Origin: Procambarus clarkii
Taxonomy: Eukaryota; Arthropoda; Malacostraca; Decapoda; Cambaridae
Direction: 5' to 3'
Assembly (NCBI RefSeq): GCF_040958095.1
Contig: NC_091160.1
Span: 41,623,678-41,687,677 of the forward strand
DNA length: 64,000 nucleotides
Made by a program: the position numbers and the translations under genes. The notes beneath the pieces were generated by a model. That model was not told where the DNA came from. It saw only the letters and a program-made list of their open reading frames with translations, and ran no database searches. This document shows, piece after piece, positions 1 to 64,000 of this stretch. The first letter of the stretch is position 1; every line of letters begins with the position of its first letter.

Positions 1-790
1 AATATATCATCAAGTGTTCCAGTACTCACATAGTAACTACAGAGTTCAGCATACCTTAGCCCAGGAGGGCGAAAGTCAGTCAATATGGGACATTCTACAA
101 TATAATGTTCAAGAGAGTGCATGTTTTCTCTTTCACAAAGTTGACACATTGTGTACTCGACATTTGGGTTTTGAGAAAGCTGCCAGATACGTCTATATCC
201 CAGGTGTATTCTGGCCACTATAACATCACATTGCCGGGTTCTTGTTCTATTAATCCCATATGTGAATGCCTCCTCACGATATCTATCATAATATTTAATG
301 CTACAACTTTCAGGTCTTTGAGAATTTTAGGTCAGTGAGATCTTCATTAGATATTTGTTTAAGTATTCTCTTTGTCACTGCTAATGAAACACCCATATCA
401 ATTTCTACCACTGGTTTTCTGCAGGCTGACTTAGCAAGCATATCAACAGTGTCATGCCTTGAGATGCCAACATGTGATGGTATCCATAGGAATTTAATTT
501 CAAATCTGTTTTCTTTAGCAGCTAAACATTCATTCGAATATCACTGACTATATTCTGGGTGTCACTACTATGTGCGTTCAATGCCAGCAGTGCACTCTGC
601 GAGTCACAGTATATAAGTCCACTGCCTTTGTCTTTTAAAAATTCAGTGGCAAGGTATATGCCTGCAAGTTCAGTTTGAGTTGTACTTGCCCAGTCATTGA
701 CGCGCTTCATTGCTGTATGTACGAGAGAAGATTGTTCAAATATGTTACATGCACATCCGGTACATCGTCCACCTTCTACAGAACCGTCGG
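1..790 (-). pseudogene. LINE family D fragment: RNase H domain and C-terminal zinc-finger tail
   Basis: Read on the minus strand, about 735 to 400 encodes an RNase H-like segment: TQTELAGIYLA, then YCDSQSALLAL, then WIPSHVGISRHDTVDMLAKSA. These fit the RNase H motifs E, DS and the late SH...D region found in I-clade LINEs. Further downstream (about 230 to 30), after a frame change, a Cys/His tail reads like C-x2-C ... TLEHYIVECP. The same tail occurs at 58500-58600, so I group both as LINE family D. The reading frame is broken and both the 5' end and the start are missing, so this is a dead fragment cut by the window edge. RNase H would degrade the RNA strand after reverse transcription. Confidence is high for RNase H and moderate for the clade. 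Confidence 0.75.
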
Positions 791-794
791 TACA

Positions 795-853
<59 letters not shown>
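795..853. repeat. (CA)n microsatellite
   Basis: About 29 uninterrupted CA dinucleotides lie between the RNase H fragment and the start of the family A LINE. Such tracts in this genome often sit at LINE ends (see 6355-6377 and 28195-28270), so it may be the tail of an insertion. Confidence 0.95.
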
Positions 854-855
<2 letters not shown>

Positions 856-1380
856 CATGTGAGAGAATTCAAAAAAGTATTCCTCCAGAGGGATATGACG
901 AGGGACGAGAGAGCCATGGAGGCAGAAGCAAGGAAGAAGCCAGGGTGAGAGGGGAAAACCAGGCAATCATAGCCCCCAACACAACATCCCCAGAGGTGAT
1001 GGGGGAACACAACCAGGAACCCAGTAACACCAGAGGGGAGGGCAACTCCACCACCTCTGCATAGGAATCCCCCTACCCCTACTCGAAACCCTCCCTGCCC
1101 CTACTCAAATGCTCAGCCAACTCACCCTCCCCCCTCACCTCATTCCCCCCCTGCTACCCCTCCCCTCCTCCCTCCATGTCCCCCCCAACCCCCTTTCCTT
1201 CCTGTCCTCCATCCCCTTTCACCCCATACCCTCCCTGTCCCTCCCCCTTCACTTGACCCCCCGCCCTTCATCCCAGTATCCTCTGAAACCCTGTTATCCA
1301 CCTCACTAATCCTCACACCCATGGAACAGCTTCCTCCACCAGCTAGAACACTCGCCAAGAAGAGGACATGAGAAGGGACA
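854..1380 (+). pseudogene. Family A LINE: ORF1 tail and C-rich linker
   Basis: At 854-950 one frame reads VREFKKVFLQRDMTRDERAM, which looks like the charged end of a first LINE protein. It is followed by a stop and then a strongly C-rich stretch (1060-1320) that would encode proline/serine-rich sequence, but it is interrupted by stops in the frames I checked. A basic segment before 1388 leads into the endonuclease. Function cannot be read from it beyond its position; the product of such ORF1s usually binds LINE RNA. Confidence 0.45.
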
Positions 1381-1387
1381 GAAGAAA

Positions 1388-1875
1388 GTGAGCCTCAAGG
1401 CAATGTACACTAACATAGACGGTATTACAAATAAAGCAAATGAACTTGGAGAATGGGTACTAGAGGAAAACCCAGACATAATAGCACTCACAGAAACAAA
1501 TCTAACGAAAACAATAACAAATGCAGTGTTCCCACAGGACTATTATGTTATGAGGAAAGAGAGAGAAGGAAGAGGTGGGGGTGGTGTAGCTCTGCTGGTA
1601 AGAAAAGGCTGGGAATTTGAGGAGATGGTTATTCAGGGCTGTGAAGGTTTCAGTGACTACATAGCAGGTACCATAACAACTGGAGGACAAAAAATTATAG
1701 TCGTAGTCATATATAATCCACCACCAAATGACAGAAGACCCGGACAGGAATATGATAAAAACAACTTGGCCACAATTAACATAATAGAGAGCCGTTTCTG
1801 TTGCTAGCAGGAATGGATCTGGACTACTAATCATGGGAGACTTCAACCATGGGAAGATAGATTGGGAGAACAAAG
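1388..1875 (+). pseudogene. Family A LINE endonuclease domain, N-terminal part
   Basis: The translation starts MSLKAMYTNIDGITNKANEL and continues with PDIIALTETNL, the glutamate-containing motif of exonuclease-endonuclease-phosphatase (EEP) nucleases. Later come GGVALLVRKG and VVVIYNPPPND. After a frameshift near 1800, MGDFNHGKIDWEN gives the GDFN motif (Asp and Asn of the active site). The enzyme would nick the target DNA to prime reverse transcription. The frame is cut by the LTR that begins at 1876. The start at 1388 is only the first Met in the open frame; in the intact element the domain probably follows an upstream linker. Confidence 0.8.
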
Positions 1876-2912
1876 TGTAACACCACTATAATGTAACACC
1901 ATTATAATGTATATACTAAACTAATAATGTAACTCTACTTATCCTGAGTAACAATTCCCATCGGTTGCACTTGGTAACACTGTTATGGAACATGGTAATG
2001 TGAGCTGACATATGATGGTTACACCGGAACCAAAAGATACACTGCAAAACAAGGAAATGCTACACAGGATGAAATACGCTGTCACCATCTGCCTTTGACC
2101 ATTGAGACTATATCAAGCAACGAGGCAAGAAACATTGCTTGACTTGGAGAGTACTTTCTATAACTGTCATTAATTATGGGACGGTTGTCAGCCACTATAT
2201 CCAAAAGGCTAAGAGGATTCAACAATTGACACAGACGGGAAATTTAACATGAGTTTATTGAGACCAAAATTATGCTAATCACCACTTATAAATCCTACTC
2301 TAACACTGGCCAAGAGTTAAGAAATTTAGATATGGAACAAAACCTCAGAGATCACACACATTACCATAAGACCTCTGTCTCTCCATCCGGTGGATTCACC
2401 CTGTCTCTCCCTCTGTCACCTCCCGATGTTCTCCACCGCCCTCTCTGGACCCTGGTGTCTGGCACTCTGTCCCTAAGTCTCTACAGGACCAATGTATATA
2501 CACCCCCCAAAAAAAGGGGGGAGAGGGAGATTTGCTGTTGCTACCTACACCAAGAATGTAAGAGGTCGGCCACACGTGCACAAACACTTAAAAATATTTC
2601 AATTAAACTTGTTTGACATTCACCATACACTGTTCAAGAAAGGAGTTATTAATTACGTGTGTGACTGACCTCTGACCTGGCTAAAAGGGGGAGATCCAAG
2701 GATGTTTACACATAAGAATCTGGGGTCTAATTCCATTGCAATGTTTGACAAGAGTATCATGAAATATTACATACTTGAAACTAGCTGACTAAGATTAACC
2801 CAGGAATTTTTTAATCAACATACAAGATAATCCGGAGGTCATCTGGGCTGACCTCTTGGAGAAGGCTTCCCTGGGTGTGAACTCTAAGGGGGGGGGGGTC
2901 ATGGGTGTTACA
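1876..2912 (-). mobile_element. Solo LTR, family L1, copy 1 (minus orientation)
   Basis: The element is 1,037 bp and ends TGTAACACC...GGTGTTACA, with TG...CA termini. Reading on the minus strand gives the order TGTAACACCCATGACC, C-rich stretch, TATA-like motif, AATAAA-like motif, CA, as in an LTR. Flanks are AAAG (1872-1875) and AGAG (2913-2916), a 4-bp target duplication with one change. The uninterrupted site is preserved in the other LINE copy near 12230. It is a close relative of 3383-4374 and 10585-11577. No internal retrotransposon genes are present, so a solo LTR left by recombination is the simplest reading; a non-autonomous element with inverted ends is the alternative. Confidence 0.75.
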
Positions 2913-2916
2913 AGAG

Positions 2917-3382
2917 ACCCGCATGGAGGACCAGAAACATGGAGAGCTAAGCTGCTGGACGTGGCAACAAGACACTTTCTAAGCCAGCACATCAAGGACC
3001 AACAAGAATGAGAGGAGAAGATGAACCAGCCATGCTCGATCTGATATTTACCCTAAAAGAGTGGGATATAAGGGAAGTCAAGATGGAAGCACCCTTGGGA
3101 ATGAGTGATCACAGTGTATTGAACTTTGAGTACCTGGTAGAGCTAGGACTTATCCCCCCCCCCCCAAAAAAAGAACTAGGAAACAAAAGGCTGGCTTACC
3201 GAAAGGGGAAATATGAGGAGATGAGAAGCTTCCTGAGGGAAATACCTTGGGACACAGACCTCAGAGCTAAATCTGTACAAGTTATGATGGACTACGTCAC
3301 CCAAAAGTGTCAGGAGGCAGTAAAGAGATTCATCCCGGCCCCAAAGGAAAAATCCGAGAAGCAACAGAAGAATCCATGTTAT
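2917..3382 (+). pseudogene. Family A LINE endonuclease domain, C-terminal part
   Basis: This resumes the endonuclease after the first LTR. ETWRAKLLDVATRHFLSQH is followed by RMRGEDEPAMLDLIFTLKEWD and then by APLGMSDHSVLNFEY, which contains the SDH motif with the catalytic Asp-His pair of EEP endonucleases. The same order is seen on the minus strand at 11909-12230. Past the domain, a basic linker runs up to the second LTR at 3383. The homopolymer tracts near 3150 and 3400 suggest further frame damage. Confidence 0.8.
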
Positions 3383-4374
3383 TGTAACACCCATGACCCC
3401 CCCCCCCCTTAGAGTTCACACCCAGGGAAGCCTTCTCCAAGAGGTCAGCCCAGATGACCTCCGGATTATCTTGTATGTTGATTAAAAAATTCCTGGGTTA
3501 ATCTTAGTCAGCAAGTTTCAAGTATGTAATATTTCATGATACTCTTGTCAAACATTGCAATGGAATTAGACCCCAGATTCTTATGTGTAAACATCCTTGG
3601 ATCTCCCCCTTTTAGCCAGGTCAGAGGTCAGTCACACACGTAATTAATAACTCCTTTCTTGAAGAGTGTATGGTGAATGTCAAACAAGCTTAACTGAAAT
3701 ATTTTTAAGTGTTTGTGCACGTGTGGCCCGACCCCCCTAGCATTTCTGATCTAGGTAGCAACAGTAAATCTCCCCTCCTCCCTTTTGGGGTATATATATT
3801 GGTCCTGTAGAGATTTAAGAGGAGAGTGCCGGACACCGGGGTCCAGAGAGGGCTGTGGAGAACATCGGGAGGTGACAGAGGGAGAGACAGAGGTCTTATG
3901 GTAATGTGTGTGACCTCTGAGGTTTTGTTCCATGTCCAAATTTCTTATCTTTTTGCCAGTGTTAGAGTAGGATTTATAAGTGGTAATTAGCATAATTTTG
4001 GTCTCGATAAACTCATGTTAAATTTCCCGTCTGTGTCAATTGTTGAATCCTCTTAGCCCTTTGGATATAGTGGCTAACAACCGTTTTCATAATTAATGAC
4101 AGTCATAGAAAGTACTCTCCAAGTCAAGCAATGTTTCTTGCCTCATTGCTTGATATAGTCTCAATGGTCAAAGGCAGATGGTGGCAGCGTATTTAATCCT
4201 GTGTAGCATTTCCTTATGGGCAGTGTATCTTTTGGTCCCGGTGTAACCATCATATGTCAGCCCGTAACAGTGTTACCAAGTGCAACCGATGGGGAAGTGT
4301 TACTCAGGATAAGTAGTGTTTACATTATTAGTTTAGTAACCATTATAGTGGTGTTCCATTAGAGTGGTGTTACA
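3383..4374 (+). mobile_element. Solo LTR, family L1, copy 2 (plus orientation)
   Basis: This 992-bp copy starts TGTAACACCCATGACC and ends GGTGTTACA. A TATATATA box lies at 3791-3798 and the polyadenylation-type motif is mutated (CGATAAA, near 4007; intact AATAAA in copy 3). Toward the 3' end the stretch GGTGGCAGCG occurs. Target duplication is TTAT (3379-3382) and GTAT (4375-4378), one base changed. It is in the opposite orientation to copy 1 and only 470 bp away, within the same LINE. The two copies could therefore pair as an inverted repeat. Confidence 0.8.
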
Positions 4375-5588
4375 GTATAATAGGGCATGTATGGAAGCGA
4401 AGAAACTGAACAAAAAGGCGTGGAGGAACTTCCGGAATAACAGAACACCAGAAAGCAGAGAGAGATACCAGAGAACCAGGAATGAGTACGTCAGGGTGAG
4501 AAGAGAAGCAGAGAAAAGTTATGAAAAATGATATAGCAAACAAAGCCAAGACCGAACCAAAGTTACTCCACAGTCACATCAGAAGGAAAACAACAGTGAA
4601 AGAACAGGTATTGAAACTTATAACAGGCGAGGACAGGTATACAGAGAATGACAAAGAGGTGTGTGATGAACTCAACAAGAGGTTCCAAGAGGTCTTCACA
4701 ATAGAACAGGGTGAGGTCACTGTGCTAGGAGAAAGGGAGGTAAACCAGGCGGCCTTGGAAGAGTTCGAAATTACGAGAGAGGAGGTCAAGAGACACCTGC
4801 TGGATCTGGATGTTAGAAAGGCTGTTGGTCCAGATGGGATCTCACCATGGGTACTGAAAGAGTGTGCAGAGGCACTTTGCTTGCCACTCTCCATAGTGTA
4901 TAGTAAGTCACTGGAGACGGGAGACCTACCAGAAATATGGAAGACGGCGAATGTGGTCCCAATATACAAAAAGGGCGACAGACAAGAGGCACTGAACTAC
5001 AGGCCAGTGTCCTTGACTTGTATACCATGCAAGGTGATGGAGAAGATTGTGAGAAAAAACCTGGTAACACATCTGGAGAGAAGAGACTTCGTGACAACCC
5101 ATCAACATGAGTTCAGGGAGGGTAAATCTTGCCTTGCAGACTTCATAGAATTCTATGACCAGGTGACAAAGATTAAGCAAGAAAGAGAAGGCTGGGTGGA
5201 CTGCATTTTCTTGGACTGTCGGAAAGCCTTTGACACAGTACCGCATAAGAGGCTGGTACATAAGCTGGAGAGACAGGCAGGTGTAGCTGGTAAAGTGCTC
5301 CAGTGGATAAGGGAGTACCTAAGCAATAGGAAGCAGAGAGTTACGGTGAGGGGTGAGACCTCCGATTGGCGTGAAGTCACCAGTGGAGTCCCACAGGGCT
5401 CTGTACTCGGTCCTATCCTGTTTCTGATATATGTAAATGATCTCCCAGAGGGTATAGACTCATTCCTCTCAATGTTTGCGGACGACGCCAAAATTATGAG
5501 AAGGATTAAGACAGGAGGACAGCTTGAGGCTTCAAGAAGACCTGGACAAGCTGCAGGAATGGTCGAACAAAAGGTTGTTAGAGTTTAA
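4375..5588 (+). pseudogene. Family A LINE reverse transcriptase
   Basis: A 355-codon frame opens at 4521; coding similarity begins at 4375. Motifs in order (residues counted from 4521): GPDGI at 103-107, YRPVSLT at 160-166, [16 protein letters not shown] at 230-245 (first catalytic Asp), [20 protein letters not shown] at 288-307, FADD at 319-322 (catalytic pair). This is the palm and fingers of a non-LTR RT of the Jockey/CR1 group. Frame similarity ends near 5513, where a frameshift moves the continuation to the frame at 5524. The enzyme would copy LINE RNA at the nicked target. All catalytic residues remain, but the downstream frame is broken. Confidence 0.9.
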
Positions 5589-6267
5589 CCCAAGCAAATG
5601 TAATGTAATGAAGATAGGTATAGGGAGCAGGAGACCAGATACAAGGTGGTATCTGGGAGATGAAATTCTTCAGGAGTCAGAGAGAGAGAAAGACCTGGGG
5701 GTTGATATCACGCCAAACCTGTCTCCTGCAGCCCATATCAAGAGGATAACATCAGCGGCATATTCCAAGTTGGCTAACATAAGAACAGCCTTTAGAAACT
5801 TTTGTAAGGAATCTTTCAGAACTTTGTAAACCACATATGTCAGACCAATCCTGGAGTATGCAGCTCCAGCATAGAGTCCATATCTAGTCAAGCATAAGAC
5901 TTAACTAGATAAGGTTCAAATGTTTGCCACCAGACTAGTACCCGAGCTGAGAGGTATGAGCTACGAGGAGAGACTACGGGAATTAAACCTCACGTCGCTG
6001 GAAGACAGAAGAGTTAGGAGGGACATGATCACCACATTCAAGATTCTGAAGGGAATCGATAGGGTAGATAAAGACAGTCTATTTAACACAAGGGGAACAC
6101 GCACTAGGGAACACAGGTGGAAACTGAGTGCCCAAATGAGCCACAGAGATATTAGAAAGAACATTTTCAGTGTCAGAGTGGTTGACAAATGGAATGCATT
6201 AGGCAGTGATGTGGTGGAGGCTGACTCCATACACAGTTTCAAGTGTAGATATGATAGAGCCCAATAG
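5524..6267 (+). pseudogene. Family A LINE RT thumb and C-terminal domain
   Basis: [16 protein letters not shown] and [12 protein letters not shown] are the conserved segment after the RT palm; KDLGVDIT follows. Stops occur near 5827, 5872 and 5902. From 5920 an open frame resumes with LVPELRGMSYEERLRELNL, SLEDRRVRRDMITTFKIL and FSVRVVDKWNALGSDVVEAD, the usual end of these LINE proteins. The minus-strand copy at 9026-9469 gives the same region without the stops. Confidence 0.85.
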
Positions 6268-6380
6268 GCTCAGGAACCTGTACACCTGTTGATTGACGGT
6301 TGAGAGGCGGGACCAAAGAGCCAGAGCTCAACCCCCGCAAGCACAACTAGGTGAGACACACACACACACACACACACAAA
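6268..6380 (+). mobile_element. Family A LINE 3' UTR and (AC)n tail
   Basis: The short 3' UTR contains GACGGTTGAGAGGCGGGACC and ends AACTAGGTGAGAC followed by (AC)n. The same tail occurs inverted at 8935-9000, at 28125-28190, and at the end of a SINE at 45549-45620. A conserved 3' end is what the LINE machinery recognises for priming. Confidence 0.8.
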
Positions 6381-6660
6381 CTAACTCTATAAGTATTATT
6401 ATGAGCACCGGAAGGCCTATTTCAACCATTAGGCCTATTGAGAGACCGGGCAGCGAGAAAACAGATCCTCGAAACCATATCAAGGTAACATCCAGGTAAG
6501 TGTACCCTTTGCCACCTCCAGTGTCCCCCCCCCCCCGCCCCTTAACTGTCACCAGGGCCTAATCACCACCATTCACGAGGCAAACGACTGCTTTGCCTCG
6601 AACTACAGCCATAATCACCCCAAGCCAGTTATTGTGGCGGCCATAACGTCAGTGTTGGCC
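6381..6660. other. Unassigned sequence between LINE and GCCATCT repeats
   Basis: A poly-C tract lies near 6525-6540. No coding frame, RNA gene or repeat family is recognisable here. Confidence 0.5.
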
Positions 6661-6832
6661 GCCAGCTGCTGACAGAGCCATCTATCATCTTGTATGTTCA
6701 TTACTAGTGGTAACAGAGCCATCTATTGGGCGGGGGAAGCATTAGTCTCCCAGAGCCTGCTACAGCGCCATCTCTTGAGTGGGGGAAGTATTAGTCTCTC
6801 ACCTGCTGCCATCTGCCTGGCACTAGCAGCTC
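6661..6832. repeat. Short tandem duplications carrying GCCATCT cores
   Basis: GAGCCATCTATC (about 6676), GAGCCATCTATTG (about 6716), GCGCCATCTCTTG (about 6765) and GCTGCCATCTGCC (about 6804) recur. Two of them are preceded or followed by GGGGGAAG(C/T)ATTAGTCTC, so part of the region is a 45-60 bp tandem duplication. The reverse complement AGATGGCGCTG resembles arthropod CTCF-type sites; that resemblance is inference only. Confidence 0.5.
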
Positions 6833-8333
6833 CTGGCTGGCCCCTAGCAGCTCCTGGCTGGTCCTAGCAGCTCCTGGCTGGCGCTAGCAGCTCCTGGCTG
6901 GTCCTAGCAGCTTCTGGCTGGCGCTAGCAGCTCCTGGCTGGTCCTAGCAGCTTCTGGCTGGCCCTAGCAGCTCCTGGCTGGCCCTAGCAGCTCCTGGCTG
7001 GCCCTAGCAGCTCCTGGCTGGTCCTAGCAGCTTCTGGCTGGCCCTAGCAGCTCTTGGCTGGCCCTAGCAGCCCCTAGCAGCTCCTAGCAGCTCCTGGCTG
7101 GCCCTAGTAGCTCCTGGCTGGTCCTAGCAGCTCCTGGCTGGTCCTAGCAGCTCCTAGCAGCTCCTGGCTGGCCCTAGCAGCCCCTAGCAGCCCCTAGCAG
7201 CTCCTGGCTGGCCCTAGCAGCCCCTAGCAGCTCCTGGCTGGCCCTAGCAGCCCCTAGCAGCTCCTGGCTGGTCCTAGCAGCTCCAGGCTGGTCCTAGCAG
7301 CTCCTGGCTGGTCCTAGCAGCTCCTGGCTGGTCCTAGCAGCCCCCTAGCAGCTCCTGGCTGGTCCTAGCAGCTCCTGGCTGGTCCTAGCAGCTCCTGGCT
7401 GGTCCTAGCAGCCCCTAGCAGCTCCTGGCTGGCCCTAGCAGCCCCTAGCAGCTCCTGGCTGGTCCTAGCAGCTCCTGGCTGGTCCTAGCAGCTCCTGACT
7501 GGTCCTAGCAGCTCCTGGCTGGTCCTAGCAGCCCCTAGCAGCTCCTGGCTGGTCATAGCAGCTCCTGGCTGGTCCTAGCAGCTCCTGGCTGGCCCTAGCA
7601 GCTCCTGGCTGGCCCTAGCAGCTCCTGGCTGGTCCTAGCAGCTCCTGGCAGGCCCTAGCAGCTCCTGGCTGGCCCTAGCAGCTCCTGGCTGGCCCTAGCA
7701 GCTCTTGGCTGGCCCTAGCAGCTCCTGGCTGGCCCTAGCAGCTCCTGGCTGGCCCTAGCAGCCCCTAGCTGGCCCTAGCAGCTCCTGGCTGGTCCTAGCA
7801 GCTCCTGGCTGGCCCTAGCAGCTCCTGGCTGGCCCTAGCAGCTCCTGGCTGACCCTAGCAGCTCATGGCTGGTCCTAGCAGCTCCTGGCTGGTCCTAGCA
7901 GCTCCTGGCTGGTCCTAGCAGCTCCTGGCTGGCCCTAGCAGCTCCTGGCTGGTCCTAGCAGCTCCTGGCTGGCCCTAGCAGCTCCTGGCTCGCCCTAGCA
8001 GCTCCTGGCTGGCCCTAGCAGCTCCTGGCTGGCCCCTAGCAGCTCCTGGCTGGCCCTAGCAGCCCCTAGCAGCTCCTGGCTGGCCCCTAGCAGCTCCTGG
8101 CTGGCCCTAGCAGCCCCTAGCAGCTCCTGGCTGGCCCTAGCAGCTCCTGGCTGGCCCTAGCAGCCCCTAGCAGCTCCTGGCTGGCCCTAGCAGCTCCTGG
8201 CTGGCTCTAGCAGCTCCTGGCTGGCCCTAGCAGCTCCTGGCTGGCTCTAGCAGCTCCTGGCTGGTCCTAGCAGCTCCTGGCTGGCCCTAGCAGCTCCTGG
8301 CTGGTCCTAGCAGCTCCTGGCTGGCCCTAGCAA
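6833..8333. repeat. 20-bp minisatellite, about 75 copies
   Basis: The unit is CTAGCAGCTCCTGGCTGGTC with C/T variation at the penultimate base and frequent shortened units (CTAGCAGCCC). Copies follow each other without spacer for 1.5 kb. No long coding frame was seen. The truncated variants are scattered through the array rather than at one end, as expected of an array reshaped by unequal exchange or replication slippage. Confidence 0.97.
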
Positions 8334-8935
8334 TGGACCATCTTCACAAACACAACAAACTGTGGAGGTCATGAGAGTTTGTCTGTTGGGTGGGGTTCTG
8401 CAACCGGATTTCCACTGACATTCGTTCATTTCCATTTTTTTTCGCTCATATTTGCGCAACACGCTGACGACACGTCTCGATACTAAACAAAAAGAAAACG
8501 CTTTAAATATTCAGAAATACCCACAGGGTCTGTTCCCTTTAACGATCGTTCAATCAAATAAAAAAACAAGAATATTGGGGTGATGTTGTCCAGGCCGGGA
8601 CGTCGAAGCGTAGTGACACAAGGCGAATTATTCTGCAACTTTTCCTCGGGCGAGTCTCTTCCTCCCATGACGGAAGGGTTGCCAGATGCCGCCACGGTAT
8701 CCAGCAACATTCGCACGATTTCTTCAGCAAAATTTCCCTTTCTGCGGCGAGACTTGCGGTCGCCAGCCGCATGCGGGAGATGAGGAGACGCCCCTCTCCT
8801 CCTCCCCCCCTTGTGAGGGGTCCTGCCCCCCCCATGTGAGGGGGAAATGGGGGGAGAGAGGGAGTGGGATGGGTGTGGGAGAGAGAGGGGACCACGAGGC
8901 TGAGAGTCCGCCTGCCAGATGAATGATGGGTGTTG
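8334..8935. other. Low-copy, CpG-containing segment of unknown role
   Basis: After the minisatellite an AT-rich part (8334-8570) leads into a CpG-rich part (8580-8790), unlike its AT-rich or simple-repeat neighbours. On the minus strand there is a 72-codon frame ending near 8554, starting MRLATASLAAERE, that I do not recognise. It might be the 5' end of a gene or a diverged repeat. 8800-8890 is a G/C homopolymer-rich stretch. Confidence 0.3.
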
Positions 8936-9025
8936 TACTCACCTAGTTGTGTTTGCGGGGGTTGAGCTTTGGCTCTTTGGTCCCGCCTCTCAACCGTCAA
9001 TCAACTGGAGTACAGATTCCTGAGC

Positions 9026-9469
9026 CTATTGGGCTCTATCATATCTACACTTGAAACTGTGTATGGAGTCAGCCTCCACCACATCACTGCCTAATACATT
9101 CCATCTGTTAACTACTCTGACACTGAAAAAGTTCCTTCTAACGTCTCTGTGGCTCATGTGGGTACTCAGTTTCCACCTGTGTCCCCTTGTTCGCGTCCCA
9201 CCAGTGTTGAATAGTTTATCCTTGTTTACCCGGTCGATTCCCCTGAGGATTTTGTAGGTTGTGATCATGTCTTCCCTTACTCTTCTGTCTTCCAGTGTCG
9301 TAAGGTGCATTTCCCGCAGCCTTTCCTCATAACTCATGCCTCTTAGTTCTGGGACTAGTCTAGTGGCATACCTCTGAACTTTTTCCAGCTTCGTCTTGTG
9401 CTTGACAAGGTACGGGCTCCATGCTGGGGCCGCATACTCCAGGATTGGTCTTACATATGTGGTGTACAA
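9026..9469 (-). pseudogene. Family A LINE C-terminal domain
   Basis: The 147-codon frame begins MYTTYVRPILEYAAPAWSPY and contains KLEKVQRYATRLVPELRG, LTTLEDRRVREDMITTYKIL and FSVRVVNRWNVLGSDVVEAD. It corresponds to 5828-6267 of copy 1 but lacks its stops. Frame continuity with the RT is lost through the insertion at about 9636-9950. Confidence 0.85.
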
Positions 9470-9635
9470 GATTCTGAATGATTCCTTACACAGGTTCCTG
9501 AACGCTGTTCTAATGTTAGCCAGCCTCGCATATGCCGCTGACGTTATTCTCTTTATGTGGGCTTCAGGAGACAGGTTTGGTGTGATATCAACTCCTAGAT
9601 CTTTCTCTGTGTTTCGTGAAGGATTTCATCTTTTG

Positions 9636-9950
9636 ATTTGATTGTTGCCGCATGAGGGGGCTAGTTTATTGTGCACCCCATACTCATCCTGTGAGCGGTA
9701 GCGCAAAAGCATTACAGAGGGCACAAAAGGTCTTTATCAGACCTCATCTTAGATTATTACATAAACAATTTCTTCAATCCTTCACACCTTATAGATACAA
9801 TGTCAGCTAGTTACAGAGAAAGTGCTATTACAAGAGCTACATCTTTACAGTAAGTCATCATACATTAATGGTAGGTCTTGTCGCTAATACATAATAGTTT
9901 GGCCAATGGGGATATTACAGAGTCATAGGGGAGCTTCTGTTTATTATTAG
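9636..9950 (+). mobile_element. Unclassified short interspersed insertion in LINE A copy 2
   Basis: About 315 bp interrupt the LINE between the segments equivalent to PDTRW and DEILQ of copy 1. It begins near TTGCCGCATGAGGGGGCTAG and contains GAGCGGTAGCGCAAAAGC. There is no coding frame. The style is that of a SINE or a small non-autonomous element; I cannot assign a family, and the ends are uncertain by about 10 bp. Confidence 0.5.
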
Positions 9951-9961
9951 TCTTTGTCTGG

Positions 9962-10580
9962 TCATCTGTTTCCACTGCCTAGTTTCATTACCTTACATTT
10001 ACTCGGATTGAACTTTAGCTGCCATTTGTTGGAACTTTCCTTCAGTCTATCTAGGTCATCTTGTAGTCTCATACTATCTTTCTCAGTCTTAATCCTCCTC
10101 ATAATTTTTGCATCATCGGCAAACATTGAGAGGAACGAGTCTATTCCCTCTGGGAGATCATTTACATATATCAGAAACAGTATCGGTCCAAGGACTGACC
10201 CCTGCGGTACTCCACTCGTAACGTCTCGCCAGTCTGAGACCTCACCCCTCACACTGACTCGTTGTCTCCTGTTGCTTAGGTACTCCTGTATCCAACGGAG
10301 TACCTTCCCTTTCACTCCAGCCTGCATCTCCAGCATTTTCACTAGCCTCTTGTGTGGTACTGTATCAAAGACTTTCTGATAATCCAAAAATATGCTGTCT
10401 GCCCACCCTTCTCTTTCTTGCCTTATTTTTGTTGCCTGGTCGTAGAAGTCAAGTAATCCTGTGAGGCAGGACCTGCCATCCCTAAACACATGTTGATGCT
10501 GTGTTACAAAGTTCTTTCGCTCCAGGTGTTCCACTAGCTTTCTTCGCACAATCTTCTCTATCACTGTTGTTTTCCTCCTA
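9962..10580 (-). pseudogene. Family A LINE reverse transcriptase (internally deleted)
   Basis: Minus-strand motifs in order: [75 protein letters not shown] and FNPSKCKVMKLGSG. The RT fingers are missing, because the sequence jumps from IRRKTTV straight to EKIVRRK. Unlike copy 1, the frame runs intact from FADD into the thumb, showing where the frameshift of copy 1 lies. Confidence 0.88.
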
Positions 10581-10584
10581 ATGT

Positions 10585-11577
10585 TGCAACACCCATGACC
10601 CCCCCCCCCCTTAGAGTTCACACCCAGGGAAGGCTTCTCCAAGAGGTCAGCCCAGATGACCTCCGGAGTATCTTGTATATTGATTAAAAATTCCTGGGTT
10701 AGTCTTAGTCAGCATAGTTTCAAGTATGTAATATTTCATGCAAGGGAATTAGACTCCAGATTCTTATGTGTAAACATCCATGGATCTCCCCCTTTTGGCC
10801 AGGTCAGAGGTCAGTCACACACGTAATTAATAACTCCTCTCTTGAAGAGTGTATGGTGAATGTCAAACAAGCTTATTGAAATATTTTTTGAGTGTTTGTA
10901 CACGTGTGGCCGAGCTTTTTTTACGTTCTTGACCTGGGTAGCAACAGCAGATCTCCCCCTCCCCCCCCCCCTGTGGGGGTTGTATATAGAGGTCCTGTAG
11001 GGACTTAGTAAGGACAGAGTGCCGGACACCGGGGTCCAGAGAGGGCTGTGAAGAACATCTCAGCCAGGGAGAGACAGAGGTCTTAAGGTAACGTGTGTGA
11101 TCTCTGAGGTTTTGTTCCATGTCCAAATTACTTAAATTTTTGCCAGTGTTAGAGTAGGATTTATAAGTGGTGATTGACATAATTTTGGTCTCAATAAAAC
11201 TCATGTTAAATTTCCCGTCTGTGTCAATTGTTGAATCCTCTTAGCCTTTTGGATATAGTGGCTGACAACCGTTTCCATAATTAATGACAGTCATAGAAGT
11301 ACTCTCCAAGTCAAGCAATGTTTCTTGCCTCGTTGCTTGATATAGTCTCAATGGTCAAAGGCAGATGGTGGCAGCGTATTTCATCCTGTGTTAGCATCTC
11401 CTTGTTGGCAGTGTACCTTTGGTTCTGGTGTAACCATCATATGTCAGCCCATAACAGTGTTACCAAGTGCAACCATTGGGGAAGTGTTACTCAGGATAAG
11501 TAGTGTTTACATTATTAGTTTAGTAACCATTATAGTGGTGACACATTATAGTGGTGGTACAAAAGAGTGGTGTTACA
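10585..11577 (+). mobile_element. Solo LTR, family L1, copy 3
   Basis: This 993-bp copy begins TGCAACACCCATGACC (second T of the family start changed to C at the third position) and ends GGTGTTACA. A TATA-like motif lies near 10980 and AATAAA at 11193-11198. The target duplication ATGT is exact (10581-10584 and 11578-11581). The empty site is seen in LINE copy 1 near 4575-4590, where [10 protein letters not shown] reads through. This is the best preserved proof that the family makes 4-bp duplications, as LTR elements do. Confidence 0.85.
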
Positions 11578-11581
11578 ATGT

Positions 11582-12595
11582 GGCTATGCAGCAACTTGGG
11601 TTGGGTCTTTGCCTTGCTTGCGATGTCATTTTCATATTGCCCTTCTGCCTCTCTTCTCATGCTGACGTATTCATTCCTGGCATTCTGGTATCTTTCTCTG
11701 CTCTCCAGTGTCCTGTTATTCTTATAGTTTCTCCATGCCCTTTTACTTTGCTGCTTAGCTAGCCTACATCTCTGATTAAACCATGGGGTTTCTCATCTTC
11801 ATTTAATTTTTTTCCTTTTGGGCTGGGACGAACTTGTCTGCTGCCTCCTTACACTTCTGTGTGATGTAGTGCATCATGTCTTGGGTCGTCTTTCCCCTGA
11901 GATGTTTCCTATGTTATATCTGTTAGGAATTTTCTTATCTCCTCATAGTTTTCCTTTCGGAATGCCAGCCTTTTGTTTTCAGTGCCCTTCCTTGAGTATT
12001 TTAACCCTTTCTCGACCAGATACTCAAACGCCAGTACACTGTGGTCGCTCATTCCTACTGGGGCATCAAAGCCGATTTCCCTTATGTCGGAGTCGTTCAG
12101 AGTGAAGACTAGGTCGTGTCTCGCTGGTTCGTAATTTCCTCTCATTCTTGTGGGTTCTCTGACATGCTGGGTTAAAACGTTTTTTGTCACCACCTCTAGT
12201 AGTTTAGATCTCCATGTTTCCTCGCCTCCATGCGGTTACTTGTTCTCCCAGTCAATCCTTCCGTGATTGAAGTCCCCCATGATGACTAGATGGGATCGAA
12301 TTCTACAGGCAGCAGAGACTACCTTCTCAATTATGTTAACTTCCATGTTGTTGTTGTCATACTCTTGACTGGGTCTTCTGTCATTTGGTGGAGAGTTGTA
12401 TATTACTGCTACTACTACTCTAGGTCCTCCCATTGTCATGGTGCCTGTTATGATGTGAAGCACCACATTTGTTATGATTCCTGAAAGTTTTGTTTCCGTG
12501 AGTCCAATTACACCCGAGTTTACCACATGTGCTCTTTCCCTAAGTTTACTTGCCTTGCTTGTAATACCATATATGTTCGAGTACATAATACCCCA
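11582..12595 (-). pseudogene. Family A LINE endonuclease and linker
   Basis: On the minus strand: GVIGLTETKLSGI (catalytic Glu motif), VVAVIYNSPPNDRRP, LVIMGDFNHGRIDWEN (GDFN), then after a stop ETWRSKLLEVVTKNV, PTRMRGNYEPARHDLVF and APVGMSDHSVLAFEYL (SDH). The linker downstream contains the basic run up to KTQPKLLHS. The stop after WENK and several frame losses mark it as dead. Confidence 0.8.
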
Positions 12596-12599
12596 AGAA

Positions 12600-12619
12600 T
12601 GTGTGTGTGTGTGTGTGTA

Positions 12620-12693
<74 letters not shown>

Positions 12694-12710
12694 AACACTG
12701 TGTGTGTGTT
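12600..12710. repeat. (GT)n microsatellite with interruptions
   Basis: GT dinucleotides broken by GTAT motifs, at the 5' truncation of LINE A copy 2 and adjoining the G-rich minisatellite. Confidence 0.95.
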
Positions 12711-12732
12711 GTGGGGACTACCAGGCCACAAC

Positions 12733-13596
12733 ACCACCGTAGGGGGGGGGGAACACCACCGTAGGGGGGGGGAACACCACCGTAGGGGGGGGGGAACACC
12801 ACCGTGGGGGGGGGGAACACCACCGTGGGGGGGGGGGGGAACACCACCGTGGGGGGGGGGGGAACACCACCGTGGGGGGGGGGGGAACACCACCGTGGGG
12901 GGGGGAACACCACCGTGGGGGGGGGAACACCACCGTGGGGGGAGGGAACACCACCGTGGGGGGAGGGAACACCACCGTGGGGGGGGGGAACACCACCGTG
13001 GGGGGGGAACACCACCGTGGGGGGGGGGGAACACCACCGTGGGGGGGAACACCACCGTGGGGGGGGAACACCACCGTGGGGGGGGGAACACCACCGTGGG
13101 GGGGGAACACCACCGTGGGGGGGGGGAACACCACCGTGGGGGGGGGGAACACCACCGTGGGGGGGAACACCACCGTGGGGGGGGAACACCACCGTAGGGG
13201 GGGGGAACACCACCGTGGGGGGGGGAACACCACCGTGGGGGGGGGGGAACACCACCGTGGGGGGGGGGGGAACACCACCGTGGGGGGGGGAACACCACCG
13301 TGGGGGGGGGGGGGAACACCACCGTGGGGGGGGGAACACCACCGTGGGGGGGGAACACCACCGTGGGGGGAGGGAACACCACCGTGGGGGGGGGAACACC
13401 ACCGTGGGGGGGAAACACCACCGTGGGGGGGAAACACCACCGTGGGGGGGAAACACCACCGTGGGGGGGGAAACACCACCGTGGGGGGGGGAACACCACC
13501 GTGGGGGGGAACACCACCGTGGGGGGGGGGAAACACCACCGTGGGGGAGGAACACCACCGTGGGGGGGGGAACACCACCGTGGGGGGGGGAACACC
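12733..13596 (+). repeat. G-rich minisatellite, left part (about 43 units)
   Basis: The unit is AACACCACCGTG followed by 6 to 12 G. First units have CCGTAGGGG instead of CCGTGGGG. The G-run length varies from copy to copy, which opens overlapping frames on both strands; those are not genes. The G runs could form quadruplexes. The array is in the same orientation as 26391-27592, and the two are halves of one array split by the fold-back element. The last 6 bases AACACC (13591-13596) are one side of its target duplication. Confidence 0.97.
13591..13596. other. Target site duplication, left (AACACC)
   Basis: AACACC directly precedes the terminal AGTAGT. With the identical right copy at 26391-26396 it forms a 6-bp direct repeat; deleting element plus one copy gives GGG-AACACC-ACCGTGGGG, a normal unit of the array. 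Confidence 0.85.
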
Positions 13597-13609
13597 AGTA
13601 GTGGGATTG

Positions 13610-13960
13610 ATGCCATAGAGCGTCCGTTTTGTTTTTTTCCAGGGACGCTCTATGGCATGATGCCATAGAGCGTCCGTTTTAGTTTTTTCCAGGGACGCTC
13701 TACGTCGCAGCCCCATAGAGCGTCCGTTTTGTTTTTTTCCAGGGACGCTCTACGTCGCAGGGTTATTTTCAACTTTTAGACTGGTCGTTTTGTTTTTTTT
13801 TCCGGGGCCTGTCTACGCACCCCTAGTTTCACGAACTTGAAGTACAACATAGACCGTGCGTTTTTCTTTTTTCCGGGCACGGTTTACGCACCCTGGGTTG
13901 TCTCAATTCAACATGCCTAGGGATTAAAAAGACGGTCCCTGGCATCCCCAAATTTCGTTG
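13610..13960 (+). repeat. Terminal hairpin cluster, left
   Basis: At least six stem-loops in a row. The first has a perfect 16-bp stem (13610-13625 with 13643-13658) around a T-rich loop. The second and third keep a 10-bp stem TAGAGCGTCC/GGACGCTCTA. The fourth (about 13777-13813) has stem TAGACTGGTC with GGCCTGTCTA, and the fifth (about 13851-13890) TAGACCGTGC with GCACGGTTTA. The loops stay GTTTT(G/C/A)TTTTTTCC while stems differ yet pair. A sixth (about 13910-13955) pairs ATGCCTAGGGA with TCCCTGGCAT around GATTAAAAAG. Several modules end TACG(TC)GCACCC or similar. Confidence 0.85.
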
Positions 13961-14374
13961 GCTCAGTGACCCTGCACAGACATTGCTAATGGTCAATGAC
14001 GTCACCAGCTAGCCGCTCAGGGTTCCTGCACCGGCATGTTCGAGGGGATTAAAAAGCCGGTCTATGAGTCGTGTGTTTTGCGATACAACAGTGTCCTTGA
14101 AACCTAATGTAAAATACCATCATCCCTAGTCTATTTTTAATTTCATATTTACTTCCAACCATCGCCCATTACATTTATCAAAGGGGATCATGTATGTGAG
14201 GGAAGAACATAACTTCAGCACTGCAAGAAGTTATGTGTGTATTTTCAAGTTCGTCCCCTCCTGCCTGTATTTACCCAGGTCTTTTTTCCTAAATATATAA
14301 CTTATCCAATTCATTCCTATTCTGTTTCACGTTGATACGTTTAATAGGTTATTAATATTCCCCTTTACTATGAC

Positions 14375-14480
14375 CATTCAGTCACACCTCTATCATGTCA
14401 CCCCTATTTCTTCTTCGTCGTCGTTCTAGAGAATGTAATTTGAGCTTTGACAATCTTTCTTGAAGGATCGTTTATTATGC
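14375..14480 (-). pseudogene. LINE C-terminal remnant inside left arm
   Basis: On the minus strand the translation includes LQERLSKLKLHSLERRRRRN and RGDMIEV, matching the ERL..L.L.SLE.RR.RGDMI pattern of LINE C-termini (compare EERLRELNLTSLEDRRVRRDMI at 5950-6040). It is too short to be functional. Because it is mirrored in the right arm (25507-25612), it was in place before the arm was duplicated, or was copied by gene conversion. Confidence 0.6.
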
Positions 14481-14891
14481 ATAGGGCAAAAAATAATATG
14501 AAAAACTGCTATCAGTCGTTTATATTAAAAAATAGAGGCCTGGGCATTGGTGATTTCAATGCGTTTTCAGTAGTAACCAATATTGTCCTTAACCTCATAC
14601 ACGTCTCACATTCGCTCAAAACATACCTCCCACACCTTGCTGTGGCATATAACAAATAAAAAAATCTCATTCAGTAAAAGCAAGCCTCTCATATTTTAAA
14701 ATAAGGCCTTCTGCGGCGCAAGGCGCGCTAAATGCGGATCCCAGGAGGTTCACACATAAGTGTGAACTCTTAATCTGGCTTAATACCTCACCTATACTCT
14801 GTGCTTCATCAAAGTTTATATTCAGCTACAATAGCTCGTATTTTCTCTCGTTGCTTATATTTTCTGTTATTCATAAACCCGATCAAACCTT

Positions 14892-14911
14892 CCTAACCTA
14901 ACCTAACCTAA
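14892..14911 (+). repeat. Telomere-like (CCTAA)4 in left arm
   Basis: Four CCTAA repeats, the complement of the arthropod TTAGG telomere unit, mirrored at 25076-25095. The dispersed CCTAACCT motif is also frequent at 17600-19900. Confidence 0.8.
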
Positions 14912-15859
14912 CATATTATTTATAACAAACAAATACATTCTACAGACCAGTTATTGTTGTTTTTTAGTGACATCATGAAAAGCGAACTCAGGTATAGGGA
15001 TAAGGTATTGCTGGCCATTAGCATATAGGTGTGAAGGTATTACAGTACCTTACTGGTCAACTATGTATGACGTCACCAGACAACCAATGCGACCTTTGGC
15101 GTCCTACTGGCATGAGTATTTGATGTTATTAATCAAAAATGACTAGACTATCCATCCCCACCTAACCTAATCAGAGGTATAAGAATATACATTTTAGTCA
15201 TCCACAACTGTAATCATTATTCAGTGATAAGTTCAAAAGTATAACAGAAGCCCAAATGTCATACTGCAATTTAAGCAGAATCGTACATCTGGCAGCATAG
15301 CAGGTGAGCTGAACATAAGAATAAAGGTAACTGCAGAGGTCCTATTGGCCCATACGAGGCAGCTCCTATATATTTCCACCCAATCTCATTCATGTCCACC
15401 CTATGCTTAAAACAACCAAGGGATCCCACTTAAAGTATTAGTTTACAATAATAGTTTTATTAAATAGCTCTTATTCTAGTTTTATACACAACAGCAATTA
15501 TGAAACCCTATAGCTAGATATTCTGCTATAATCCACAAGTAGTTACCACACATCTGGCAGTACAGCGGATTAGTGGCTGTGTTCATAGGCTAGTCAACTG
15601 TCCTCACAACCATCAAATAGATATCCAAATGTCGCACCTCAATTCATCCATCTAGCAACTCAGCTGGATGCTAGCCACTATATTCATAGGCTAATCATTT
15701 CTACACCTCAAAAAATCCTAGTCTTGCTACGCAAATCAGGTGACTTGTTTCCAAACCAACAGTCGCAAATACAAGCATACATACCTACTCATACTCCACA
15801 ACCTATACATTCATAGAGAATAGCCTAGTTTTTTGCCACCATTAATCAGATGCTATTTA

Positions 15860-17000
15860 TGCCATGCACACAGAAAATACAGCATCTACACACCAAATAT
15901 GCCATTTATGCACAAAATATATTATTTACACTCAAATATGCCATCACACAAAATATGTCATTTATAGACAAAAATATAACATTTACATACAAAAAATATG
16001 TCAGTTGGACATGAAAATGTAGCATTTACACAATATTGCATAGACACTCAGAGTATGACATTTACACAAAGTATGGTATTTTGCACAAATATATCAAAAT
16101 GCTTATGCATTTAGACAATCAAAAAAAAAATGCGCTTTCACTAAAATTACACAATTTCACAAACATAATTTTCACAAAATACCCACACATTGTCTCAAAC
16201 CAAAATACACTTACACCATGAAGATCTATTTTATCAGATTACAGAGCTTACACAAAATACACAATTTTCACACACAAATACAGTTGCACCAGTTCCACTT
16301 CGACAAATTAAAAACACAACTTGCATAAATGTACTATTATCACAAAAATTATTATAAAACATAGACAATTATTACACAGTTTGTGTAATTATTTTACATC
16401 TTTGCACAATTAATACAAGAAAACTTGCTATATAATTACTCAACTTGCACAATGACAATCAATACACAAAGGTATAAATAAACAATTCGTCCATATGCAA
16501 TTACACAACATGCGCAATTAATACACAACTTATACAAATATTACACATCTTTCATAATTATTACACAACTTGCACAAATGCATATCTAGCACAAATACGT
16601 ACAATACATAACTACCCCAAATATGAAAATACACAACTAGCATAAATACACGATTTACACAAATACAATTGCGGCATTTACACAACTTGCTCAAAAATAT
16701 AATCAATACACAACTTACCAAAATATGAACAATACATAACTAGCACATATTCATTAAATACACAACTAAGCAATTTCCGCAAATACACATACAAAAACAT
16801 ATACAATTAATACATACAACTTGCACAAAACAATACACAATTTATAGAAATATAATCAATACATAATTGCAATAATCATACAACTTATGCAAAATACATA
16901 ATCTGCACAATTAATACACAAGTATATTAATTGTACTATATATGTACAAACACAACCAACTAGGTCAAACAATACACAATTTGCATGATATTTTTCTGGG
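15860..17000 (+). repeat. Degenerate short repeats (ACACAA / AAATATG type), left arm
   Basis: Dozens of variants of TTTACACAAAATATG and ACACAACTTGCACAAA follow each other at roughly 20-30 bp spacing, with strong strand asymmetry (A/C-rich on plus). The mirror is at 22987-24127. No coding capacity is evident; the short frames here are chance. Confidence 0.7.
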
Positions 17001-17599
17001 TATATTTAGGACATTAATTATAATATGCTGAGTTTAACCAACTCCCCAAAAGTCAGAATTTCACATATAAAAATGGTGCATATGACTTCCGATGAGCTCA
17101 ATATATAACACATTATTTTTCCATTAAGATATCAACATTATTAGTGCTAAACTATTCATCTAACATATGTCCACTGTTTTTATGTCTTATTAATACCTTC
17201 CTTGTTACATCCTCTCCAATCAGACCACCCATATTTATGTATTTATTCAAACCATCTAACAGACTTATTTGTTCTAGCCTTAGTTATGTTAGGGCAGGTG
17301 GGGTTAGGTGAAGTCAGTATTTTCTATGATAATTTTAGACACATTTGCTATATCTTATCAAAATGCATCTTGTTAAAACTCAAATTCATCTAAATCTATA
17401 AAAAATATACTTATACTACGCAAATTTGACTAAATTCAACCTAGCTAAACTAACTAAATATGAGCATCCCATATCCTCACATACAAGCCTATGTCGCCTC
17501 TGTCCATACATTATATGAGTCTGCCATATAGCTCGAACCCCAAATAGGAAAATTTACACTATTTCATAAACATGCTAGTTCATTACCCTAAGATATTAT

Positions 17600-19095
17600 A
17601 TATGTCCTTCCCTACACGACCTCACCTAACCTGACCTGGCATAATCAAACCTAGATTTAGTTCAAGTTGGTGAAATTTAAGCTATGCCACTTTAATTCGA
17701 CATAATTTATGGCAATTTCCACCAAATATACCCAAATGTTGCGTAGCATAGCACTGCCAAAGCCCATTTTCTCCTATTCCATACTACCCTACACAACCTC
17801 ACCTAACCTGACCTAGCATATCCAAACCTGGATTTGGTTAAAGTTGGCGAAATTTATGCTATGCCACCTAAATATGACCAAATTTAAGGCAATTTCCACC
17901 AAATATACCCAAATGTTGTGTATCATAGCATCACCAAAGCCCATTTTTACCTACATTTTCTCCTATTCCATCCTACCCTACACAACCTCACCTAGCCTAT
18001 CCTAGCATATCCAAACCTGGATTTGGTTAAAGTCTGCGAAATTTAAGCTATCCCACATATATTCGACCTAATTTAAGGCAATTCCCACCAAATATCCCCA
18101 AATGTTGCGTATCACAGCACTGCCAAAGCCCATTTTTACCTACATTTTTCTCCTATTCCATCCTACCCTATGCAACCTTACCTAACCTATCCTACCATAT
18201 CCAAACCTAGATTTGGTTAAAGTCTGCAAAATTTAAGCTATCCCACCTAAATTCTATCTAATTTAAGGAAATTCCCACCAAATATATCCAAATGTTCTGT
18301 ATCACAGCACAGCCAAAGCCCATTTTTACCTACATTTTCTCCTATTCCATCCTACCCTACGCTACCTTACCTAACCTATCCTAGCATATCCAAACCTAGA
18401 TTTGGTTAAAGTCGGCGAAATTTAAGTTATCCCATATAAATTTGACCTAATTTAAGACAATTTCCACCAAATATACCCAAAAATGTTTTGGAACATAGCA
18501 CGGCCAAAGCTCATTTTAGCTGAGTTTTTGCCTATTCCAATCTGCCCTAGACAACCCTACCCAGCCTCACCTGGCATATCCAAAGTCAGGTTTGATTATA
18601 GTTGGCCAAATTTATGCCTTTCCAACCTAAATTTTACCTAATTTAAGCCAATTTCCACCGAATATACCCAAATATTTTGTATCTTAGCATGGTCAAAGTT
18701 TATTTCACCCAAGTTTTTCACCTATTCCATCTTACCTTACACAGCCTTACCTAACCTGACCTAGCATATCCCAAGCTAGATTTGATTAGAGTTCGTGAAA
18801 TTTAAGCTTACTCACCTAAATTCAACCTAATTTAAGACAATTTCTACCCAAAATGATTTGTTACATAGCTCAGCCAAAGACCATTTTACCCGAGTTTTCA
18901 CATATTCCAACCAACCCTACATAGCCTTACCTATCCCTGACCTAGCAGATTTGATTAAAGTTGGGGAAATTTAAGCTATCGCCATCAAATTGGAGACAAT
19001 TTCCACCAAATATGCCTAAATGTTGTGTATCATAGCACAGCCAAAACCCATTTTACCCACATTTTCATCCATTCCATCTAAACCTGGACCTAGCC
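17600..19095 (+). repeat. 180-190 bp satellite, about 8 units, left arm
   Basis: Each unit carries, in order, CCTACACAACCTCACCTAACC, a segment around GGATTTGGTTAAAGT, AAATTTAAGCTATCCCACC, GGCAATTTCCACCAAATAT and AAAGCCCATTTTTACC. Unit starts fall near 17608, 17790, 17970, 18160, 18355, 18548, 18733 and 18910. Units differ from each other far more than the two arms differ, so the satellite predates the arm duplication. Confidence 0.88.
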
Positions 19096-19395
19096 TCTGA
19101 TACTACATATACTCAGAGAAGTGATGTTTGTTGGATATGAACCTAAATGCCGGTGCCTAACCTGCAAGAGTCTTGGAGCTTTGTTGAATATTTTATCTAT
19201 TTTTCTTCAAAAACTGAAGTTTTGGATATGAACCTATCCGCACTGTGCCTAACCTGCTAGGTTCTTTGTTGAACATTGTAACCATATTCATAGAAAAGTG
19301 ATGTTTTGGATATGGACCTAACAGCCCCTCTCCTTTAAAACTTGGAACTGTGTTCAATATTGTAGATAGTGTTGGGTATGTGTTTTATTTTTACA

Positions 19396-19680
19396 CATCA
19401 ACCCAACCGTCCTGGACCTAACCTCCCTTCACCTAACTTCAAATTTATCGTAAATATGGAAGGACGTGTTGTTTGTGCAACAACCCAACCGTCCTTGACC
19501 TAACCTCCATTTATCAAACTTCAAATTTATCATAAATGTGGGAGGACCGTGTTATTTGTGCATCAACCCAGCCGTCCTGGGCCTAACCTCCCTTTATCTA
19601 ACTTCAAATTTATTGTATTTATGGGAAGAAGGTGTTGTTTATGCATCAACCCAACCGCCCTGGACCTAACCTCTGATACA
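19396..19680 (+). repeat. 83-bp tandem repeat, left arm
   Basis: About 3.4 units of 83 bp, each starting CATCAACCCAACCGTCCTGG, followed by CCTAACCTCC and AACTTCAAATTTAT. The mirror is at 20307-20591. The 77-codon frame read across it is a repeat artefact. Confidence 0.85.
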
Positions 19681-19960
19681 CGAATCTTTGTTCAATATTG
19701 CATCATACTCGTAGCATATTTTTTTTCACATAATTCATCCATCCTCAACCTAACCTCTATTACCTGGGGGGAGGGAGGTTAATGGAAAATATGATAATAA
19801 TGGGAATTTTCTCTACATCAGTTCAACTTAACCATCCTTAACCTAACCTTAGTTAGAAAGGGATATAACTCACCAAAACTATTTAATTACCATTTACCCA
19901 ATTTTCCTTATCCTAACCTATAACTAGAGGGTTTAGACCCCCCTTTACCTCGAAATTATA

Positions 19961-20026
19961 CTATATATTTAAGGTAGGAATATATTTTCACATATAAACC
20001 TAACATTCCCTAATTTAACCCTATAC
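19961..20026. other. 66-bp centre of the fold-back element
   Basis: This AT-rich spacer is the only part without a partner in the opposite arm. It holds a single CCTAACATTCCCTAATTTAACC stretch related to the dispersed motif. It would form the loop if the arms paired. Confidence 0.85.
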
Positions 20027-20306
20027 TATAATTTCGAGGTAAAGGGGGGTCTAAACCCTTTAGTTATAGGTTAGGATAAGGAAAATTGGGTAAATGGTAA
20101 TTAAATAGTTTTGGTGAGTTATATCCCTTTCTAACTAAGGTTAGGTTAAGGATGGTTAAGTTGAACTGATGTAGAGAAAATTCCCATTATTATCATATTT
20201 TCCATTAACCTCCCTCCCCCCAGGTAATAGAGGTTAGGTTGAGGATGGTTGAATTATGTGAAAAAAAATATGCTACGAGTATGATGCAATGTTGAACCAA
20301 GATTCG

Positions 20307-20591
20307 TGTATCAGAGGTTAGGTCCAGGAAGGTTGGGTTGATGCATAAACAACACCTTCTTCCCATAAATACAATAAATTTGAAGTTAGATAAAGGGAGG
20401 TTAGGCCCAGGACGGCTGGGTTGATGCACAAATAACACGGTCCTCCCACATTTATGATAAATTTGAAGTTTGATAAATGGAGGTTAGGTCAAGGACGGTT
20501 GGGTTGTTGCACAAACAACACGTCCTTCCATATTTACGATAAATTTGAAGTTAGGTGAAGGGAGGTTAGGTCCAGGACGGTTGGGTTGATG
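20307..20591 (-). repeat. 83-bp tandem repeat, right arm
   Basis: Mirror of 19396-19680. Compared with it, one unit differs (CCTTCCTGG against CCGCCCTGG), one of the few arm-specific changes I noticed. Confidence 0.85.
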
Positions 20592-20891
20592 TGTAAAAAT
20601 AAAACACATACCCAACACTATCTACAATATTGAACACAGTTCCAAGTTTTAAAGGAGAGGGGCTGTTAGGTCCATATCCAAAACATCACTTTTCTATGAA
20701 TATGGTTACAATGTTCAACAAAGAACCTAGCAGGTTAGGCACAGTGCGGATAGGTTCATATCCAAAACTTCAGTTTTTGAAGAAAAATAGATAAAATATT
20801 CAACAAAGCTCCAAGACTCTTGCAGGTTAGGCACCGGCATTTAGGTTCATATCCAACAAACATCACTTCTCTGAGTATATGTAGTATCAGA

Positions 20892-22387
20892 GGCTAGGTC
20901 CAGGTTTAGATGGAATGGATGAAAATGTGGGTAAAATGGGTTTTGGCTGTGCTATGATACACAACATTTAGGCATATTTGGTGGAAATTGTCTCCAATTT
21001 GATGGCGATAGCTTAAATTTCCCCAACTTTAATCAAATCTGCTAGGTCAGGGATAGGTAAGGCTATGTAGGGTTGGTTGGAATATGTGAAAACTCGGGTA
21101 AAATGGTCTTTGGCTGAGCTATGTAACAAATCATTTTGGGTAGAAATTGTCTTAAATTAGGTTGAATTTAGGTGAGTAAGCTTAAATTTCACGAACTCTA
21201 ATCAAATCTAGCTTGGGATATGCTAGGTCAGGTTAGGTAAGGCTGTGTAAGGTAAGATGGAATAGGTGAAAAACTTGGGTGAAATAAACTTTGACCATGC
21301 TAAGATACAAAATATTTGGGTATATTCGGTGGAAATTGGCTTAAATTAGGTAAAATTTAGGTTGGAAAGGCATAAATTTGGCCAACTATAATCAAACCTG
21401 ACTTTGGATATGCCAGGTGAGGCTGGGTAGGGTTGTCTAGGGCAGATTGGAATAGGCAAAAACTCAGCTAAAATGAGCTTTGGCCGTGCTATGTTCCAAA
21501 ACATTTTTGGGTATATTTGGTGGAAATTGTCTTAAATTAGGTCAAATTTATATGGGATAACTTAAATTTCGCCGACTTTAACCAAATCTAGGTTTGGATA
21601 TGCTAGGATAGGTTAGGTAAGGTAGCGTAGGGTAGGATGGAATAGGAGAAAATGTAGGTAAAAATGGGCTTTGGCTGTGCTGTGATACAGAACATTTGGA
21701 TATATTTGGTGGGAATTTCCTTAAATTAGATAGAATTTAGGTGGGATAGCTTAAATTTTGCAGACTTTAACCAAATCCAGGTTTGGATATGGTAGGATAG
21801 GTTAGGTAAGGTTGCATAGGGTAGGATGGAATAGGAGAAAAATGTAGGTAAAAATGGGCTTTGGCAGTGCTGTGATACGCAACATTTGGGGATATTTGGT
21901 GGGAATTGCCTTAAATTAGGTCGAATATATGTGGGATAGCTTAAATTTCGCAGACTTTAACCAAATCCAGGTTTGGATATGCTAGGATAGGCTAGGTGAG
22001 GTTGTGTAGGGTAGGATGGAATAGGAGAAAATGTAGGTAAAAATGGGCTTTGGTGATGCTATGATACACAACATTTGGGTATATTTGGTGGAAATTGCCT
22101 TAAATTTGGTCATATTTAGGTGGCATAGCATAAATTTCGCCAACTTTAACCAAATCCAGGTTTGGATATGCTAGGTCAGGTTAGGTGAGGTTGTGTAGGG
22201 TAGTATGGAATAGGAGAAAATGGGCTTTGGCAGTGCTATGCTACGCAACATTTGGGTATATTTGGTGGAAATTGCCATAAATTATGTCGAATTAAAGTGG
22301 CATAGCTTAAATTTCACCAACTTGAACTAAATCTAGGTTTGATTATGCCAGGTCAGGTTAGGTGAGGTCGTGTAGGGAAGGACATAT
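20892..22387 (-). repeat. 180-190 bp satellite, right arm
   Basis: Mirror of 17600-19095 with the same unit order and the same unit-specific variants. Confidence 0.88.
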
Positions 22388-22986
22388 ATAATATCTTAGG
22401 GTAATGAACTAGCATGTTTATGAAATAGTGTAAATTTTCCTATTTGGGGTTCGAGCTATATGGCAGACTCATATAATGTATGGACAGAGGCGACATAGGC
22501 TTGTATGTGAGGATATGGGATGCTCATATTTAGTTAGTTTAGCTAGGTTGAATTTAGTCAAATTTGCGTAGTATAAGTATATTTTTTATAGATTTAGATG
22601 AATTTGAGTTTTAACAAGATGCATTTTGATAAGATATAGCAAATGTGTCTAAAATTATCATAGAAAATACTGACTTCACCTAACCCCACCTGCCCTAACA
22701 TAACTAAGGCTAGAACAAATAAGTCTGTTAGATGGTTTGAATAAATACATAAATATGGGTGGTCTGATTGGAGAGGATGTAACAAGGAAGGTATTAATAA
22801 GACATAAAAACAGTGGACATATGTTAGATGAATAGTTTAGCACTAATAATGTTGATATCTTAATGGAAAAAGAATGTGTTATATATTGAGCTCATCGGAA
22901 GTCATATGCACCATTTTTATATGTGAAATTCTGACTTTTGGGGAGTTGGTTAAACTCAGCATATTATAATTAATGTCCTAAATATA

Positions 22987-24127
22987 CCCAGAAAAATATC
23001 ATGCAAATTGTGTATTGTTTGACCTAGTTGGTTGTGTTTGTACATATATAGTACAATTAATATACTTGTGTATTAATTGTGCAGATTATGTATTTTGCAT
23101 AAGTTGTATGATTATTGCAATTATGTATTGATTATATTTCTATAAATTGTGTATTGTTTTGTGCAAGTTGTATGTATTAATTGTATATGTTTTTGTATGT
23201 GTATTTGCGGAAATTGCTTAGTTGTGTATTTAATGAATATGTGCTAGTTATGTATTGTTCATATTTTGGTAAGTTGTGTATTGATTATATTTTTGAGCTA
23301 GTTGTGTAAATGCCGCAATTGTATTTGTGTAAATCGTGTATTTATGCTAGTTGTGTATTTTCATATTTGGGGTAGTTATGTATTGTACGTATTTGTGCTA
23401 GATATGCATTTGTGCAAGTTGTGTAATAATTATGAAAGATGTGTAATATTTGTATAAGTTGTGTATTAATTGCGCATGTTGTGTAATTGCATATGGACGA
23501 ATTGTTTATTTATACCTTTGTGTATTGATTGTCATTGTGCAAGTTGAGTAATTATATAGCAAGTTTTCTTGTATTAATTGTGCAAAGATGTAAAATAATT
23601 ACACAAACTGTGTAATAATTGTCTATGTTTTATAATAATTTTTGTGATAATAGTACATTTATGCAAGTTGTGTTTTTAATTTGTCGAAGTGGAACTGGTG
23701 CAACTGTATTTGTGTGTGAAAATTGTGTATTTTGTGTAAGCTCTGTAATCTGATAAAATAGATCTTCATGGTGTAAGTGTATTTTGGTTTGAGACAATGT
23801 GTGGGTATTTTGTGAAAATTATGTTTGTGAAATTGTGTAATTTTAGTGAAAGCGCATTTTTTTTTTGATTGTCTAAATGCATAAGCATTTTGATATATTT
23901 GTGCAAAATACCATACTTTGTGTAAATGTCATACTCTGAGTGTCTATGCAATATTGTGTAAATGCTACATTTTCATGTCCAACTGACATATTTTTTGTAT
24001 GTAAATGTTATATTTTTGTCTATAAATGACATATTTTGTGTGATGGCATATTTGAGTGTAAATAATATATTTTGTGCATAAATGGCATATTTGGTGTGTA
24101 GATGCTGTATTTTCTGTGTGCATGGCA
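22987..24127 (-). repeat. Degenerate short repeats, right arm
   Basis: Mirror of 15860-17000, here T/G-rich on the plus strand (TTGTGTATT, GCAAGTTGTG). Confidence 0.7.
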
Positions 24128-25075
24128 TAAATAGCATCTGATTAATGGTGGCAAAAAACTAGGCTATTCTCTATGAATGTATAGGTTGTGGAGTATGAGT
24201 AGGTATGTATGCTTGTATTTGCGACTGTTGGTTTGGAAACAAGTCACCTGATTTGCGTAGCAAGACTAGGATTTTTTGAGGTGTAGAAATGATTAGCCTA
24301 TGAATATAGTGGCTAGCATCCAGCTGAGTTGCTAGATGGATGAATTGAGGTGCGACATTTGGATATCTATTTGATGGTTGTGAGGACAGTTGACTAGCCT
24401 ATGAACACAGCCACTAATCCGCTGTACTGCCAGATGTGTGGTAACTACTTGTGGATTATAGCAGAATATCTAGCTATAGGGTTTCATAATTGCTGTTGTG
24501 TATAAAACTAGAATAAGAGCTATTTAATAAAACTATTATTGTAAACTAATACTTTAAGTGGGATCCCTTGGTTGTTTTAAGCATAGGGTGGACATGAATG
24601 AGATTGGGTGGAAATATATAGGAGCTGCCTCGTATGGGCCAATAGGACCTCTGCAGTTACCTTTATTCTTATGTTCAGCTCACCTGCTATGCTGCCAGAT
24701 GTACGATTCTGCTTAAATTGCAGTATGACATTTGGGCTTCTGTTATACTTTTGAACTTATCACTGAATAATGATTACAGTTGTGGATGACTAAAATGTAT
24801 ATTCTTATACCTCTGATTAGGTTAGGTGGGGATGGATAGTCTAGTCATTTTTGATTAATAACATCAAATACTCATGCCAGTAGGACGCCAAAGGTCGCAT
24901 TGGTTGTCTGGTGACGTCATACATAGTTGACCAGTAAGGTACTGTAATACCTTCACACCTATATGCTAATGGCCAGCAATACCTTATCCCTATACCTGAG
25001 TTCGCTTTTCATGATGTCACTAAAAAACAACAATAACTGGTCTGTAGAATGTATTTGTTTGTTATAAATAATATG

Positions 25076-25095
25076 TTAGGTTAGGTTAGGTTAGG
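25076..25095 (-). repeat. Telomere-like (TTAGG)4 in right arm
   Basis: Four TTAGG units on the plus strand, pairing with 14892-14911. Confidence 0.8.
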
Positions 25096-25506
25096 AAGGT
25101 TTGATCGGGTTTATGAATAACAGAAAATATAAGCAACGAGAGAAAATACGAGCTATTGTAGCTGAATATAAACTTTGATGAAGCACAGAGTATAGGTGAG
25201 GTATTAAGCCAGATTAAGAGTTCACACTTATGTGTGAACCTCCTGGGATCCGCATTTAGCGCGCCTTGCGCCGCAGAAGGCCTTATTTTAAAATATGAGA
25301 GGCTTGCTTTTACTGAATGAGATTTTTTTATTTGTTATATGCCACAGCAAGGTGTGGGAGGTATGTTTTGAGCGAATGTGAGACGTGTATGAGGTTAAGG
25401 ACAATATTGGTTACTACTGAAAACGCATTGAAATCACCAATGCCCAGGCCTCTATTTTTTAATATAAACGACTGATAGCAGTTTTTCATATTATTTTTTG
25501 CCCTAT

Positions 25507-25612
25507 GCATAATAAACGATCCTTCAAGAAAGATTGTCAAAGCTCAAATTACATTCTCTAGAACGACGACGAAGAAGAAATAGGGGTGACATGATAGAGG
25601 TGTGACTGAATG
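25507..25612 (+). pseudogene. LINE C-terminal remnant inside right arm
   Basis: Mirror copy of 14375-14480, here coding on the plus strand with LERRRRRNRGDMIEV before a stop. Confidence 0.6.
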
Positions 25613-26026
25613 GTCATAGTAAAGGGGAATATTAATAACCTATTAAACGTATCAACGTGAAACAGAATAGGAATGAATTGGATAAGTTATATATTTAGGA
25701 AAAAAGACCTGGGTAAATACAGGCAGGAGGGGACGAACTTGAAAATACACACATAACTTCTTGCAGTGCTGAAGTTATGTTCTTCCCTCACATACATGAT
25801 CCCCTTTGATAAATGTAATGGGCGATGGTTGGAAGTAAATATGAAATTAAAAATAGACTAGGGATGATGGTATTTTACATTAGGTTTCAAGGACACTGTT
25901 GTATCGCAAAACACACGACTCATAGACCGGCTTTTTAATCCCCTCGAACATGCCGGTGCAGGAACCCTGAGCGGCTAGCTGGTGACGTCATTGACCATTA
26001 GCAATGTCTGTGCAGGGTCACTGAGC

Positions 26027-26377
26027 CAACGAAATTTGGGGATGCCAGGGACCGTCTTTTTAATCCCTAGGCATGTTGAATTGAGACAACCCAGGGTGCG
26101 TAAACCGTGCCCGGAAAAAAGAAAAACGCACGGTCTATGTTGTACTTCAAGTTCGTGAAACTAGGGGTGCGTAGACAGGCCCCGGAAAAAAAAACAAAAC
26201 GACCAGTCTAAAAGTTGAAAATAACCCTGCGACGTAGAGCGTCCCTGGAAAAAAACAAAACGGACGCTCTATGGGGCTGCGACGTAGAGCGTCCCTGGAA
26301 AAAACTAAAACGGACGCTCTATGGCATCATGCCATAGAGCGTCCCTGGAAAAAAACAAAACGGACGCTCTATGGCAT
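26027..26377 (-). repeat. Terminal hairpin cluster, right
   Basis: Mirror of 13610-13960, ending in the stem GGACGCTCTATGGCAT next to the terminal sequence ATCAATCCCACTACT. All stem variants of the left cluster are present in reverse order. Confidence 0.85.
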
Positions 26378-26390
26378 CAATCCCACTACT

Positions 26391-27592
26391 AACACCACCG
26401 TGGGGGGAGGGAACACCACCGTGGGGGGAGGGAACACCACCGTGGTGGGGGGGAACACCACCGTGGGGGGGGAAACACCACCGTGGGGGGGGGGGAAACA
26501 CCACCGTGGGGGGGGGGGGAAACACCACCGTGGGGGGGGGGGGAACACCACCGTGGGGGGAAACACCACCGTGGGGGGGGGAACACCACCGTGGGGGGGA
26601 AACACCACCGTGGGGGGGGGGAAACACCACCGTGGGGGGGGGGGGGAACACCACCGTGGGGGGGGGGGGAAACACCACCGTGGGGGGGGGAACACCACCG
26701 TGGGGGGGGGAACACCACCGTGGGGGGGGGGGAACACCACCGTGGGGGGGGAACACCACCGTGGGGGGGGGGGGAACACCACCGTGGGGGGGGGGGGAAC
26801 ACCACCGTGGGGGGGGGGGGAAACACCACCGTGGGGGGGGAACACCACTGTGGGGGGGAACACCACCGTGGGGGGGAACACCACCGTGGGGGGGGGGAAC
26901 ACCACCGTGGGGGGGAGGAACACCACCGTGGGGGGGGGGGGAACACCACCGTGGGGGGGGGAGGAACACCACCGTGGGGGGGGGGGAACACCACCGTGGG
27001 GGGGGGAACACCACCGTGGGGGGGGGAACACCACCGTGGGGGGGGGGGGGGAACACCACCGTGGGGGGGAGGAACACCACCGTGGGGGGGAACACCACCG
27101 TGGGGGGGGGGGAACACCACCGTGGGGGGGAACACCACCGTGGGGGGGAACACCACCGTGGGGGGGGGGAACACCACCGTGGGGGGGGGGGAACACCACC
27201 GTGGGGGGGGAACACCACCGTGGGGGGGGAACACCACCGTGGGGGGGGGAACACCACCGTGGGGGGGGGAACACCACCGTGGGGGGGGAACACCGTGGGG
27301 GGGGGAACACCACCGTGGGGGGGGAACACCACCGTGGGGGGGGGGGGGAACACCACCGTGGGGGGGAGGAACACCACCGTGGGGGGGGAACACCACCGTG
27401 GGGGGAGGAACACCACCGTGGGGGGGGAACACCACCGTGGGGGGGGAACACCACCGTGGGGGGGGGAACACCACCGTGGGGGGGGGGGAACACCACCGTG
27501 GGGGGGGGGGAACACCACCGTGGGGGGGGGGAACACCACCGTGGGGGGGGGGAACACCACCGTGGGGGGGGGAACACCACCGTGGGGGGGGG
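26391..27592 (+). repeat. G-rich minisatellite, right part (about 60 units)
   Basis: Same unit and same orientation as 12733-13596. Starts with the second AACACC of the target duplication (26391-26396). One unit lacks CACC (AACACCGTGG near 27289) and one has CCACTG. The long overlapping frames on both strands are by-products of a repeat without stop codons. Confidence 0.97.
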
Positions 27593-28124
27593 GACACCTC
27601 CCACCACGCCACATACGCCCCTCTTCCCCGCACCCGCCGCTGATGACGTCACCGTCTCAAGGCTATTAAATACCCGGCAGCTGGATGACCGCTCCCGATA
27701 TTTACTTAAATCTTTATTTAACGAATCAAAACAATAACAAAACAAACAAGACAAACAAACCAACGATTCGCCAATCTGATTACTAAATGCTTCCAATCAC
27801 AATAATAAAATTAAATGGGTTTTATTATGAAATAAGTAAATTGGGTTTAGCATCAGGTGTTGGCATCAGCGTCTGTCTGTCTCTCGCAGCCTCCAGTGCT
27901 GCCAAGTTGTCAGCTGTGATCAACCAGATTGTTGTTGTTGGTGTATGGATGCATTATGGGGGGGTTTGGGGGGGTGGGGAGCTTACTAGGGGCACCTGGG
28001 GGCCGCTTGTATGGCGGTGGTGGTGGGCTAATGGTGGTTGGGTCATTAGTAAGGGGGTTATGTCTGTTGAAGGGATTGGGGGGGAGGGGGTTGTGTGGGG
28101 GTAGGGGGGGTAGGGTAGGGCGTG
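27593..28124. other. Unassigned flank of minisatellite
   Basis: Contains TGATGACGTCACC (a CRE-like palindrome, near 27642) followed by a TATTAAATA stretch near 27663, then AT-rich and finally G-rich simple sequence (27950-28125). A promoter of an LTR or other element is conceivable, but nothing else supports it. Confidence 0.3.
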
Positions 28125-28190
28125 TGTTCACCTAGTTGAGCTTGGGTTGAGCTCTGGCTCTTTGGTCCCGCCTCTCAACTGGTGGGGATG

Positions 28191-28274
<84 letters not shown>

Positions 28275-28275
28275 G
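28125..28275 (-). mobile_element. Family A LINE or SINE 3' tail with (GT)n
   Basis: TTCACCTAGTTGAGC and GGCTCTTTGGTCCCGCCTC match the inverted 3' UTR of family A at 8935-9000. The body is missing, leaving about 55 bp, which continues into (GT)n at 28195-28270. It is either an extreme 5'-truncated LINE copy or a SINE remnant with the same tail. Confidence 0.65.
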
Positions 28276-28444
28276 AGAGAGGTTCTGGACCTCTCCCAAG
28301 GCTACCACCACCACCAAGTATTACGACTCAAAAATAATTTGTGTTCTGAGTCACTTAAGTCTTTGAGTGCCTTAAGAACTCTCAATAAACCTGAACTTTC
28401 CTTCGTGCTTACCTTCCGAGGGGCTTACCTAGCACTCCTTGCCT
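28276..28444. other. Unassigned sequence before the 21-bp minisatellite
   Basis: Holds an AATAAA (about 28383) followed by a pyrimidine-rich stretch, as in the downstream part of an LTR or a 3' UTR. No further sign was found. Confidence 0.3.
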
Positions 28445-29016
28445 TAGACAGAGGACAAGGAGCTGGGGTATGAAGACAAGGAGCTGGGATATGAGGACAA
28501 GGAGCTGGGGTATGAGGACAAGGAGCTGGGGTATGAGGACAAGGAGCTGGGACATGAGGACAAGGAGCTGGGACATGAGGATAAGGAGCTGGGATATGAG
28601 GACAAGGAGCTGGGATATGAGGACAAGGAGCTGGGATATGAGAACAAGGAGCAGGGATATGAGGACAAGGAGCTGGGATATGAGGACCAGGAGCTGGGAT
28701 ATGAAGACCAGGAGCTGGGATATGAGGACAAGGAGCTGGGATATGAGGACATGGAGCTGGGATATGAGGACAAGGAGCTGGGATATGAGGACAAGGAGCT
28801 GGGATATGAGGACAAGGAGCTGGGATATGAGGACAAGGAGCTGGGATATGAGGACAAGGAGCTGGGATATGAGGACAAGGAGCTGGGATATGAGGACAAG
28901 GAGCTGGGATATGAGGACAAGGAGCTGGGATATGAGGACAAGGAGCTGGGATATGAGGACAAGGAGCTGGGATATGAGGACAAGGAGCTGGGATATGAGG
29001 ACAAGGAGCTGGGATA
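28445..29016 (+). repeat. 21-bp minisatellite, truncated by an assembly gap
   Basis: About 27 copies of a 21-bp unit with core GGACAAGGAGCTGGGATAT. As 21 is a multiple of three, each frame stays open (for example EDKELGY repeated), but there is no other sign of a gene. Early copies vary more than late ones, which become identical just before the gap. Confidence 0.95.
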
Positions 29017-29516
29017 NNNNNNNNNNNNNNNNNNNNNNNNNNNNNNNNNNNNNNNNNNNNNNNNNNNNNNNNNNNNNNNNNNNNNNNNNNNNNNNNNNNN
29101 NNNNNNNNNNNNNNNNNNNNNNNNNNNNNNNNNNNNNNNNNNNNNNNNNNNNNNNNNNNNNNNNNNNNNNNNNNNNNNNNNNNNNNNNNNNNNNNNNNNN
29201 NNNNNNNNNNNNNNNNNNNNNNNNNNNNNNNNNNNNNNNNNNNNNNNNNNNNNNNNNNNNNNNNNNNNNNNNNNNNNNNNNNNNNNNNNNNNNNNNNNNN
29301 NNNNNNNNNNNNNNNNNNNNNNNNNNNNNNNNNNNNNNNNNNNNNNNNNNNNNNNNNNNNNNNNNNNNNNNNNNNNNNNNNNNNNNNNNNNNNNNNNNNN
29401 NNNNNNNNNNNNNNNNNNNNNNNNNNNNNNNNNNNNNNNNNNNNNNNNNNNNNNNNNNNNNNNNNNNNNNNNNNNNNNNNNNNNNNNNNNNNNNNNNNNN
29501 NNNNNNNNNNNNNNNN
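29017..29516. other. Assembly gap of 500 N
   Basis: Exactly 500 N, a conventional placeholder for a gap of unknown size. It lies where the minisatellite becomes homogeneous, so the array is probably longer than shown. Confidence 0.98.
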
Positions 29517-29916
29517 ACTTGGGGTCCATGAATGGGTCATGGTTCATGACCCATTCAGCCCAGGTGAATAGAATGTTTATTTCCACGGAAGTGTGGATAG
29601 CAATTTATACATATATACTATCATTCTTGGATGGCAGGTTGAGATACTCGTACACACAAAGCACTCAATGTCATAATTAAAAGATTTATTTTTTAATTTC
29701 TACCAACTAGTGAGAAGAGCATGCACTTTTAGATTATTTCTGCAATTTTAAGAAATATTTTATCTTTCCCTGTATTATAGTACAGTACTTCAAAAGTAGT
29801 GATGTTGCCTTGTAATTTTGAACTAGATTTTGTTCTGCTTTCTTGGTACTTTATTATTTATAAAGGCAATACACAGAGAAATCACATTATTATGATATAT
29901 CAATGAGGAAATTTCT
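29517..29916. other. AT-rich sequence with a short palindrome
   Basis: AATGGGTCAT and ATGACCCATT (about 29529-29553) flank GGTTC, forming a 10-bp stem. Otherwise AT-rich, with no gene seen. Confidence 0.5.
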
Positions 29917-29990
29917 GGGAATACCCAGTGCATAGGTTCGAGTCCTCGTCACGGCCCCTGTGGATTTTCATAATAAAGGCAATTTGCATC
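29917..29990 (+). mobile_element. tRNA-derived SINE fragment
   Basis: CATAGGTTCGAGTCCTCGTCACGG contains a tRNA-type B box (GGTTCGAGTCC) followed by a SINE-like body CCCCTGTGGATTT. The A-box part is not recognisable, so only a fragment remains. Confidence 0.5.
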
Positions 29991-30119
29991 TAATATTTTT
30001 ATATACTGAAAAACTTGTATTTTCTTCGTTGTATTATCCAGTATGTTAATATGTTGAAGATAATAATTCCTTTTGTCAGGGATAGGCAGCCTGTGTATAT
30101 GTATGTTAGGCTTATAGTG

Positions 30120-30345
30120 AGGTATTTACCCCCCCCCCCCAAAGGTCAAACTACTGACCCTTCCCAGGAAGTAACTCCACAACAGTTGACTAACTTCTGG
30201 TCACCTATTTACTGCTAGGTGAAGACAGGCATTAAATAAAAGGAAACATGCCCAACCATTTCTGTCCTCCAGGGATTCAAACCCAGGATTCCTGATTGAG
30301 AGTCGAGAACGAACCCCACTATGCTACCGAGACCCCTCAAATAAT
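30120..30345 (-). mobile_element. tRNA-derived SINE (minus strand)
   Basis: On the minus strand the head reads GGGGTCTCGGTAGCATAGTG and, 40 bp on, GGGTTTGAATCCC, i.e. tRNA-like A and B boxes. The body contains the segment CAGTAAATAGGTGACC shared with the SINEs at 45549-45840 and 46022-46280 (plus strand CACCTATTTACTGCTAGGTG). RNA polymerase III would transcribe it from these internal boxes. The poly-C run near 30130 is part of its far end. Confidence 0.7.
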
Positions 30346-30534
30346 TCATTGAATATAATCTATAATTGAGCTTGTGTTAGTCTTCCTCTGTTAATAATTA
30401 TTTGCTGTCATAAATCATTCAATATCAATGACCATGTAGGTTTACTAATTATAGACTATTAGTGTTAGTCATCTTGTAGCTTTGTGTTGTCCACTTGTAC
30501 ATGGGAGTTTTTTGTTGAGATATATACAAGAGTT

Positions 30535-30785
30535 GTTACATTCTTGTAGAGCCACTAGTACGCGTAGCGTTTCGGGCAAGTCCTTAATCCTATGGTCCCT
30601 GGAATACGATCCCCTGCCGCGAAGAATCGTTTTTTCATCCAAGTACACAGTTTACTGTTGCGTTAAACAGAGGCTACAGTTAAGGAATTGCGCCCAGTAA
30701 ATCCTCCCCGGCCAGGATACGAACCCATGACATAGCGCTCGCGGAACGCCAGGCGAGTGTCTTACCACTACACCACGGAGACTGT
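30535..30785 (-). mobile_element. tRNA-derived SINE with LINE family C2 tail
   Basis: The minus-strand head GTCTCCGTGGTGTAGTGGTA is a tRNA-like A box; GGGTTCGTATCC is the B box. The 3' part (plus strand 30535-30590) reads TGTAGAGCCACTAGTACGCG and CGTTTCGGGCAAGTCCTTAA, the reverse complement of the family C2 LINE 3' end at 56840-56900. SINEs of this kind use the LINE proteins that recognise the shared tail. Confidence 0.8.
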
Positions 30786-32840
30786 AAACCCATCACCCGT
30801 AAAGTGATGTAAACCCATCACTCTAAGTTAACCCATCACACAAAGTTTATCTTTTTGCAACTATTATTTCTATAGTCAGTTATCACATTTTTCAGCTATT
30901 TTATTTATTATTATTGTGTGTGTGTTTTGCTTATATATCTGTTAATGTTTAGTTTCACCATTGTCTCCCTACCTTTGTATATGTTCATAATTAGGGTAAT
31001 ACCCAAGTACAGTTAGGTCAATTGTCATTCATTCCAGTGATCCCAAACCGTTCTCCACAGGGACAAGATACTTTTTTTAATATCATCTAATGTTTCAACA
31101 ATAATGTCCTCATTCAATAGAAAAATGGAGCTTGAACTATTAGAGCATGCACCATGACAAAATACAATCTACTGTATTTTGTAATAAGATCTATAGTTTT
31201 AATTGATTTACTAAGCTATTTAAAGCTTAGTAGTACTGTACTGTTGTATTTAATGGCAAATTAATTAAAAAAAAACACATTTTAAATCTTAAAGTTCTAT
31301 GCATATTTTGTGAGACTGACATAATAATGTCATTCTATCCCTTAACATTGCATGCTCTGTCTGTACAAGTGTTGTGAAAAGCATCGGCTGGTTGTTCCTG
31401 TTTTAACTATGTAAAGTTCTATCAGATGTTGAAATGGATTTCCTTTTTTTAACATTCAGTATTTTGTATACCATTTAAAGAAAGTTTTGTGATTTACATT
31501 ACATTAGTTCAATTATTGCCTGTAACACAAACCAAAGTTATTAGTGTACTGTATATATATCTTGAATAGAGGGTTCAGTACACATGCTTACGGCTGGATC
31601 ATAATTAGTCTGTTGTATATGAGTGTGAATTAAACACCAACTATTTGTGTATGGTGTATGATAGGCCTTCAGTTCTAGAAAATCAGTTTTGAAGAAATTC
31701 TTTTTAGTAGGGCATTCCCAGATACAATTTTATTAAAAATAATTCAATAAACACTTCAACTAGTGCCCTTTGAAGGATGTGTGGTTTGTTTATGCATACG
31801 GTTTTGTAGTGTAACGTAAAAGTGGGATGAGGAAAACTTGAATACTGTATTGTATGTGCAGTACAGTATATGCATTTTTCATGGCTAACGTAAGGCCAAT
31901 GTGCTAATTTTACATTTGTGTAAAATGTCAGTATGCATGTTTATTTTGCATTGAAGACCTGATGCATTGAAAATGTCTTTATAATTTTCCCAAAGATGAG
32001 GAGGAAATGCCTTGGTCACTAAGTTGATTAGCTACATACAGTACTTATGTCTTAGACTTTCCACTAAGAATATGCCTAATAGGCTGCTCTGGTCTCCAAT
32101 GAAATAGTCAAATGTCAAAAATTATTTCAGTAGGTTATAGACAGAAAATGTACCAAATGTCCAGTGACAGCTTGAGTCTGTCCCTAACTGAAATCATTTG
32201 TTTGTAAAGTGTTTGATGTTAATATCAAGACCTTGCCCTTATCTCTGGTATCTGCGGTAAGGAGGAGGATCACGATATTGATGTCCAGGTAACACCTTTC
32301 TTCAGTAGTCTGCATCCCACTTGCCCTTTGCTTGCCCCTTTTTATTTTATACGCAAATTCCAAATAGTTACAAATTCCAGCCTTTATATAGTAGCGCTCA
32401 AATTTGCTATATAATTTCCTGAAATAGTACTATACTGAACTCTCTCTTTTGTTAGTGATGAAAAATGAAGTAGCTTTCACGTAATTGTTTTTAAACTTTT
32501 TTTCTGTGTAAGGGAATGTTCATGTAAGGTACTAGCTTGTGATTTTATTCATCATTTTGGAGGGTTTATAAAATTTAATATGTATGGTGTTTGCCAGAAC
32601 CTTCCATAATTGCTTTTCATAAATTTATTTTATTACTTTTGAAACCAAAACACATTACTTATCTGTCATCCTCATCATCACAAGCCAATACTGGATGGCA
32701 CGTTTTCACCAGCTTGACCAATGTTTTCCTGCAAGTGGTATCATTTGTATATATATATTTTTTATTTATTTTTTTTATTTTTTACAAGCTGTGAATTTTG
32801 TTGGAGGACCGCTTCATATTTCTTGGTGTAGCAGGTCAGT
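30786..32840. other. AT-rich noncoding sequence
   Basis: Begins with three copies of AACCCATCAC (30790-30840). The remainder has TACTGTA-type motifs and T runs as in introns or 3' UTRs. No frame, RNA gene or repeat family could be supported. It may be intron or upstream region of the coiled-coil gene. Confidence 0.5.
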
Positions 32841-32844
32841 CTTT

Positions 32845-34325
32845 GGCTAGGGAGAAAGAGAGAGGGGAGAGAGAGAGAGATAGTGAGCGAGAGAGAGATA
32901 GTGAGCGAGAGATAGTGAGCGAGAGAGAGATAGTGAGCGAGAGAGAGATAGTGAGCGAGAGAGAGATAGTGAGCGAGAGAGAGATAGTGAGCGAGAGAGA
33001 GATAGTGAGCGAGAGAGAGATAGTGAGCGAGAGAGAGATAGTGAGCGAGAGAGAGATAGTGAGCGAGAGAGAGAGATAGTGAGCGAGAGAGAGAGATAGT
33101 GAGCGAGAGAGAGAGATAGTGAGCGAGAGAGAGAGATAGTGAGCGAGAGAGAGAGATAGTGAGCGAGAGAGAGAGAGTGAGCGAGAGAGAGAGTGAGCGA
33201 GAGAGAGAGAGAGTGAGCGAGAGAGAGAGTGAGCGAGAGAGAGAGTGAGCGAGAGAGAGAGTGAGCGAGAGAGAGAGAGAGTGAGCGAGAGAGAGAGAGA
33301 GTGAGCGAGAGAGAGAGAGAGTGAGCGAGAGAGAGAGAGAGTGAGCGAGAGAGAGAGAGAGTGAGCGAGAGAGAGTGAGCGAGAGAGAGAGAGAGTGAGC
33401 GAGAGAGAGAGAGTGAGAGAGAGAGTGAGCGAGAGAGAGAGAGAGAGTGAGCGAGAGAGAAGAGAGAGAGAGAGAGAGAGTGAGCGAGAGAGAGAGTGAG
33501 CGAGCGAGAGAGAGAGTGAGCGAGAGAGAGAGAGAGTGAGCGAGAGAGAGATAGTGAGCGAGAGAGAGATAGTGAGATAGAGAGAGATAGTGAGCGAGAG
33601 AGAGATAGTGAGCGAGCGAGAGATAGTGAGCGAGTGAGAGAGAGAGAGTGCAAACGAGGGAGTGAGAGATAGTGAGTGAGAGATAGTGAGCGAGAGATAG
33701 TGAGCGAGAGAGAGAGAGATAGCGAGGGAGTGAGAGATAGTGAGAGAGAGATAGTGAGCGAGTGAGAGATAGTGAGTGATAGTGAGCGAGTGAGAGATAG
33801 AGCAAACGAGGGAGTGAGAGATAGCGAGCGAGAGGGAGTGAGAGATAGAGATAATGAGCGAGAGAGAGATAGTGAGCGAGCGAGAGATAGTGAGAGAGAG
33901 ATAGTGAGCGAGTGAGAGATAGTGAGTGATAGTGAGCGAGTGAGAGATAGAGCAAACGAGGGAGTGAGAGATAGCGAGCGAGAGGGAGTGAGAGATAGAG
34001 ATAATGAGCGAGAGAGAGATAGTGAGCGAGCGAGAGATAGTGAGAGAGAGATAGTGAGCGAGTGAGAGATAGTGAGTGATAGTGAGCGAGTGAGAGATAG
34101 AGCAAACGAGGGAGTGAGAGATAGCGAGCGAGAGGGAGTGAAAGATAGTGAGCGAGAGATCGTGAGTGAGTGAGAGAGAGATAGCGAGGGAGTGAGAGAT
34201 AGTAAGTGAGCGAGCGAGAGAGTGAGAGATAGTGAGCGAGCGAGGGAGTGAGTGAGAGATAGTAAGCGAGAAAGCGAGGGATAGTGTGCGAGCGAGTGAG
34301 ATAGCAAGTGAGCGAGTGAGTTATC
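32845..34325 (+). repeat. Polypurine minisatellite (GTGAGCGAGAGA type)
   Basis: Almost every base on the plus strand is G or A, apart from the T in GATAGTGAGC and occasional C in GAGCGAG. The units are GAGAGATAGTGAGC (left) and longer composite units around 33650-34140, where about 140 bp with GAGCAAACGAGGGAGTGAGA is repeated three times. Long frames in Leu/Ser on the minus strand are artefacts. Polypurine tracts of this length can form triplex DNA. It lies about 300 bp before the first coding exon. Confidence 0.95.
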
Positions 34326-34632
34326 CTGCAATTAAATAATGAGCAGCCTTCCTCTCCCTAACACTAGGAAACAATTCATGAACAAGAGAATAAATTTTAC
34401 TCTAAAGGAAACTTTGTAGGCAGTCTTATTGCATTATACTTGTACTGTATTCCTAATTTACTATTTCAGTACAAATATATCTCATTACTTTCCTATGAGG
34501 TAAAATCAAGATTTAAACGGTGAAATTAAGAAAAGGTATTATAAGCATATATTTTTAATTATTATTAATATTAGTAACATTTCAGTCCAATTTTGCACGC
34601 GTAGAAAATTGATTTAAAATTTGATTATTTAG

Positions 34633-34779
34633 AACTCGGAAGACCGAGTGCCTGAGGATAATGAAGCTCGTAATAGGATTGAGGAGCTACAGGAGAGGCT
34701 GAAGGCAACCCAGAATGAACTAGGTTCTGAAGTTCGAAAGAGAGAAGAGCTGGAGATTCAACTAGCATGCACAACCCAG
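34633..34779 (+). CDS. Coding exon 1 of a probable coiled-coil protein gene
   Basis: The exon is 147 bp, preceded by a T-rich acceptor ending TTATTTAG and followed by the donor GTATGATT, phase 0 at both ends. It encodes 49 residues with heptad-like spacing, including NRIEELQERLKATQNEL and VRKREELEIQLA, which suggests a coiled coil. There is no Met start, so the gene begins upstream, possibly beyond the polypurine array. It continues in frame into 35136-35255 and 41963-42112. The protein is not recognised; coiled-coil adaptors, for example of vesicle or centrosome proteins, are possible but unsupported. Confidence 0.8.
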
Positions 34780-35135
34780 GTATGATTACTCTTCTTTTAA
34801 GAAAATATTTCTAATTAGTAAAGTTAAGAGTTGAGTGAGATGCTTTGGATTAATAGTTTGGTAGACTATTTTGTTTGTGATATTATATATATGTTTGAAA
34901 ATAAGTTATTAAATTTTTTCAAGTTTAGTTTCCAATCTGTAGTGATATTTTTGTTTGGCATTTTCTGCTGCATATTTAAATTCTCTTTATTCAAAGTTAA
35001 TCACATTTTTCTATTTTGCCCATAAAGCACAAGATAGAAAATATTAATTCTTCTCAAAAGCATGTTTAATTCAAGCATGTGAAAACTCTTATCAGGAATT
35101 AAATAAAAATTCATTATTATTTTAATTCTTTTAAG

Positions 35136-35255
35136 GAGAATAATGTCCTGCTAGACCAGTTGGCTGTGTTGCGTGAAAAGGAAATAACAGTACGAACATT
35201 TGACGAGGAACTGGCATCTCTTGATGATGCTTCTTCTGGAAGACTCTGCCGAAAG
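35136..35255 (+). CDS. Coding exon 2 of the coiled-coil protein gene
   Basis: 120 bp between acceptor TTCTTTTAAG and donor GTGAGTTG, phase 0 at both ends. It encodes ENNVLLDQLAVLREKEI, which extends the coiled coil, followed by acidic EELASLDDASSGRLCRK. The intron from exon 1 is 356 bp. Codon frame and splice sites agree without any correction. Confidence 0.85.
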
Positions 35256-35336
35256 GTGAGTTGTGCTTTAGAATTACACTTAAAAGATATAAGTGCCAGC
35301 CTTTGATTTGTTAATTCTATTAATCATTAATATAAT

Positions 35337-35580
35337 TTCTGTGGGGAGCCCCTTCGGCTCCCTGGAGTTATCGGACTGATATATGCTATATTAGTCTATG
35401 GGTTCAGTCAATGGATTTCTGCCTACTGGGGATCACTAACCATGGTCCCCTCAGAGAGGTGCAGGGAGCAATGGCCCCTAGGAACCCCCCCCCCCTTTGT
35501 ATTTGGGGGTATTCCATCTGCCATCAACTGGGGTTAGGCATCCAGAAAGGTAGGCATCTCAAAACAATCCCCACATGGTA
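35337..35580 (+). repeat. DIRS inverted terminal repeat, left
   Basis: Starts TTTCTGTGGGGAGCCCC, itself a small hairpin (GGGGAGCCCCTTCGGCTCCC), and ends CCCCACATGGTA. It matches the reverse complement of 41440-41690 and the separate copy at 57885-58100. Confidence 0.85.
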
Positions 35581-36359
35581 GGAAATTGCAAAAAACCCAA
35601 GACCAAACAGAGAAACAGAGTTCCCCTAAAGAAAACAAAGGAAACAAGCAAATGTCATTCTATGCTGCCGTACCTCTTGTCCGCACAGCCCTCCCTCCCC
35701 TCCCCAAAGGGGGGAAAGCCCCAGACCATCGTTCTGGCTACTCACACCTCAGTTCTTAGGCTGAAGCACTCTGGGGCGGCTGTGAACTCTTGCCTCAGTT
35801 TCTTGCGGGATTTAGTGCTCCTGTGGTGTTTTCCTGCTGTTTGTGGTGCAGTGGCCAGAAGTAACAGTGTACTGGGACTGCATGAGCTTAGGTCTGCCGT
35901 CCCTAAGTGTCCTGTAAGTACTACCCTTTGGTTCTAGGACTGCCTTACCTAGAATCTTTGGGCTTACATTCCCGTTGGGGTTCCTGCTGCTCGGCATTTA
36001 CCCCACCCTTGAGGTCAGCTGGGGTTTCGTAGCCTTTGTTTGGCTCTGGGGAGGGAGTGTTCCTCTTCCTCCTCCTGCTGCTGCTGCTGCTGGTGCTGGT
36101 GGTGGTGAGGGTGAGCTGGAAGACGTTTTCCAGGGTACTCGGGCTGCATGCGCTTAGGGCTAACTTCACTAAGTGCCCTGTAAGTACTGCCCTTGGGGCT
36201 TGGGGTTCCCTTCCACAAGTCGCCTTGGGTCTACCTCTGTTGGTCTTTTGCTGCATGGCGATTGACCGCCCCGAGTATTTGGGGGATTCTCCCTTGTTTG
36301 CCTTGGGGTAAGTGGTAGTTTTTTTGCACTGATAGGGACGCGGGGTACTGAGCAGCTAG

Positions 36360-37330
36360 TTTTCACCCATAACAGCGGCCGGCTCTGTTCCCTCTAGGTA
36401 CGCTGTCCATTGGTTGCTTCCCTGGATACCCTGAAGCTGCCCCGTTTTGTTTATTGGGACCCGGACTTGGGGGTTTTGGTCACTTCGGCCTTGGTTCTCT
36501 CTGCACCCTCTTGTTCTTTTCCCTGCTGTGGTTCATTTGCCCCCACCCCCCACCCCAAGCGTCTGAGGGCTTTAGGGTCAGGGTAGGGTTTAGAGGTTTC
36601 TGAGACTCGGGCAACTTCTGGGGTTGCCCCTTCCGGGGTGGCTGCGGAGGCATTAGAGTCGGTTCCTCCTGCCATAGCTCTGGGGTCTGATCAGTGGGCC
36701 CATCCTCTTCCTGCTATTTCTGCTGCCCCTGGCTTTTTCTTGTGAGGCTGGGGCTTTGGAGGACAACTCGGCCCCGGGGCCTGACGTGGAGGTTCCCAGC
36801 ATTGGGGAGGAGCTGACTTGGGGGCCTTGGGCCCCATTGGACCCCGCCTGGGTTTTCCGACCCTTTGAGCGGGGCTTGCTGTTACAAGGAGTGGGATTTT
36901 CTTTTACCCCCCTCTGCGTACAACTTGGATTTGGGTTCGGTTCCTTCCTTCTGAAGGTTTTCGGCTTCCCGTATCTCTCTGCCTGAGGTGCGGGCGACCA
37001 TTGTGGCTTGCCTCCTGCGCGACCCGAATTATGCCTCTATGATGAATCCGTCTTCCTTCAGGTTTGGGTCTTCGTCTCCGTACTAGGTTTGGTATGACGT
37101 TCCGGAGTCGTCCTGGCTAGAAGACTTCCCTTTGTTTTCGCTGGATGCTTGGCACACCTTCTGTTGTACCCCGTATCGTGCCAGGGCCCGTGGTTCCGCC
37201 CGTCGAGGAAACTGCCACAGGTGCCAGTTTCGGAGCCGGTGCAGCCTTCGGTCCTAGCTGCGTCTGGTCAGCATAGTGCTCGCTCTGTGCGCAGGTCGGT
37301 TCTCGTAAGGGGCATCGGCCCTTTTGCGGT
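36360..37330 (+). pseudogene. DIRS gag-like region (broken)
   Basis: Fragments such as VRCPLVASLDTLKLPRFVY at about 36400 and CLLRDPNYASMMNPSSFRFG at about 37010 lie in different frames with stops between them (for example TAG near 37084). They precede the RT in the position of DIRS ORF1. The domain is poorly conserved between species, so the call rests on position. Confidence 0.5.
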
Positions 37331-37363
37331 TCACCCCATTGACGAGGCGATGGGGGGGGAGGC

Positions 37364-38251
37364 TTGCTCTGTTCTCTCACGCTTGGTCCCACGATTCGTG
37401 GGCTTTTCGGGTCGTTCCTCGCAGCCTTCGTTGGCATTGGGTGGCTTCTCCTTCAGGTGGGGGGGTTTGGGCCTCGCGGGTCAGGCCTCTTCTCCTGCGC
37501 CCTCTTGGAGTTGGTATGCTTAGGCGTGGTCGAAGCGACGACGTCCCTCAGGTGGGTTTCCCGCCTGTTTCCAGTTCCGAAACGGGACTGTCTGGACCTG
37601 CGGTTCATTCTGGACTTGTCCCATCTGAACCCCTGGGTTTTTTGTTCCTCCTTTCGGATGACCACTCTATCCCAGGTCCGGCTTCTTTTGAAGCTGGGCT
37701 CTTGGATGGTGTCCCTAGACCTCGAGGACGTGTATTTGCACGTCCATATTCATCCGAGGTTCAGGGACTGGCTTGGTTTTGTTGTGGGACATCAGTGTTA
37801 CCGCTTTCGTTGTCTCCCATTGGGGTTGAACCTGACGCCTCGCATGTTCACACGTTTTGCCCGGGTTGTTGTGGCCCGTCTACGTCTGTTCGGTGTTCGG
37901 GTGTTGGCATACCTCGACGACTGGCTGATTTGGGCTCCCAGTCGATTTGCGTGTCTGCTTGCCAGGGGCGTGGTGCTTTCCCAGCTAGCCGGGTTCGGGT
38001 TCCTGGTGAACTGGCGGAAGTCCCATCTAGTTCTCTCCCAGGTTCGGACCTGGCTGGATCTTGTGTGGGACTCTCGGATCGCTTTCTTGTCTCTTCCTCC
38101 GGAGTCTCTCCTTCGGCTGCAGTCCCGCATGCGCTGGTTTCTGGGGGGCTTCCGGGTCACCCGGTGGTTGTTTGAGGATCTGTGCAGGAGTCTGTACTCT
38201 GCGATGATGGTCTACCCGCCGGGTCGGGTTTGGCTTCATCGACTGTTCTAG
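37364..38251 (+). pseudogene. DIRS reverse transcriptase
   Basis: The frame is 295 codons. RT motifs by residue: SRLFPVPKRD at 66-75, LRFILDLSHLN at 79-89, SLDLEDVYLHVHIHP at 117-131 (first catalytic Asp at 119), LPLGLNLTPRMFTR at 151-164, and YLDDW at 183-187 (catalytic pair). The FPVPK and LDL.D..LHV..H forms are typical of DIRS RTs and different from the LINE RTs in this window. The catalytic residues remain, but flanking frames are disrupted. The Met at 37364 is only the first in the open frame; the real protein would start upstream. Confidence 0.9.
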
Positions 38252-38384
38252 TTCCTTCGGGAACGTCCCTTCTGCCTCTCTTGCGATCGCTGAGTTCAAC
38301 TGCCGGTGGCCTTACGTTGGCTGCTGCATTGCCGATTTCCTCTTTGGATTTTTCGGGGTTCAGTTCCTTGGCGCCTACCCGAGC

Positions 38385-39165
38385 CCTCGCTCGATGTGTT
38401 CACGGACGAGTCGTCTCTCGGCTGGGGCTTTGTAACCAGTGCTTACCAGACCGGCCAGGGGCGGTGGGGTCCATCCTTCTGTTAGGCCCACAGCATGGTG
38501 CGGGAGTTCGCGGTGGTGTGGTTTGTGCTTCGGAGGGTTTAAGTCGCTTGGGGATCAACGGTCTAGCTCCATTCGGACTGCTCCCCAGTGGTTTTTGCCT
38601 GAACTTAGGGGGTTCGATGCGGTCCTTGGCTCTTTGGGGTTGGTTGCTTTGGGTGACTCGTCTTCCGAGTTCTTGGGGTTTGGCTCTTCTGCCGGTTCTT
38701 GTCTGATGGGTGTCCAATGTCCTGGCGGACAGCCTGTCCTGGTTCGTTCCCCTGTCCATGGAATGGATGGTCAACGCCGACTCATTCAGTTGGCTCTGCC
38801 AGACGTTTGGGCGCTCGGAGGTGGACCTCTTCGTGTCAGCGTGGTCGAGGCGTCTTCCGGTATATGTGGAGCCCTTCCCCAACCGGGAGGCTGTCGGGAT
38901 CGACGCCTTTCGGCAGGACTGGTCAGGGTGGGGGTTCCTGTACTTCTTTCCTCCGGTTCAGCTGTTGCTCCAGGTCTTGGCTTGCTTGGAGACTTACCAG
39001 GGGGCGAGTTGTCCTTTTGGCCCTATGGTGGCCGGCCCAACCGTGGTGTCAGGCGATGCTTGCCTGGTGTCTGAACCCGGAGGTTTTTCCGTGGCTCCGC
39101 CTCTTTCAGGAAATTGGCCTGGTTCACTCTTCTCCTCGAGTCTTCGTGTTTGGTATTTTTGACTC
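38385..39165 (+). pseudogene. DIRS RNase H and connection region
   Basis: Near 38390 LDVFTDESSLGWGFVTS has the RNase H pattern (Asp, then GWG), and HSMVREFAVVWF near 38490 follows, with stops in between. From 38710 a 150-codon frame gives NVLADSLS (motif with the late catalytic Asp), EVDLFVSAWSRRLPVY and FPPVQLLLQVL. This is the usual DIRS order after RT. Frameshifts divide it into at least two frames. Confidence 0.8.
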
Positions 39166-40145
39166 GAGTTTATCACCAGTTATATGGTGACCAGGTGGCT
39201 TTGTTTATGGTGTCCTACCTGCGGGCTTCGTCTCGGTGGCAGTATGAAGTTTCCTGGCGGTCCTTCCATTTGTTTTTGTCTCTTTGTCGTTGTACTTCAC
39301 TTTCGGTTTGGGTGGTGTTGTCCTTTCTCTTGTGGTTGTTCCAGGATCGTCATCTTATGCCGAATACTGTCACTTTGTATCATGCAGCACTGGTGGAGCC
39401 GCTTCAGCTTGCTTTCGGTATAGATGTTACTTCTGTGCCGTTTCGTAAGCTGTCTAGGCGTTGTTTCACCTCCGGCCACTTGAGCCGTCCTGGTCTTTGG
39501 ACAGAGTGCTCTCTTACCTCTCTTCTCCTCGGTTTGTTGTGGCCCCTTTGGTTCAAGATTGTTTTTGAAGGCTCTTTTCCTCTTGGTATTGGCCTCAGGG
39601 GGTATATGGTCTGGGAGATTCATGCTCTCTACTGGTGCAGGGGTTTCTGCTCTATCGGTTGTGGATATAGGTTTGTTTATCTGCAGTTGCAGTGCAGTCT
39701 CTTTTTGTTCTGGCAAAGAATGAGACTGCTTTCTGGAAGGGTTCTTAGGTTGTTGATGCTTGGTTGGTCAGGCCGGGGGTGCATCATGTTTTGTGTCCGG
39801 TTGCAGCCCTCCTCCATTATTTGCACGCCACGGCTTCTTGTGTCCGGAGACGCACTTTGGGTTGATTCAGTTTCCCTTCTTCCCTGTTGCCGGGTATGGG
39901 TCTCTCAGGTCATCCGCAGGGTTATTAAGTCTAGCCAGCCTGCGGTCTATCCCTGTGCCCATGACGTTTGTAAGTTCACTGCTCTTGCTTCCGTTTTTGA
40001 GAACATGTCCTAGGCTGACATTTGGGCACAGAGTTTTTGGCAGTCGAGCAGGGTCCTGGCTGCACGCTACCTTGTGAACGTTCCTGGGCCTAGTCGGGCC
40101 TGTGTCGCTTTGGGTCAGCGGCTGCAGCCTGTCTCGACTTCGAGT
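39114..40145 (+). pseudogene. DIRS tyrosine recombinase (inactivated)
   Basis: The frame runs to 40013 and holds RASSRWQYEVSWRSF (N-terminal core-binding part), LMPNTVTLYHAALVEPLQLA and, near the end, VSQVIRRVIKSSQPAVYP followed by AHDVCKF. In active family members that last motif is H-x-x-R; here the Arg position is Cys. A TAG at about 40011 lies just before the segment with the expected catalytic Tyr (VLAARYLVNVPG, near 40050). Both changes abolish activity. In the middle (about 39500-39900) the frame drifts away from the family consensus, probably by compensating shifts. Confidence 0.85.
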
Positions 40146-40237
40146 TTAGGTGTGGAGCACTGACCGCCTTCCAGGTAAGTCTCCTTTTTTCCTTAGTCTT
40201 TGGTGAAGTAGCTCTGGGGAGCTGTAGGGATTCCCCC

Positions 40238-40320
40238 CAGAAAACCAGCGTTGAATGTAATGAAACGCCATTTTCTGGGTGAGTCCCGGAAGCTCCCCGG
40301 TAACCCTCCCTCCCTCCGGT
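40238..40320 (+). repeat. DIRS internal terminal-like motif
   Basis: TGAATGTAATGAAACGCCAT and TTTTCTGGGTGAGTCCCGG recur at 41175-41215 and, inverted, near 41670-41690. DIRS elements carry an internal region complementary to their ends, used to bridge the ends of the intermediate. Confidence 0.6.
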
Positions 40321-40409
40321 CAGCGGTTTTCGCGTATTTTGATATCCAGCCTTGGAACAGGGGGTGTGGATCGCAGGCCCCCCCCTACCCCCTCTCGGGG
40401 AGGGGGAAA

Positions 40410-40900
40410 TGCGCAGACATGCGGAGTTTAAGTTTAAGTAAGAGGTAGTTATGGTTAACAGTATCAAAGGCCTGTCTCAGATTAATGAAGAGTCCAATTG
40501 GAAACTCATTTTTGTCAAGGGCTGAGTAGATTAAGTCAAGCAGACTATCAATTGCATCATTGGTACTCTTTTTGGGAGCTGAAGACAAACCTGTCAGGGA
40601 CTTTGTATGTTGAATTTTACGAGATAAGAGTAGAGCTGTTTGTAAATAATTAAATATTTTTTATAATATAGAAAGATTTGATATGGGTCTGTAATTATTT
40701 ATGTCTGCCAGATTGCCTACATATGAACTTTCTTTTTTAAGGATATCATGGAAGGTATGACTTTAGAGATTTATTGAACAGCAAAGCTATGGGTCGTGAA
40801 AGGGCATGGGAAACACTCTTGTATATCATGGATTGTATTTCACTAATGTTTCCAGCTGCCCCATGTTCTGGGGCACTAATGTCTGCCCACTAATGTTCTG
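40410..40900 (-). pseudogene. LINE RT fragment inserted in DIRS
   Basis: The minus strand encodes SSAPKKSTNDAIDSLLDLIY, NEFPIGLFINLRQAFDTVNH and, further on, ISNLSIL-like pieces. This corresponds to the first catalytic region of the family C RT (compare 51551-51760 and 57560-57717), but is more diverged. It is a fragment without ends. Confidence 0.7.
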
Positions 40901-40929
40901 CCTCATTCCGTTAGCTTTCTTTTTCTTTG

Positions 40930-41160
40930 TTTTACCTCCGGCTTGCTCATGCGCCACCTGAGCCGTCCTGGTCCTTGGACAGGGTGTTCTCTTATCTTTC
41001 CTTTCCTCGGTTTGTGTGGCCCCTTCGATTAAAGATTGTTTTTCCAAGGCTCTGTTTCTATTGGCATTGGCATCTGAGGGTCAGGTCGGTGAGCTTCATG
41101 CTCTCCTCCAGCGCAGGGGTTTCTGCTCTTTCAGTCCTGGTGGTCGGTTTGTTCAGAAAA
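40930..41160 (+). pseudogene. Second DIRS tyrosine recombinase fragment
   Basis: AHAPPEPSWSLDRVFSYLSF and, after a shift, KDCFSKALFLLALASEGQVG and ELHALLQRRGFCSF repeat the middle of the recombinase that is distorted at 39500-39700. It belongs to another DIRS copy whose 3' end is at 41690. Confidence 0.8.
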
Positions 41161-41439
41161 TGGTCAGAAAACTAGCTTTGAATGTAATGAAATGTCATTT
41201 TCTTGGTGAGCCTCAGTTTTTTTTGCATTGTTTGATGCTTAGCTTCCAAACTGGAGTGCTAGGTAACCTGCACGGGGAAGTCTGGGGCTTTCCCCTCTCG
41301 CTCTCGGGAAGGGGAGGGCTGCGTGGTCGAGCAACGTGGCGGTGGAGTGTGACATTTGCTTGTTTGCTTGTTGCTTGTTTCTTTGGGATTGGCAGAAGTT
41401 TTGTCTCTCTTTTAGGTTTTTAGTTGGAATTTTTTTACC

Positions 41440-41690
41440 ATGTGGGGTTTGTTTTGTTATGCCTATCTTTCTGGGTGCCTAACCCCAGTCAATGGCAGAT
41501 AAGGAGAACCCCCAACCACAAGGGGGGTTTTCCAGGGCCATTGTTCCCTGCACCTCTCTGAGGGGGCCAGGTTCTGGCTCATGGTCACTGGTAGGCTGAA
41601 CTCCATTGAATAATGCCCCAGTCTAATGCATCACATATTAGCCCGATAGTGCCTGGGAGCCTCCGGGGCTCACCCAGAAAATTTAGTTTC
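41440..41690 (-). repeat. DIRS inverted terminal repeat, right
   Basis: Read on the minus strand, TTTTCTGGGTGAGCCCCGG to CCCCACATGGTAAAAA parallels 35337-35580. It is nearer in sequence to 57885-58100 than to its partner, consistent with two different copies. Confidence 0.8.
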
Positions 41691-41962
41691 ATTACACTCA
41701 ATTTTTTTTTTTCATATAATTTAGAATGAAGACTGATGTTGAATATGCCACTTAATATTATGATTGCTGGCATTGTTTTTTTGCTACAGAAATTCATTTA
41801 TTAATCATTATGGGTAATTTATGCGCTATTCATTGAGATAATATTAATTTCTAACCCATAAATATATGCTTTTCCATGCACTGGGCTTTGTAATTACTTA
41901 ATGCAATGCATAGTATTTGCTGTTCCTAAATAAATTTTAATGAATTAACATCATCTTTTCAG

Positions 41963-42112
41963 TGTCTTGGTCATGTAGACGAGCTGGCAAGCAACCCAAC
42001 TATCTACGATCTTCAAGATAGCATTGAGGATACTGATGCCTCAATTGAGAGTATTCATGGGGAATGTGCTCTCATTAAGCTCAAGAATGGAGGTTATGCA
42101 TGGGGTAGCCAG
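41963..42112 (+). CDS. Coding exon 3 of the coiled-coil protein gene
   Basis: 150 bp between acceptor CATCTTTTCAG and donor GTGAGTCC, phase 0 at both ends, in frame with exon 2. It encodes CLGHVDELASNPTIYDLQDS, IEDTDASIESIHGECALIKL and KNGGYAWGSQ. Two cysteines (last codons of exon 2 and first codon of exon 3, CRKC) sit next to each other at the junction. Further exons must follow beyond the window's recognisable sequence or were missed among the repeats. The family is not recognised. Confidence 0.82.
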
Positions 42113-42635
42113 GTGAGTCCTTCATGTATGGGATGCTGTAGGAAGGTTATAGGACAAGCAGGGATGAGGATGCTCTCATTCACTCTTGTAATTATGTGAC
42201 TCATGGTCAATCATTTTATATTTGTTTTTATTCATTTTAAATTATGCATGAATTTTTTGTCTTCAAATTTTGGTACATACATTATTCATATTAATTGTGG
42301 ATAGCTACAATTTAATTAATGTGGATCAGGTAAAAAGTTGGATACGTCTCGTAAAGGCTCTAAATTTCTGATCCTAGCCTCCAGTAATCAAGAGGGAGGG
42401 TAACAGAAGGCTTAGTACTTCTTCCAACTGCTTAGTCAGCAGCTAGTACTGACTGAGGGTACCTTCCCAAAACACAAAACATAAAAGTAAAGTCCCAGAA
42501 CAGAGGCCACAGCCTGCATACAAAACTTATTAAAGAAACTATGTCTTGCAAGGAAAAGGAAACCCACAGGACTGTGCCATACTACTAGAACCCCAGTGCC
42601 AGGTAGCAAAAAAGGATAGCCACAGCAAGTAATTA
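42113..42635. other. Intronic or intergenic sequence
   Basis: No coding frame was found. CAGGTAAAAAG and pieces such as GAGGGAGGGTAAC give no firm exon. A LINE begins at about 42640. Confidence 0.4.
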
Positions 42636-42639
42636 CCTA

Positions 42640-43735
42640 AGTGTTATTACCTAAGTGTAGTTACAGGATGAGAGCTACGCTCGTGATGTCCCATTTTCCC
42701 GGTACTCTTTGTCATATAACACTTTGAAACTATTGACGGTTTTGGCCTCCACCATCTTCTCGCCTAACTTATTCCAACTGTCTGCCACTGTTTTCGTAAG
42801 TGAATTTTCTTATATTTCTTCGGCAGCTTTGTTTAGTTAGTTTAAATCTACAGTATGACCTCTTGTTCTTGAAGTTCTAGGTCTCAGGAATTCTTAGCTA
42901 TCAATTTTATCGATTCTCGTTACTATTTTGTATGTAGTGATCATATTGCCTCTTTTTCTTCTATCTTCTAGTACACGTATTGGCATATTTAATGCCTCTA
43001 ACCTCTCCCATAGCTCTTGTCCTTCAGTTCTGGGAGCCATTTAATTGCATGTCTTTGCACCTTTTCCAGTTTGTTGATGTGCTTAAGATATGAGTGGCAT
43101 ATAACTGCTGCACATTCCAGCTTTGGTCTAACAAAAGTCATGAACAATTTCTTTATTATATCACCATCCATGTATTTAAAAGCAATTCTAAAATTAGAAA
43201 GTGTAGCATAGGCTCCTTACATGATGTTCTTTATGTGGTCCTCATGTGATAGTTTTCTGTCTAGAATTATCCCTAAATCACTTATTTTATTAGAATTCTT
43301 TAACGATTTCCCACATAATTTATATGTTGTGTGGGGGTTTATATTCTCCTATTCCACATTCCATAACTTGGCATTTATTCACATTAAAATCCATTTGCCA
43401 TGCCGTGCTCCATACATTTATTTTGTTCAGGTCTTCTTGAAGGGCATGCCAGTCATGTGTTTCTTATCTTTACTATTATCTGAGCATCATCAGCAATCAT
43501 GTTCATGTACAGTAATTCTATATTTCATCTGGTAAATCGTTTATGTAGGCAATGAACATTACCGGTGCAAGAACTGAACCCTGTGGTACTCCACTCGTGA
43601 TATTACTCCATTCTGTTACATTGCCTCTGATTACTGCCCTCATTTTTTCGTCAGAAAATTTTTCATCCATGTTAGAAGTCTACTTGTCACTTCTTCAATA
43701 TGTTCCAGATTTCAGAACAATGTAAGGGCACGGTA
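42640..43735 (-). pseudogene. LINE family B, 3' half (minus strand)
   Basis: Reading right to left: YSTRGSVLAPVMFIAY-like RT segment around 43600-43540, MWNVE/PHTTYKLCGK region near 43340, KDLGIILDRKLSHEDH-like segment near 43260, KLEKVQRHAIKWLPELKD-like near 43030, LEALNMPILEDRRKRGNMIT-like near 42940, and the C-terminal part to 42700. The residues listed are approximate because of frame changes. It matches the plus-strand family B copy at 45845-49990 segment by segment. Confidence 0.75.
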
Positions 43736-43784
43736 TTGGAAGCAGTACTCTAGGAGTACAATTAACAAAAACTGTTCTTGCTTT

Positions 43785-43985
43785 TTTTTTAATAACGGGA
43801 GCAAACCAGGCATGACCTGCTTGATGGGGTTCTGGAAGTTCTTCTCCTCAGGCCAGGCTTGACTTGTGAGAGCTTGGTCCAACTGGCTGTTGCTTAGAGC
43901 GGCCTGCAGGCCCACATATCCACCACAGCCCAGTTGGTCCGGCACTTCTTGAAGGAAACTATCTAGATTTGTTTTGAAGATTCTC
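43785..43985 (-). mobile_element. Unclassified interspersed repeat
   Basis: Contains GAGAGCTTGGTCCAACTGGC and CAGGCCCACATATCCACCAC, phrases I associate with a dispersed decapod repeat. No protein could be derived and the ends are unknown. Confidence 0.45.
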
Positions 43986-44060
43986 TTGACAGTGCAGATC
44001 TCATCAAAACCTTTAAAATACTAAACAATTTGGAGGATGTTAACACTTTTGAGCCTACAG
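43985..44060 (+). pseudogene. LINE family E C-terminal fragment, part 1
   Basis: DLIKTFKILNNLEDVNTFE fits the DMITTFKIL pattern of LINE C-termini. The continuation appears at 45196, after about 1.1 kb of satellite-like sequence. Confidence 0.6.
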
Positions 44061-44061
44061 C

Positions 44062-45195
44062 ATGCGCGCCACCAATTTAGAGGTCATGCCTCTGGCGTGC
44101 GGGCGAGTGTGCGGCTACACCCAAATGTGTATACTCGTTTCTGTTTTCTCACCTAAATTCTTGTGCTATGTCATTCGTTTTGGGATCATTGTGTTCGCAA
44201 TAGAATTCCCTATAGGTGTATATGCATATAATGTCCAAAAGCCTGGCGTGACTCCCAACAGCAAAGCCTAAAGTTTGCAAAAGTTACCCGTGAGCGCACA
44301 AAATCAGTAAAATGTGTATACTCGTTTCAGTTTTCTCACCTTAATTCTCGTGCTATGTCATTCGTTTTGGTATCATTGTGTTTGCAATTAAATTCCCTAC
44401 AGGTGTATATGCATATAATGTCCAAAAGCCTGGCGAGACTCCCGGCAGCAAAGCCTAAAGTTACCAGTGAACGAGCACCGATTTGCACACCACAACCTAA
44501 CATGTATACTTGTTGCAGGCGATGAGTCACAATAACGTGGCTGAAGTATGTTGACCAGACCACACACTAGAAATTGAAGGGACGACGACACAATCGACTT
44601 GAGAATGGTCCAGGACGGACCGAAACGTCGTCGTCCCTTCAATTTCTAGTGTGTGGTCTGGTCAACATGTATACTTGTTCAGTTTGATAACATCAATTTT
44701 CGTGTTACGTCGCTCGTTTTGGTATCAAATTGTTCGCAATATAAAGGCGCGTATTTTAAAACTAGTCCAATAATAATAGAGCAATAACTTGAATTTTAAC
44801 AAATATTTTAATTTTGGATGCTCGTCATCACAAAATTATTTATATCTTTCCAGTCTTCTGACATAAATTTTCATGTTACATCTTTCATTTTGGTATCAAA
44901 TTGTTCACAATCTAAAGGTGTGCATTTTAAAATAGTCCCATAATAATAGCACAATAAATAGAATTTTAACAAATATTTTAAAATTTTGACCAAAAACGTA
45001 TTTATAATCTTTCAAGTTTTCTGACATCATGTTTCGTGTTACATCTTTCAATTTGGTATCACATTGTGCACACTCTAAAGGCACTCGTTTTGAAACTATC
45101 CCGAAGTCGAACGGATAAAATATTAATTTTATGCAAATATTTTTGTATTGGACGCGAGCACTGTCCACAGCTAGGAATCAAGAGATAAAAGTGGA
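44062..45195 (+). repeat. Diverged tandem repeat inserted in LINE E
   Basis: Units of about 150-190 bp recur with TGTGTATACTCGTTTC, TCGTTTTGGTATCA(A/T)TTGTTCGCAA, and further right GGCGCGTATTTTAAAACTAG with AATAATAGAGCAATAA. Unit starts lie near 44125, 44310, 44690, 44865 and 45020. A 149-bp hairpin element interrupts it at 44515. Both sides are LINE E, so the array arrived as an insertion. Confidence 0.65.
44515..44663. mobile_element. 149-bp hairpin insertion with 16-bp target duplication
   Basis: The 16-bp direct repeat AACATGTATACTTGTT (44499-44514 and 44664-44679) flanks it. Inside and across the right edge, 44550-44589 and 44627-44666 are perfect 40-bp inverted copies around a 37-bp loop containing AATGGTCCAGGACGGACCGAA. 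A duplication of this length points to target-primed reverse transcription. The loop has GGTCC/GGACC followed by GAAAC, reminiscent of the closing part of hammerhead ribozymes in Penelope-like elements, but the CUGANGA core is not intact. Confidence 0.75.
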
Positions 45196-45440
45196 CGAGA
45201 GCGGTGTCCAAAGAGACCGATACTGTTAATCAGGACAATTTCTTCAAAAGGTCAGATGTCACACGAATGAGGAGCAACGGTTTCAAGCTCAACAATCCTC
45301 AATGTAAGACAAAAAACAGGAGATGCTTTTTCACCCATAGGGTTGTAAACCCGTGGAACTACCTACCTGCCAAAGCCATAAATGCCAAAACTCTGCTGGG
45401 TTTTAATATACAGCTGGAAACGATCATCAGGGCAAATGGA
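45196..45440 (+). pseudogene. LINE family E C-terminal fragment, part 2
   Basis: The translation includes DNFFKRSDVTRMRSNGFKL, then KNRRCFFTHRVVNPWNYLP and ETIIRANG. This is the terminal domain downstream of the RT in LINEs (FF..R+VN.WN.LP). It is open for 102 codons from 45204, but that Met is internal to the domain. Confidence 0.7.
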
Positions 45441-45548
45441 AGGGGGGACTTTTGGCAAGCCACTGGCTCCCTGTTCTCATCAAGGCCTCTAATATTAGTG
45501 GCCCTTGGATAAATTCAAAATTTCTTTCTGCCTCTCTCCTCACTGCTG

Positions 45549-45840
45549 TATACTTCTCACCTAGTTGTGCTTGTGGGAGTTGAGCTCTGCTCTTTTGGCC
45601 CGCCACTCAACTGTCAATCAACTGTTACTAACTACTATTTTCTCTCTTCCACACCCACACACATCTCCAGGAAGCAGCTTGTATCAGCTCTCTAACTCCT
45701 AGGTACCTTTTTACTGCTAGGTAATAGGGGCATTAGGGTGAAAGAAACTCTGCCCATTGTTTCTCACCAGCGCCGGGAATCAAACCCGGGCCACAGGATT
45801 GTGTCCAGCGTACTATCCACACAGCCACCAGCGCCCTTAT
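45549..45840 (-). mobile_element. tRNA-derived SINE with LINE family A tail
   Basis: The minus-strand head at 45835-45760 has a tRNA-like A box (GGTGGCTGTGTGGATAGTACG) and B box CCCGGGTTTGATTCCC. The body holds CCTAGCAGTAAAAAGGTACC. The far end on the plus strand, TCACCTAGTTGTGCTTGTGG to CTCAACTGTCAATCAACTG, is the inverted 3' UTR of LINE family A (8940-9010). The shared tail suggests mobilisation by family A. Confidence 0.8.
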
Positions 45841-45869
45841 CCAACAGAGGATAAGTGATGTAATACAGC

Positions 45870-46020
45870 TCAGACACCAGACATTGTTGTACTCTCGGAG
45901 ACAAAACTTGAAGATGATATTTTAAATAAGGTCATATTCCCAAGGGGCTACTCAGTTTGGAGATGGGACAGAAAAATTAGGAAATGCAGTGGTGTTACTG
46001 TGCTGGTGAAAGAACACCTA
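45870..46020 (+). pseudogene. Family B endonuclease, N-terminal part
   Basis: PDIVVLSETKLEDDILNKV contains the catalytic Glu motif, followed by FPRGYSVWRWDRK and VTVLVKEHL. It is cut by the SINE that begins at 46022. Confidence 0.75.
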
Positions 46021-46021
46021 T

Positions 46022-46282
46022 CATGAGGTTATCTTGAGATGATTTCAGGGCTTAATGTCCTCGCGGCCCTGTCCTCGACCAGGCCTCCTTTTTGTTACAC
46101 CCCTCCAGGAAGCAGCCCGTAGCAGCTGTCTAACTCCCAGGTACCTATTTACTGCTAGGTAACAGGAGCATCAGGGTGAAAGAAACATCTTGCCCATTTG
46201 TCTCTGCCTCCACCGGGAATCAAACCCGGAACCTCAGGACTACGAATCTGAAGCGCTGTCCACCCAGCTGTCAGGCACCCAA
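46022..46282 (-). mobile_element. tRNA-derived SINE inside LINE B
   Basis: The minus-strand head runs from 46278: GGTGCCTGACAGCTGGGTGG (A-box region) and CCGGGTTTGATTCCC (B box), then CCTAGCAGTAAATAGGTACC shared with the SINE at 45549. The tail on the plus strand, GAGGTTATCTTGAGATGATT, is different from the family A tail, so two SINE subfamilies with one body and different tails coexist. Confidence 0.78.
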
Positions 46283-46289
46283 ATTTCAT

Positions 46290-47123
46290 TTACCTAAAGG
46301 TAAACGAAATAATGATTGCCAATCCACGAGATGTTGACATAATAGCACTAGACATCTGCAATCAGGATGATAAAACTAACGATCATAAATGCATATAGTC
46401 CACCGCCATGCAACACATGGTCAGAGGAGGAGTTGGATAATAAACGTGAGGGTCTTCTAACAATAATGAGAGATTATACTGAGAGTTGATAAAGATAGAT
46501 CATGACTGTTGGTAGTCGGCGACTTCAACTTGAAATCCATAGACTGGGAGACATATGAAGCTAGAACAGAGGATTTTTGGACTTGTAGATTCGTAATCCT
46601 CATCCTGGAAACATTCATGTTTCAACATGTTAAGCAAGCTACGAGGATGAGGGAAGGGGATGTTCCCTCTATGCTGGATTTGATATTTATCAGGAAAGAG
46701 GAGGAGATATTTGACATTCAGTACCTCCCTCCCTTGGGTAAAAGTGACCATGTCTTTTTGGGAATAAAGTATGCAATGTGTTATAATCTGGAAGAAAGTG
46801 AAGTTGAAGCAGTTGAAAAACCTGATTTCAGGAGAGGTCATTATGGGGAACTCAGACATTTCTTTAAGGAATTTGACTGGAAAGACTTGCTGTTAGGACA
46901 TGAAGTAAGAGAGATGTATGTCAAGTTTTGTGAAATATATGATAAAGGCACAACAAAATTTATACCAAAGCAGAGATGCAGAACTGGGAAACAGGATTGG
47001 TTCAACAGAAATTGCGAGAGGGCCAGAGACCAAAAGACACAAAAATGGAACCAATGTAGGAAGAGGTCAAACCCCAAACATACCAGTGATACAAAGATGC
47101 AAGAAACAACTACACGGCAGTGA
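46290..47123 (+). pseudogene. Family B endonuclease, C-terminal part
   Basis: NAYSPPPCNTWSEEEL is followed, after stops near 46490, by VVGDFNLKSIDWE (GDFN motif), RMREGDVPSMLDLIF and LPPLGKSDHVFLGIKY (SDH motif with catalytic Asp and His). The frame from 46509 is open for 204 codons and reaches a basic linker WFNRNCERARDQKTQKWNQ. It has the same domain order as family A but with different sequence. Confidence 0.82.
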
Positions 47124-48120
47124 GGAGAGGGGCAGAAAGAAATTTTGTAAAAGGGAGTGCGGACAAATGTAAAACAGAACTAGGCCTATTCTATATATTC
47201 ATAAACAAAAAATTGCAGGTAAAGAATAGTATTCAGAGGTTGAAAATGGGAAACAGATTCACGGAAAATGAAAAGGAAATGTGTGAAATATTAAACGAAA
47301 AGTTCCAAAGTGTGTGTGTACAAAATGAAATCTTTAGGGAACCAGACACAATAAGAATTCCAGAGAACAAGTTGGTCCAGATGGGGTTTCACCATGGGTT
47401 CTGAGAGAATGTGCATCTGAGCTCAGCATTCCACTTAAACTGATTTTTCAGGCATCCCTGTGTACAGGAGTTGTATCTGATGTGTGGAAAAAGGCTAACA
47501 TAGTTTCCAATCTACAAAAGTGGTAGCAGGGAATGGAATGGAATGGAATGGAACTATCAGGGGAAAGCTCCAAGTCATTTGTGACTATATAGCACTGGGA
47601 AAGGGTAAGGATAAGGATTTGGAATGGGACAGTGGGAATGGAATGGTGCCCAACCATTTGGACGGTCGGGGATTGAACACCGACCTGCATGAAGCGAGAC
47701 TCAATTATAGACCTGTATCATTGACAAGTGTGCAGTACTAGTCAAAATATTGGAAAAAAATAATTAAAAATAAATGGGTAGAACACCTGGAGAAAAATGA
47801 TATAATGACAGACAGTATGGTTTTTTGATCTGGAAGACCTGTGTAACGAATTTACTCAGTTTTTATGATTGAGCCACAGAGATTTTACAGGAAAGCGATG
47901 GTAGGGTTGACTGCATCTTATCTGGACCTAAAAAGGCTTTTGACAGAGTTCCACATAAGAGGTCGTTCTGGAAACTGGAACATATTGGAGTGGTGACAGG
48001 TAAGCTTCTAACATGGATGGAAAATTTCCAAACCTGATAGAAAAGTAGAGGGCCATAATCAAAGGCAATGTATCGGATTGGATACATAAACGATCTACCA
48101 GTTGGAATACAGAATTATAT
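47120..48120 (+). pseudogene. Family B reverse transcriptase, N-terminal and middle part
   Basis: Segments: NRFTENEKEMCEILNEKFQS (47250), GPDGVSPWVL-like after a shift (47375-47400), [15 protein letters not shown] (47691-47740, after the SINE), and a region equivalent to KAFDRVPHKR (47930-47960). The frame changes several times and the first catalytic Asp region is distorted. The insertion of LINE C at 48130 removes contact with the rest. Confidence 0.7.
47534..47690 (-). mobile_element. Small tRNA-like SINE inside LINE B RT
   Basis: It separates AAAAGTGGTAGCAGGGAA from GAAGCGAGACTCAATTAT of the RT, with GAA on both sides. Minus-strand GGTCGGTGTTCAATCCCCGACC contains a B-box-like GTTCAATCC. 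The left end is (GGAAT)n on the plus strand. Confidence 0.6.
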
Positions 48121-48129
48121 GAGCATTTT

Positions 48130-49485
48130 TATAATAATAATAATAATAATAATAATAATTTTTATTTAGGCAAAGGTACATACATAAAGAGAATTTACAA
48201 AGTTTGTTGGCCTTATAGATAAGAGCTAGTACAGACAATGCCTAAAGCCACTATTACGCAAAGCGTTTCGGGCAGGAAAAACACTACTGACTAAAGCTTA
48301 AAACTAATGGGTTAAAAAGAAAAAAATGCCTTGAGTACAAATAAAAATAGAGGTAAAAGAGGGGGGGAACATTGTTGAAAAAACAGCACAAATACAATTA
48401 CAAATTATTACAGTAAATTACATTAAAACAGCGTTGATTTGAAAAACAAAAAACAAAACAAAAACATACATGGGTTGACAATAGAGGGGTAAGGTAGGTT
48501 ACAGGGAATTTATTAGGTATAGCTTCGTTTTTACCTTAAACTGGTTGAGAGAGGTACAGTCTTTAACATGGTTGGGAAGGTCATTCCACATCCTGGGCCC
48601 CTTGATTTGTAGAGCATTTCTGGTTTGATTAAGTCGTACTCTAGGAATATCAAAACTGTATTTATTTCTGGTGTGGTGCTCATGGGTTCTGTTGCAACCT
48701 TCTATGAAGCTTTTGAGATCAGGATTGGCATTACAATTTAGCGTTTTGTATATGTATAGTACACATGAGAGAATGTGCAGTGACTTAATGTCTAACATAT
48801 TCAGGGATTTGAATAGGGGTACCGAGGTGATGTCTGGGGCCAGAATTGGATATTGTCCTAATAGCAGCTTTGTGTTGAGTAATTAGAGGACGTAAGTGAT
48901 TTTGGGTAGTAGAGCCCCAAGCACAAATACCATAGTTGAGATATGGATAGATAAGGGAGTAATAGAGAGTCACCAGGGCAGGGCGTGGTACATAATATCT
49001 GATCTTAGAAAGAATGCCCACAGTTTTTTGAAACTTTTTTTGATATGTTTAGAATGTGTCCCTGGAAATTCAGCTTGTGGTCAATGAGAATGCCAAGGAA
49101 TTTGCCATCTAATTTGTTACAAATTTGGGTATTGTTTATTTTGAGATTTATTTGATTAGAGGATTTATTGCCAACAGAATATAGAAAGTTTTTGTCAATG
49201 TAAGGGTGAGTTTGTTGGCAGGTTAGCCACAGATGGACTTTATTTAGCTCAGTATTTACTGTGGCATTTAGAGCAAGGGGATCAGGACTGGAGTAAATGA
49301 AGGTTGTGTCGTCAGCAAATAGGATTGGTTTGAGGTGTTGGGAGGCATTTGGAAGGTCATTAATGTAGATGAGAAAGAGGAGAGGGGCCAAGTATGCTGC
49401 CCTGGGGAACACCAATGTTGATGGGTAGGGTGGGAGAAATTGTATTATTCACAGAAACACATTGGAGCCTGTCAGTAAGTTTGTT
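48130..49485 (-). mobile_element. Non-LTR retrotransposon, family C1, 5'-truncated
   Basis: Inserted in LINE B with the 3' end at left: an (AAT)n tail (48130-48160), 3' UTR with GCCCGAAACGCTTTGCGTAA, then coding to 49480. Minus-strand segments: FLIYINDLPNASQHLKPILF and FADDTTFIYSS (catalytic pair), FLGILIDHKLNFQGHI, ILSKIRYYVPRPALVTLYYS, YLNYGICAWGSTT, and SFDIPRVRLNQTRNALQIKG. It lacks the endonuclease and the RT N-terminus. Frameshifts near 48800 and 49010 inactivate it. Confidence 0.85.
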
Positions 49486-49494
49486 TTGTTCATG

Positions 49495-49984
49495 ATGCTA
49501 AGATAATAGGGAAGATAAGAACTTAGATGATGTCATGCCCTTCAAGAAGACTTGGACAAAATAAGTATATGGAGCACCACTTGGCAAATGAAATTTAATG
49601 TGAATAAATGCCATGTTATGGAATGTGGAATAGGAGAACATAGACCCCCACACAATCTATAAATTATGAGAAATCTTTAAAGAATTCTGACAAAGAAAGA
49701 GATTTAGGGGGTGGTTCTAGATAGAAAACTGTCACCTGAGGACCACATTCAGAACATGTGCGAAGAGCCTATATATGCTATACTTTCTAACTTCAGAATT
49801 GCTTTTAAATACATGGGTGGAGAAATACTAAAGAAATTGTTCACGACTTTATTAGGCCTTTTGTTAGACCTTTTGTTAAACATTATTTTTTCCATACAAC
49901 CGCTGGAATATGCAGCGGTTGTATGGTGGCCATATCTTAAGAAGCACATCACCAAACTGGAAAAGGTGCAAAGACATGCCACGA
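49495..49984 (+). pseudogene. Family B reverse transcriptase, C-terminal part
   Basis: HDAKIIGKIRT-like sequence after the lost FADD, then KERDLGVVLDRKLSPEDHIQ, AILSNFRIAFKYMGGEILKK and YLKKHITKLEKVQRHATK. The duplicated stretch LLGLLLDLLLNIIF near 49860 is a small internal duplication. It is truncated at 49985. Confidence 0.75.
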
Positions 49985-50330
49985 AGTTTATTTATTTATT
50001 TATATATTTATATACAAGAAGGAACATTGGGATTGTGAGGATACATAGCATAGTAATTACATTCTTGTAAAGCCACTAGTACGTGCAGCGTTTTGGGCAG
50101 GTCTTTAATCTACGAAAATTTTAAGTAGGTAAATTACTAGGAAAAATTTTATAAAAATGATAACAGGTACATAGCAAGAAAAAAAATAAAAGATGTGAGA
50201 AATTTGGAGGTATATTAAAGCACATAGGTTAGCTCAGATTGATTGCAAATGACAGCATGAATGGTAGTTTAACAAACATTAGCAGCCACAATACAGCATA
50301 TGGCTAGCACATAAATAAATAATAAAAATA
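49985..50330 (-). mobile_element. LINE family C2 3' end
   Basis: Starts with TTTATTTATTTATTT (the inverted TAAA tail), then CTTGTATATA-type sequence, CATTCTTGTAAAGCCACTAG, and the inverted core AGCGTTTTGGGCAGGTC. Only 3' UTR is present, so it is strongly 5'-truncated. Confidence 0.75.
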
Positions 50331-51744
50331 ATAAATGTTATTTAGGTAAGGTACATACATACAAGAAATATTTACAAAGATTGGTGGACTTATAGGTAGA
50401 GCTAGTACATACAATGCCTAAAGCCACTATTACGCAAAGCGTTTCGGGCATGAAAAACTTAAATGACAAGCTTAATACTAATTGAGCATAAAGAGTAAAA
50501 TGAAAACAAGAAATGAAAACATAGCTGAAAAAGCAGCACAAATACAATTATGTCGACAAACAGCGCTCTTTAAAAAAACAGACATTGGTTGACAATAGAG
50601 GGGTAAGGTAGGTTACAGGAATTTATAGGTATAGCTTCGTTTTTATCTTAAACTGGTTGAGAGAGGTACAGTCTTTAACATGGTTGGGAAGGTCATTCCA
50701 ACATTCTGGGCCCCTTGATTTGTAGAGCATTTCTAGTTTGATTAAGTCGTACTCTAGGAATATCAAAACTATTTATTTCTGGTGTGGTGCTCATGGGTTT
50801 CTGTTACAACCTTCTATGAAGCTTTTGAGGTCAGGATTGGCATTACAGTTTTAGCGTTTTATATATGTATAATACACATGAGAGAATGTGCAGTGACTTA
50901 ATGTCTAACATATTCAGAGATTTGAGTAGGGGTACCGAGTGATGTCTGGGGCCAGAGTTGGATATTGTCCTAATAGCAGCTTTGTGTTGAGTAATTAGAG
51001 GACGTAAGTGATTTTGGGTAGTAGAGCCCCAAGCACAAATACCATAGTTGAGATATGGATAGATAAGGGAGTAATAGAGAGTCACCAGGGCAGGGCGTGG
51101 TACATAATATCTGATCTTAGAAAGAATGCCCACAGTTTTTGAAACTTTTTTGATATGTTTAGAATGTGTCCCTGGAAATTCAGCTTGTGGTCAATGAGAA
51201 TGCCAAGGAATTTGCCATCTAATTTGTTACAAATTTGGTATTGTTTATTTTGAGATTTATTTGATTAGATGATTTATTGCCAAACAGAATATAGAAAGTT
51301 TGTCAATGTTAAGGGTGAGTTTGTTGGCAGTTAGCCACAGATGGACTTTATTAAGCTCAGTATTTACTGTGGCATTTAGAGCAAGGGGATCAGGACTGGA
51401 GTAAATGAAGGTTGTGTCGTCAGCAAATAGAATTGGTTTGAGGTGTTGGGAGGCATTTGGAAGTCATTAATGTAGATGAGAAAGAGGAGAGGGCCAAGTA
51501 TGCTGCCCTGGGGAACACCAATGTTGATGGGTAGTGTGGGAGAAATTGTATTATTCCACAGAAACACATTGGAGCCTGTCAGTAAGGTAGGATTTGAGGT
51601 ATTGTAGGGAGTGTCCTCTGACACCATAATGATGTAATTTAAGAAGAAGGTTTTGGTGGTTGACAGTATCGAAAGCTTTACGCAGGTCCACAAATAACCC
51701 AACAGGGAACTCATTTTGATCAAGAGCTGTATGAATCGAGTTAA

Positions 51745-51985
51745 CCACTGCACTGCGCAAAGCGCCTTTAGGCGCTCAGAGAGTTGTGCTTTTTGTTTTT
51801 TAATTTGGCTATATTTTAATGTTTTTTTAATGTTTTCATTACTATTTGTGTTTTGAAATGGAAATAGTTGACTTGGAAACATTTTGACATTAAATTTACC
51901 TGAACATTTTGTAAAAATAACAAAAATATGTCCTTGACAATTGCACCAAGACGTTTTTGCCGAAAATAGGTGAGCAGTGCAAGGG
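51745..51985. mobile_element. piggyBac-like MITE
   Basis: A 241-bp insertion with TTAA on both sides (51741-51744 and 51986-51989). Ends are CCACTGCACTGCGCA and, inverted, CCCTTGCACTGCTCA, agreeing at 12 of 15 positions. The empty site GAATCAAGTTAAGCATAC is present in another family C copy near 57655. TTAA targets with CCC-type ends are characteristic of piggyBac. It has no coding capacity; a short hairpin GCGCCTTTAGGCGC lies near its left end. Confidence 0.88.
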
Positions 51986-52403
51986 TTAAGCATACTAATA
52001 AGTGCATCGTTATTGCTTTTTTGGGCCTGAAGCCATATTGGCAAGGGCTAAGTATGTTGAGTTTGGCTAGATATGAGTAAAGCTGCTTATAGATTAGTTT
52101 TTCAAAAATTTTTTGAAGAAAAGATTGAACTGCTAGGTTGATGTCCTCTATGGTTACCTAACTCGGACTCCCAGTTGACATTATCAGTAGCAGTTTATAA
52201 AATTGTCTATAGCAGTTTCATTGTGTAGTCTAAAACGTATCTCTCTTGACTCAAGAGGTGGTTGCTAATGTTAGTTAAGAGAAATGTGGTGTAATGGTCT
52301 GTAGTGCAATCGGTGATTATACCTGAAGTAATCGGAGAGGTTATGTTGTCCAGATGTGATCTAGAGTCGTGGCAGTGCTATCAGTGATTCTAGTAGGTCT
52401 AGT

Positions 52404-53633
52404 TGTAACAAACTAGGCTGTTGTAAGAATTATCCAGAGTGGTTTATCGACAAAAGAGAATGGGAAGCTGAGCCGCATGGTGACCTGACCCCCAGGGGAA
52501 TTCGCGGTGGAAATAACCAACGCTTTGTTCATAGCTGCGTATAATGAACCATCCTATAGTATTCAGTAATTTAGAGAAAATTAGCCTTTATTCATTTTGC
52601 ATTAAAATTGTATTGTATAATAGTACTGGATACAATATCAAGAGTATTCTAATTATTGAGTTTAAGTCACCATCAGTGACGTCACGAATCAGATCTAACT
52701 TTTGAGGCGGATGTGACCGGCGGTCATAGGTCATCAGGGGTTGACAGGTCTACTATTTCTCAAAGTTTTAATAACCATTTTTAGTGATCGGGAACAGCTC
52801 TGCCGTTAGATGTTTGTAATTTAATTCAGTAAAATAATTCAACCAGTCTGGATCAATTCAGTACAAACAGAGTTTAATTGTTATAACTGTAACCTTGCTA
52901 AAGTAACTGGGTAAGCGATGCGGAACAATACAATGTTCTAGTCTGGGGTAGACCAGACAAGAGAGAGATCAGTGTGAATACGGGAGCAGCTGGGAGAGGT
53001 CAACCATCTTACCTCTCCCCAAGACCAGCACAACATCTTAGCTGGAAAACATAGAGGTATAGTTGCTATGGTTATGTATAGAAATAGTCTCATTTGCCAC
53101 TCAGGTCAAGTAGGGAGTGTTAAAGTGATAGGGAGTGAACATTTTTAGATTTTGTTTTAGTTTTTCTTTTAATAAATTAAATTTGTTAATATTTTTGCAT
53201 TTCATTATTTCCATGTGTTTTTTGTGTAAACTTGTCCTGGTCACGTGGTCCACACGAGGTAAAGTTGGATTGGGCGCCGATGCTAACATCGAATCGGAAT
53301 TATCATTACCGTGTAATTTATTCCACACTCAAGGTCATCATATATAGTGGGGATCAAGCCCCAAGGTTGATTAATTAGCGTGATCGATCCAGACCTCGAT
53401 CATTGCTCTTGTATTACTGGTCTGGTGGTGGCAGCAGAGGTGACTCTAGGGTTTTGTTCAGAGCTTAGGTCACGTCATACTGGGTGTAGAATCCTAAGTC
53501 GGTCAATCGTCTTAGGACCACGTGGCGTGGAGTTGGCTTTTGGGTAAAAGTTTTGGAGTCCCTTGGTTTAGAAATAAAAGTAAGAATACGGGTAGAGGAA
53601 GTAAAGAGAGAGGAACCCCGATCCCGAGTTACA
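52404..53633 (+). mobile_element. Solo LTR, family L2
   Basis: 1,230 bp with ends TGTAACAAACTAGG and GAGTTACA, flanked by TAGT (52400-52403 and 53634-53637). Removing it joins the family C endonuclease frame (LIPLIT to RPTRITDS). GGTGGCAGCAGAGG at about 53425 resembles GGTGGCAGCG in family L1, and AAATAAAAG near 53571 may be the polyadenylation signal. No retrotransposon genes lie inside. Orientation is inferred from those signals. Confidence 0.78.
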
Positions 53634-54310
53634 TAGTGATTAAGGGTATGAGGTAGCAGGAATTCATACAGTTGAGGAGGCTAACAGCAGTAGGGTGTTC
53701 TGGCTCGCAGAGGTCAATATTAAAGTCCCCTGCGATAATTAGGTGGTTTTTGTTCAGTCTGTTATCAAGTATTAGATTTCTAAGGTTTGAGTTGAATTCG
53801 GACACATCAGTGTTAGGAATTCTATAAACTGCACCCACAGACAGGACAGACTCGGCACCCTTGACTCTGAAGCTGGCGAAGATATACTCCCCATAGCAGT
53901 CTCTAGTTCTAATTTCTTTTAAGCATGTTAGTTCTTGGTGTAGTAAAGAGCAGTGCCACCACCTCTCTGAAGTTGACGGACAGTTGTGAATTGCTGAATA
54001 GTTAGGCATGTTAAAGAGTTGAGTAGTATCCTCTTTCAACCATGTTTCAGTAAGTATAATAAAGAGAATTTGTTGTCAATAGCTTCAATCAAGGCACTAA
54101 CATCATCGAAGTGTTTACCTAGGGATCTAACATTCAAATTGATTACAGAGATATTGTGACAATGAGTTACTACATTGTTTACATCATGTGCTGCAAGATA
54201 TCTGCAATTTAGATCATTAAAGTGATTATTGTCATAGATAGTGGATAAGAGGTTAAGTTCAGGGTCTATACTTGACTGCATAAAAAAAGCTGATTGCAGG
54301 AAAAACAAGG
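53634..54310 (-). pseudogene. Family C1 endonuclease
   Basis: Minus strand: ISVINLNVRSLGKHFDDVSA (N-terminal strand with Asn), ALIEAIDNKFSLL, then GGGT-like segments, VLSVGAVYRIPNTDVSEFNS, LIIAGDFNIDLCE (GDFN) and MNSCYLIPLIT. A frameshift and a stop separate the two parts near 54030. The upstream limit of the element is not clear; AT-rich sequence follows. Confidence 0.8.
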
Positions 54311-55529
54311 AAATAAAGGCAAATTACAAGGTAGAAATAAGCTATAAAATAGGGAAAAAAAAATGTAGACAATACTGTGCAAAACAACCCAAAAAGGGGC
54401 TTACAGGGGTACAATGGAGTAAGGGAGTATGGCTAGGCTAGGCAACCTAGGTAATAAATGAGATTAAAGAAAAAACATATAAACATGGACTACACAAAAC
54501 ACAAGATATAGATATACAAAACAAAAATATAAACAAGACTAAGCAATACAAAAAACAAATTGAGCAAAAATGAAAAATGAGGTAGATTGCTTACAAGTAC
54601 TCTCAGGTACACTGTAAGTAACAATAGATAGATAATATATATCAATATAGATAAGAATGTCACGATACAATAAGATAAGCAGTTACAGGAACAGATTGAA
54701 AGCAAATCTGCTGTAAATAGAAAGTAATTATAGCAAACACAACAATATAATAATATAACAATACAATAAGAGCTTACAAAGTATTGAGTCTGCTAAATTA
54801 GAGAATAATTATGGCAAAACACAACAATAAATGCAAGTAAACAAAAGAATTGAAACAATTAGAGGTAGAATTAAGGTCACTAGATAGCCATGGAGGATAC
54901 ACAAGTTTGGTGGAGAGAACAAAAAATCAGTAGAGACATAAGATGAATGTATAAAAAAATTTGACAAATGATAATTGTAAAGTAAAATAATCTTAAAGAT
55001 AATAAATTTTATTAAGCTTAGTTTTAACTTATAATTAGTATGAATTTAATTAAAAGAACAAAAATGAGATCAATAATTGATTTCAATAAATGATATAGAT
55101 CAATACAAATAAATTTAAATATAAATGGAATAGGGTAAGATTAGATTAAGAGTAAAATTTTACAATGAAACTGAGGTAGATGCTTGCATAAGTGCATGGA
55201 GACTTGATGGATTATTAGGAAATTATATGAATGAGAGAACATTAGGTAAAAGGTAAGGCAGAGACAGCACCTTAGACAAAGTTAGATTAAGTTAGGTTAG
55301 CTCAGGCACTGAAAGAGTTATTTTAAGTACTGGCATTGGTCGGGTTCAGGTTTTTCAGATATACCACAATCAACTTAAGAAGGCCAGGAGTTGTTGGTCA
55401 CATTTATTTCATATCTTTTTCCTGTAATTTCCTCTTCGCAAAAATCGTACCATTCTAGTGTAGCACTGCTTGATAAGACCAGGTTTTTTTTTGCGAATTT
55501 GGCGCAGCCTGTAGAGGAGGGATCCACGC
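54311..55529. other. AT-rich sequence, possibly LINE C 5' region
   Basis: Very A-rich on the plus strand with no frame that I can connect to a protein. It may include the 5' UTR of the preceding LINE. A short repeated phrase ATTAAGTTAGGTTAG occurs near 55290. Confidence 0.4.
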
Positions 55530-56966
55530 TTATATACATTAATGATCTGCCTAATGTCTCTAACATTCTGAAACTATTTTGTTTGCTGATGATACTACCC
55601 TCATTTACTCCAACCCCAACCCACATACACTAAATGATGATGTTAATAGTGAACTAAAAAAAGTCCACTTATGGATGTCAACCAAACAAACTAACACTTA
55701 ACATAGAAAAGACCTACTACATCCTATTTGGAAGCAAATCTACAAATGCAATTCAGCTTCAGATTGACAATGTAAACATTAGCAATAAAATGATGGAAAG
55801 TTTCTTGGCATATTCCTAGACAAGAGACTCAACTTCAGTACCCACATACAACACATAACTAAGAAAGTCTCTAAAACAGTTGGTATACTCTCCAAAATCA
55901 GATATTATGTTCCCTAACTCTGCTCTCATCTCTCTATATTATGCACTAATCTATCCCTATCTCAACTATGGTATCTGTGCATGGGGTTCAACCACTGCAA
56001 ACCACCTCAAGTCCATCATCACCCAGCAAAAATCTGCTATCAGAATAATATCAAATTCTGCTTTCAGACAACACACAGCCCCCTTGTTTAACTCCCTAAA
56101 CATGCTAAACATAATCTCACTCCACAAATTCTCTTGTGTCAACTACATTTACAAAACCCTATTCTTATATGCAAATCCTTGTCTGAAACTCTTCCTGGAC
56201 AGATGTAATAGGACCCATTATCACCACACCAGAAATAAATAAATATCTCTTCGATATCCCCAGAGTTAAACTTAATTTGTGTAAAAACACTATGCAAATA
56301 AAGGGACCCAGTTTATGGAACTCACTCCCTACTGAGTTGAAAAGCTGTCCAACTTTTACATCATTCAAAATCAATACTAAAAAGTACCTAATTTCATCTT
56401 CATAGTTTTTCTCTTTTTGCCTTAAAATTGCACTGTATCTATTGCTACCCAATCTCCCAACCTTTTTGTTCCCAATCTGAACATCTCTACCATTGAGATC
56501 ATTGCTGTTTTCTTAAATGTGCTGCCATTCTATTGTATTGGGTTTATAAATCTTGTTTATCTGTATCTTTTGCTACCAGTCTCCCAATCTTATGTACTCA
56601 TTCTGAACATCTTACCATTGTGATCATTGCTGTCTTATATGTGCTGTCAATCTGCTGTATGGTGTCTATTAATCTTGTTTAAATTACTAATCAAGCTGTC
56701 AATGTAATCAGTCAGGGCTTTAAATATAAACAATGTGCTTTAATATACTTACTTATCTCTCTCATCTTCATTTTTCTCTTGTAATGTATCTTTCATTTAT
56801 CAATTCTGATTGAAATTACCTACTTAAAATTATCTGCTAGATTAAGGACCTGCCCGAAACGCTGCGCGTACTAGTGGCTTTACAAGAATGTAATTACTGT
56901 ACTATGCAATGTATTCTCACAAACCCAATGTACCTTCTTGTATATATATAAATAAATAAATAAATA
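55530..56966 (+). mobile_element. Non-LTR retrotransposon, family C2, 5'-truncated
   Basis: Begins inside the RT with YINDLPNVSNILK, then after a shift the FADD region, SKIRYYVP-like, ISLYYALIYPYLNYGICAWG (55930-55990), SLNMLNIISLHKFSCVNYIY and NKYLFDIPRVKLN-like segments. A 3' UTR (56405-56840) is followed by CTGCCCGAAACGCTGCGCG, CTAGTGGCTTTACAAGAATG, and the (AAAT)n tail. It gives the intact form of the C2 3' end used for comparison with other copies. Confidence 0.85.
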
Positions 56967-57884
56967 GTTGAGATATGGATAGATAAGGGAGTAATAGAGA
57001 GTCACCAGGGCAGATGCGTGGTACGTAATATCTGATCTAGAAAGAATGCCCCACAGTTTTTGAAACTTTTTTTGATATATTTAGAATGTGTCCCTGGAAA
57101 TTCGGCTTGTGGTCAATGAGAATGCCAAGGAATTTGCCATCTAATTTGTTACAAATTTGGGTATGTTTATTTTGAGATTTATTTGATTAGAGGATTTATT
57201 GCCAAACAGAATATAGAAAGTTTTGTCAATGTTAAGGGTGAGTTTGTTGGCAGTTAGCCAAAGATGGACTTTATTTAGCTCAGTATTTACTGTGGCATTT
57301 AGAGCAAGGGGGTCAGGACTGGAGTAAATGAAGGTTGTGTCGTCAGCAAATAGAATTGGTTTGAGTGTGTGGGAGGCATTTGGAAGGTCATTAATGTAGA
57401 TGAGAAAGAGGAGAGGGCCAAGTATGCTGCCCTGAGGAACACCAATGTTGATGGGTAGGGTGGGAGAAAATTGTATTATTCACAGAAACATACTGGAGCC
57501 TGTCAGTAAGGTAGGATTTGAGGTATTGCAGGGAGTGTCCTCTGACTCCATAATGATGTAATTTAAGAAGAAGGTGTTTGGTGGTTGACAGTGTCAAAAG
57601 CTTTACGCAGGTCCACAAATAACCCAACAGGGAACTCATTTGATCAAGAGCTGTATGAATCAAGTTAAGCATACTAATAAGTGCATCGTTAGTGCTTTTT
57701 TTTGGGTCTGAAGCCATATTGGCAAGGGCTAAGTATATTGTGTTTGGCTAGATGCGAGTAAAGCTGCTTATAGATTAGTTTTCAAAATTTTTTTGACAAG
57801 TTTGGCAGGATTGATATAGGTCTGTAGTTGTTAACATCTGTGAGATCACCACATTTGTGGACAGGCGTTACTCTCGCTTTTTCT
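56967..57884 (-). mobile_element. Non-LTR retrotransposon, family C1 fragment
   Basis: Lacks the 3' end (starts at GTTGAGATATGGATAG) and runs to 57880. Minus-strand content: GFRPKKSTNDALISMLN-like (57700), LDQMSSLLGYLWTCVKLLTL (shifted DLRKAF region), GVPQGSILGPLLFLIYIND, and FADD region. It provides the empty piggyBac site. It ends at the DIRS terminal repeat. Confidence 0.82.
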
Positions 57885-58295
57885 GGGGGGAGCCCCTACG
57901 GCTCCCTGGAGCTTATCGGGCTAATGTGTGTTATGTTAGACCGGGACATTAGCTATGGAGTTCAGACCTACCAGGGACCAGCGCCAGAACCTGGCCCCTT
58001 CAGAGAGGTTTCAGGGAGCAATGGCCCTGGAAAACCCCATATGGTTGGGGGTTTTCCTTATCTGCCATCGACCGGGGTTAGGCACCCAGAAAGGTAGGCG
58101 TAACAAAACAAACCCCACATGGTAAAAACTACAACAAAAACCGAACAGAGAGGTAGAAAACTCCCTACAATCCCAAGGAAAACAATCAAACAATCAATTT
58201 ACTGCCGCGCCGGTCGTCCGCGCAGCCCTCCCCTCCCCAGGAGGGGGAGGGGGGGGCCCCGGACCTCACCGCGCCGGCTGCCGTCAGTTCGCAAG
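57885..58295 (+). mobile_element. DIRS terminal repeat fragment
   Basis: TTTCTGGGGGGAGCCCC, GGCTCCCTGGAGCTTATCGG, GGGGTTAGGCACCCAGAAAG and CCCCACATGGTAAAAAC follow the order of the intron DIRS left terminus; the next part (58140-58290) corresponds to its leader with CGCAGCCCTCCCCTCCCC. No coding part remains. Confidence 0.8.
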
Positions 58296-58299
58296 CTAA

Positions 58300-58900
58300 G
58301 TGTCAACCGGGATAGACGCTTCTCTGGCCTCAAATTCCTTGGCGGTGTTTGCCTCGTGGGACAGTAGTAACACACTTAAGAATTATTCAGTAATAAATAC
58401 AAACTCGTCCTTCACTTATGGTAAAGGAAAGTCTACTTGGAAGGATTCAATTTACATGAGATTAAGATTAAGATACAAATATATCTGGCAATACGGTGTT
58501 GATGTCAGTGAAAAAGATAAGGAGTGTAAATTATGTAGTATGCCGCACGTCCACACCTTAGAACATTATGTATTAGAGTGTCAACTTATTGAAAACTATA
58601 GAAATAAGGAAATAAATAGTGTACCACATCAAATTGGTTTGGATGTGTGATAATGGTATGATAGACAGTATACTTAGGAGCTACAAGAATTTTGCCCAAG
58701 AGTGTAACAATTATATGCTGTGCTTACTATATTAACCTGCAATGTTAAATGGGATTCTTGTAATGTTATTTGTCTATTTGTTACTCACTGAATTTGTGCG
58801 CCCCTTGAGGGACTTGAAGTAGAGGGGGGTAGAAATAGCCTAAGCTACTCTATCCCTTTGAGATGTATTTTCTTTCTTGTCTCAATAAACATACTTGAAA
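58300..58900 (+). pseudogene. LINE family D 3' end with zinc-finger tail
   Basis: LRLRYKYIWQYGVDVSEKDK is followed by ECKLCSMPHVHTLEHYVLEC, a C-x2-C...H...C pattern like that at the window start. After the stop (58648) the 3' UTR includes GCCCCTTGAGGGACTTGAAG and ends with AATAAACATACTTGAA. It is 5'-truncated. The tail probably binds nucleic acid. Confidence 0.72.
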
Positions 58901-59870
58901 CACGCATAGCGTTTCTAGCAGGTCCTTCATCTAATATAATTTTAAGTAGGTAATTTGTTGCAAAATTGAAAAAATGTTAACAGGAACATTGAAGAAAATT
59001 TGACGAAAATGAGTAGGTACATTATAGTAACAATTGAGGATTAAAAACTGGCACATGGTAGCATAATTTGAGGATTATTTAAAGGTATAATGTAGTAAAA
59101 TATGCGTACAATATAACAACCATTGATATATGTTGATAGCAATGATTACAATTATGTAGTTGTATGGCTTAGGTATCATATAGGCATATAGTGGGTAGCA
59201 CAAGATACAGTGCGAGTTTCAAGCACTAGGTAGGAAACTATGAAGATGAAATTAGGTACTTTTTAGTTTTATTTTTGAATAAGGCAAAAGTTGGACAGCT
59301 TTTCAATTCGTTAGGGAGTGAGGGTCCTTAATTTTATTTGCATAGAGTGTTTACACAGATTTAGTTTGACTCTGGGGATATCAAAGAGATAAAAATATAT
59401 TTATTTCTGGTGTGGTGATTATGGGTTCTATTACATCTGCCAAGGAAGAGTTTCAGATCAGGGTTTGCATTTAAGAACAGGGTTTTGTAAATGTAAATTG
59501 CACAAGAGAATGTGTGGAGTGAGTTTATGTTTAGCATGTTTAGGGATTTAAACAAGGGGCAGAGTGTTGTCTGAAGGCAGGTTGTTAGTGTTTTGATAGC
59601 AGATTTTGCTGGGTGATGATGGACTTGAGGTAGTTTGCAGTGGTTGAACCCCCATGCACAGATACCATATGTAAGATAGGGATAGATTAGCGCGTAGTAT
59701 AATGAGAGGAGATCAGAGTTTGGAACATAATATCTGATTGTATAAAGTATACCAACCGTTTTTTAAGATTTTCTTGGTTATGTGTTGTATGTGAGTGCTG
59801 AAGTTGAGTCTCTTGTTTAAGAAAGCCAAGGAACTTCCCATCATTTTTATTGCTAATTGCTTTAGCCACA
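58901..59870 (-). mobile_element. Non-LTR retrotransposon, family C2 fragment
   Basis: The 3' end is truncated within the inverted core (CGCATAGCGTTTCTAGCAGG). On the minus strand 59555-59361 encodes SLNMLNINSLHTFSCAIYIY and NPDLKLFLGRCNRTHNHHTR; further 5' are ALIYPYL-, CAWGFN- and KLPWLS-like segments to 59870. All are C-terminal parts. Confidence 0.8.
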
Positions 59871-60009
59871 CACGGCCACCATTTTCAGAACTTCCATTAG
59901 TACTAGCTGACCAATTTAAGGTGTGTAAAATGGAAAGTCATTGGCGCCTACTGTTAACCATTGACTGGACAACATTTGTGAGGGACAAATACCATCATTC
60001 AATGTAACC
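59871..60009. other. Unassigned spacer
   Basis: 139 bp with ACACACGGCCACCATTTTCA, not recognised and not coding. Confidence 0.4.
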
Positions 60010-60994
60010 AATCAGAGCTTTAATTTAATATAACAATGTGCTTTAATATACTTACTTATCTCTCTCATCTCATTTTTCTCTTGTAATGTAGATTAAGGAC
60101 CTGCCCGAAACGCTGCGCGTACTAGTGGCTTTACAAGAAATGGCCCACTGCCTTTTGACGAAAGGCCGGTGGAGTTTCTGACGGGGGAAGGAAGAGACAA
60201 TTGCGCATCGCGTCCCGCAGGCGTGGTGCGGCCAGCCTGGGTGGCATAAAAGGCGTGGGAAGTCAGGTCCCGCTCTCACTCCCTCTCCCGACCAGGTCCA
60301 AGATTCACGAAGCGCCCACCCTCTCCCCCTTTCTGCTGGCTGCCAGTTTCTCACGGTTCTGACTACGTCAGTCGTTGGTCCTCACGTTTTCCTCCCGTTT
60401 CACTGGGGATGGGTGGGGGGGGGTGCAGCGCCCGTCCCCAAGTGTTCCGCTGTCCGCAGCTACTACTTTGACTTTACAGACATTCTACTAGTAAGCCCTA
60501 CCTTGTTCAGGTAATTCCTTCCTTGGCGGCTCGCTCTGGCCTGGGGTTATTTTCTTCTCCAAATACATATCAGGCTTCCCCAGTCACTATGTTTTCTGCC
60601 GCCTGATTATTCTCCAGCTAGGGTTTCCCTTATGTTATGTTGTTCACTTTGGTTGTCCTGTTATACTTAGTATTAGATTTGTTACATTCGCCTCACTGCT
60701 AATTCTAGACATTAGGGACATTAGGTTTCTGCAGAGTTTGTTACTAGGCTATAAGATTACGTTTTACTACGGGTGTACAATTTAAGATGTTTCGTGTACT
60801 TTGCGTTAGCCACGGCTATGTTATACATTTGTTAAGTCCTATTTAAAAGCCTGTTTACTAATGCAGAATTATTTATCATGTCAATAAAATTACGCCCCCA
60901 AGGCTTGGTGTCTTCCTTCCCTGATCAGAAATGTAAATTACTGTACTATCCAATGTATTCTCACAAACCCAATGTACCTTCTTGTATATATATA

Positions 60995-61037
<43 letters not shown>

Positions 61038-61045
61038 ATCATCTG
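60010..61045 (+). mobile_element. LINE family C2 3' UTR interrupted by an LTR
   Basis: The 3' UTR (60010-60136) matches 56715-56885 with a deletion. The LTR at 60141-60927 splits it, and the tail resumes at 60928 with TACTGTACTATCCAATG and CCTTCTTGTATATA, followed by a long (AAAT)n tract ending near 61040. Confidence 0.8.
60141..60927 (+). mobile_element. Solo LTR, family L3
   Basis: 787 bp with TGGCCCACTG at the start and CCCTGATCA at the end. The 4-bp duplication GAAA is exact (60137-60140 and 60928-60931). GGCATAAAAGGCG (about 60243) is a good TATA box with the expected transcript start near CTCTCACTCC, and AATAAAATT lies at about 60885, 40 bp before the end. These give the U3-R-U5 order in the plus orientation. 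The empty site is at 56887-56900. Confidence 0.87.
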
Positions 61046-61399
61046 GATCGTCCTTTCGGACCATGGCAATAACTCAAGAACGCTGCTGGCGATCCCATAC
61101 TGATTGACCTCGCTCAGTTTGCATTGAAAATATACAGCTTGCTGGATGAACGGGTATTTTCGAGAGTAAAGTCTGTGAAAACTAAACTGAGAAATCGAAT
61201 GAGACGTGAGCTTTTGACATCAATCTTTTTAATCAAAACATATCTTGAAGAATCTTGTTGCTCATCATTTGAACCACCCACGTCAATGCGGTAAATATGA
61301 GTCTGCAATATACAAAAACGAGGCTGTGGCAGCAAATGAAGAAGATATTGATAATCTTCAACTGGGAAGACGTGAAGGTCTCCACACTCATTATGTTTC
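61046..61399 (+). pseudogene. hAT-like transposase C-terminal fragment
   Basis: From about 61135 the plus strand reads SLLDERVFSRVKSVKTKLRN, RMRRELLTSIFLIKTYLEES and then 15 residues to a TAA at about 61294. The pattern (E).VFS.+K..KTKLRNRM...L..+ resembles the C-terminal dimerisation part of hAT transposases and of host proteins derived from them. Upstream DPILIDLAQFALKI may be related. There is no start and no catalytic region. The piece sits between two LINE C2 tails, so it could have been carried along by a LINE. Confidence 0.5.
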
Positions 61400-61530
61400 T
61401 TAAAAATTACCTACTTAAAATGACCTAGATGAATTACCTGTTAGATTAAGGACCTGCCTGAAACGTATGTATATACTTGTATATACATTTATATGTATAT
61501 ACATGTATATAAATAAATAAATACAGCAAA
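61400..61530 (+). mobile_element. LINE family C2 3' tail
   Basis: ATTACCTACTTAAAATGACC and TTAGATTAAGGACCTGCC lead to a mutated core (TGAAACGTATG) and then TA-rich sequence with (AAAT)3 to 61530. Confidence 0.7.
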
Positions 61531-61687
61531 TATTGGTAAGTTATCCTATTATCACATTTTATATTATATATATATACAGAGATAATATTCATAAAACCAT
61601 TAAAATCGTGTAGAGTACTCTATGTATTAAAATATATTACTTTGAAAACCGTACTAGTCACTAAAAAAACAATTAGGCTACTCTTAT
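61531..61687. other. AT-rich sequence
   Basis: Contains TATATATATA near 61565. Nothing else is recognisable. Confidence 0.5.
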
Positions 61688-61855
61688 TACAAACTCGCTA
61701 CTTTCAGACCGTCAGCCGCTACTTTTAGACCGTTCAGCCGCTACTTTTAGACCGTCAGCCGCTACTTTTAGACCGTCAGACGCTACTTTCAGCCGTCCCC
61801 GCTACTTTCAGCCATCACCGCTACTTTCAGCCGTCCCCGCTACTTCAGGGATGCC
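61688..61855 (+). repeat. 21-bp tandem repeat
   Basis: About eight units of GCTACTTTTAGACCGTCAG followed by CC or similar; later units shrink to GCTACTTTCAGCCGTCCCC. A related phrase GGGCTACTTTT continues loosely to 61950. Confidence 0.85.
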
Positions 61856-62080
61856 AAGATTGGGCTACAAGTAGCGAATTGGGCTACTTTTCAGAGCCCT
61901 GCGCTCCCAAATTTTTAATTTCGCTACTTGCGACTTTTTGGGCTACTTTAAAAACAAGTTGGGCAATTAATGTTAAGAAACTCAATGATGATTTTTATGC
62001 TTTTTTATGATGTCATGTGTACAAATCACAGCAGCGTCCAACAGCTTGATTGAATAGATCACTTACCGCAGGAGGCCAGA
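61856..62080. other. Unassigned sequence
   Basis: Contains scattered GGGCTACTTT motifs related to the preceding repeat and an AT-rich stretch. No gene was seen. Confidence 0.4.
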
Positions 62081-62083
62081 AGG

Positions 62084-62215
62084 TCAGAGACGACCCCCTG
62101 GGGACGTTGATCCTAGGAATTCCCAAAGAAAAAGTAACCGCAAGGCAAGATAATCCTCCCCAGGGGCTGTAGATTTCCCAACCTTAATTGCCATTAATAC
62201 TTCATCCCGGGTACT
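62084..62215 (-). pseudogene. LINE family D-like RT fragment
   Basis: Minus strand: STRDEVLMAIKVGKSTAPGE, then D and a short hydrophobic stretch. The pattern (D)EVL.AIK..K...APGEDG is the fingers region of I-type LINE RTs and differs from the GPDGI form of families A and B. It is cut at 62216 by a family C1 tail. Confidence 0.6.
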
Positions 62216-63126
62216 GTCTATAAATATAAATAAATAATAAATTTGTTTATTCAGGTAAGGTATATACATACAAGTGATGTTACATTAATGGATTGATATA
62301 TAGATAGAGCTAGTACATATACAATGCCTAAAGCCACTATTACACAATGCGTTTCGGGCAAGAAAAAACATTAATATCTAGAACTTAATACTAATTGAGC
62401 ATTAAAGAATAAAAAGTGTTGAGAACAAATACAAATAAAGATAAAAAAAAAAAAGGGAACATGACTGAAAAAGCAGCACAATACAATAGGTTGACAAACA
62501 GTGTTGATTAAAAAAAAATAACAGACATGGGTTGACAATAGAGGAGTTAGGTAGGTTACAGGGAATTTATTAGGTAGTGTTTAGTTTTTATCTTAAACTG
62601 GTTGAGAGAGGTACAGTCTTTAATATGGTTGGGAAGGTCATTCCACATTCTGGGTCCCTTGATTTGTAGAGCATTTCTAGTTTGATTAAGTTGTACTCTA
62701 GGAATATCGAAACTGTATTTATTTCTGGTGTGGTGCTCATGGGTTCTGTTACAACCTTCAATGAAGCTTTTGAGGTCAGGATTGGCATTACAGTTCAGCG
62801 TTTTATATATGTATAATACACAAGAGAGAATGTGCAGTGACTTAATATCTAACATATTCAGAGATTTGAGTAAGGGTACCGAGTGATGTCTGGGGCCAGA
62901 GTTGGATATTTTCCTAATAGCAGCTTTGTGTTGGGTAATTAGAGGACGTAAATGATTTTGGGTAGTAGAACCCCAAGCACAAATACCATAGTTGAGATAT
63001 GGATAGATGAGGGAGTAATAGAGTCACCAGGGCAGGGCGGGGTACATAATAGCTGATCTTAGAAAGAATGCCAACAGTTTTTGAAACTTTTTTTGATATA
63101 TTTAGAATGTGTCCCTGGAAATTCAG
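62216..63126 (-). mobile_element. Non-LTR retrotransposon, family C1, last copy (left part)
   Basis: The 3' end at left has an (AAT/AAAT) tail, TTTATTCAGGTAAGGTATAT, and the inverted core CAATGCGTTTCGGGC. Coding on the minus strand: SLNQFKIKTKHYLINSL end at 62556, SFDIPRVQLNQTRNALQIKG, CNRTHEHHTRNKYS, and SKISYYVPRPALVTLL. The hairpin element at 63127-63951 interrupts it; it resumes at 63952-64000 and leaves the window. Confidence 0.83.
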
Positions 63127-63951
63127 CACCATTTGGTCACCACTTGGTCCGGGAGACATCTCCCGTCACGCAGGGTGCAGTTGCGCCTCCACAGATCTCC
63201 AGTATCATCTTTTGATACTGGTAATGGCTCGAAAGGGCCACAACTTACGGGCTATTCATGCCCGTGCCACCTCTTGGGTGGCTTAATCTTCATCAATCAT
63301 CAATCTACTCATCCACGGGAGACATTTCCCGTCACGCAGGGTGCAGTCGCACCTCCACAGATCTCCAGTATTATCTATTGATACTGGAATGCTCAAAAGG
63401 GCCACCACTTATGGGCTATTCATGTCCAAGCCACCTTTTGGGTGGCTTAATCTTCTCTCTCTCTTTACTCATTACACCATTTGGTCCGGGAGACATCTCC
63501 CGTCACGCAGGGTGCAGTCGCACCTCCACAGATCTGTAGTATCATCTATTGATACTGGTGATGGCTCAAAAGGGCCACCTCTTACGGGCTATTCATGCCC
63601 GAGCCACCTTTTGGGTGGCTTCATCTTCATCTTCTGTTTAAAACACGGGAGACATCTCCCGTCACGCTGGGTGCAGTCGCACCTCCACAGATCTCCAGTA
63701 TCATCTATTGATACTGGTGATGGCTCAAAAGGGCCACCACTTACCAATTCATGCCCGTGCCACCTTTTGGGTGGCTTCATCTTCATCTTAACACATTCAC
63801 AAGGGAGACATCTCCCATCACGCAGGGTGCATTTGCACCTCCACAGATCTCCAGTATCAGCTCTTGATACTGGAATGGCTTAAAACCACTTACGGGCTAT
63901 TCATGCCCGTGCCACCTTTTGGGTGGCTTAATCTTCATCAATCAATCAATC
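63127..63951 (+). mobile_element. Tandem hairpin element (5 units) with 10-bp target duplication
   Basis: GGAAATTCAG flanks it on both sides (63117-63126 and 63952-63961); the uninterrupted site is in other family C copies, for example near 51172 and 57096. Five units start near 63151, 63317, 63488, 63647 and 63803 (spacing 156-171 bp). Each is a chain of stem-loops: CGGGAGACATCTCCCG, GGTGCAGTCGCACC, CCAGTATCA...TGATACTGG, GGCTCAAAAGGGCC, CGGGCTATTCATGCCCG and CCACCTTTTGGGTGG. The end has an (ATCA)n tail, and the duplication suggests target-primed insertion. I see no A/B boxes and no hammerhead core. Confidence 0.88.
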
Positions 63952-64000
63952 GGAAATTCAGCTTGTGGTCGATGAGAACGCCAAGGAATTTGCCGTCTAA
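63952..64000 (-). mobile_element. LINE family C1, continuation at window edge
   Basis: GGAAATTCAGCTTGTGGTCG followed by AATGCC/AACGCCAAGGAATTTGC-type sequence continues the LINE interrupted at 63126; the window ends here. Confidence 0.8.

Follow-up and report, generated by a model that had tools for sequence, protein, structure and literature searches.

The window analyzed here (the whole stretch of 64,000 nucleotides from Procambarus clarkii) contains a gene-free palindrome of 12,794 bp with ends resembling those of Polinton/Maverick transposons, which raises the question of what this element is and how it came to be there. We consider it likely that the element represents an integrated, defective Polinton genome of palindromic form, which was founded once and was spread by gene-bearing Polintons.

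Architecture of the palindromic element

A first-pass annotation had described arms of 6,364 bp with coordinates summing to 39987, a 66-bp centre, defined tips and an AACACC direct repeat, and all of these were reproduced by recomputation (13597 + 26390 = 39987). The arms (13597-19960 and 20027-26390) differ from each other at 9 positions, and the tips are AGTAGTGGG/CCCACTACT. A separate repeat search of the window returned slightly longer arms (6,382 nt) separated by 30 nt. The features are as follows.

12730..13596, + strand: host minisatellite with a 20-bp unit, left of the insertion (TRF, 12730-13597)
13591..13596, + strand: target-site duplication, left copy, AACACC
13597..26390, no strand: whole palindromic element, 12,794 bp
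13597..15297, + strand: Polinton-derived end of the left arm (TIR and PolB-side flank), 1,701 bp
13613..13760, + strand: subterminal 50-bp hairpin repeats, left end
15198..15297, + strand: about 100 bp of the left arm matching only the PolB side of C75, outside the C75 TIR (boundary from the C75 TIR limits)
15298..19960, + strand: inner segment of the left arm, without a match in C75
17605-19078: tandem repeats of about 189/379 bp inside the left inner segment
19961..20026, no strand: 66-bp asymmetric spacer (loop)
20027..24689, - strand: inner segment of the right arm, mirror of the left inner segment
24690..26390, - strand: Polinton-derived end of the right arm, mirror of the left
24690..24789, - strand: the same PolB-side-only stretch of about 100 bp, right arm
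26227..26376, - strand: subterminal 50-bp hairpin repeats, right end
26391..26396, + strand: target-site duplication, right copy, AACACC
26391..27598, + strand: the same 20-bp host minisatellite in the same orientation, right of the insertion

The earlier claim that the element carries no genes held as well. The ORF scan detected none that reaches 100 aa between 13,717 and 26,270, and the longest stop-to-stop frame wholly within the left arm has 92 aa. A tblastn search with eight proteins of the gene-bearing relative C75 gave a best E value of 0.32, located in a flank, and no significant match in ten palindromes. Scanning the window for Rfam families and tRNAs gave no informative result.

Related copies, insertion sites and gene-bearing Polintons

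Other copies with the same ends and 6-bp flanks were found, as the first-pass annotation had anticipated. Exact copies of the tip number 33 genome-wide (0 for a reversed-pattern control), and five of these ends are without a partner (C19 and C30 each have two such ends, and C12 has one). Perfect 6-bp duplications flank all 15 two-ended copies, which represent 14 independent insertions since C5 and C23 have common flanks; the duplications of C48 (GTGGTG) and C26 (TGTGTG) lie in simple repeats, where a chance match is possible. The left ends read AGTAGT in all 15 copies and the right ends ACTACT in 14 (ACTACC in C69), in agreement with the Maverick motif (AGT)2//(ACT)2, which is given in passages of PMC8097293 together with (AG)3//(CT)3 and 6-bp duplications. 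A scan of viral contigs for the tip sequence gave 0 matches.

The minisatellite unit flanking the window element is AACACCACCGTGGGGGGGGG and contains AACACC, so that the 6-bp repeat alone is weak evidence in this copy, and it is the other copies that settle the length of the duplication. When the element and one AACACC were removed in silico, the minisatellite array was unbroken. Twelve of the 13 copies tested were inserted in minisatellites, compared with 9 of 32 random 250-bp genome pieces (Fisher p=1e-4, with one all-N piece counted as a miss and another about half N). The minisatellite target bias is real for this sample of 13 copies but moderate. Gene-bearing copies also lie in arrays (C70 on both sides and C38 on the left side). 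There is no array at C75, on the right of C12, or on the left of the C19 ends. Because of C70 and C38, and because the genome is array-rich, the idea that minisatellite targeting is peculiar to the palindromes was dropped.

The gene-bearing Polinton predicted to have the same terminal sequence is represented by C75, a 15.6-kb element whose tips are the same and whose TIRs measure 2.1 kb. Between its tips, C75 encodes PolB, a chromodomain integrase, and an A32-like ATPase (PF03175, PF00665 + PF00385, and PF04665, respectively); comparisons with Pfam, PHROGs, and PDB gave its capsid genes no name. The ends of C48 and C31 are 98.8% and 98.3% identical to the C75 TIR, and the best piece of the window element is 91.8% identical. 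Twelve two-ended copies span 9.5-14.8 kb and are shorter than C75, but C56 (37.4 kb) and, on C3, a pair of second-tip ends flanking palindrome junctions (17.0 kb) are longer, so that any size limit is not strict.

The palindrome-type junction occurs 1,042 times in the genome, and the gene-type sequence at that site occurs 53 times. It is possible that palindromes outnumber helpers, although this is not firm because the gene-type site misses many helpers (it lies close to just 34 of the 91 integrase rows) and because the list of integrases is capped. Of 5,715 first-look candidates in the integrase search, 116 were scored; the 91 rows with an identity of at least 88% were used, and the 25 rows at 66-68% were left out. 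Among the first 100 of the 1,042 junctions listed, 74 form 37 inward-facing pairs with a median of 9,271 bp (9,387 bp in the window). None of 63 palindrome rows lies within 20 kb of an integrase row, compared with 35 of 53 gene-type rows; the palindrome rows come from those first 100 junctions, with one pair entered twice, and from contigs C1-C8, which hold 11 of the 91 integrase rows.

Founding junction, arm identity and origin

Both arms of all ten palindromes compared carry the flank that C75 has only on its PolB side, up to one breakpoint about 1.7 kb from the tip, past which about 4.7 kb per arm has no match in C75. Of the proposal that the element is a Polinton derivative consisting only of inverted repeat, the palindromic Polinton derivation is supported, but the arms contain more than Polinton TIR. 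The first 120 bp or so of the inner segment resemble repeats nested in the Polinton end of C70 and in the flank of C12; beyond these, comparison with C75 revealed no source. At C50:23.28 Mb, the PolB-side site lies on both sides of an integrase, which means that this flank is not one-sided in every helper. The junction is identical in all 12 copies aligned, and the centre-proximal sequence is common to all ten palindromes, nine of which also match the 66-bp spacer (C31 is the exception). One breakpoint and a common centre-proximal sequence imply one founding palindrome. Its core is also present under a second tip class, of which ten pairs were all without an integrase row and the five sampled measured 12.3-13.7 kb.

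As the likeliest mechanism, we propose a founding event during protein-primed copying of a Polinton. A strand would have copied the PolB-side end for about 1.7 kb, continued into about 4.7 kb of other DNA, and then folded back (snap-back replication); its copying would have produced a duplex in which the two termini have the same working end. Since the tip is present at each end, presumably with the origin and any packaging signal, the palindrome could be replicated in trans; helper Polintons would supply the terminal protein and PolB and would insert it via the chromodomain integrase. We infer replication, packaging, and mobility of the palindromes, which were probably moved by gene-bearing Polintons of the same genome. 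Each displaced single strand would fold into one long hairpin, so that differences between the arms would become mismatches and be erased in each cycle, and after insertion the arms would drift apart again. Exchange with different helpers may swap the ends while the core is kept.

Comparison of arms in 36 element pairs yielded 5,498 concerted and 3 shared site-pairs (C23 was omitted because it duplicates C5, and the count is limited to columns that align with the window arm). Arms are 98.0-99.9% identical within an element, and identity between elements is clearly lower. Such concerted arms would indicate that the element passes through a single-strand hairpin. Weighing against the proposed model, the arms differ in 98 of 4,948 columns in C25 and in 30 of 4,738 in C57, and several copies are lopsided. 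Concerted arms would also be expected if Polinton enzymes moved the palindromes and chromosomal gene conversion, rather than a hairpin cycle, kept the arms identical after insertion, as is known for large palindromes such as those of the Y chromosome. We regard this as rather unlikely, since one-sided changes persist: several copies have lopsided centres, and C9 has one lopsided end; in C56, sampled pieces of the right half are reverse-transcriptase-like, whereas its left arm and centre match; and six of the nine arm differences in the window fall within the final 304 bp of the arm. None of these observations is decisive.

Formation of each palindrome anew, by repeated fold-back of a gene-bearing Polinton, would account for arm identity within elements and for tips that resemble different helpers, but the identical junction, the common centre-proximal sequence, and the core under two tip classes make it very improbable, and we rejected it. 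Even less probable is a read or contig folded back during sequencing or assembly. Fold-back chimeras are a known sequencing artefact, and at one related locus an 828-N gap interrupts a 2-kb piece immediately past the centre sequence; against this, the window element has the same minisatellite in the same orientation on both sides together with a 6-bp duplication, all 15 copies (14 independent sites) have such duplications, and arm sequences are element-specific. The window element is neither an artefact nor a lone copy. Membership in another fold-back superfamily (Galileo/P, Mutator-like, or Dada) was suggested by a resemblance to classical fold-back elements, which have long inverted repeats with subterminal repeats, but its probability is negligible given the 6-bp duplications, the AGTAGT ends, and the existence of a relative that has these ends and encodes PolB and an integrase.

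Comparison with known systems and significance

With Polintons/Mavericks, the palindromes share 6-bp duplications, AGTAGT...ACTACT ends, and a TIR in common with an element encoding PolB, rve-chromo integrase, and A32-like ATPase; they differ in lacking genes, in having two full-length arms where Polintons have TIRs around genes, and in their inner arm segments (about 4.7 kb each), which are unmatched in C75. The window element lacks the gene set of an autonomous Polinton (PolB, integrase, ATPase, protease, and capsid) and has the features of a nonautonomous one, namely, the 6-bp duplication, the end motifs, and terminal sequence common to a PolB/integrase element.

The closest analogues appear to be the symmetric recombinants of adenovirus (SYREC of Ad12) and self-complementary defective adenovirus genomes. 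These genomes are palindromic, the same viral terminus being present at both ends and joined to other DNA. The palindromes are similar in having one end, the PolB-side one, on both arms (ten of ten) followed by a segment absent from C75, a parent presumed to be protein-primed, and a size near that of the parent, but differ in being chromosomally integrated, with target-site duplications and many copies.

Like fold-back, Galileo, and MITE elements, the palindromes have long inverted repeats and no genes and would rely on enzymes in trans, but they have 6-bp duplications, Polinton ends, lengths of 9.5-14.8 kb, and a single Polinton-end founding junction. MITEs are short internal-deletion derivatives (under about 1 kb), whereas the window element has 12,794 bp and an inner arm segment absent from C75. 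Galileo/P fold-backs have 7-8 bp duplications and P-type transposase kin; here, the duplications are 6 bp and the kin carry rve integrases. Virophages and mavirus (EMALEs) share related rve-integrase machinery and a parasite-of-virus logic, but they carry genes, unlike the palindromes. According to passages of PMC8547959, 18 of 29 EMALE sites are near repetitive host DNA, with no evidence of sequence-specific integration, and EMALE duplications are mostly 3-5 bp, compared with 6 bp in the palindromes.

Parts of PMC8097293 and PMC7805220 state that Maverick viral particles were not observed and that an extracellular Polinton form was not detected. Among the matches listed in literature searches on Polintons, palindromes, and target sites, there was no description of such palindromes. 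Tentatively, the palindromes might even constitute a defective-interfering satellite lineage of polintoviruses, made once and now present in hundreds of chromosomal copies, swapping ends between helpers, kept palindromic by the hairpin, sized for the helper particle, and possibly restraining the helper; we hold this extended reading as conceivable rather than probable. A palindrome whose arms were matched during spread would be a fossil record of element copying. Giant palindromes are unstable in most genomes, and a family of them, often in minisatellites, is a resource for studying palindrome stability. The family, whose junction is present in hundreds of copies, would also parasitize a virus-like transposon and would offer a natural system for testing interference with the helper.

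Anatomy and insertion site of the window palindrome

The palindrome lies at the coordinates proposed in the first-pass annotation, and the 6-bp direct repeat and absence of genes recorded there were likewise borne out, with no open reading frame of ≥100 amino acids inside. Its arms differ at 9 of 6,364 positions around a 66-bp spacer, in agreement with a separate inverted-repeat search of the window (arm length, 6,382 nt).

13597-19960, left arm
20027-26390, right arm
Tips, AGTAGTGGG/CCCACTACT, with AACACC on either side

The ends and duplications of the palindrome family fit the (AGT)2//(ACT)2 ends and 6-bp duplications of Mavericks reported in PMC8097293. The host site is a minisatellite whose 20-bp unit contains AACACC and is equally oriented on both sides, and deleting the element with one 6-bp copy closes the array. 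An inverted-read artefact would predict mirrored flanks, whereas we observed an interrupted array that closes on removal.

Other repeats were noted in the window, and the nested inverted repeats among them are possibly remnants of other fold-back elements.

6813-8332, 28451-29016 and 32867-34304, minisatellites
29017-29516, 500-N gap immediately after a 21-bp tandem array, a collapsed or unresolved repeat
2051-4215, nested inverted repeat (331 bp, 99%)
5034-6366, nested inverted repeat (682 bp, 84%)
8927-10564, nested inverted repeat (479 bp, 78%)

Copies across the genome and their target sites

Searches of the whole genome (4.03 Gb, 2,308 contigs) used the element's first 304 bp and the tip pattern, the latter giving 33 exact ends (reversed-pattern control, 0). 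The repeats of this genome point to a decapod crustacean as the probable host. The further copies with the same ends and 6-bp flanks that the first-pass annotation proposed to look for do exist: two-ended copies number 15 (the window and, named by contig, C57, C5, C23, C25, C31, C41, C48, C32, C9, C56, C26, C69, C11:26.44 Mb, and C75), C9 and C69 being counted with a single mismatch in their right tips. The 6-bp duplication is perfect in every one of the 15, although the match could be chance in C48 and C26, which sit in simple repeats, and 14 are independent, since the flanks of C5 and C23 are reverse-complementary, i.e., one insertion seen twice. This pair (C5:8913339-8926773 and C23:38281072-38294507) is explained either by a recent segmental duplication in inverted orientation or by misplacement of a haplotype. 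Five exact ends are without a partner (one on C12, two on C19, and two on C30).

All ten gene-free copies read end to end (nine independent) are palindromes, with lopsided centres in C57, C5/C23, C25, C31, and C41 and a lopsided right end in C9. In C56, a left-arm stretch through the centre matches, and two pieces further on have frames that are reverse-transcriptase-like by eye; C26, C69, and C11 were read at their ends only.

The rebuilt empty site was in a tandem array, with a different unit each time, in 12 of 13 copies of the window tip class with no known genes, and that of C31 was 20 bp from one. The genome itself is minisatellite-rich, the midpoint falling in an array in 9 of 32 random 250-bp pieces (L066-L097), and the two frequencies differ (Fisher p=1e-4). 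Gene-bearing copies are also found in arrays (C70, both sides; C38, left), while C75, the right side of C12, and the left side of the two C19 ends, which share one flank, lie outside them. It is plausible that the chromodomain of the Polinton integrase guides targeting.

Gene-bearing Polintons and the origin of the arms

The first-pass annotation proposed to look for an autonomous Polinton with the same terminal sequence, and a gene-bearing one is present at C75:14480804-14496417 (15.6 kb). It has the tips of the window palindrome and terminal inverted repeats (TIRs) of 2,134 bp (99.2% identical), and encodes PolB (PF03175, 3.5e-16), an integrase with rve (3.8e-9) and chromodomain (1e-5), and an A32-type ATPase (2.3e-6). 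Five other frames were unnamed by Pfam or PHROGs. From motifs and gene order, we take a 199-aa frame to be a candidate adenovirus-type protease and a 479-aa frame to be a possible capsid protein. The combination of PolB and integrase fits the description in PMC6431247.

The integrase search gave 5,715 first-look candidates and at least 116 listed matches, 91 of these at ≥88% identity. Another 25 listed matches, at 66-68%, form a second Polinton integrase lineage, and their open frames and near-equal scores suggest recent activity. At C12:36.59 Mb, an integrase is present with the window's tip at the right end; a left tip was looked for there and not found.

Each arm begins with 1,701 bp that match the right, PolB-side end of C75; about 100 bp of this match fall outside the C75 TIR and have no counterpart at the other end of C75. 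These 100 bp occur on both arms in 10/10 palindromes, the match ending at one identical base in all. This single junction is common to all 12 aligned copies, the ten palindromes and two relatives with another tip variant, which have identical near flanks and are perhaps one insertion.

C26:35289380 (L029, L098), relative with tip AGTAGTGGAAATGACTCC and the same junction; 828-N gap just past the centre sequence
C58:20711751 (L030), relative with tip AGTAGTGGAAATGACTCC and the same junction

C70 continues along C75 past the junction position without a break. About 120 bp directly beyond the junction resemble a sequence with two occurrences in the C70 end and one in the C12 flank, and the remaining ~4.5 kb per arm had no match in C75, the rest of the window, or the other non-palindrome pieces compared. 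Each of the ten palindromes contains 131-400 bp of the central 400 bp, and the spacer was found in all of them but C31. Given the common junction and shared centre, one founding palindrome is the simplest reading, built like the symmetric recombinants of adenovirus. The one-sided source of its ends is a claim based on C75; C50 has the PolB-side site on both sides of its integrase (inward pair, 23277601 and 23290329), and thus the flank may lie inside the TIR of some gene-bearing Polintons (helpers). At C22:21606903 and 21611676, gene-type PolB-side sites (Polinton sequence at the junction position) form an inward pair 4.8 kb apart without an integrase match.

A junction 29-mer gave 1,042 matches at ≤2 mismatches (529 plus, 513 minus; reversed control, 0). 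In the initial 100 of the list, all of them exact matches on contigs C1-C8, 37 inward-facing pairs with a median spacing of 9,271 bp account for 74, and 4 were close neighbours otherwise arranged; if the remainder behave alike, about 385 two-armed copies would exist genome-wide. The gene-type 32-mer at the same site gave 53 matches (≤2 mismatches), of which 35 had an integrase match within 20 kb (34 on the same strand), compared with 0 of 63 palindrome matches. The palindrome-to-helper ratio is rough and helpers are undercounted, since only 34 of the 91 listed integrase matches have a gene-type site nearby and the integrase count is itself a lower bound.

Arm identity, a core combined with different ends, and a proposed mechanism

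Arms within an element differ at few aligned columns (window, 9/6364; C57, 30/4738; C5, 5/5270; C25, 98/4948; C31, 5/2242; C41, 3/3735; C48, 7/5968; C32, 4/6148; C9, 5/3275). Summed over the 36 pairs of these nine independent palindromes, which are not independent as pairs, 5,498 site-pairs were fixed differently between elements with both arms agreeing, against 3 shared arm polymorphisms. The arms are therefore concerted, having been matched before or at insertion or held matched afterwards. Arm matching could proceed through a hairpin; the main rival explanation is that arm identity comes from chromosomal gene conversion.

The tips follow the helpers: identity to the C75 TIR over 1.69 kb is 98.8% for C48 and 98.3% for C31, C25 reaches 96.2% against the C12 TIR over 746 bp, and the window element is ~92% identical to either. 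For a second class of tip, 89 ends matched at ≤2 mismatches (control, 0), and among them are 24 inward pairs of <40 kb, 7 of which enclose an integrase match. Five of the other 17, picked at 12-14 kb, were sampled. The window core (inner arm segment and centre) is matched by the left piece in 5/5 (85-99%) and by the right piece in 4/5 (92-97%), and the two pieces pair directly in 3/5. Two more second-tip pairs, on C3, contain inward palindrome-type junctions. Thus, the core is combined with different ends.

A literature search covering part of the relevant papers and few subscription journals found no palindromic Polinton derivative. Packaging may limit element size, as 12 two-ended copies span 9.5-14.8 kb compared with 15.6 kb for C75, although larger spans, C56 at 37.4 kb and the pairs on C3 at 17.0 kb, speak against a strict limit. 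We infer that the palindrome may have been born by snap-back and would be replicated in trans.
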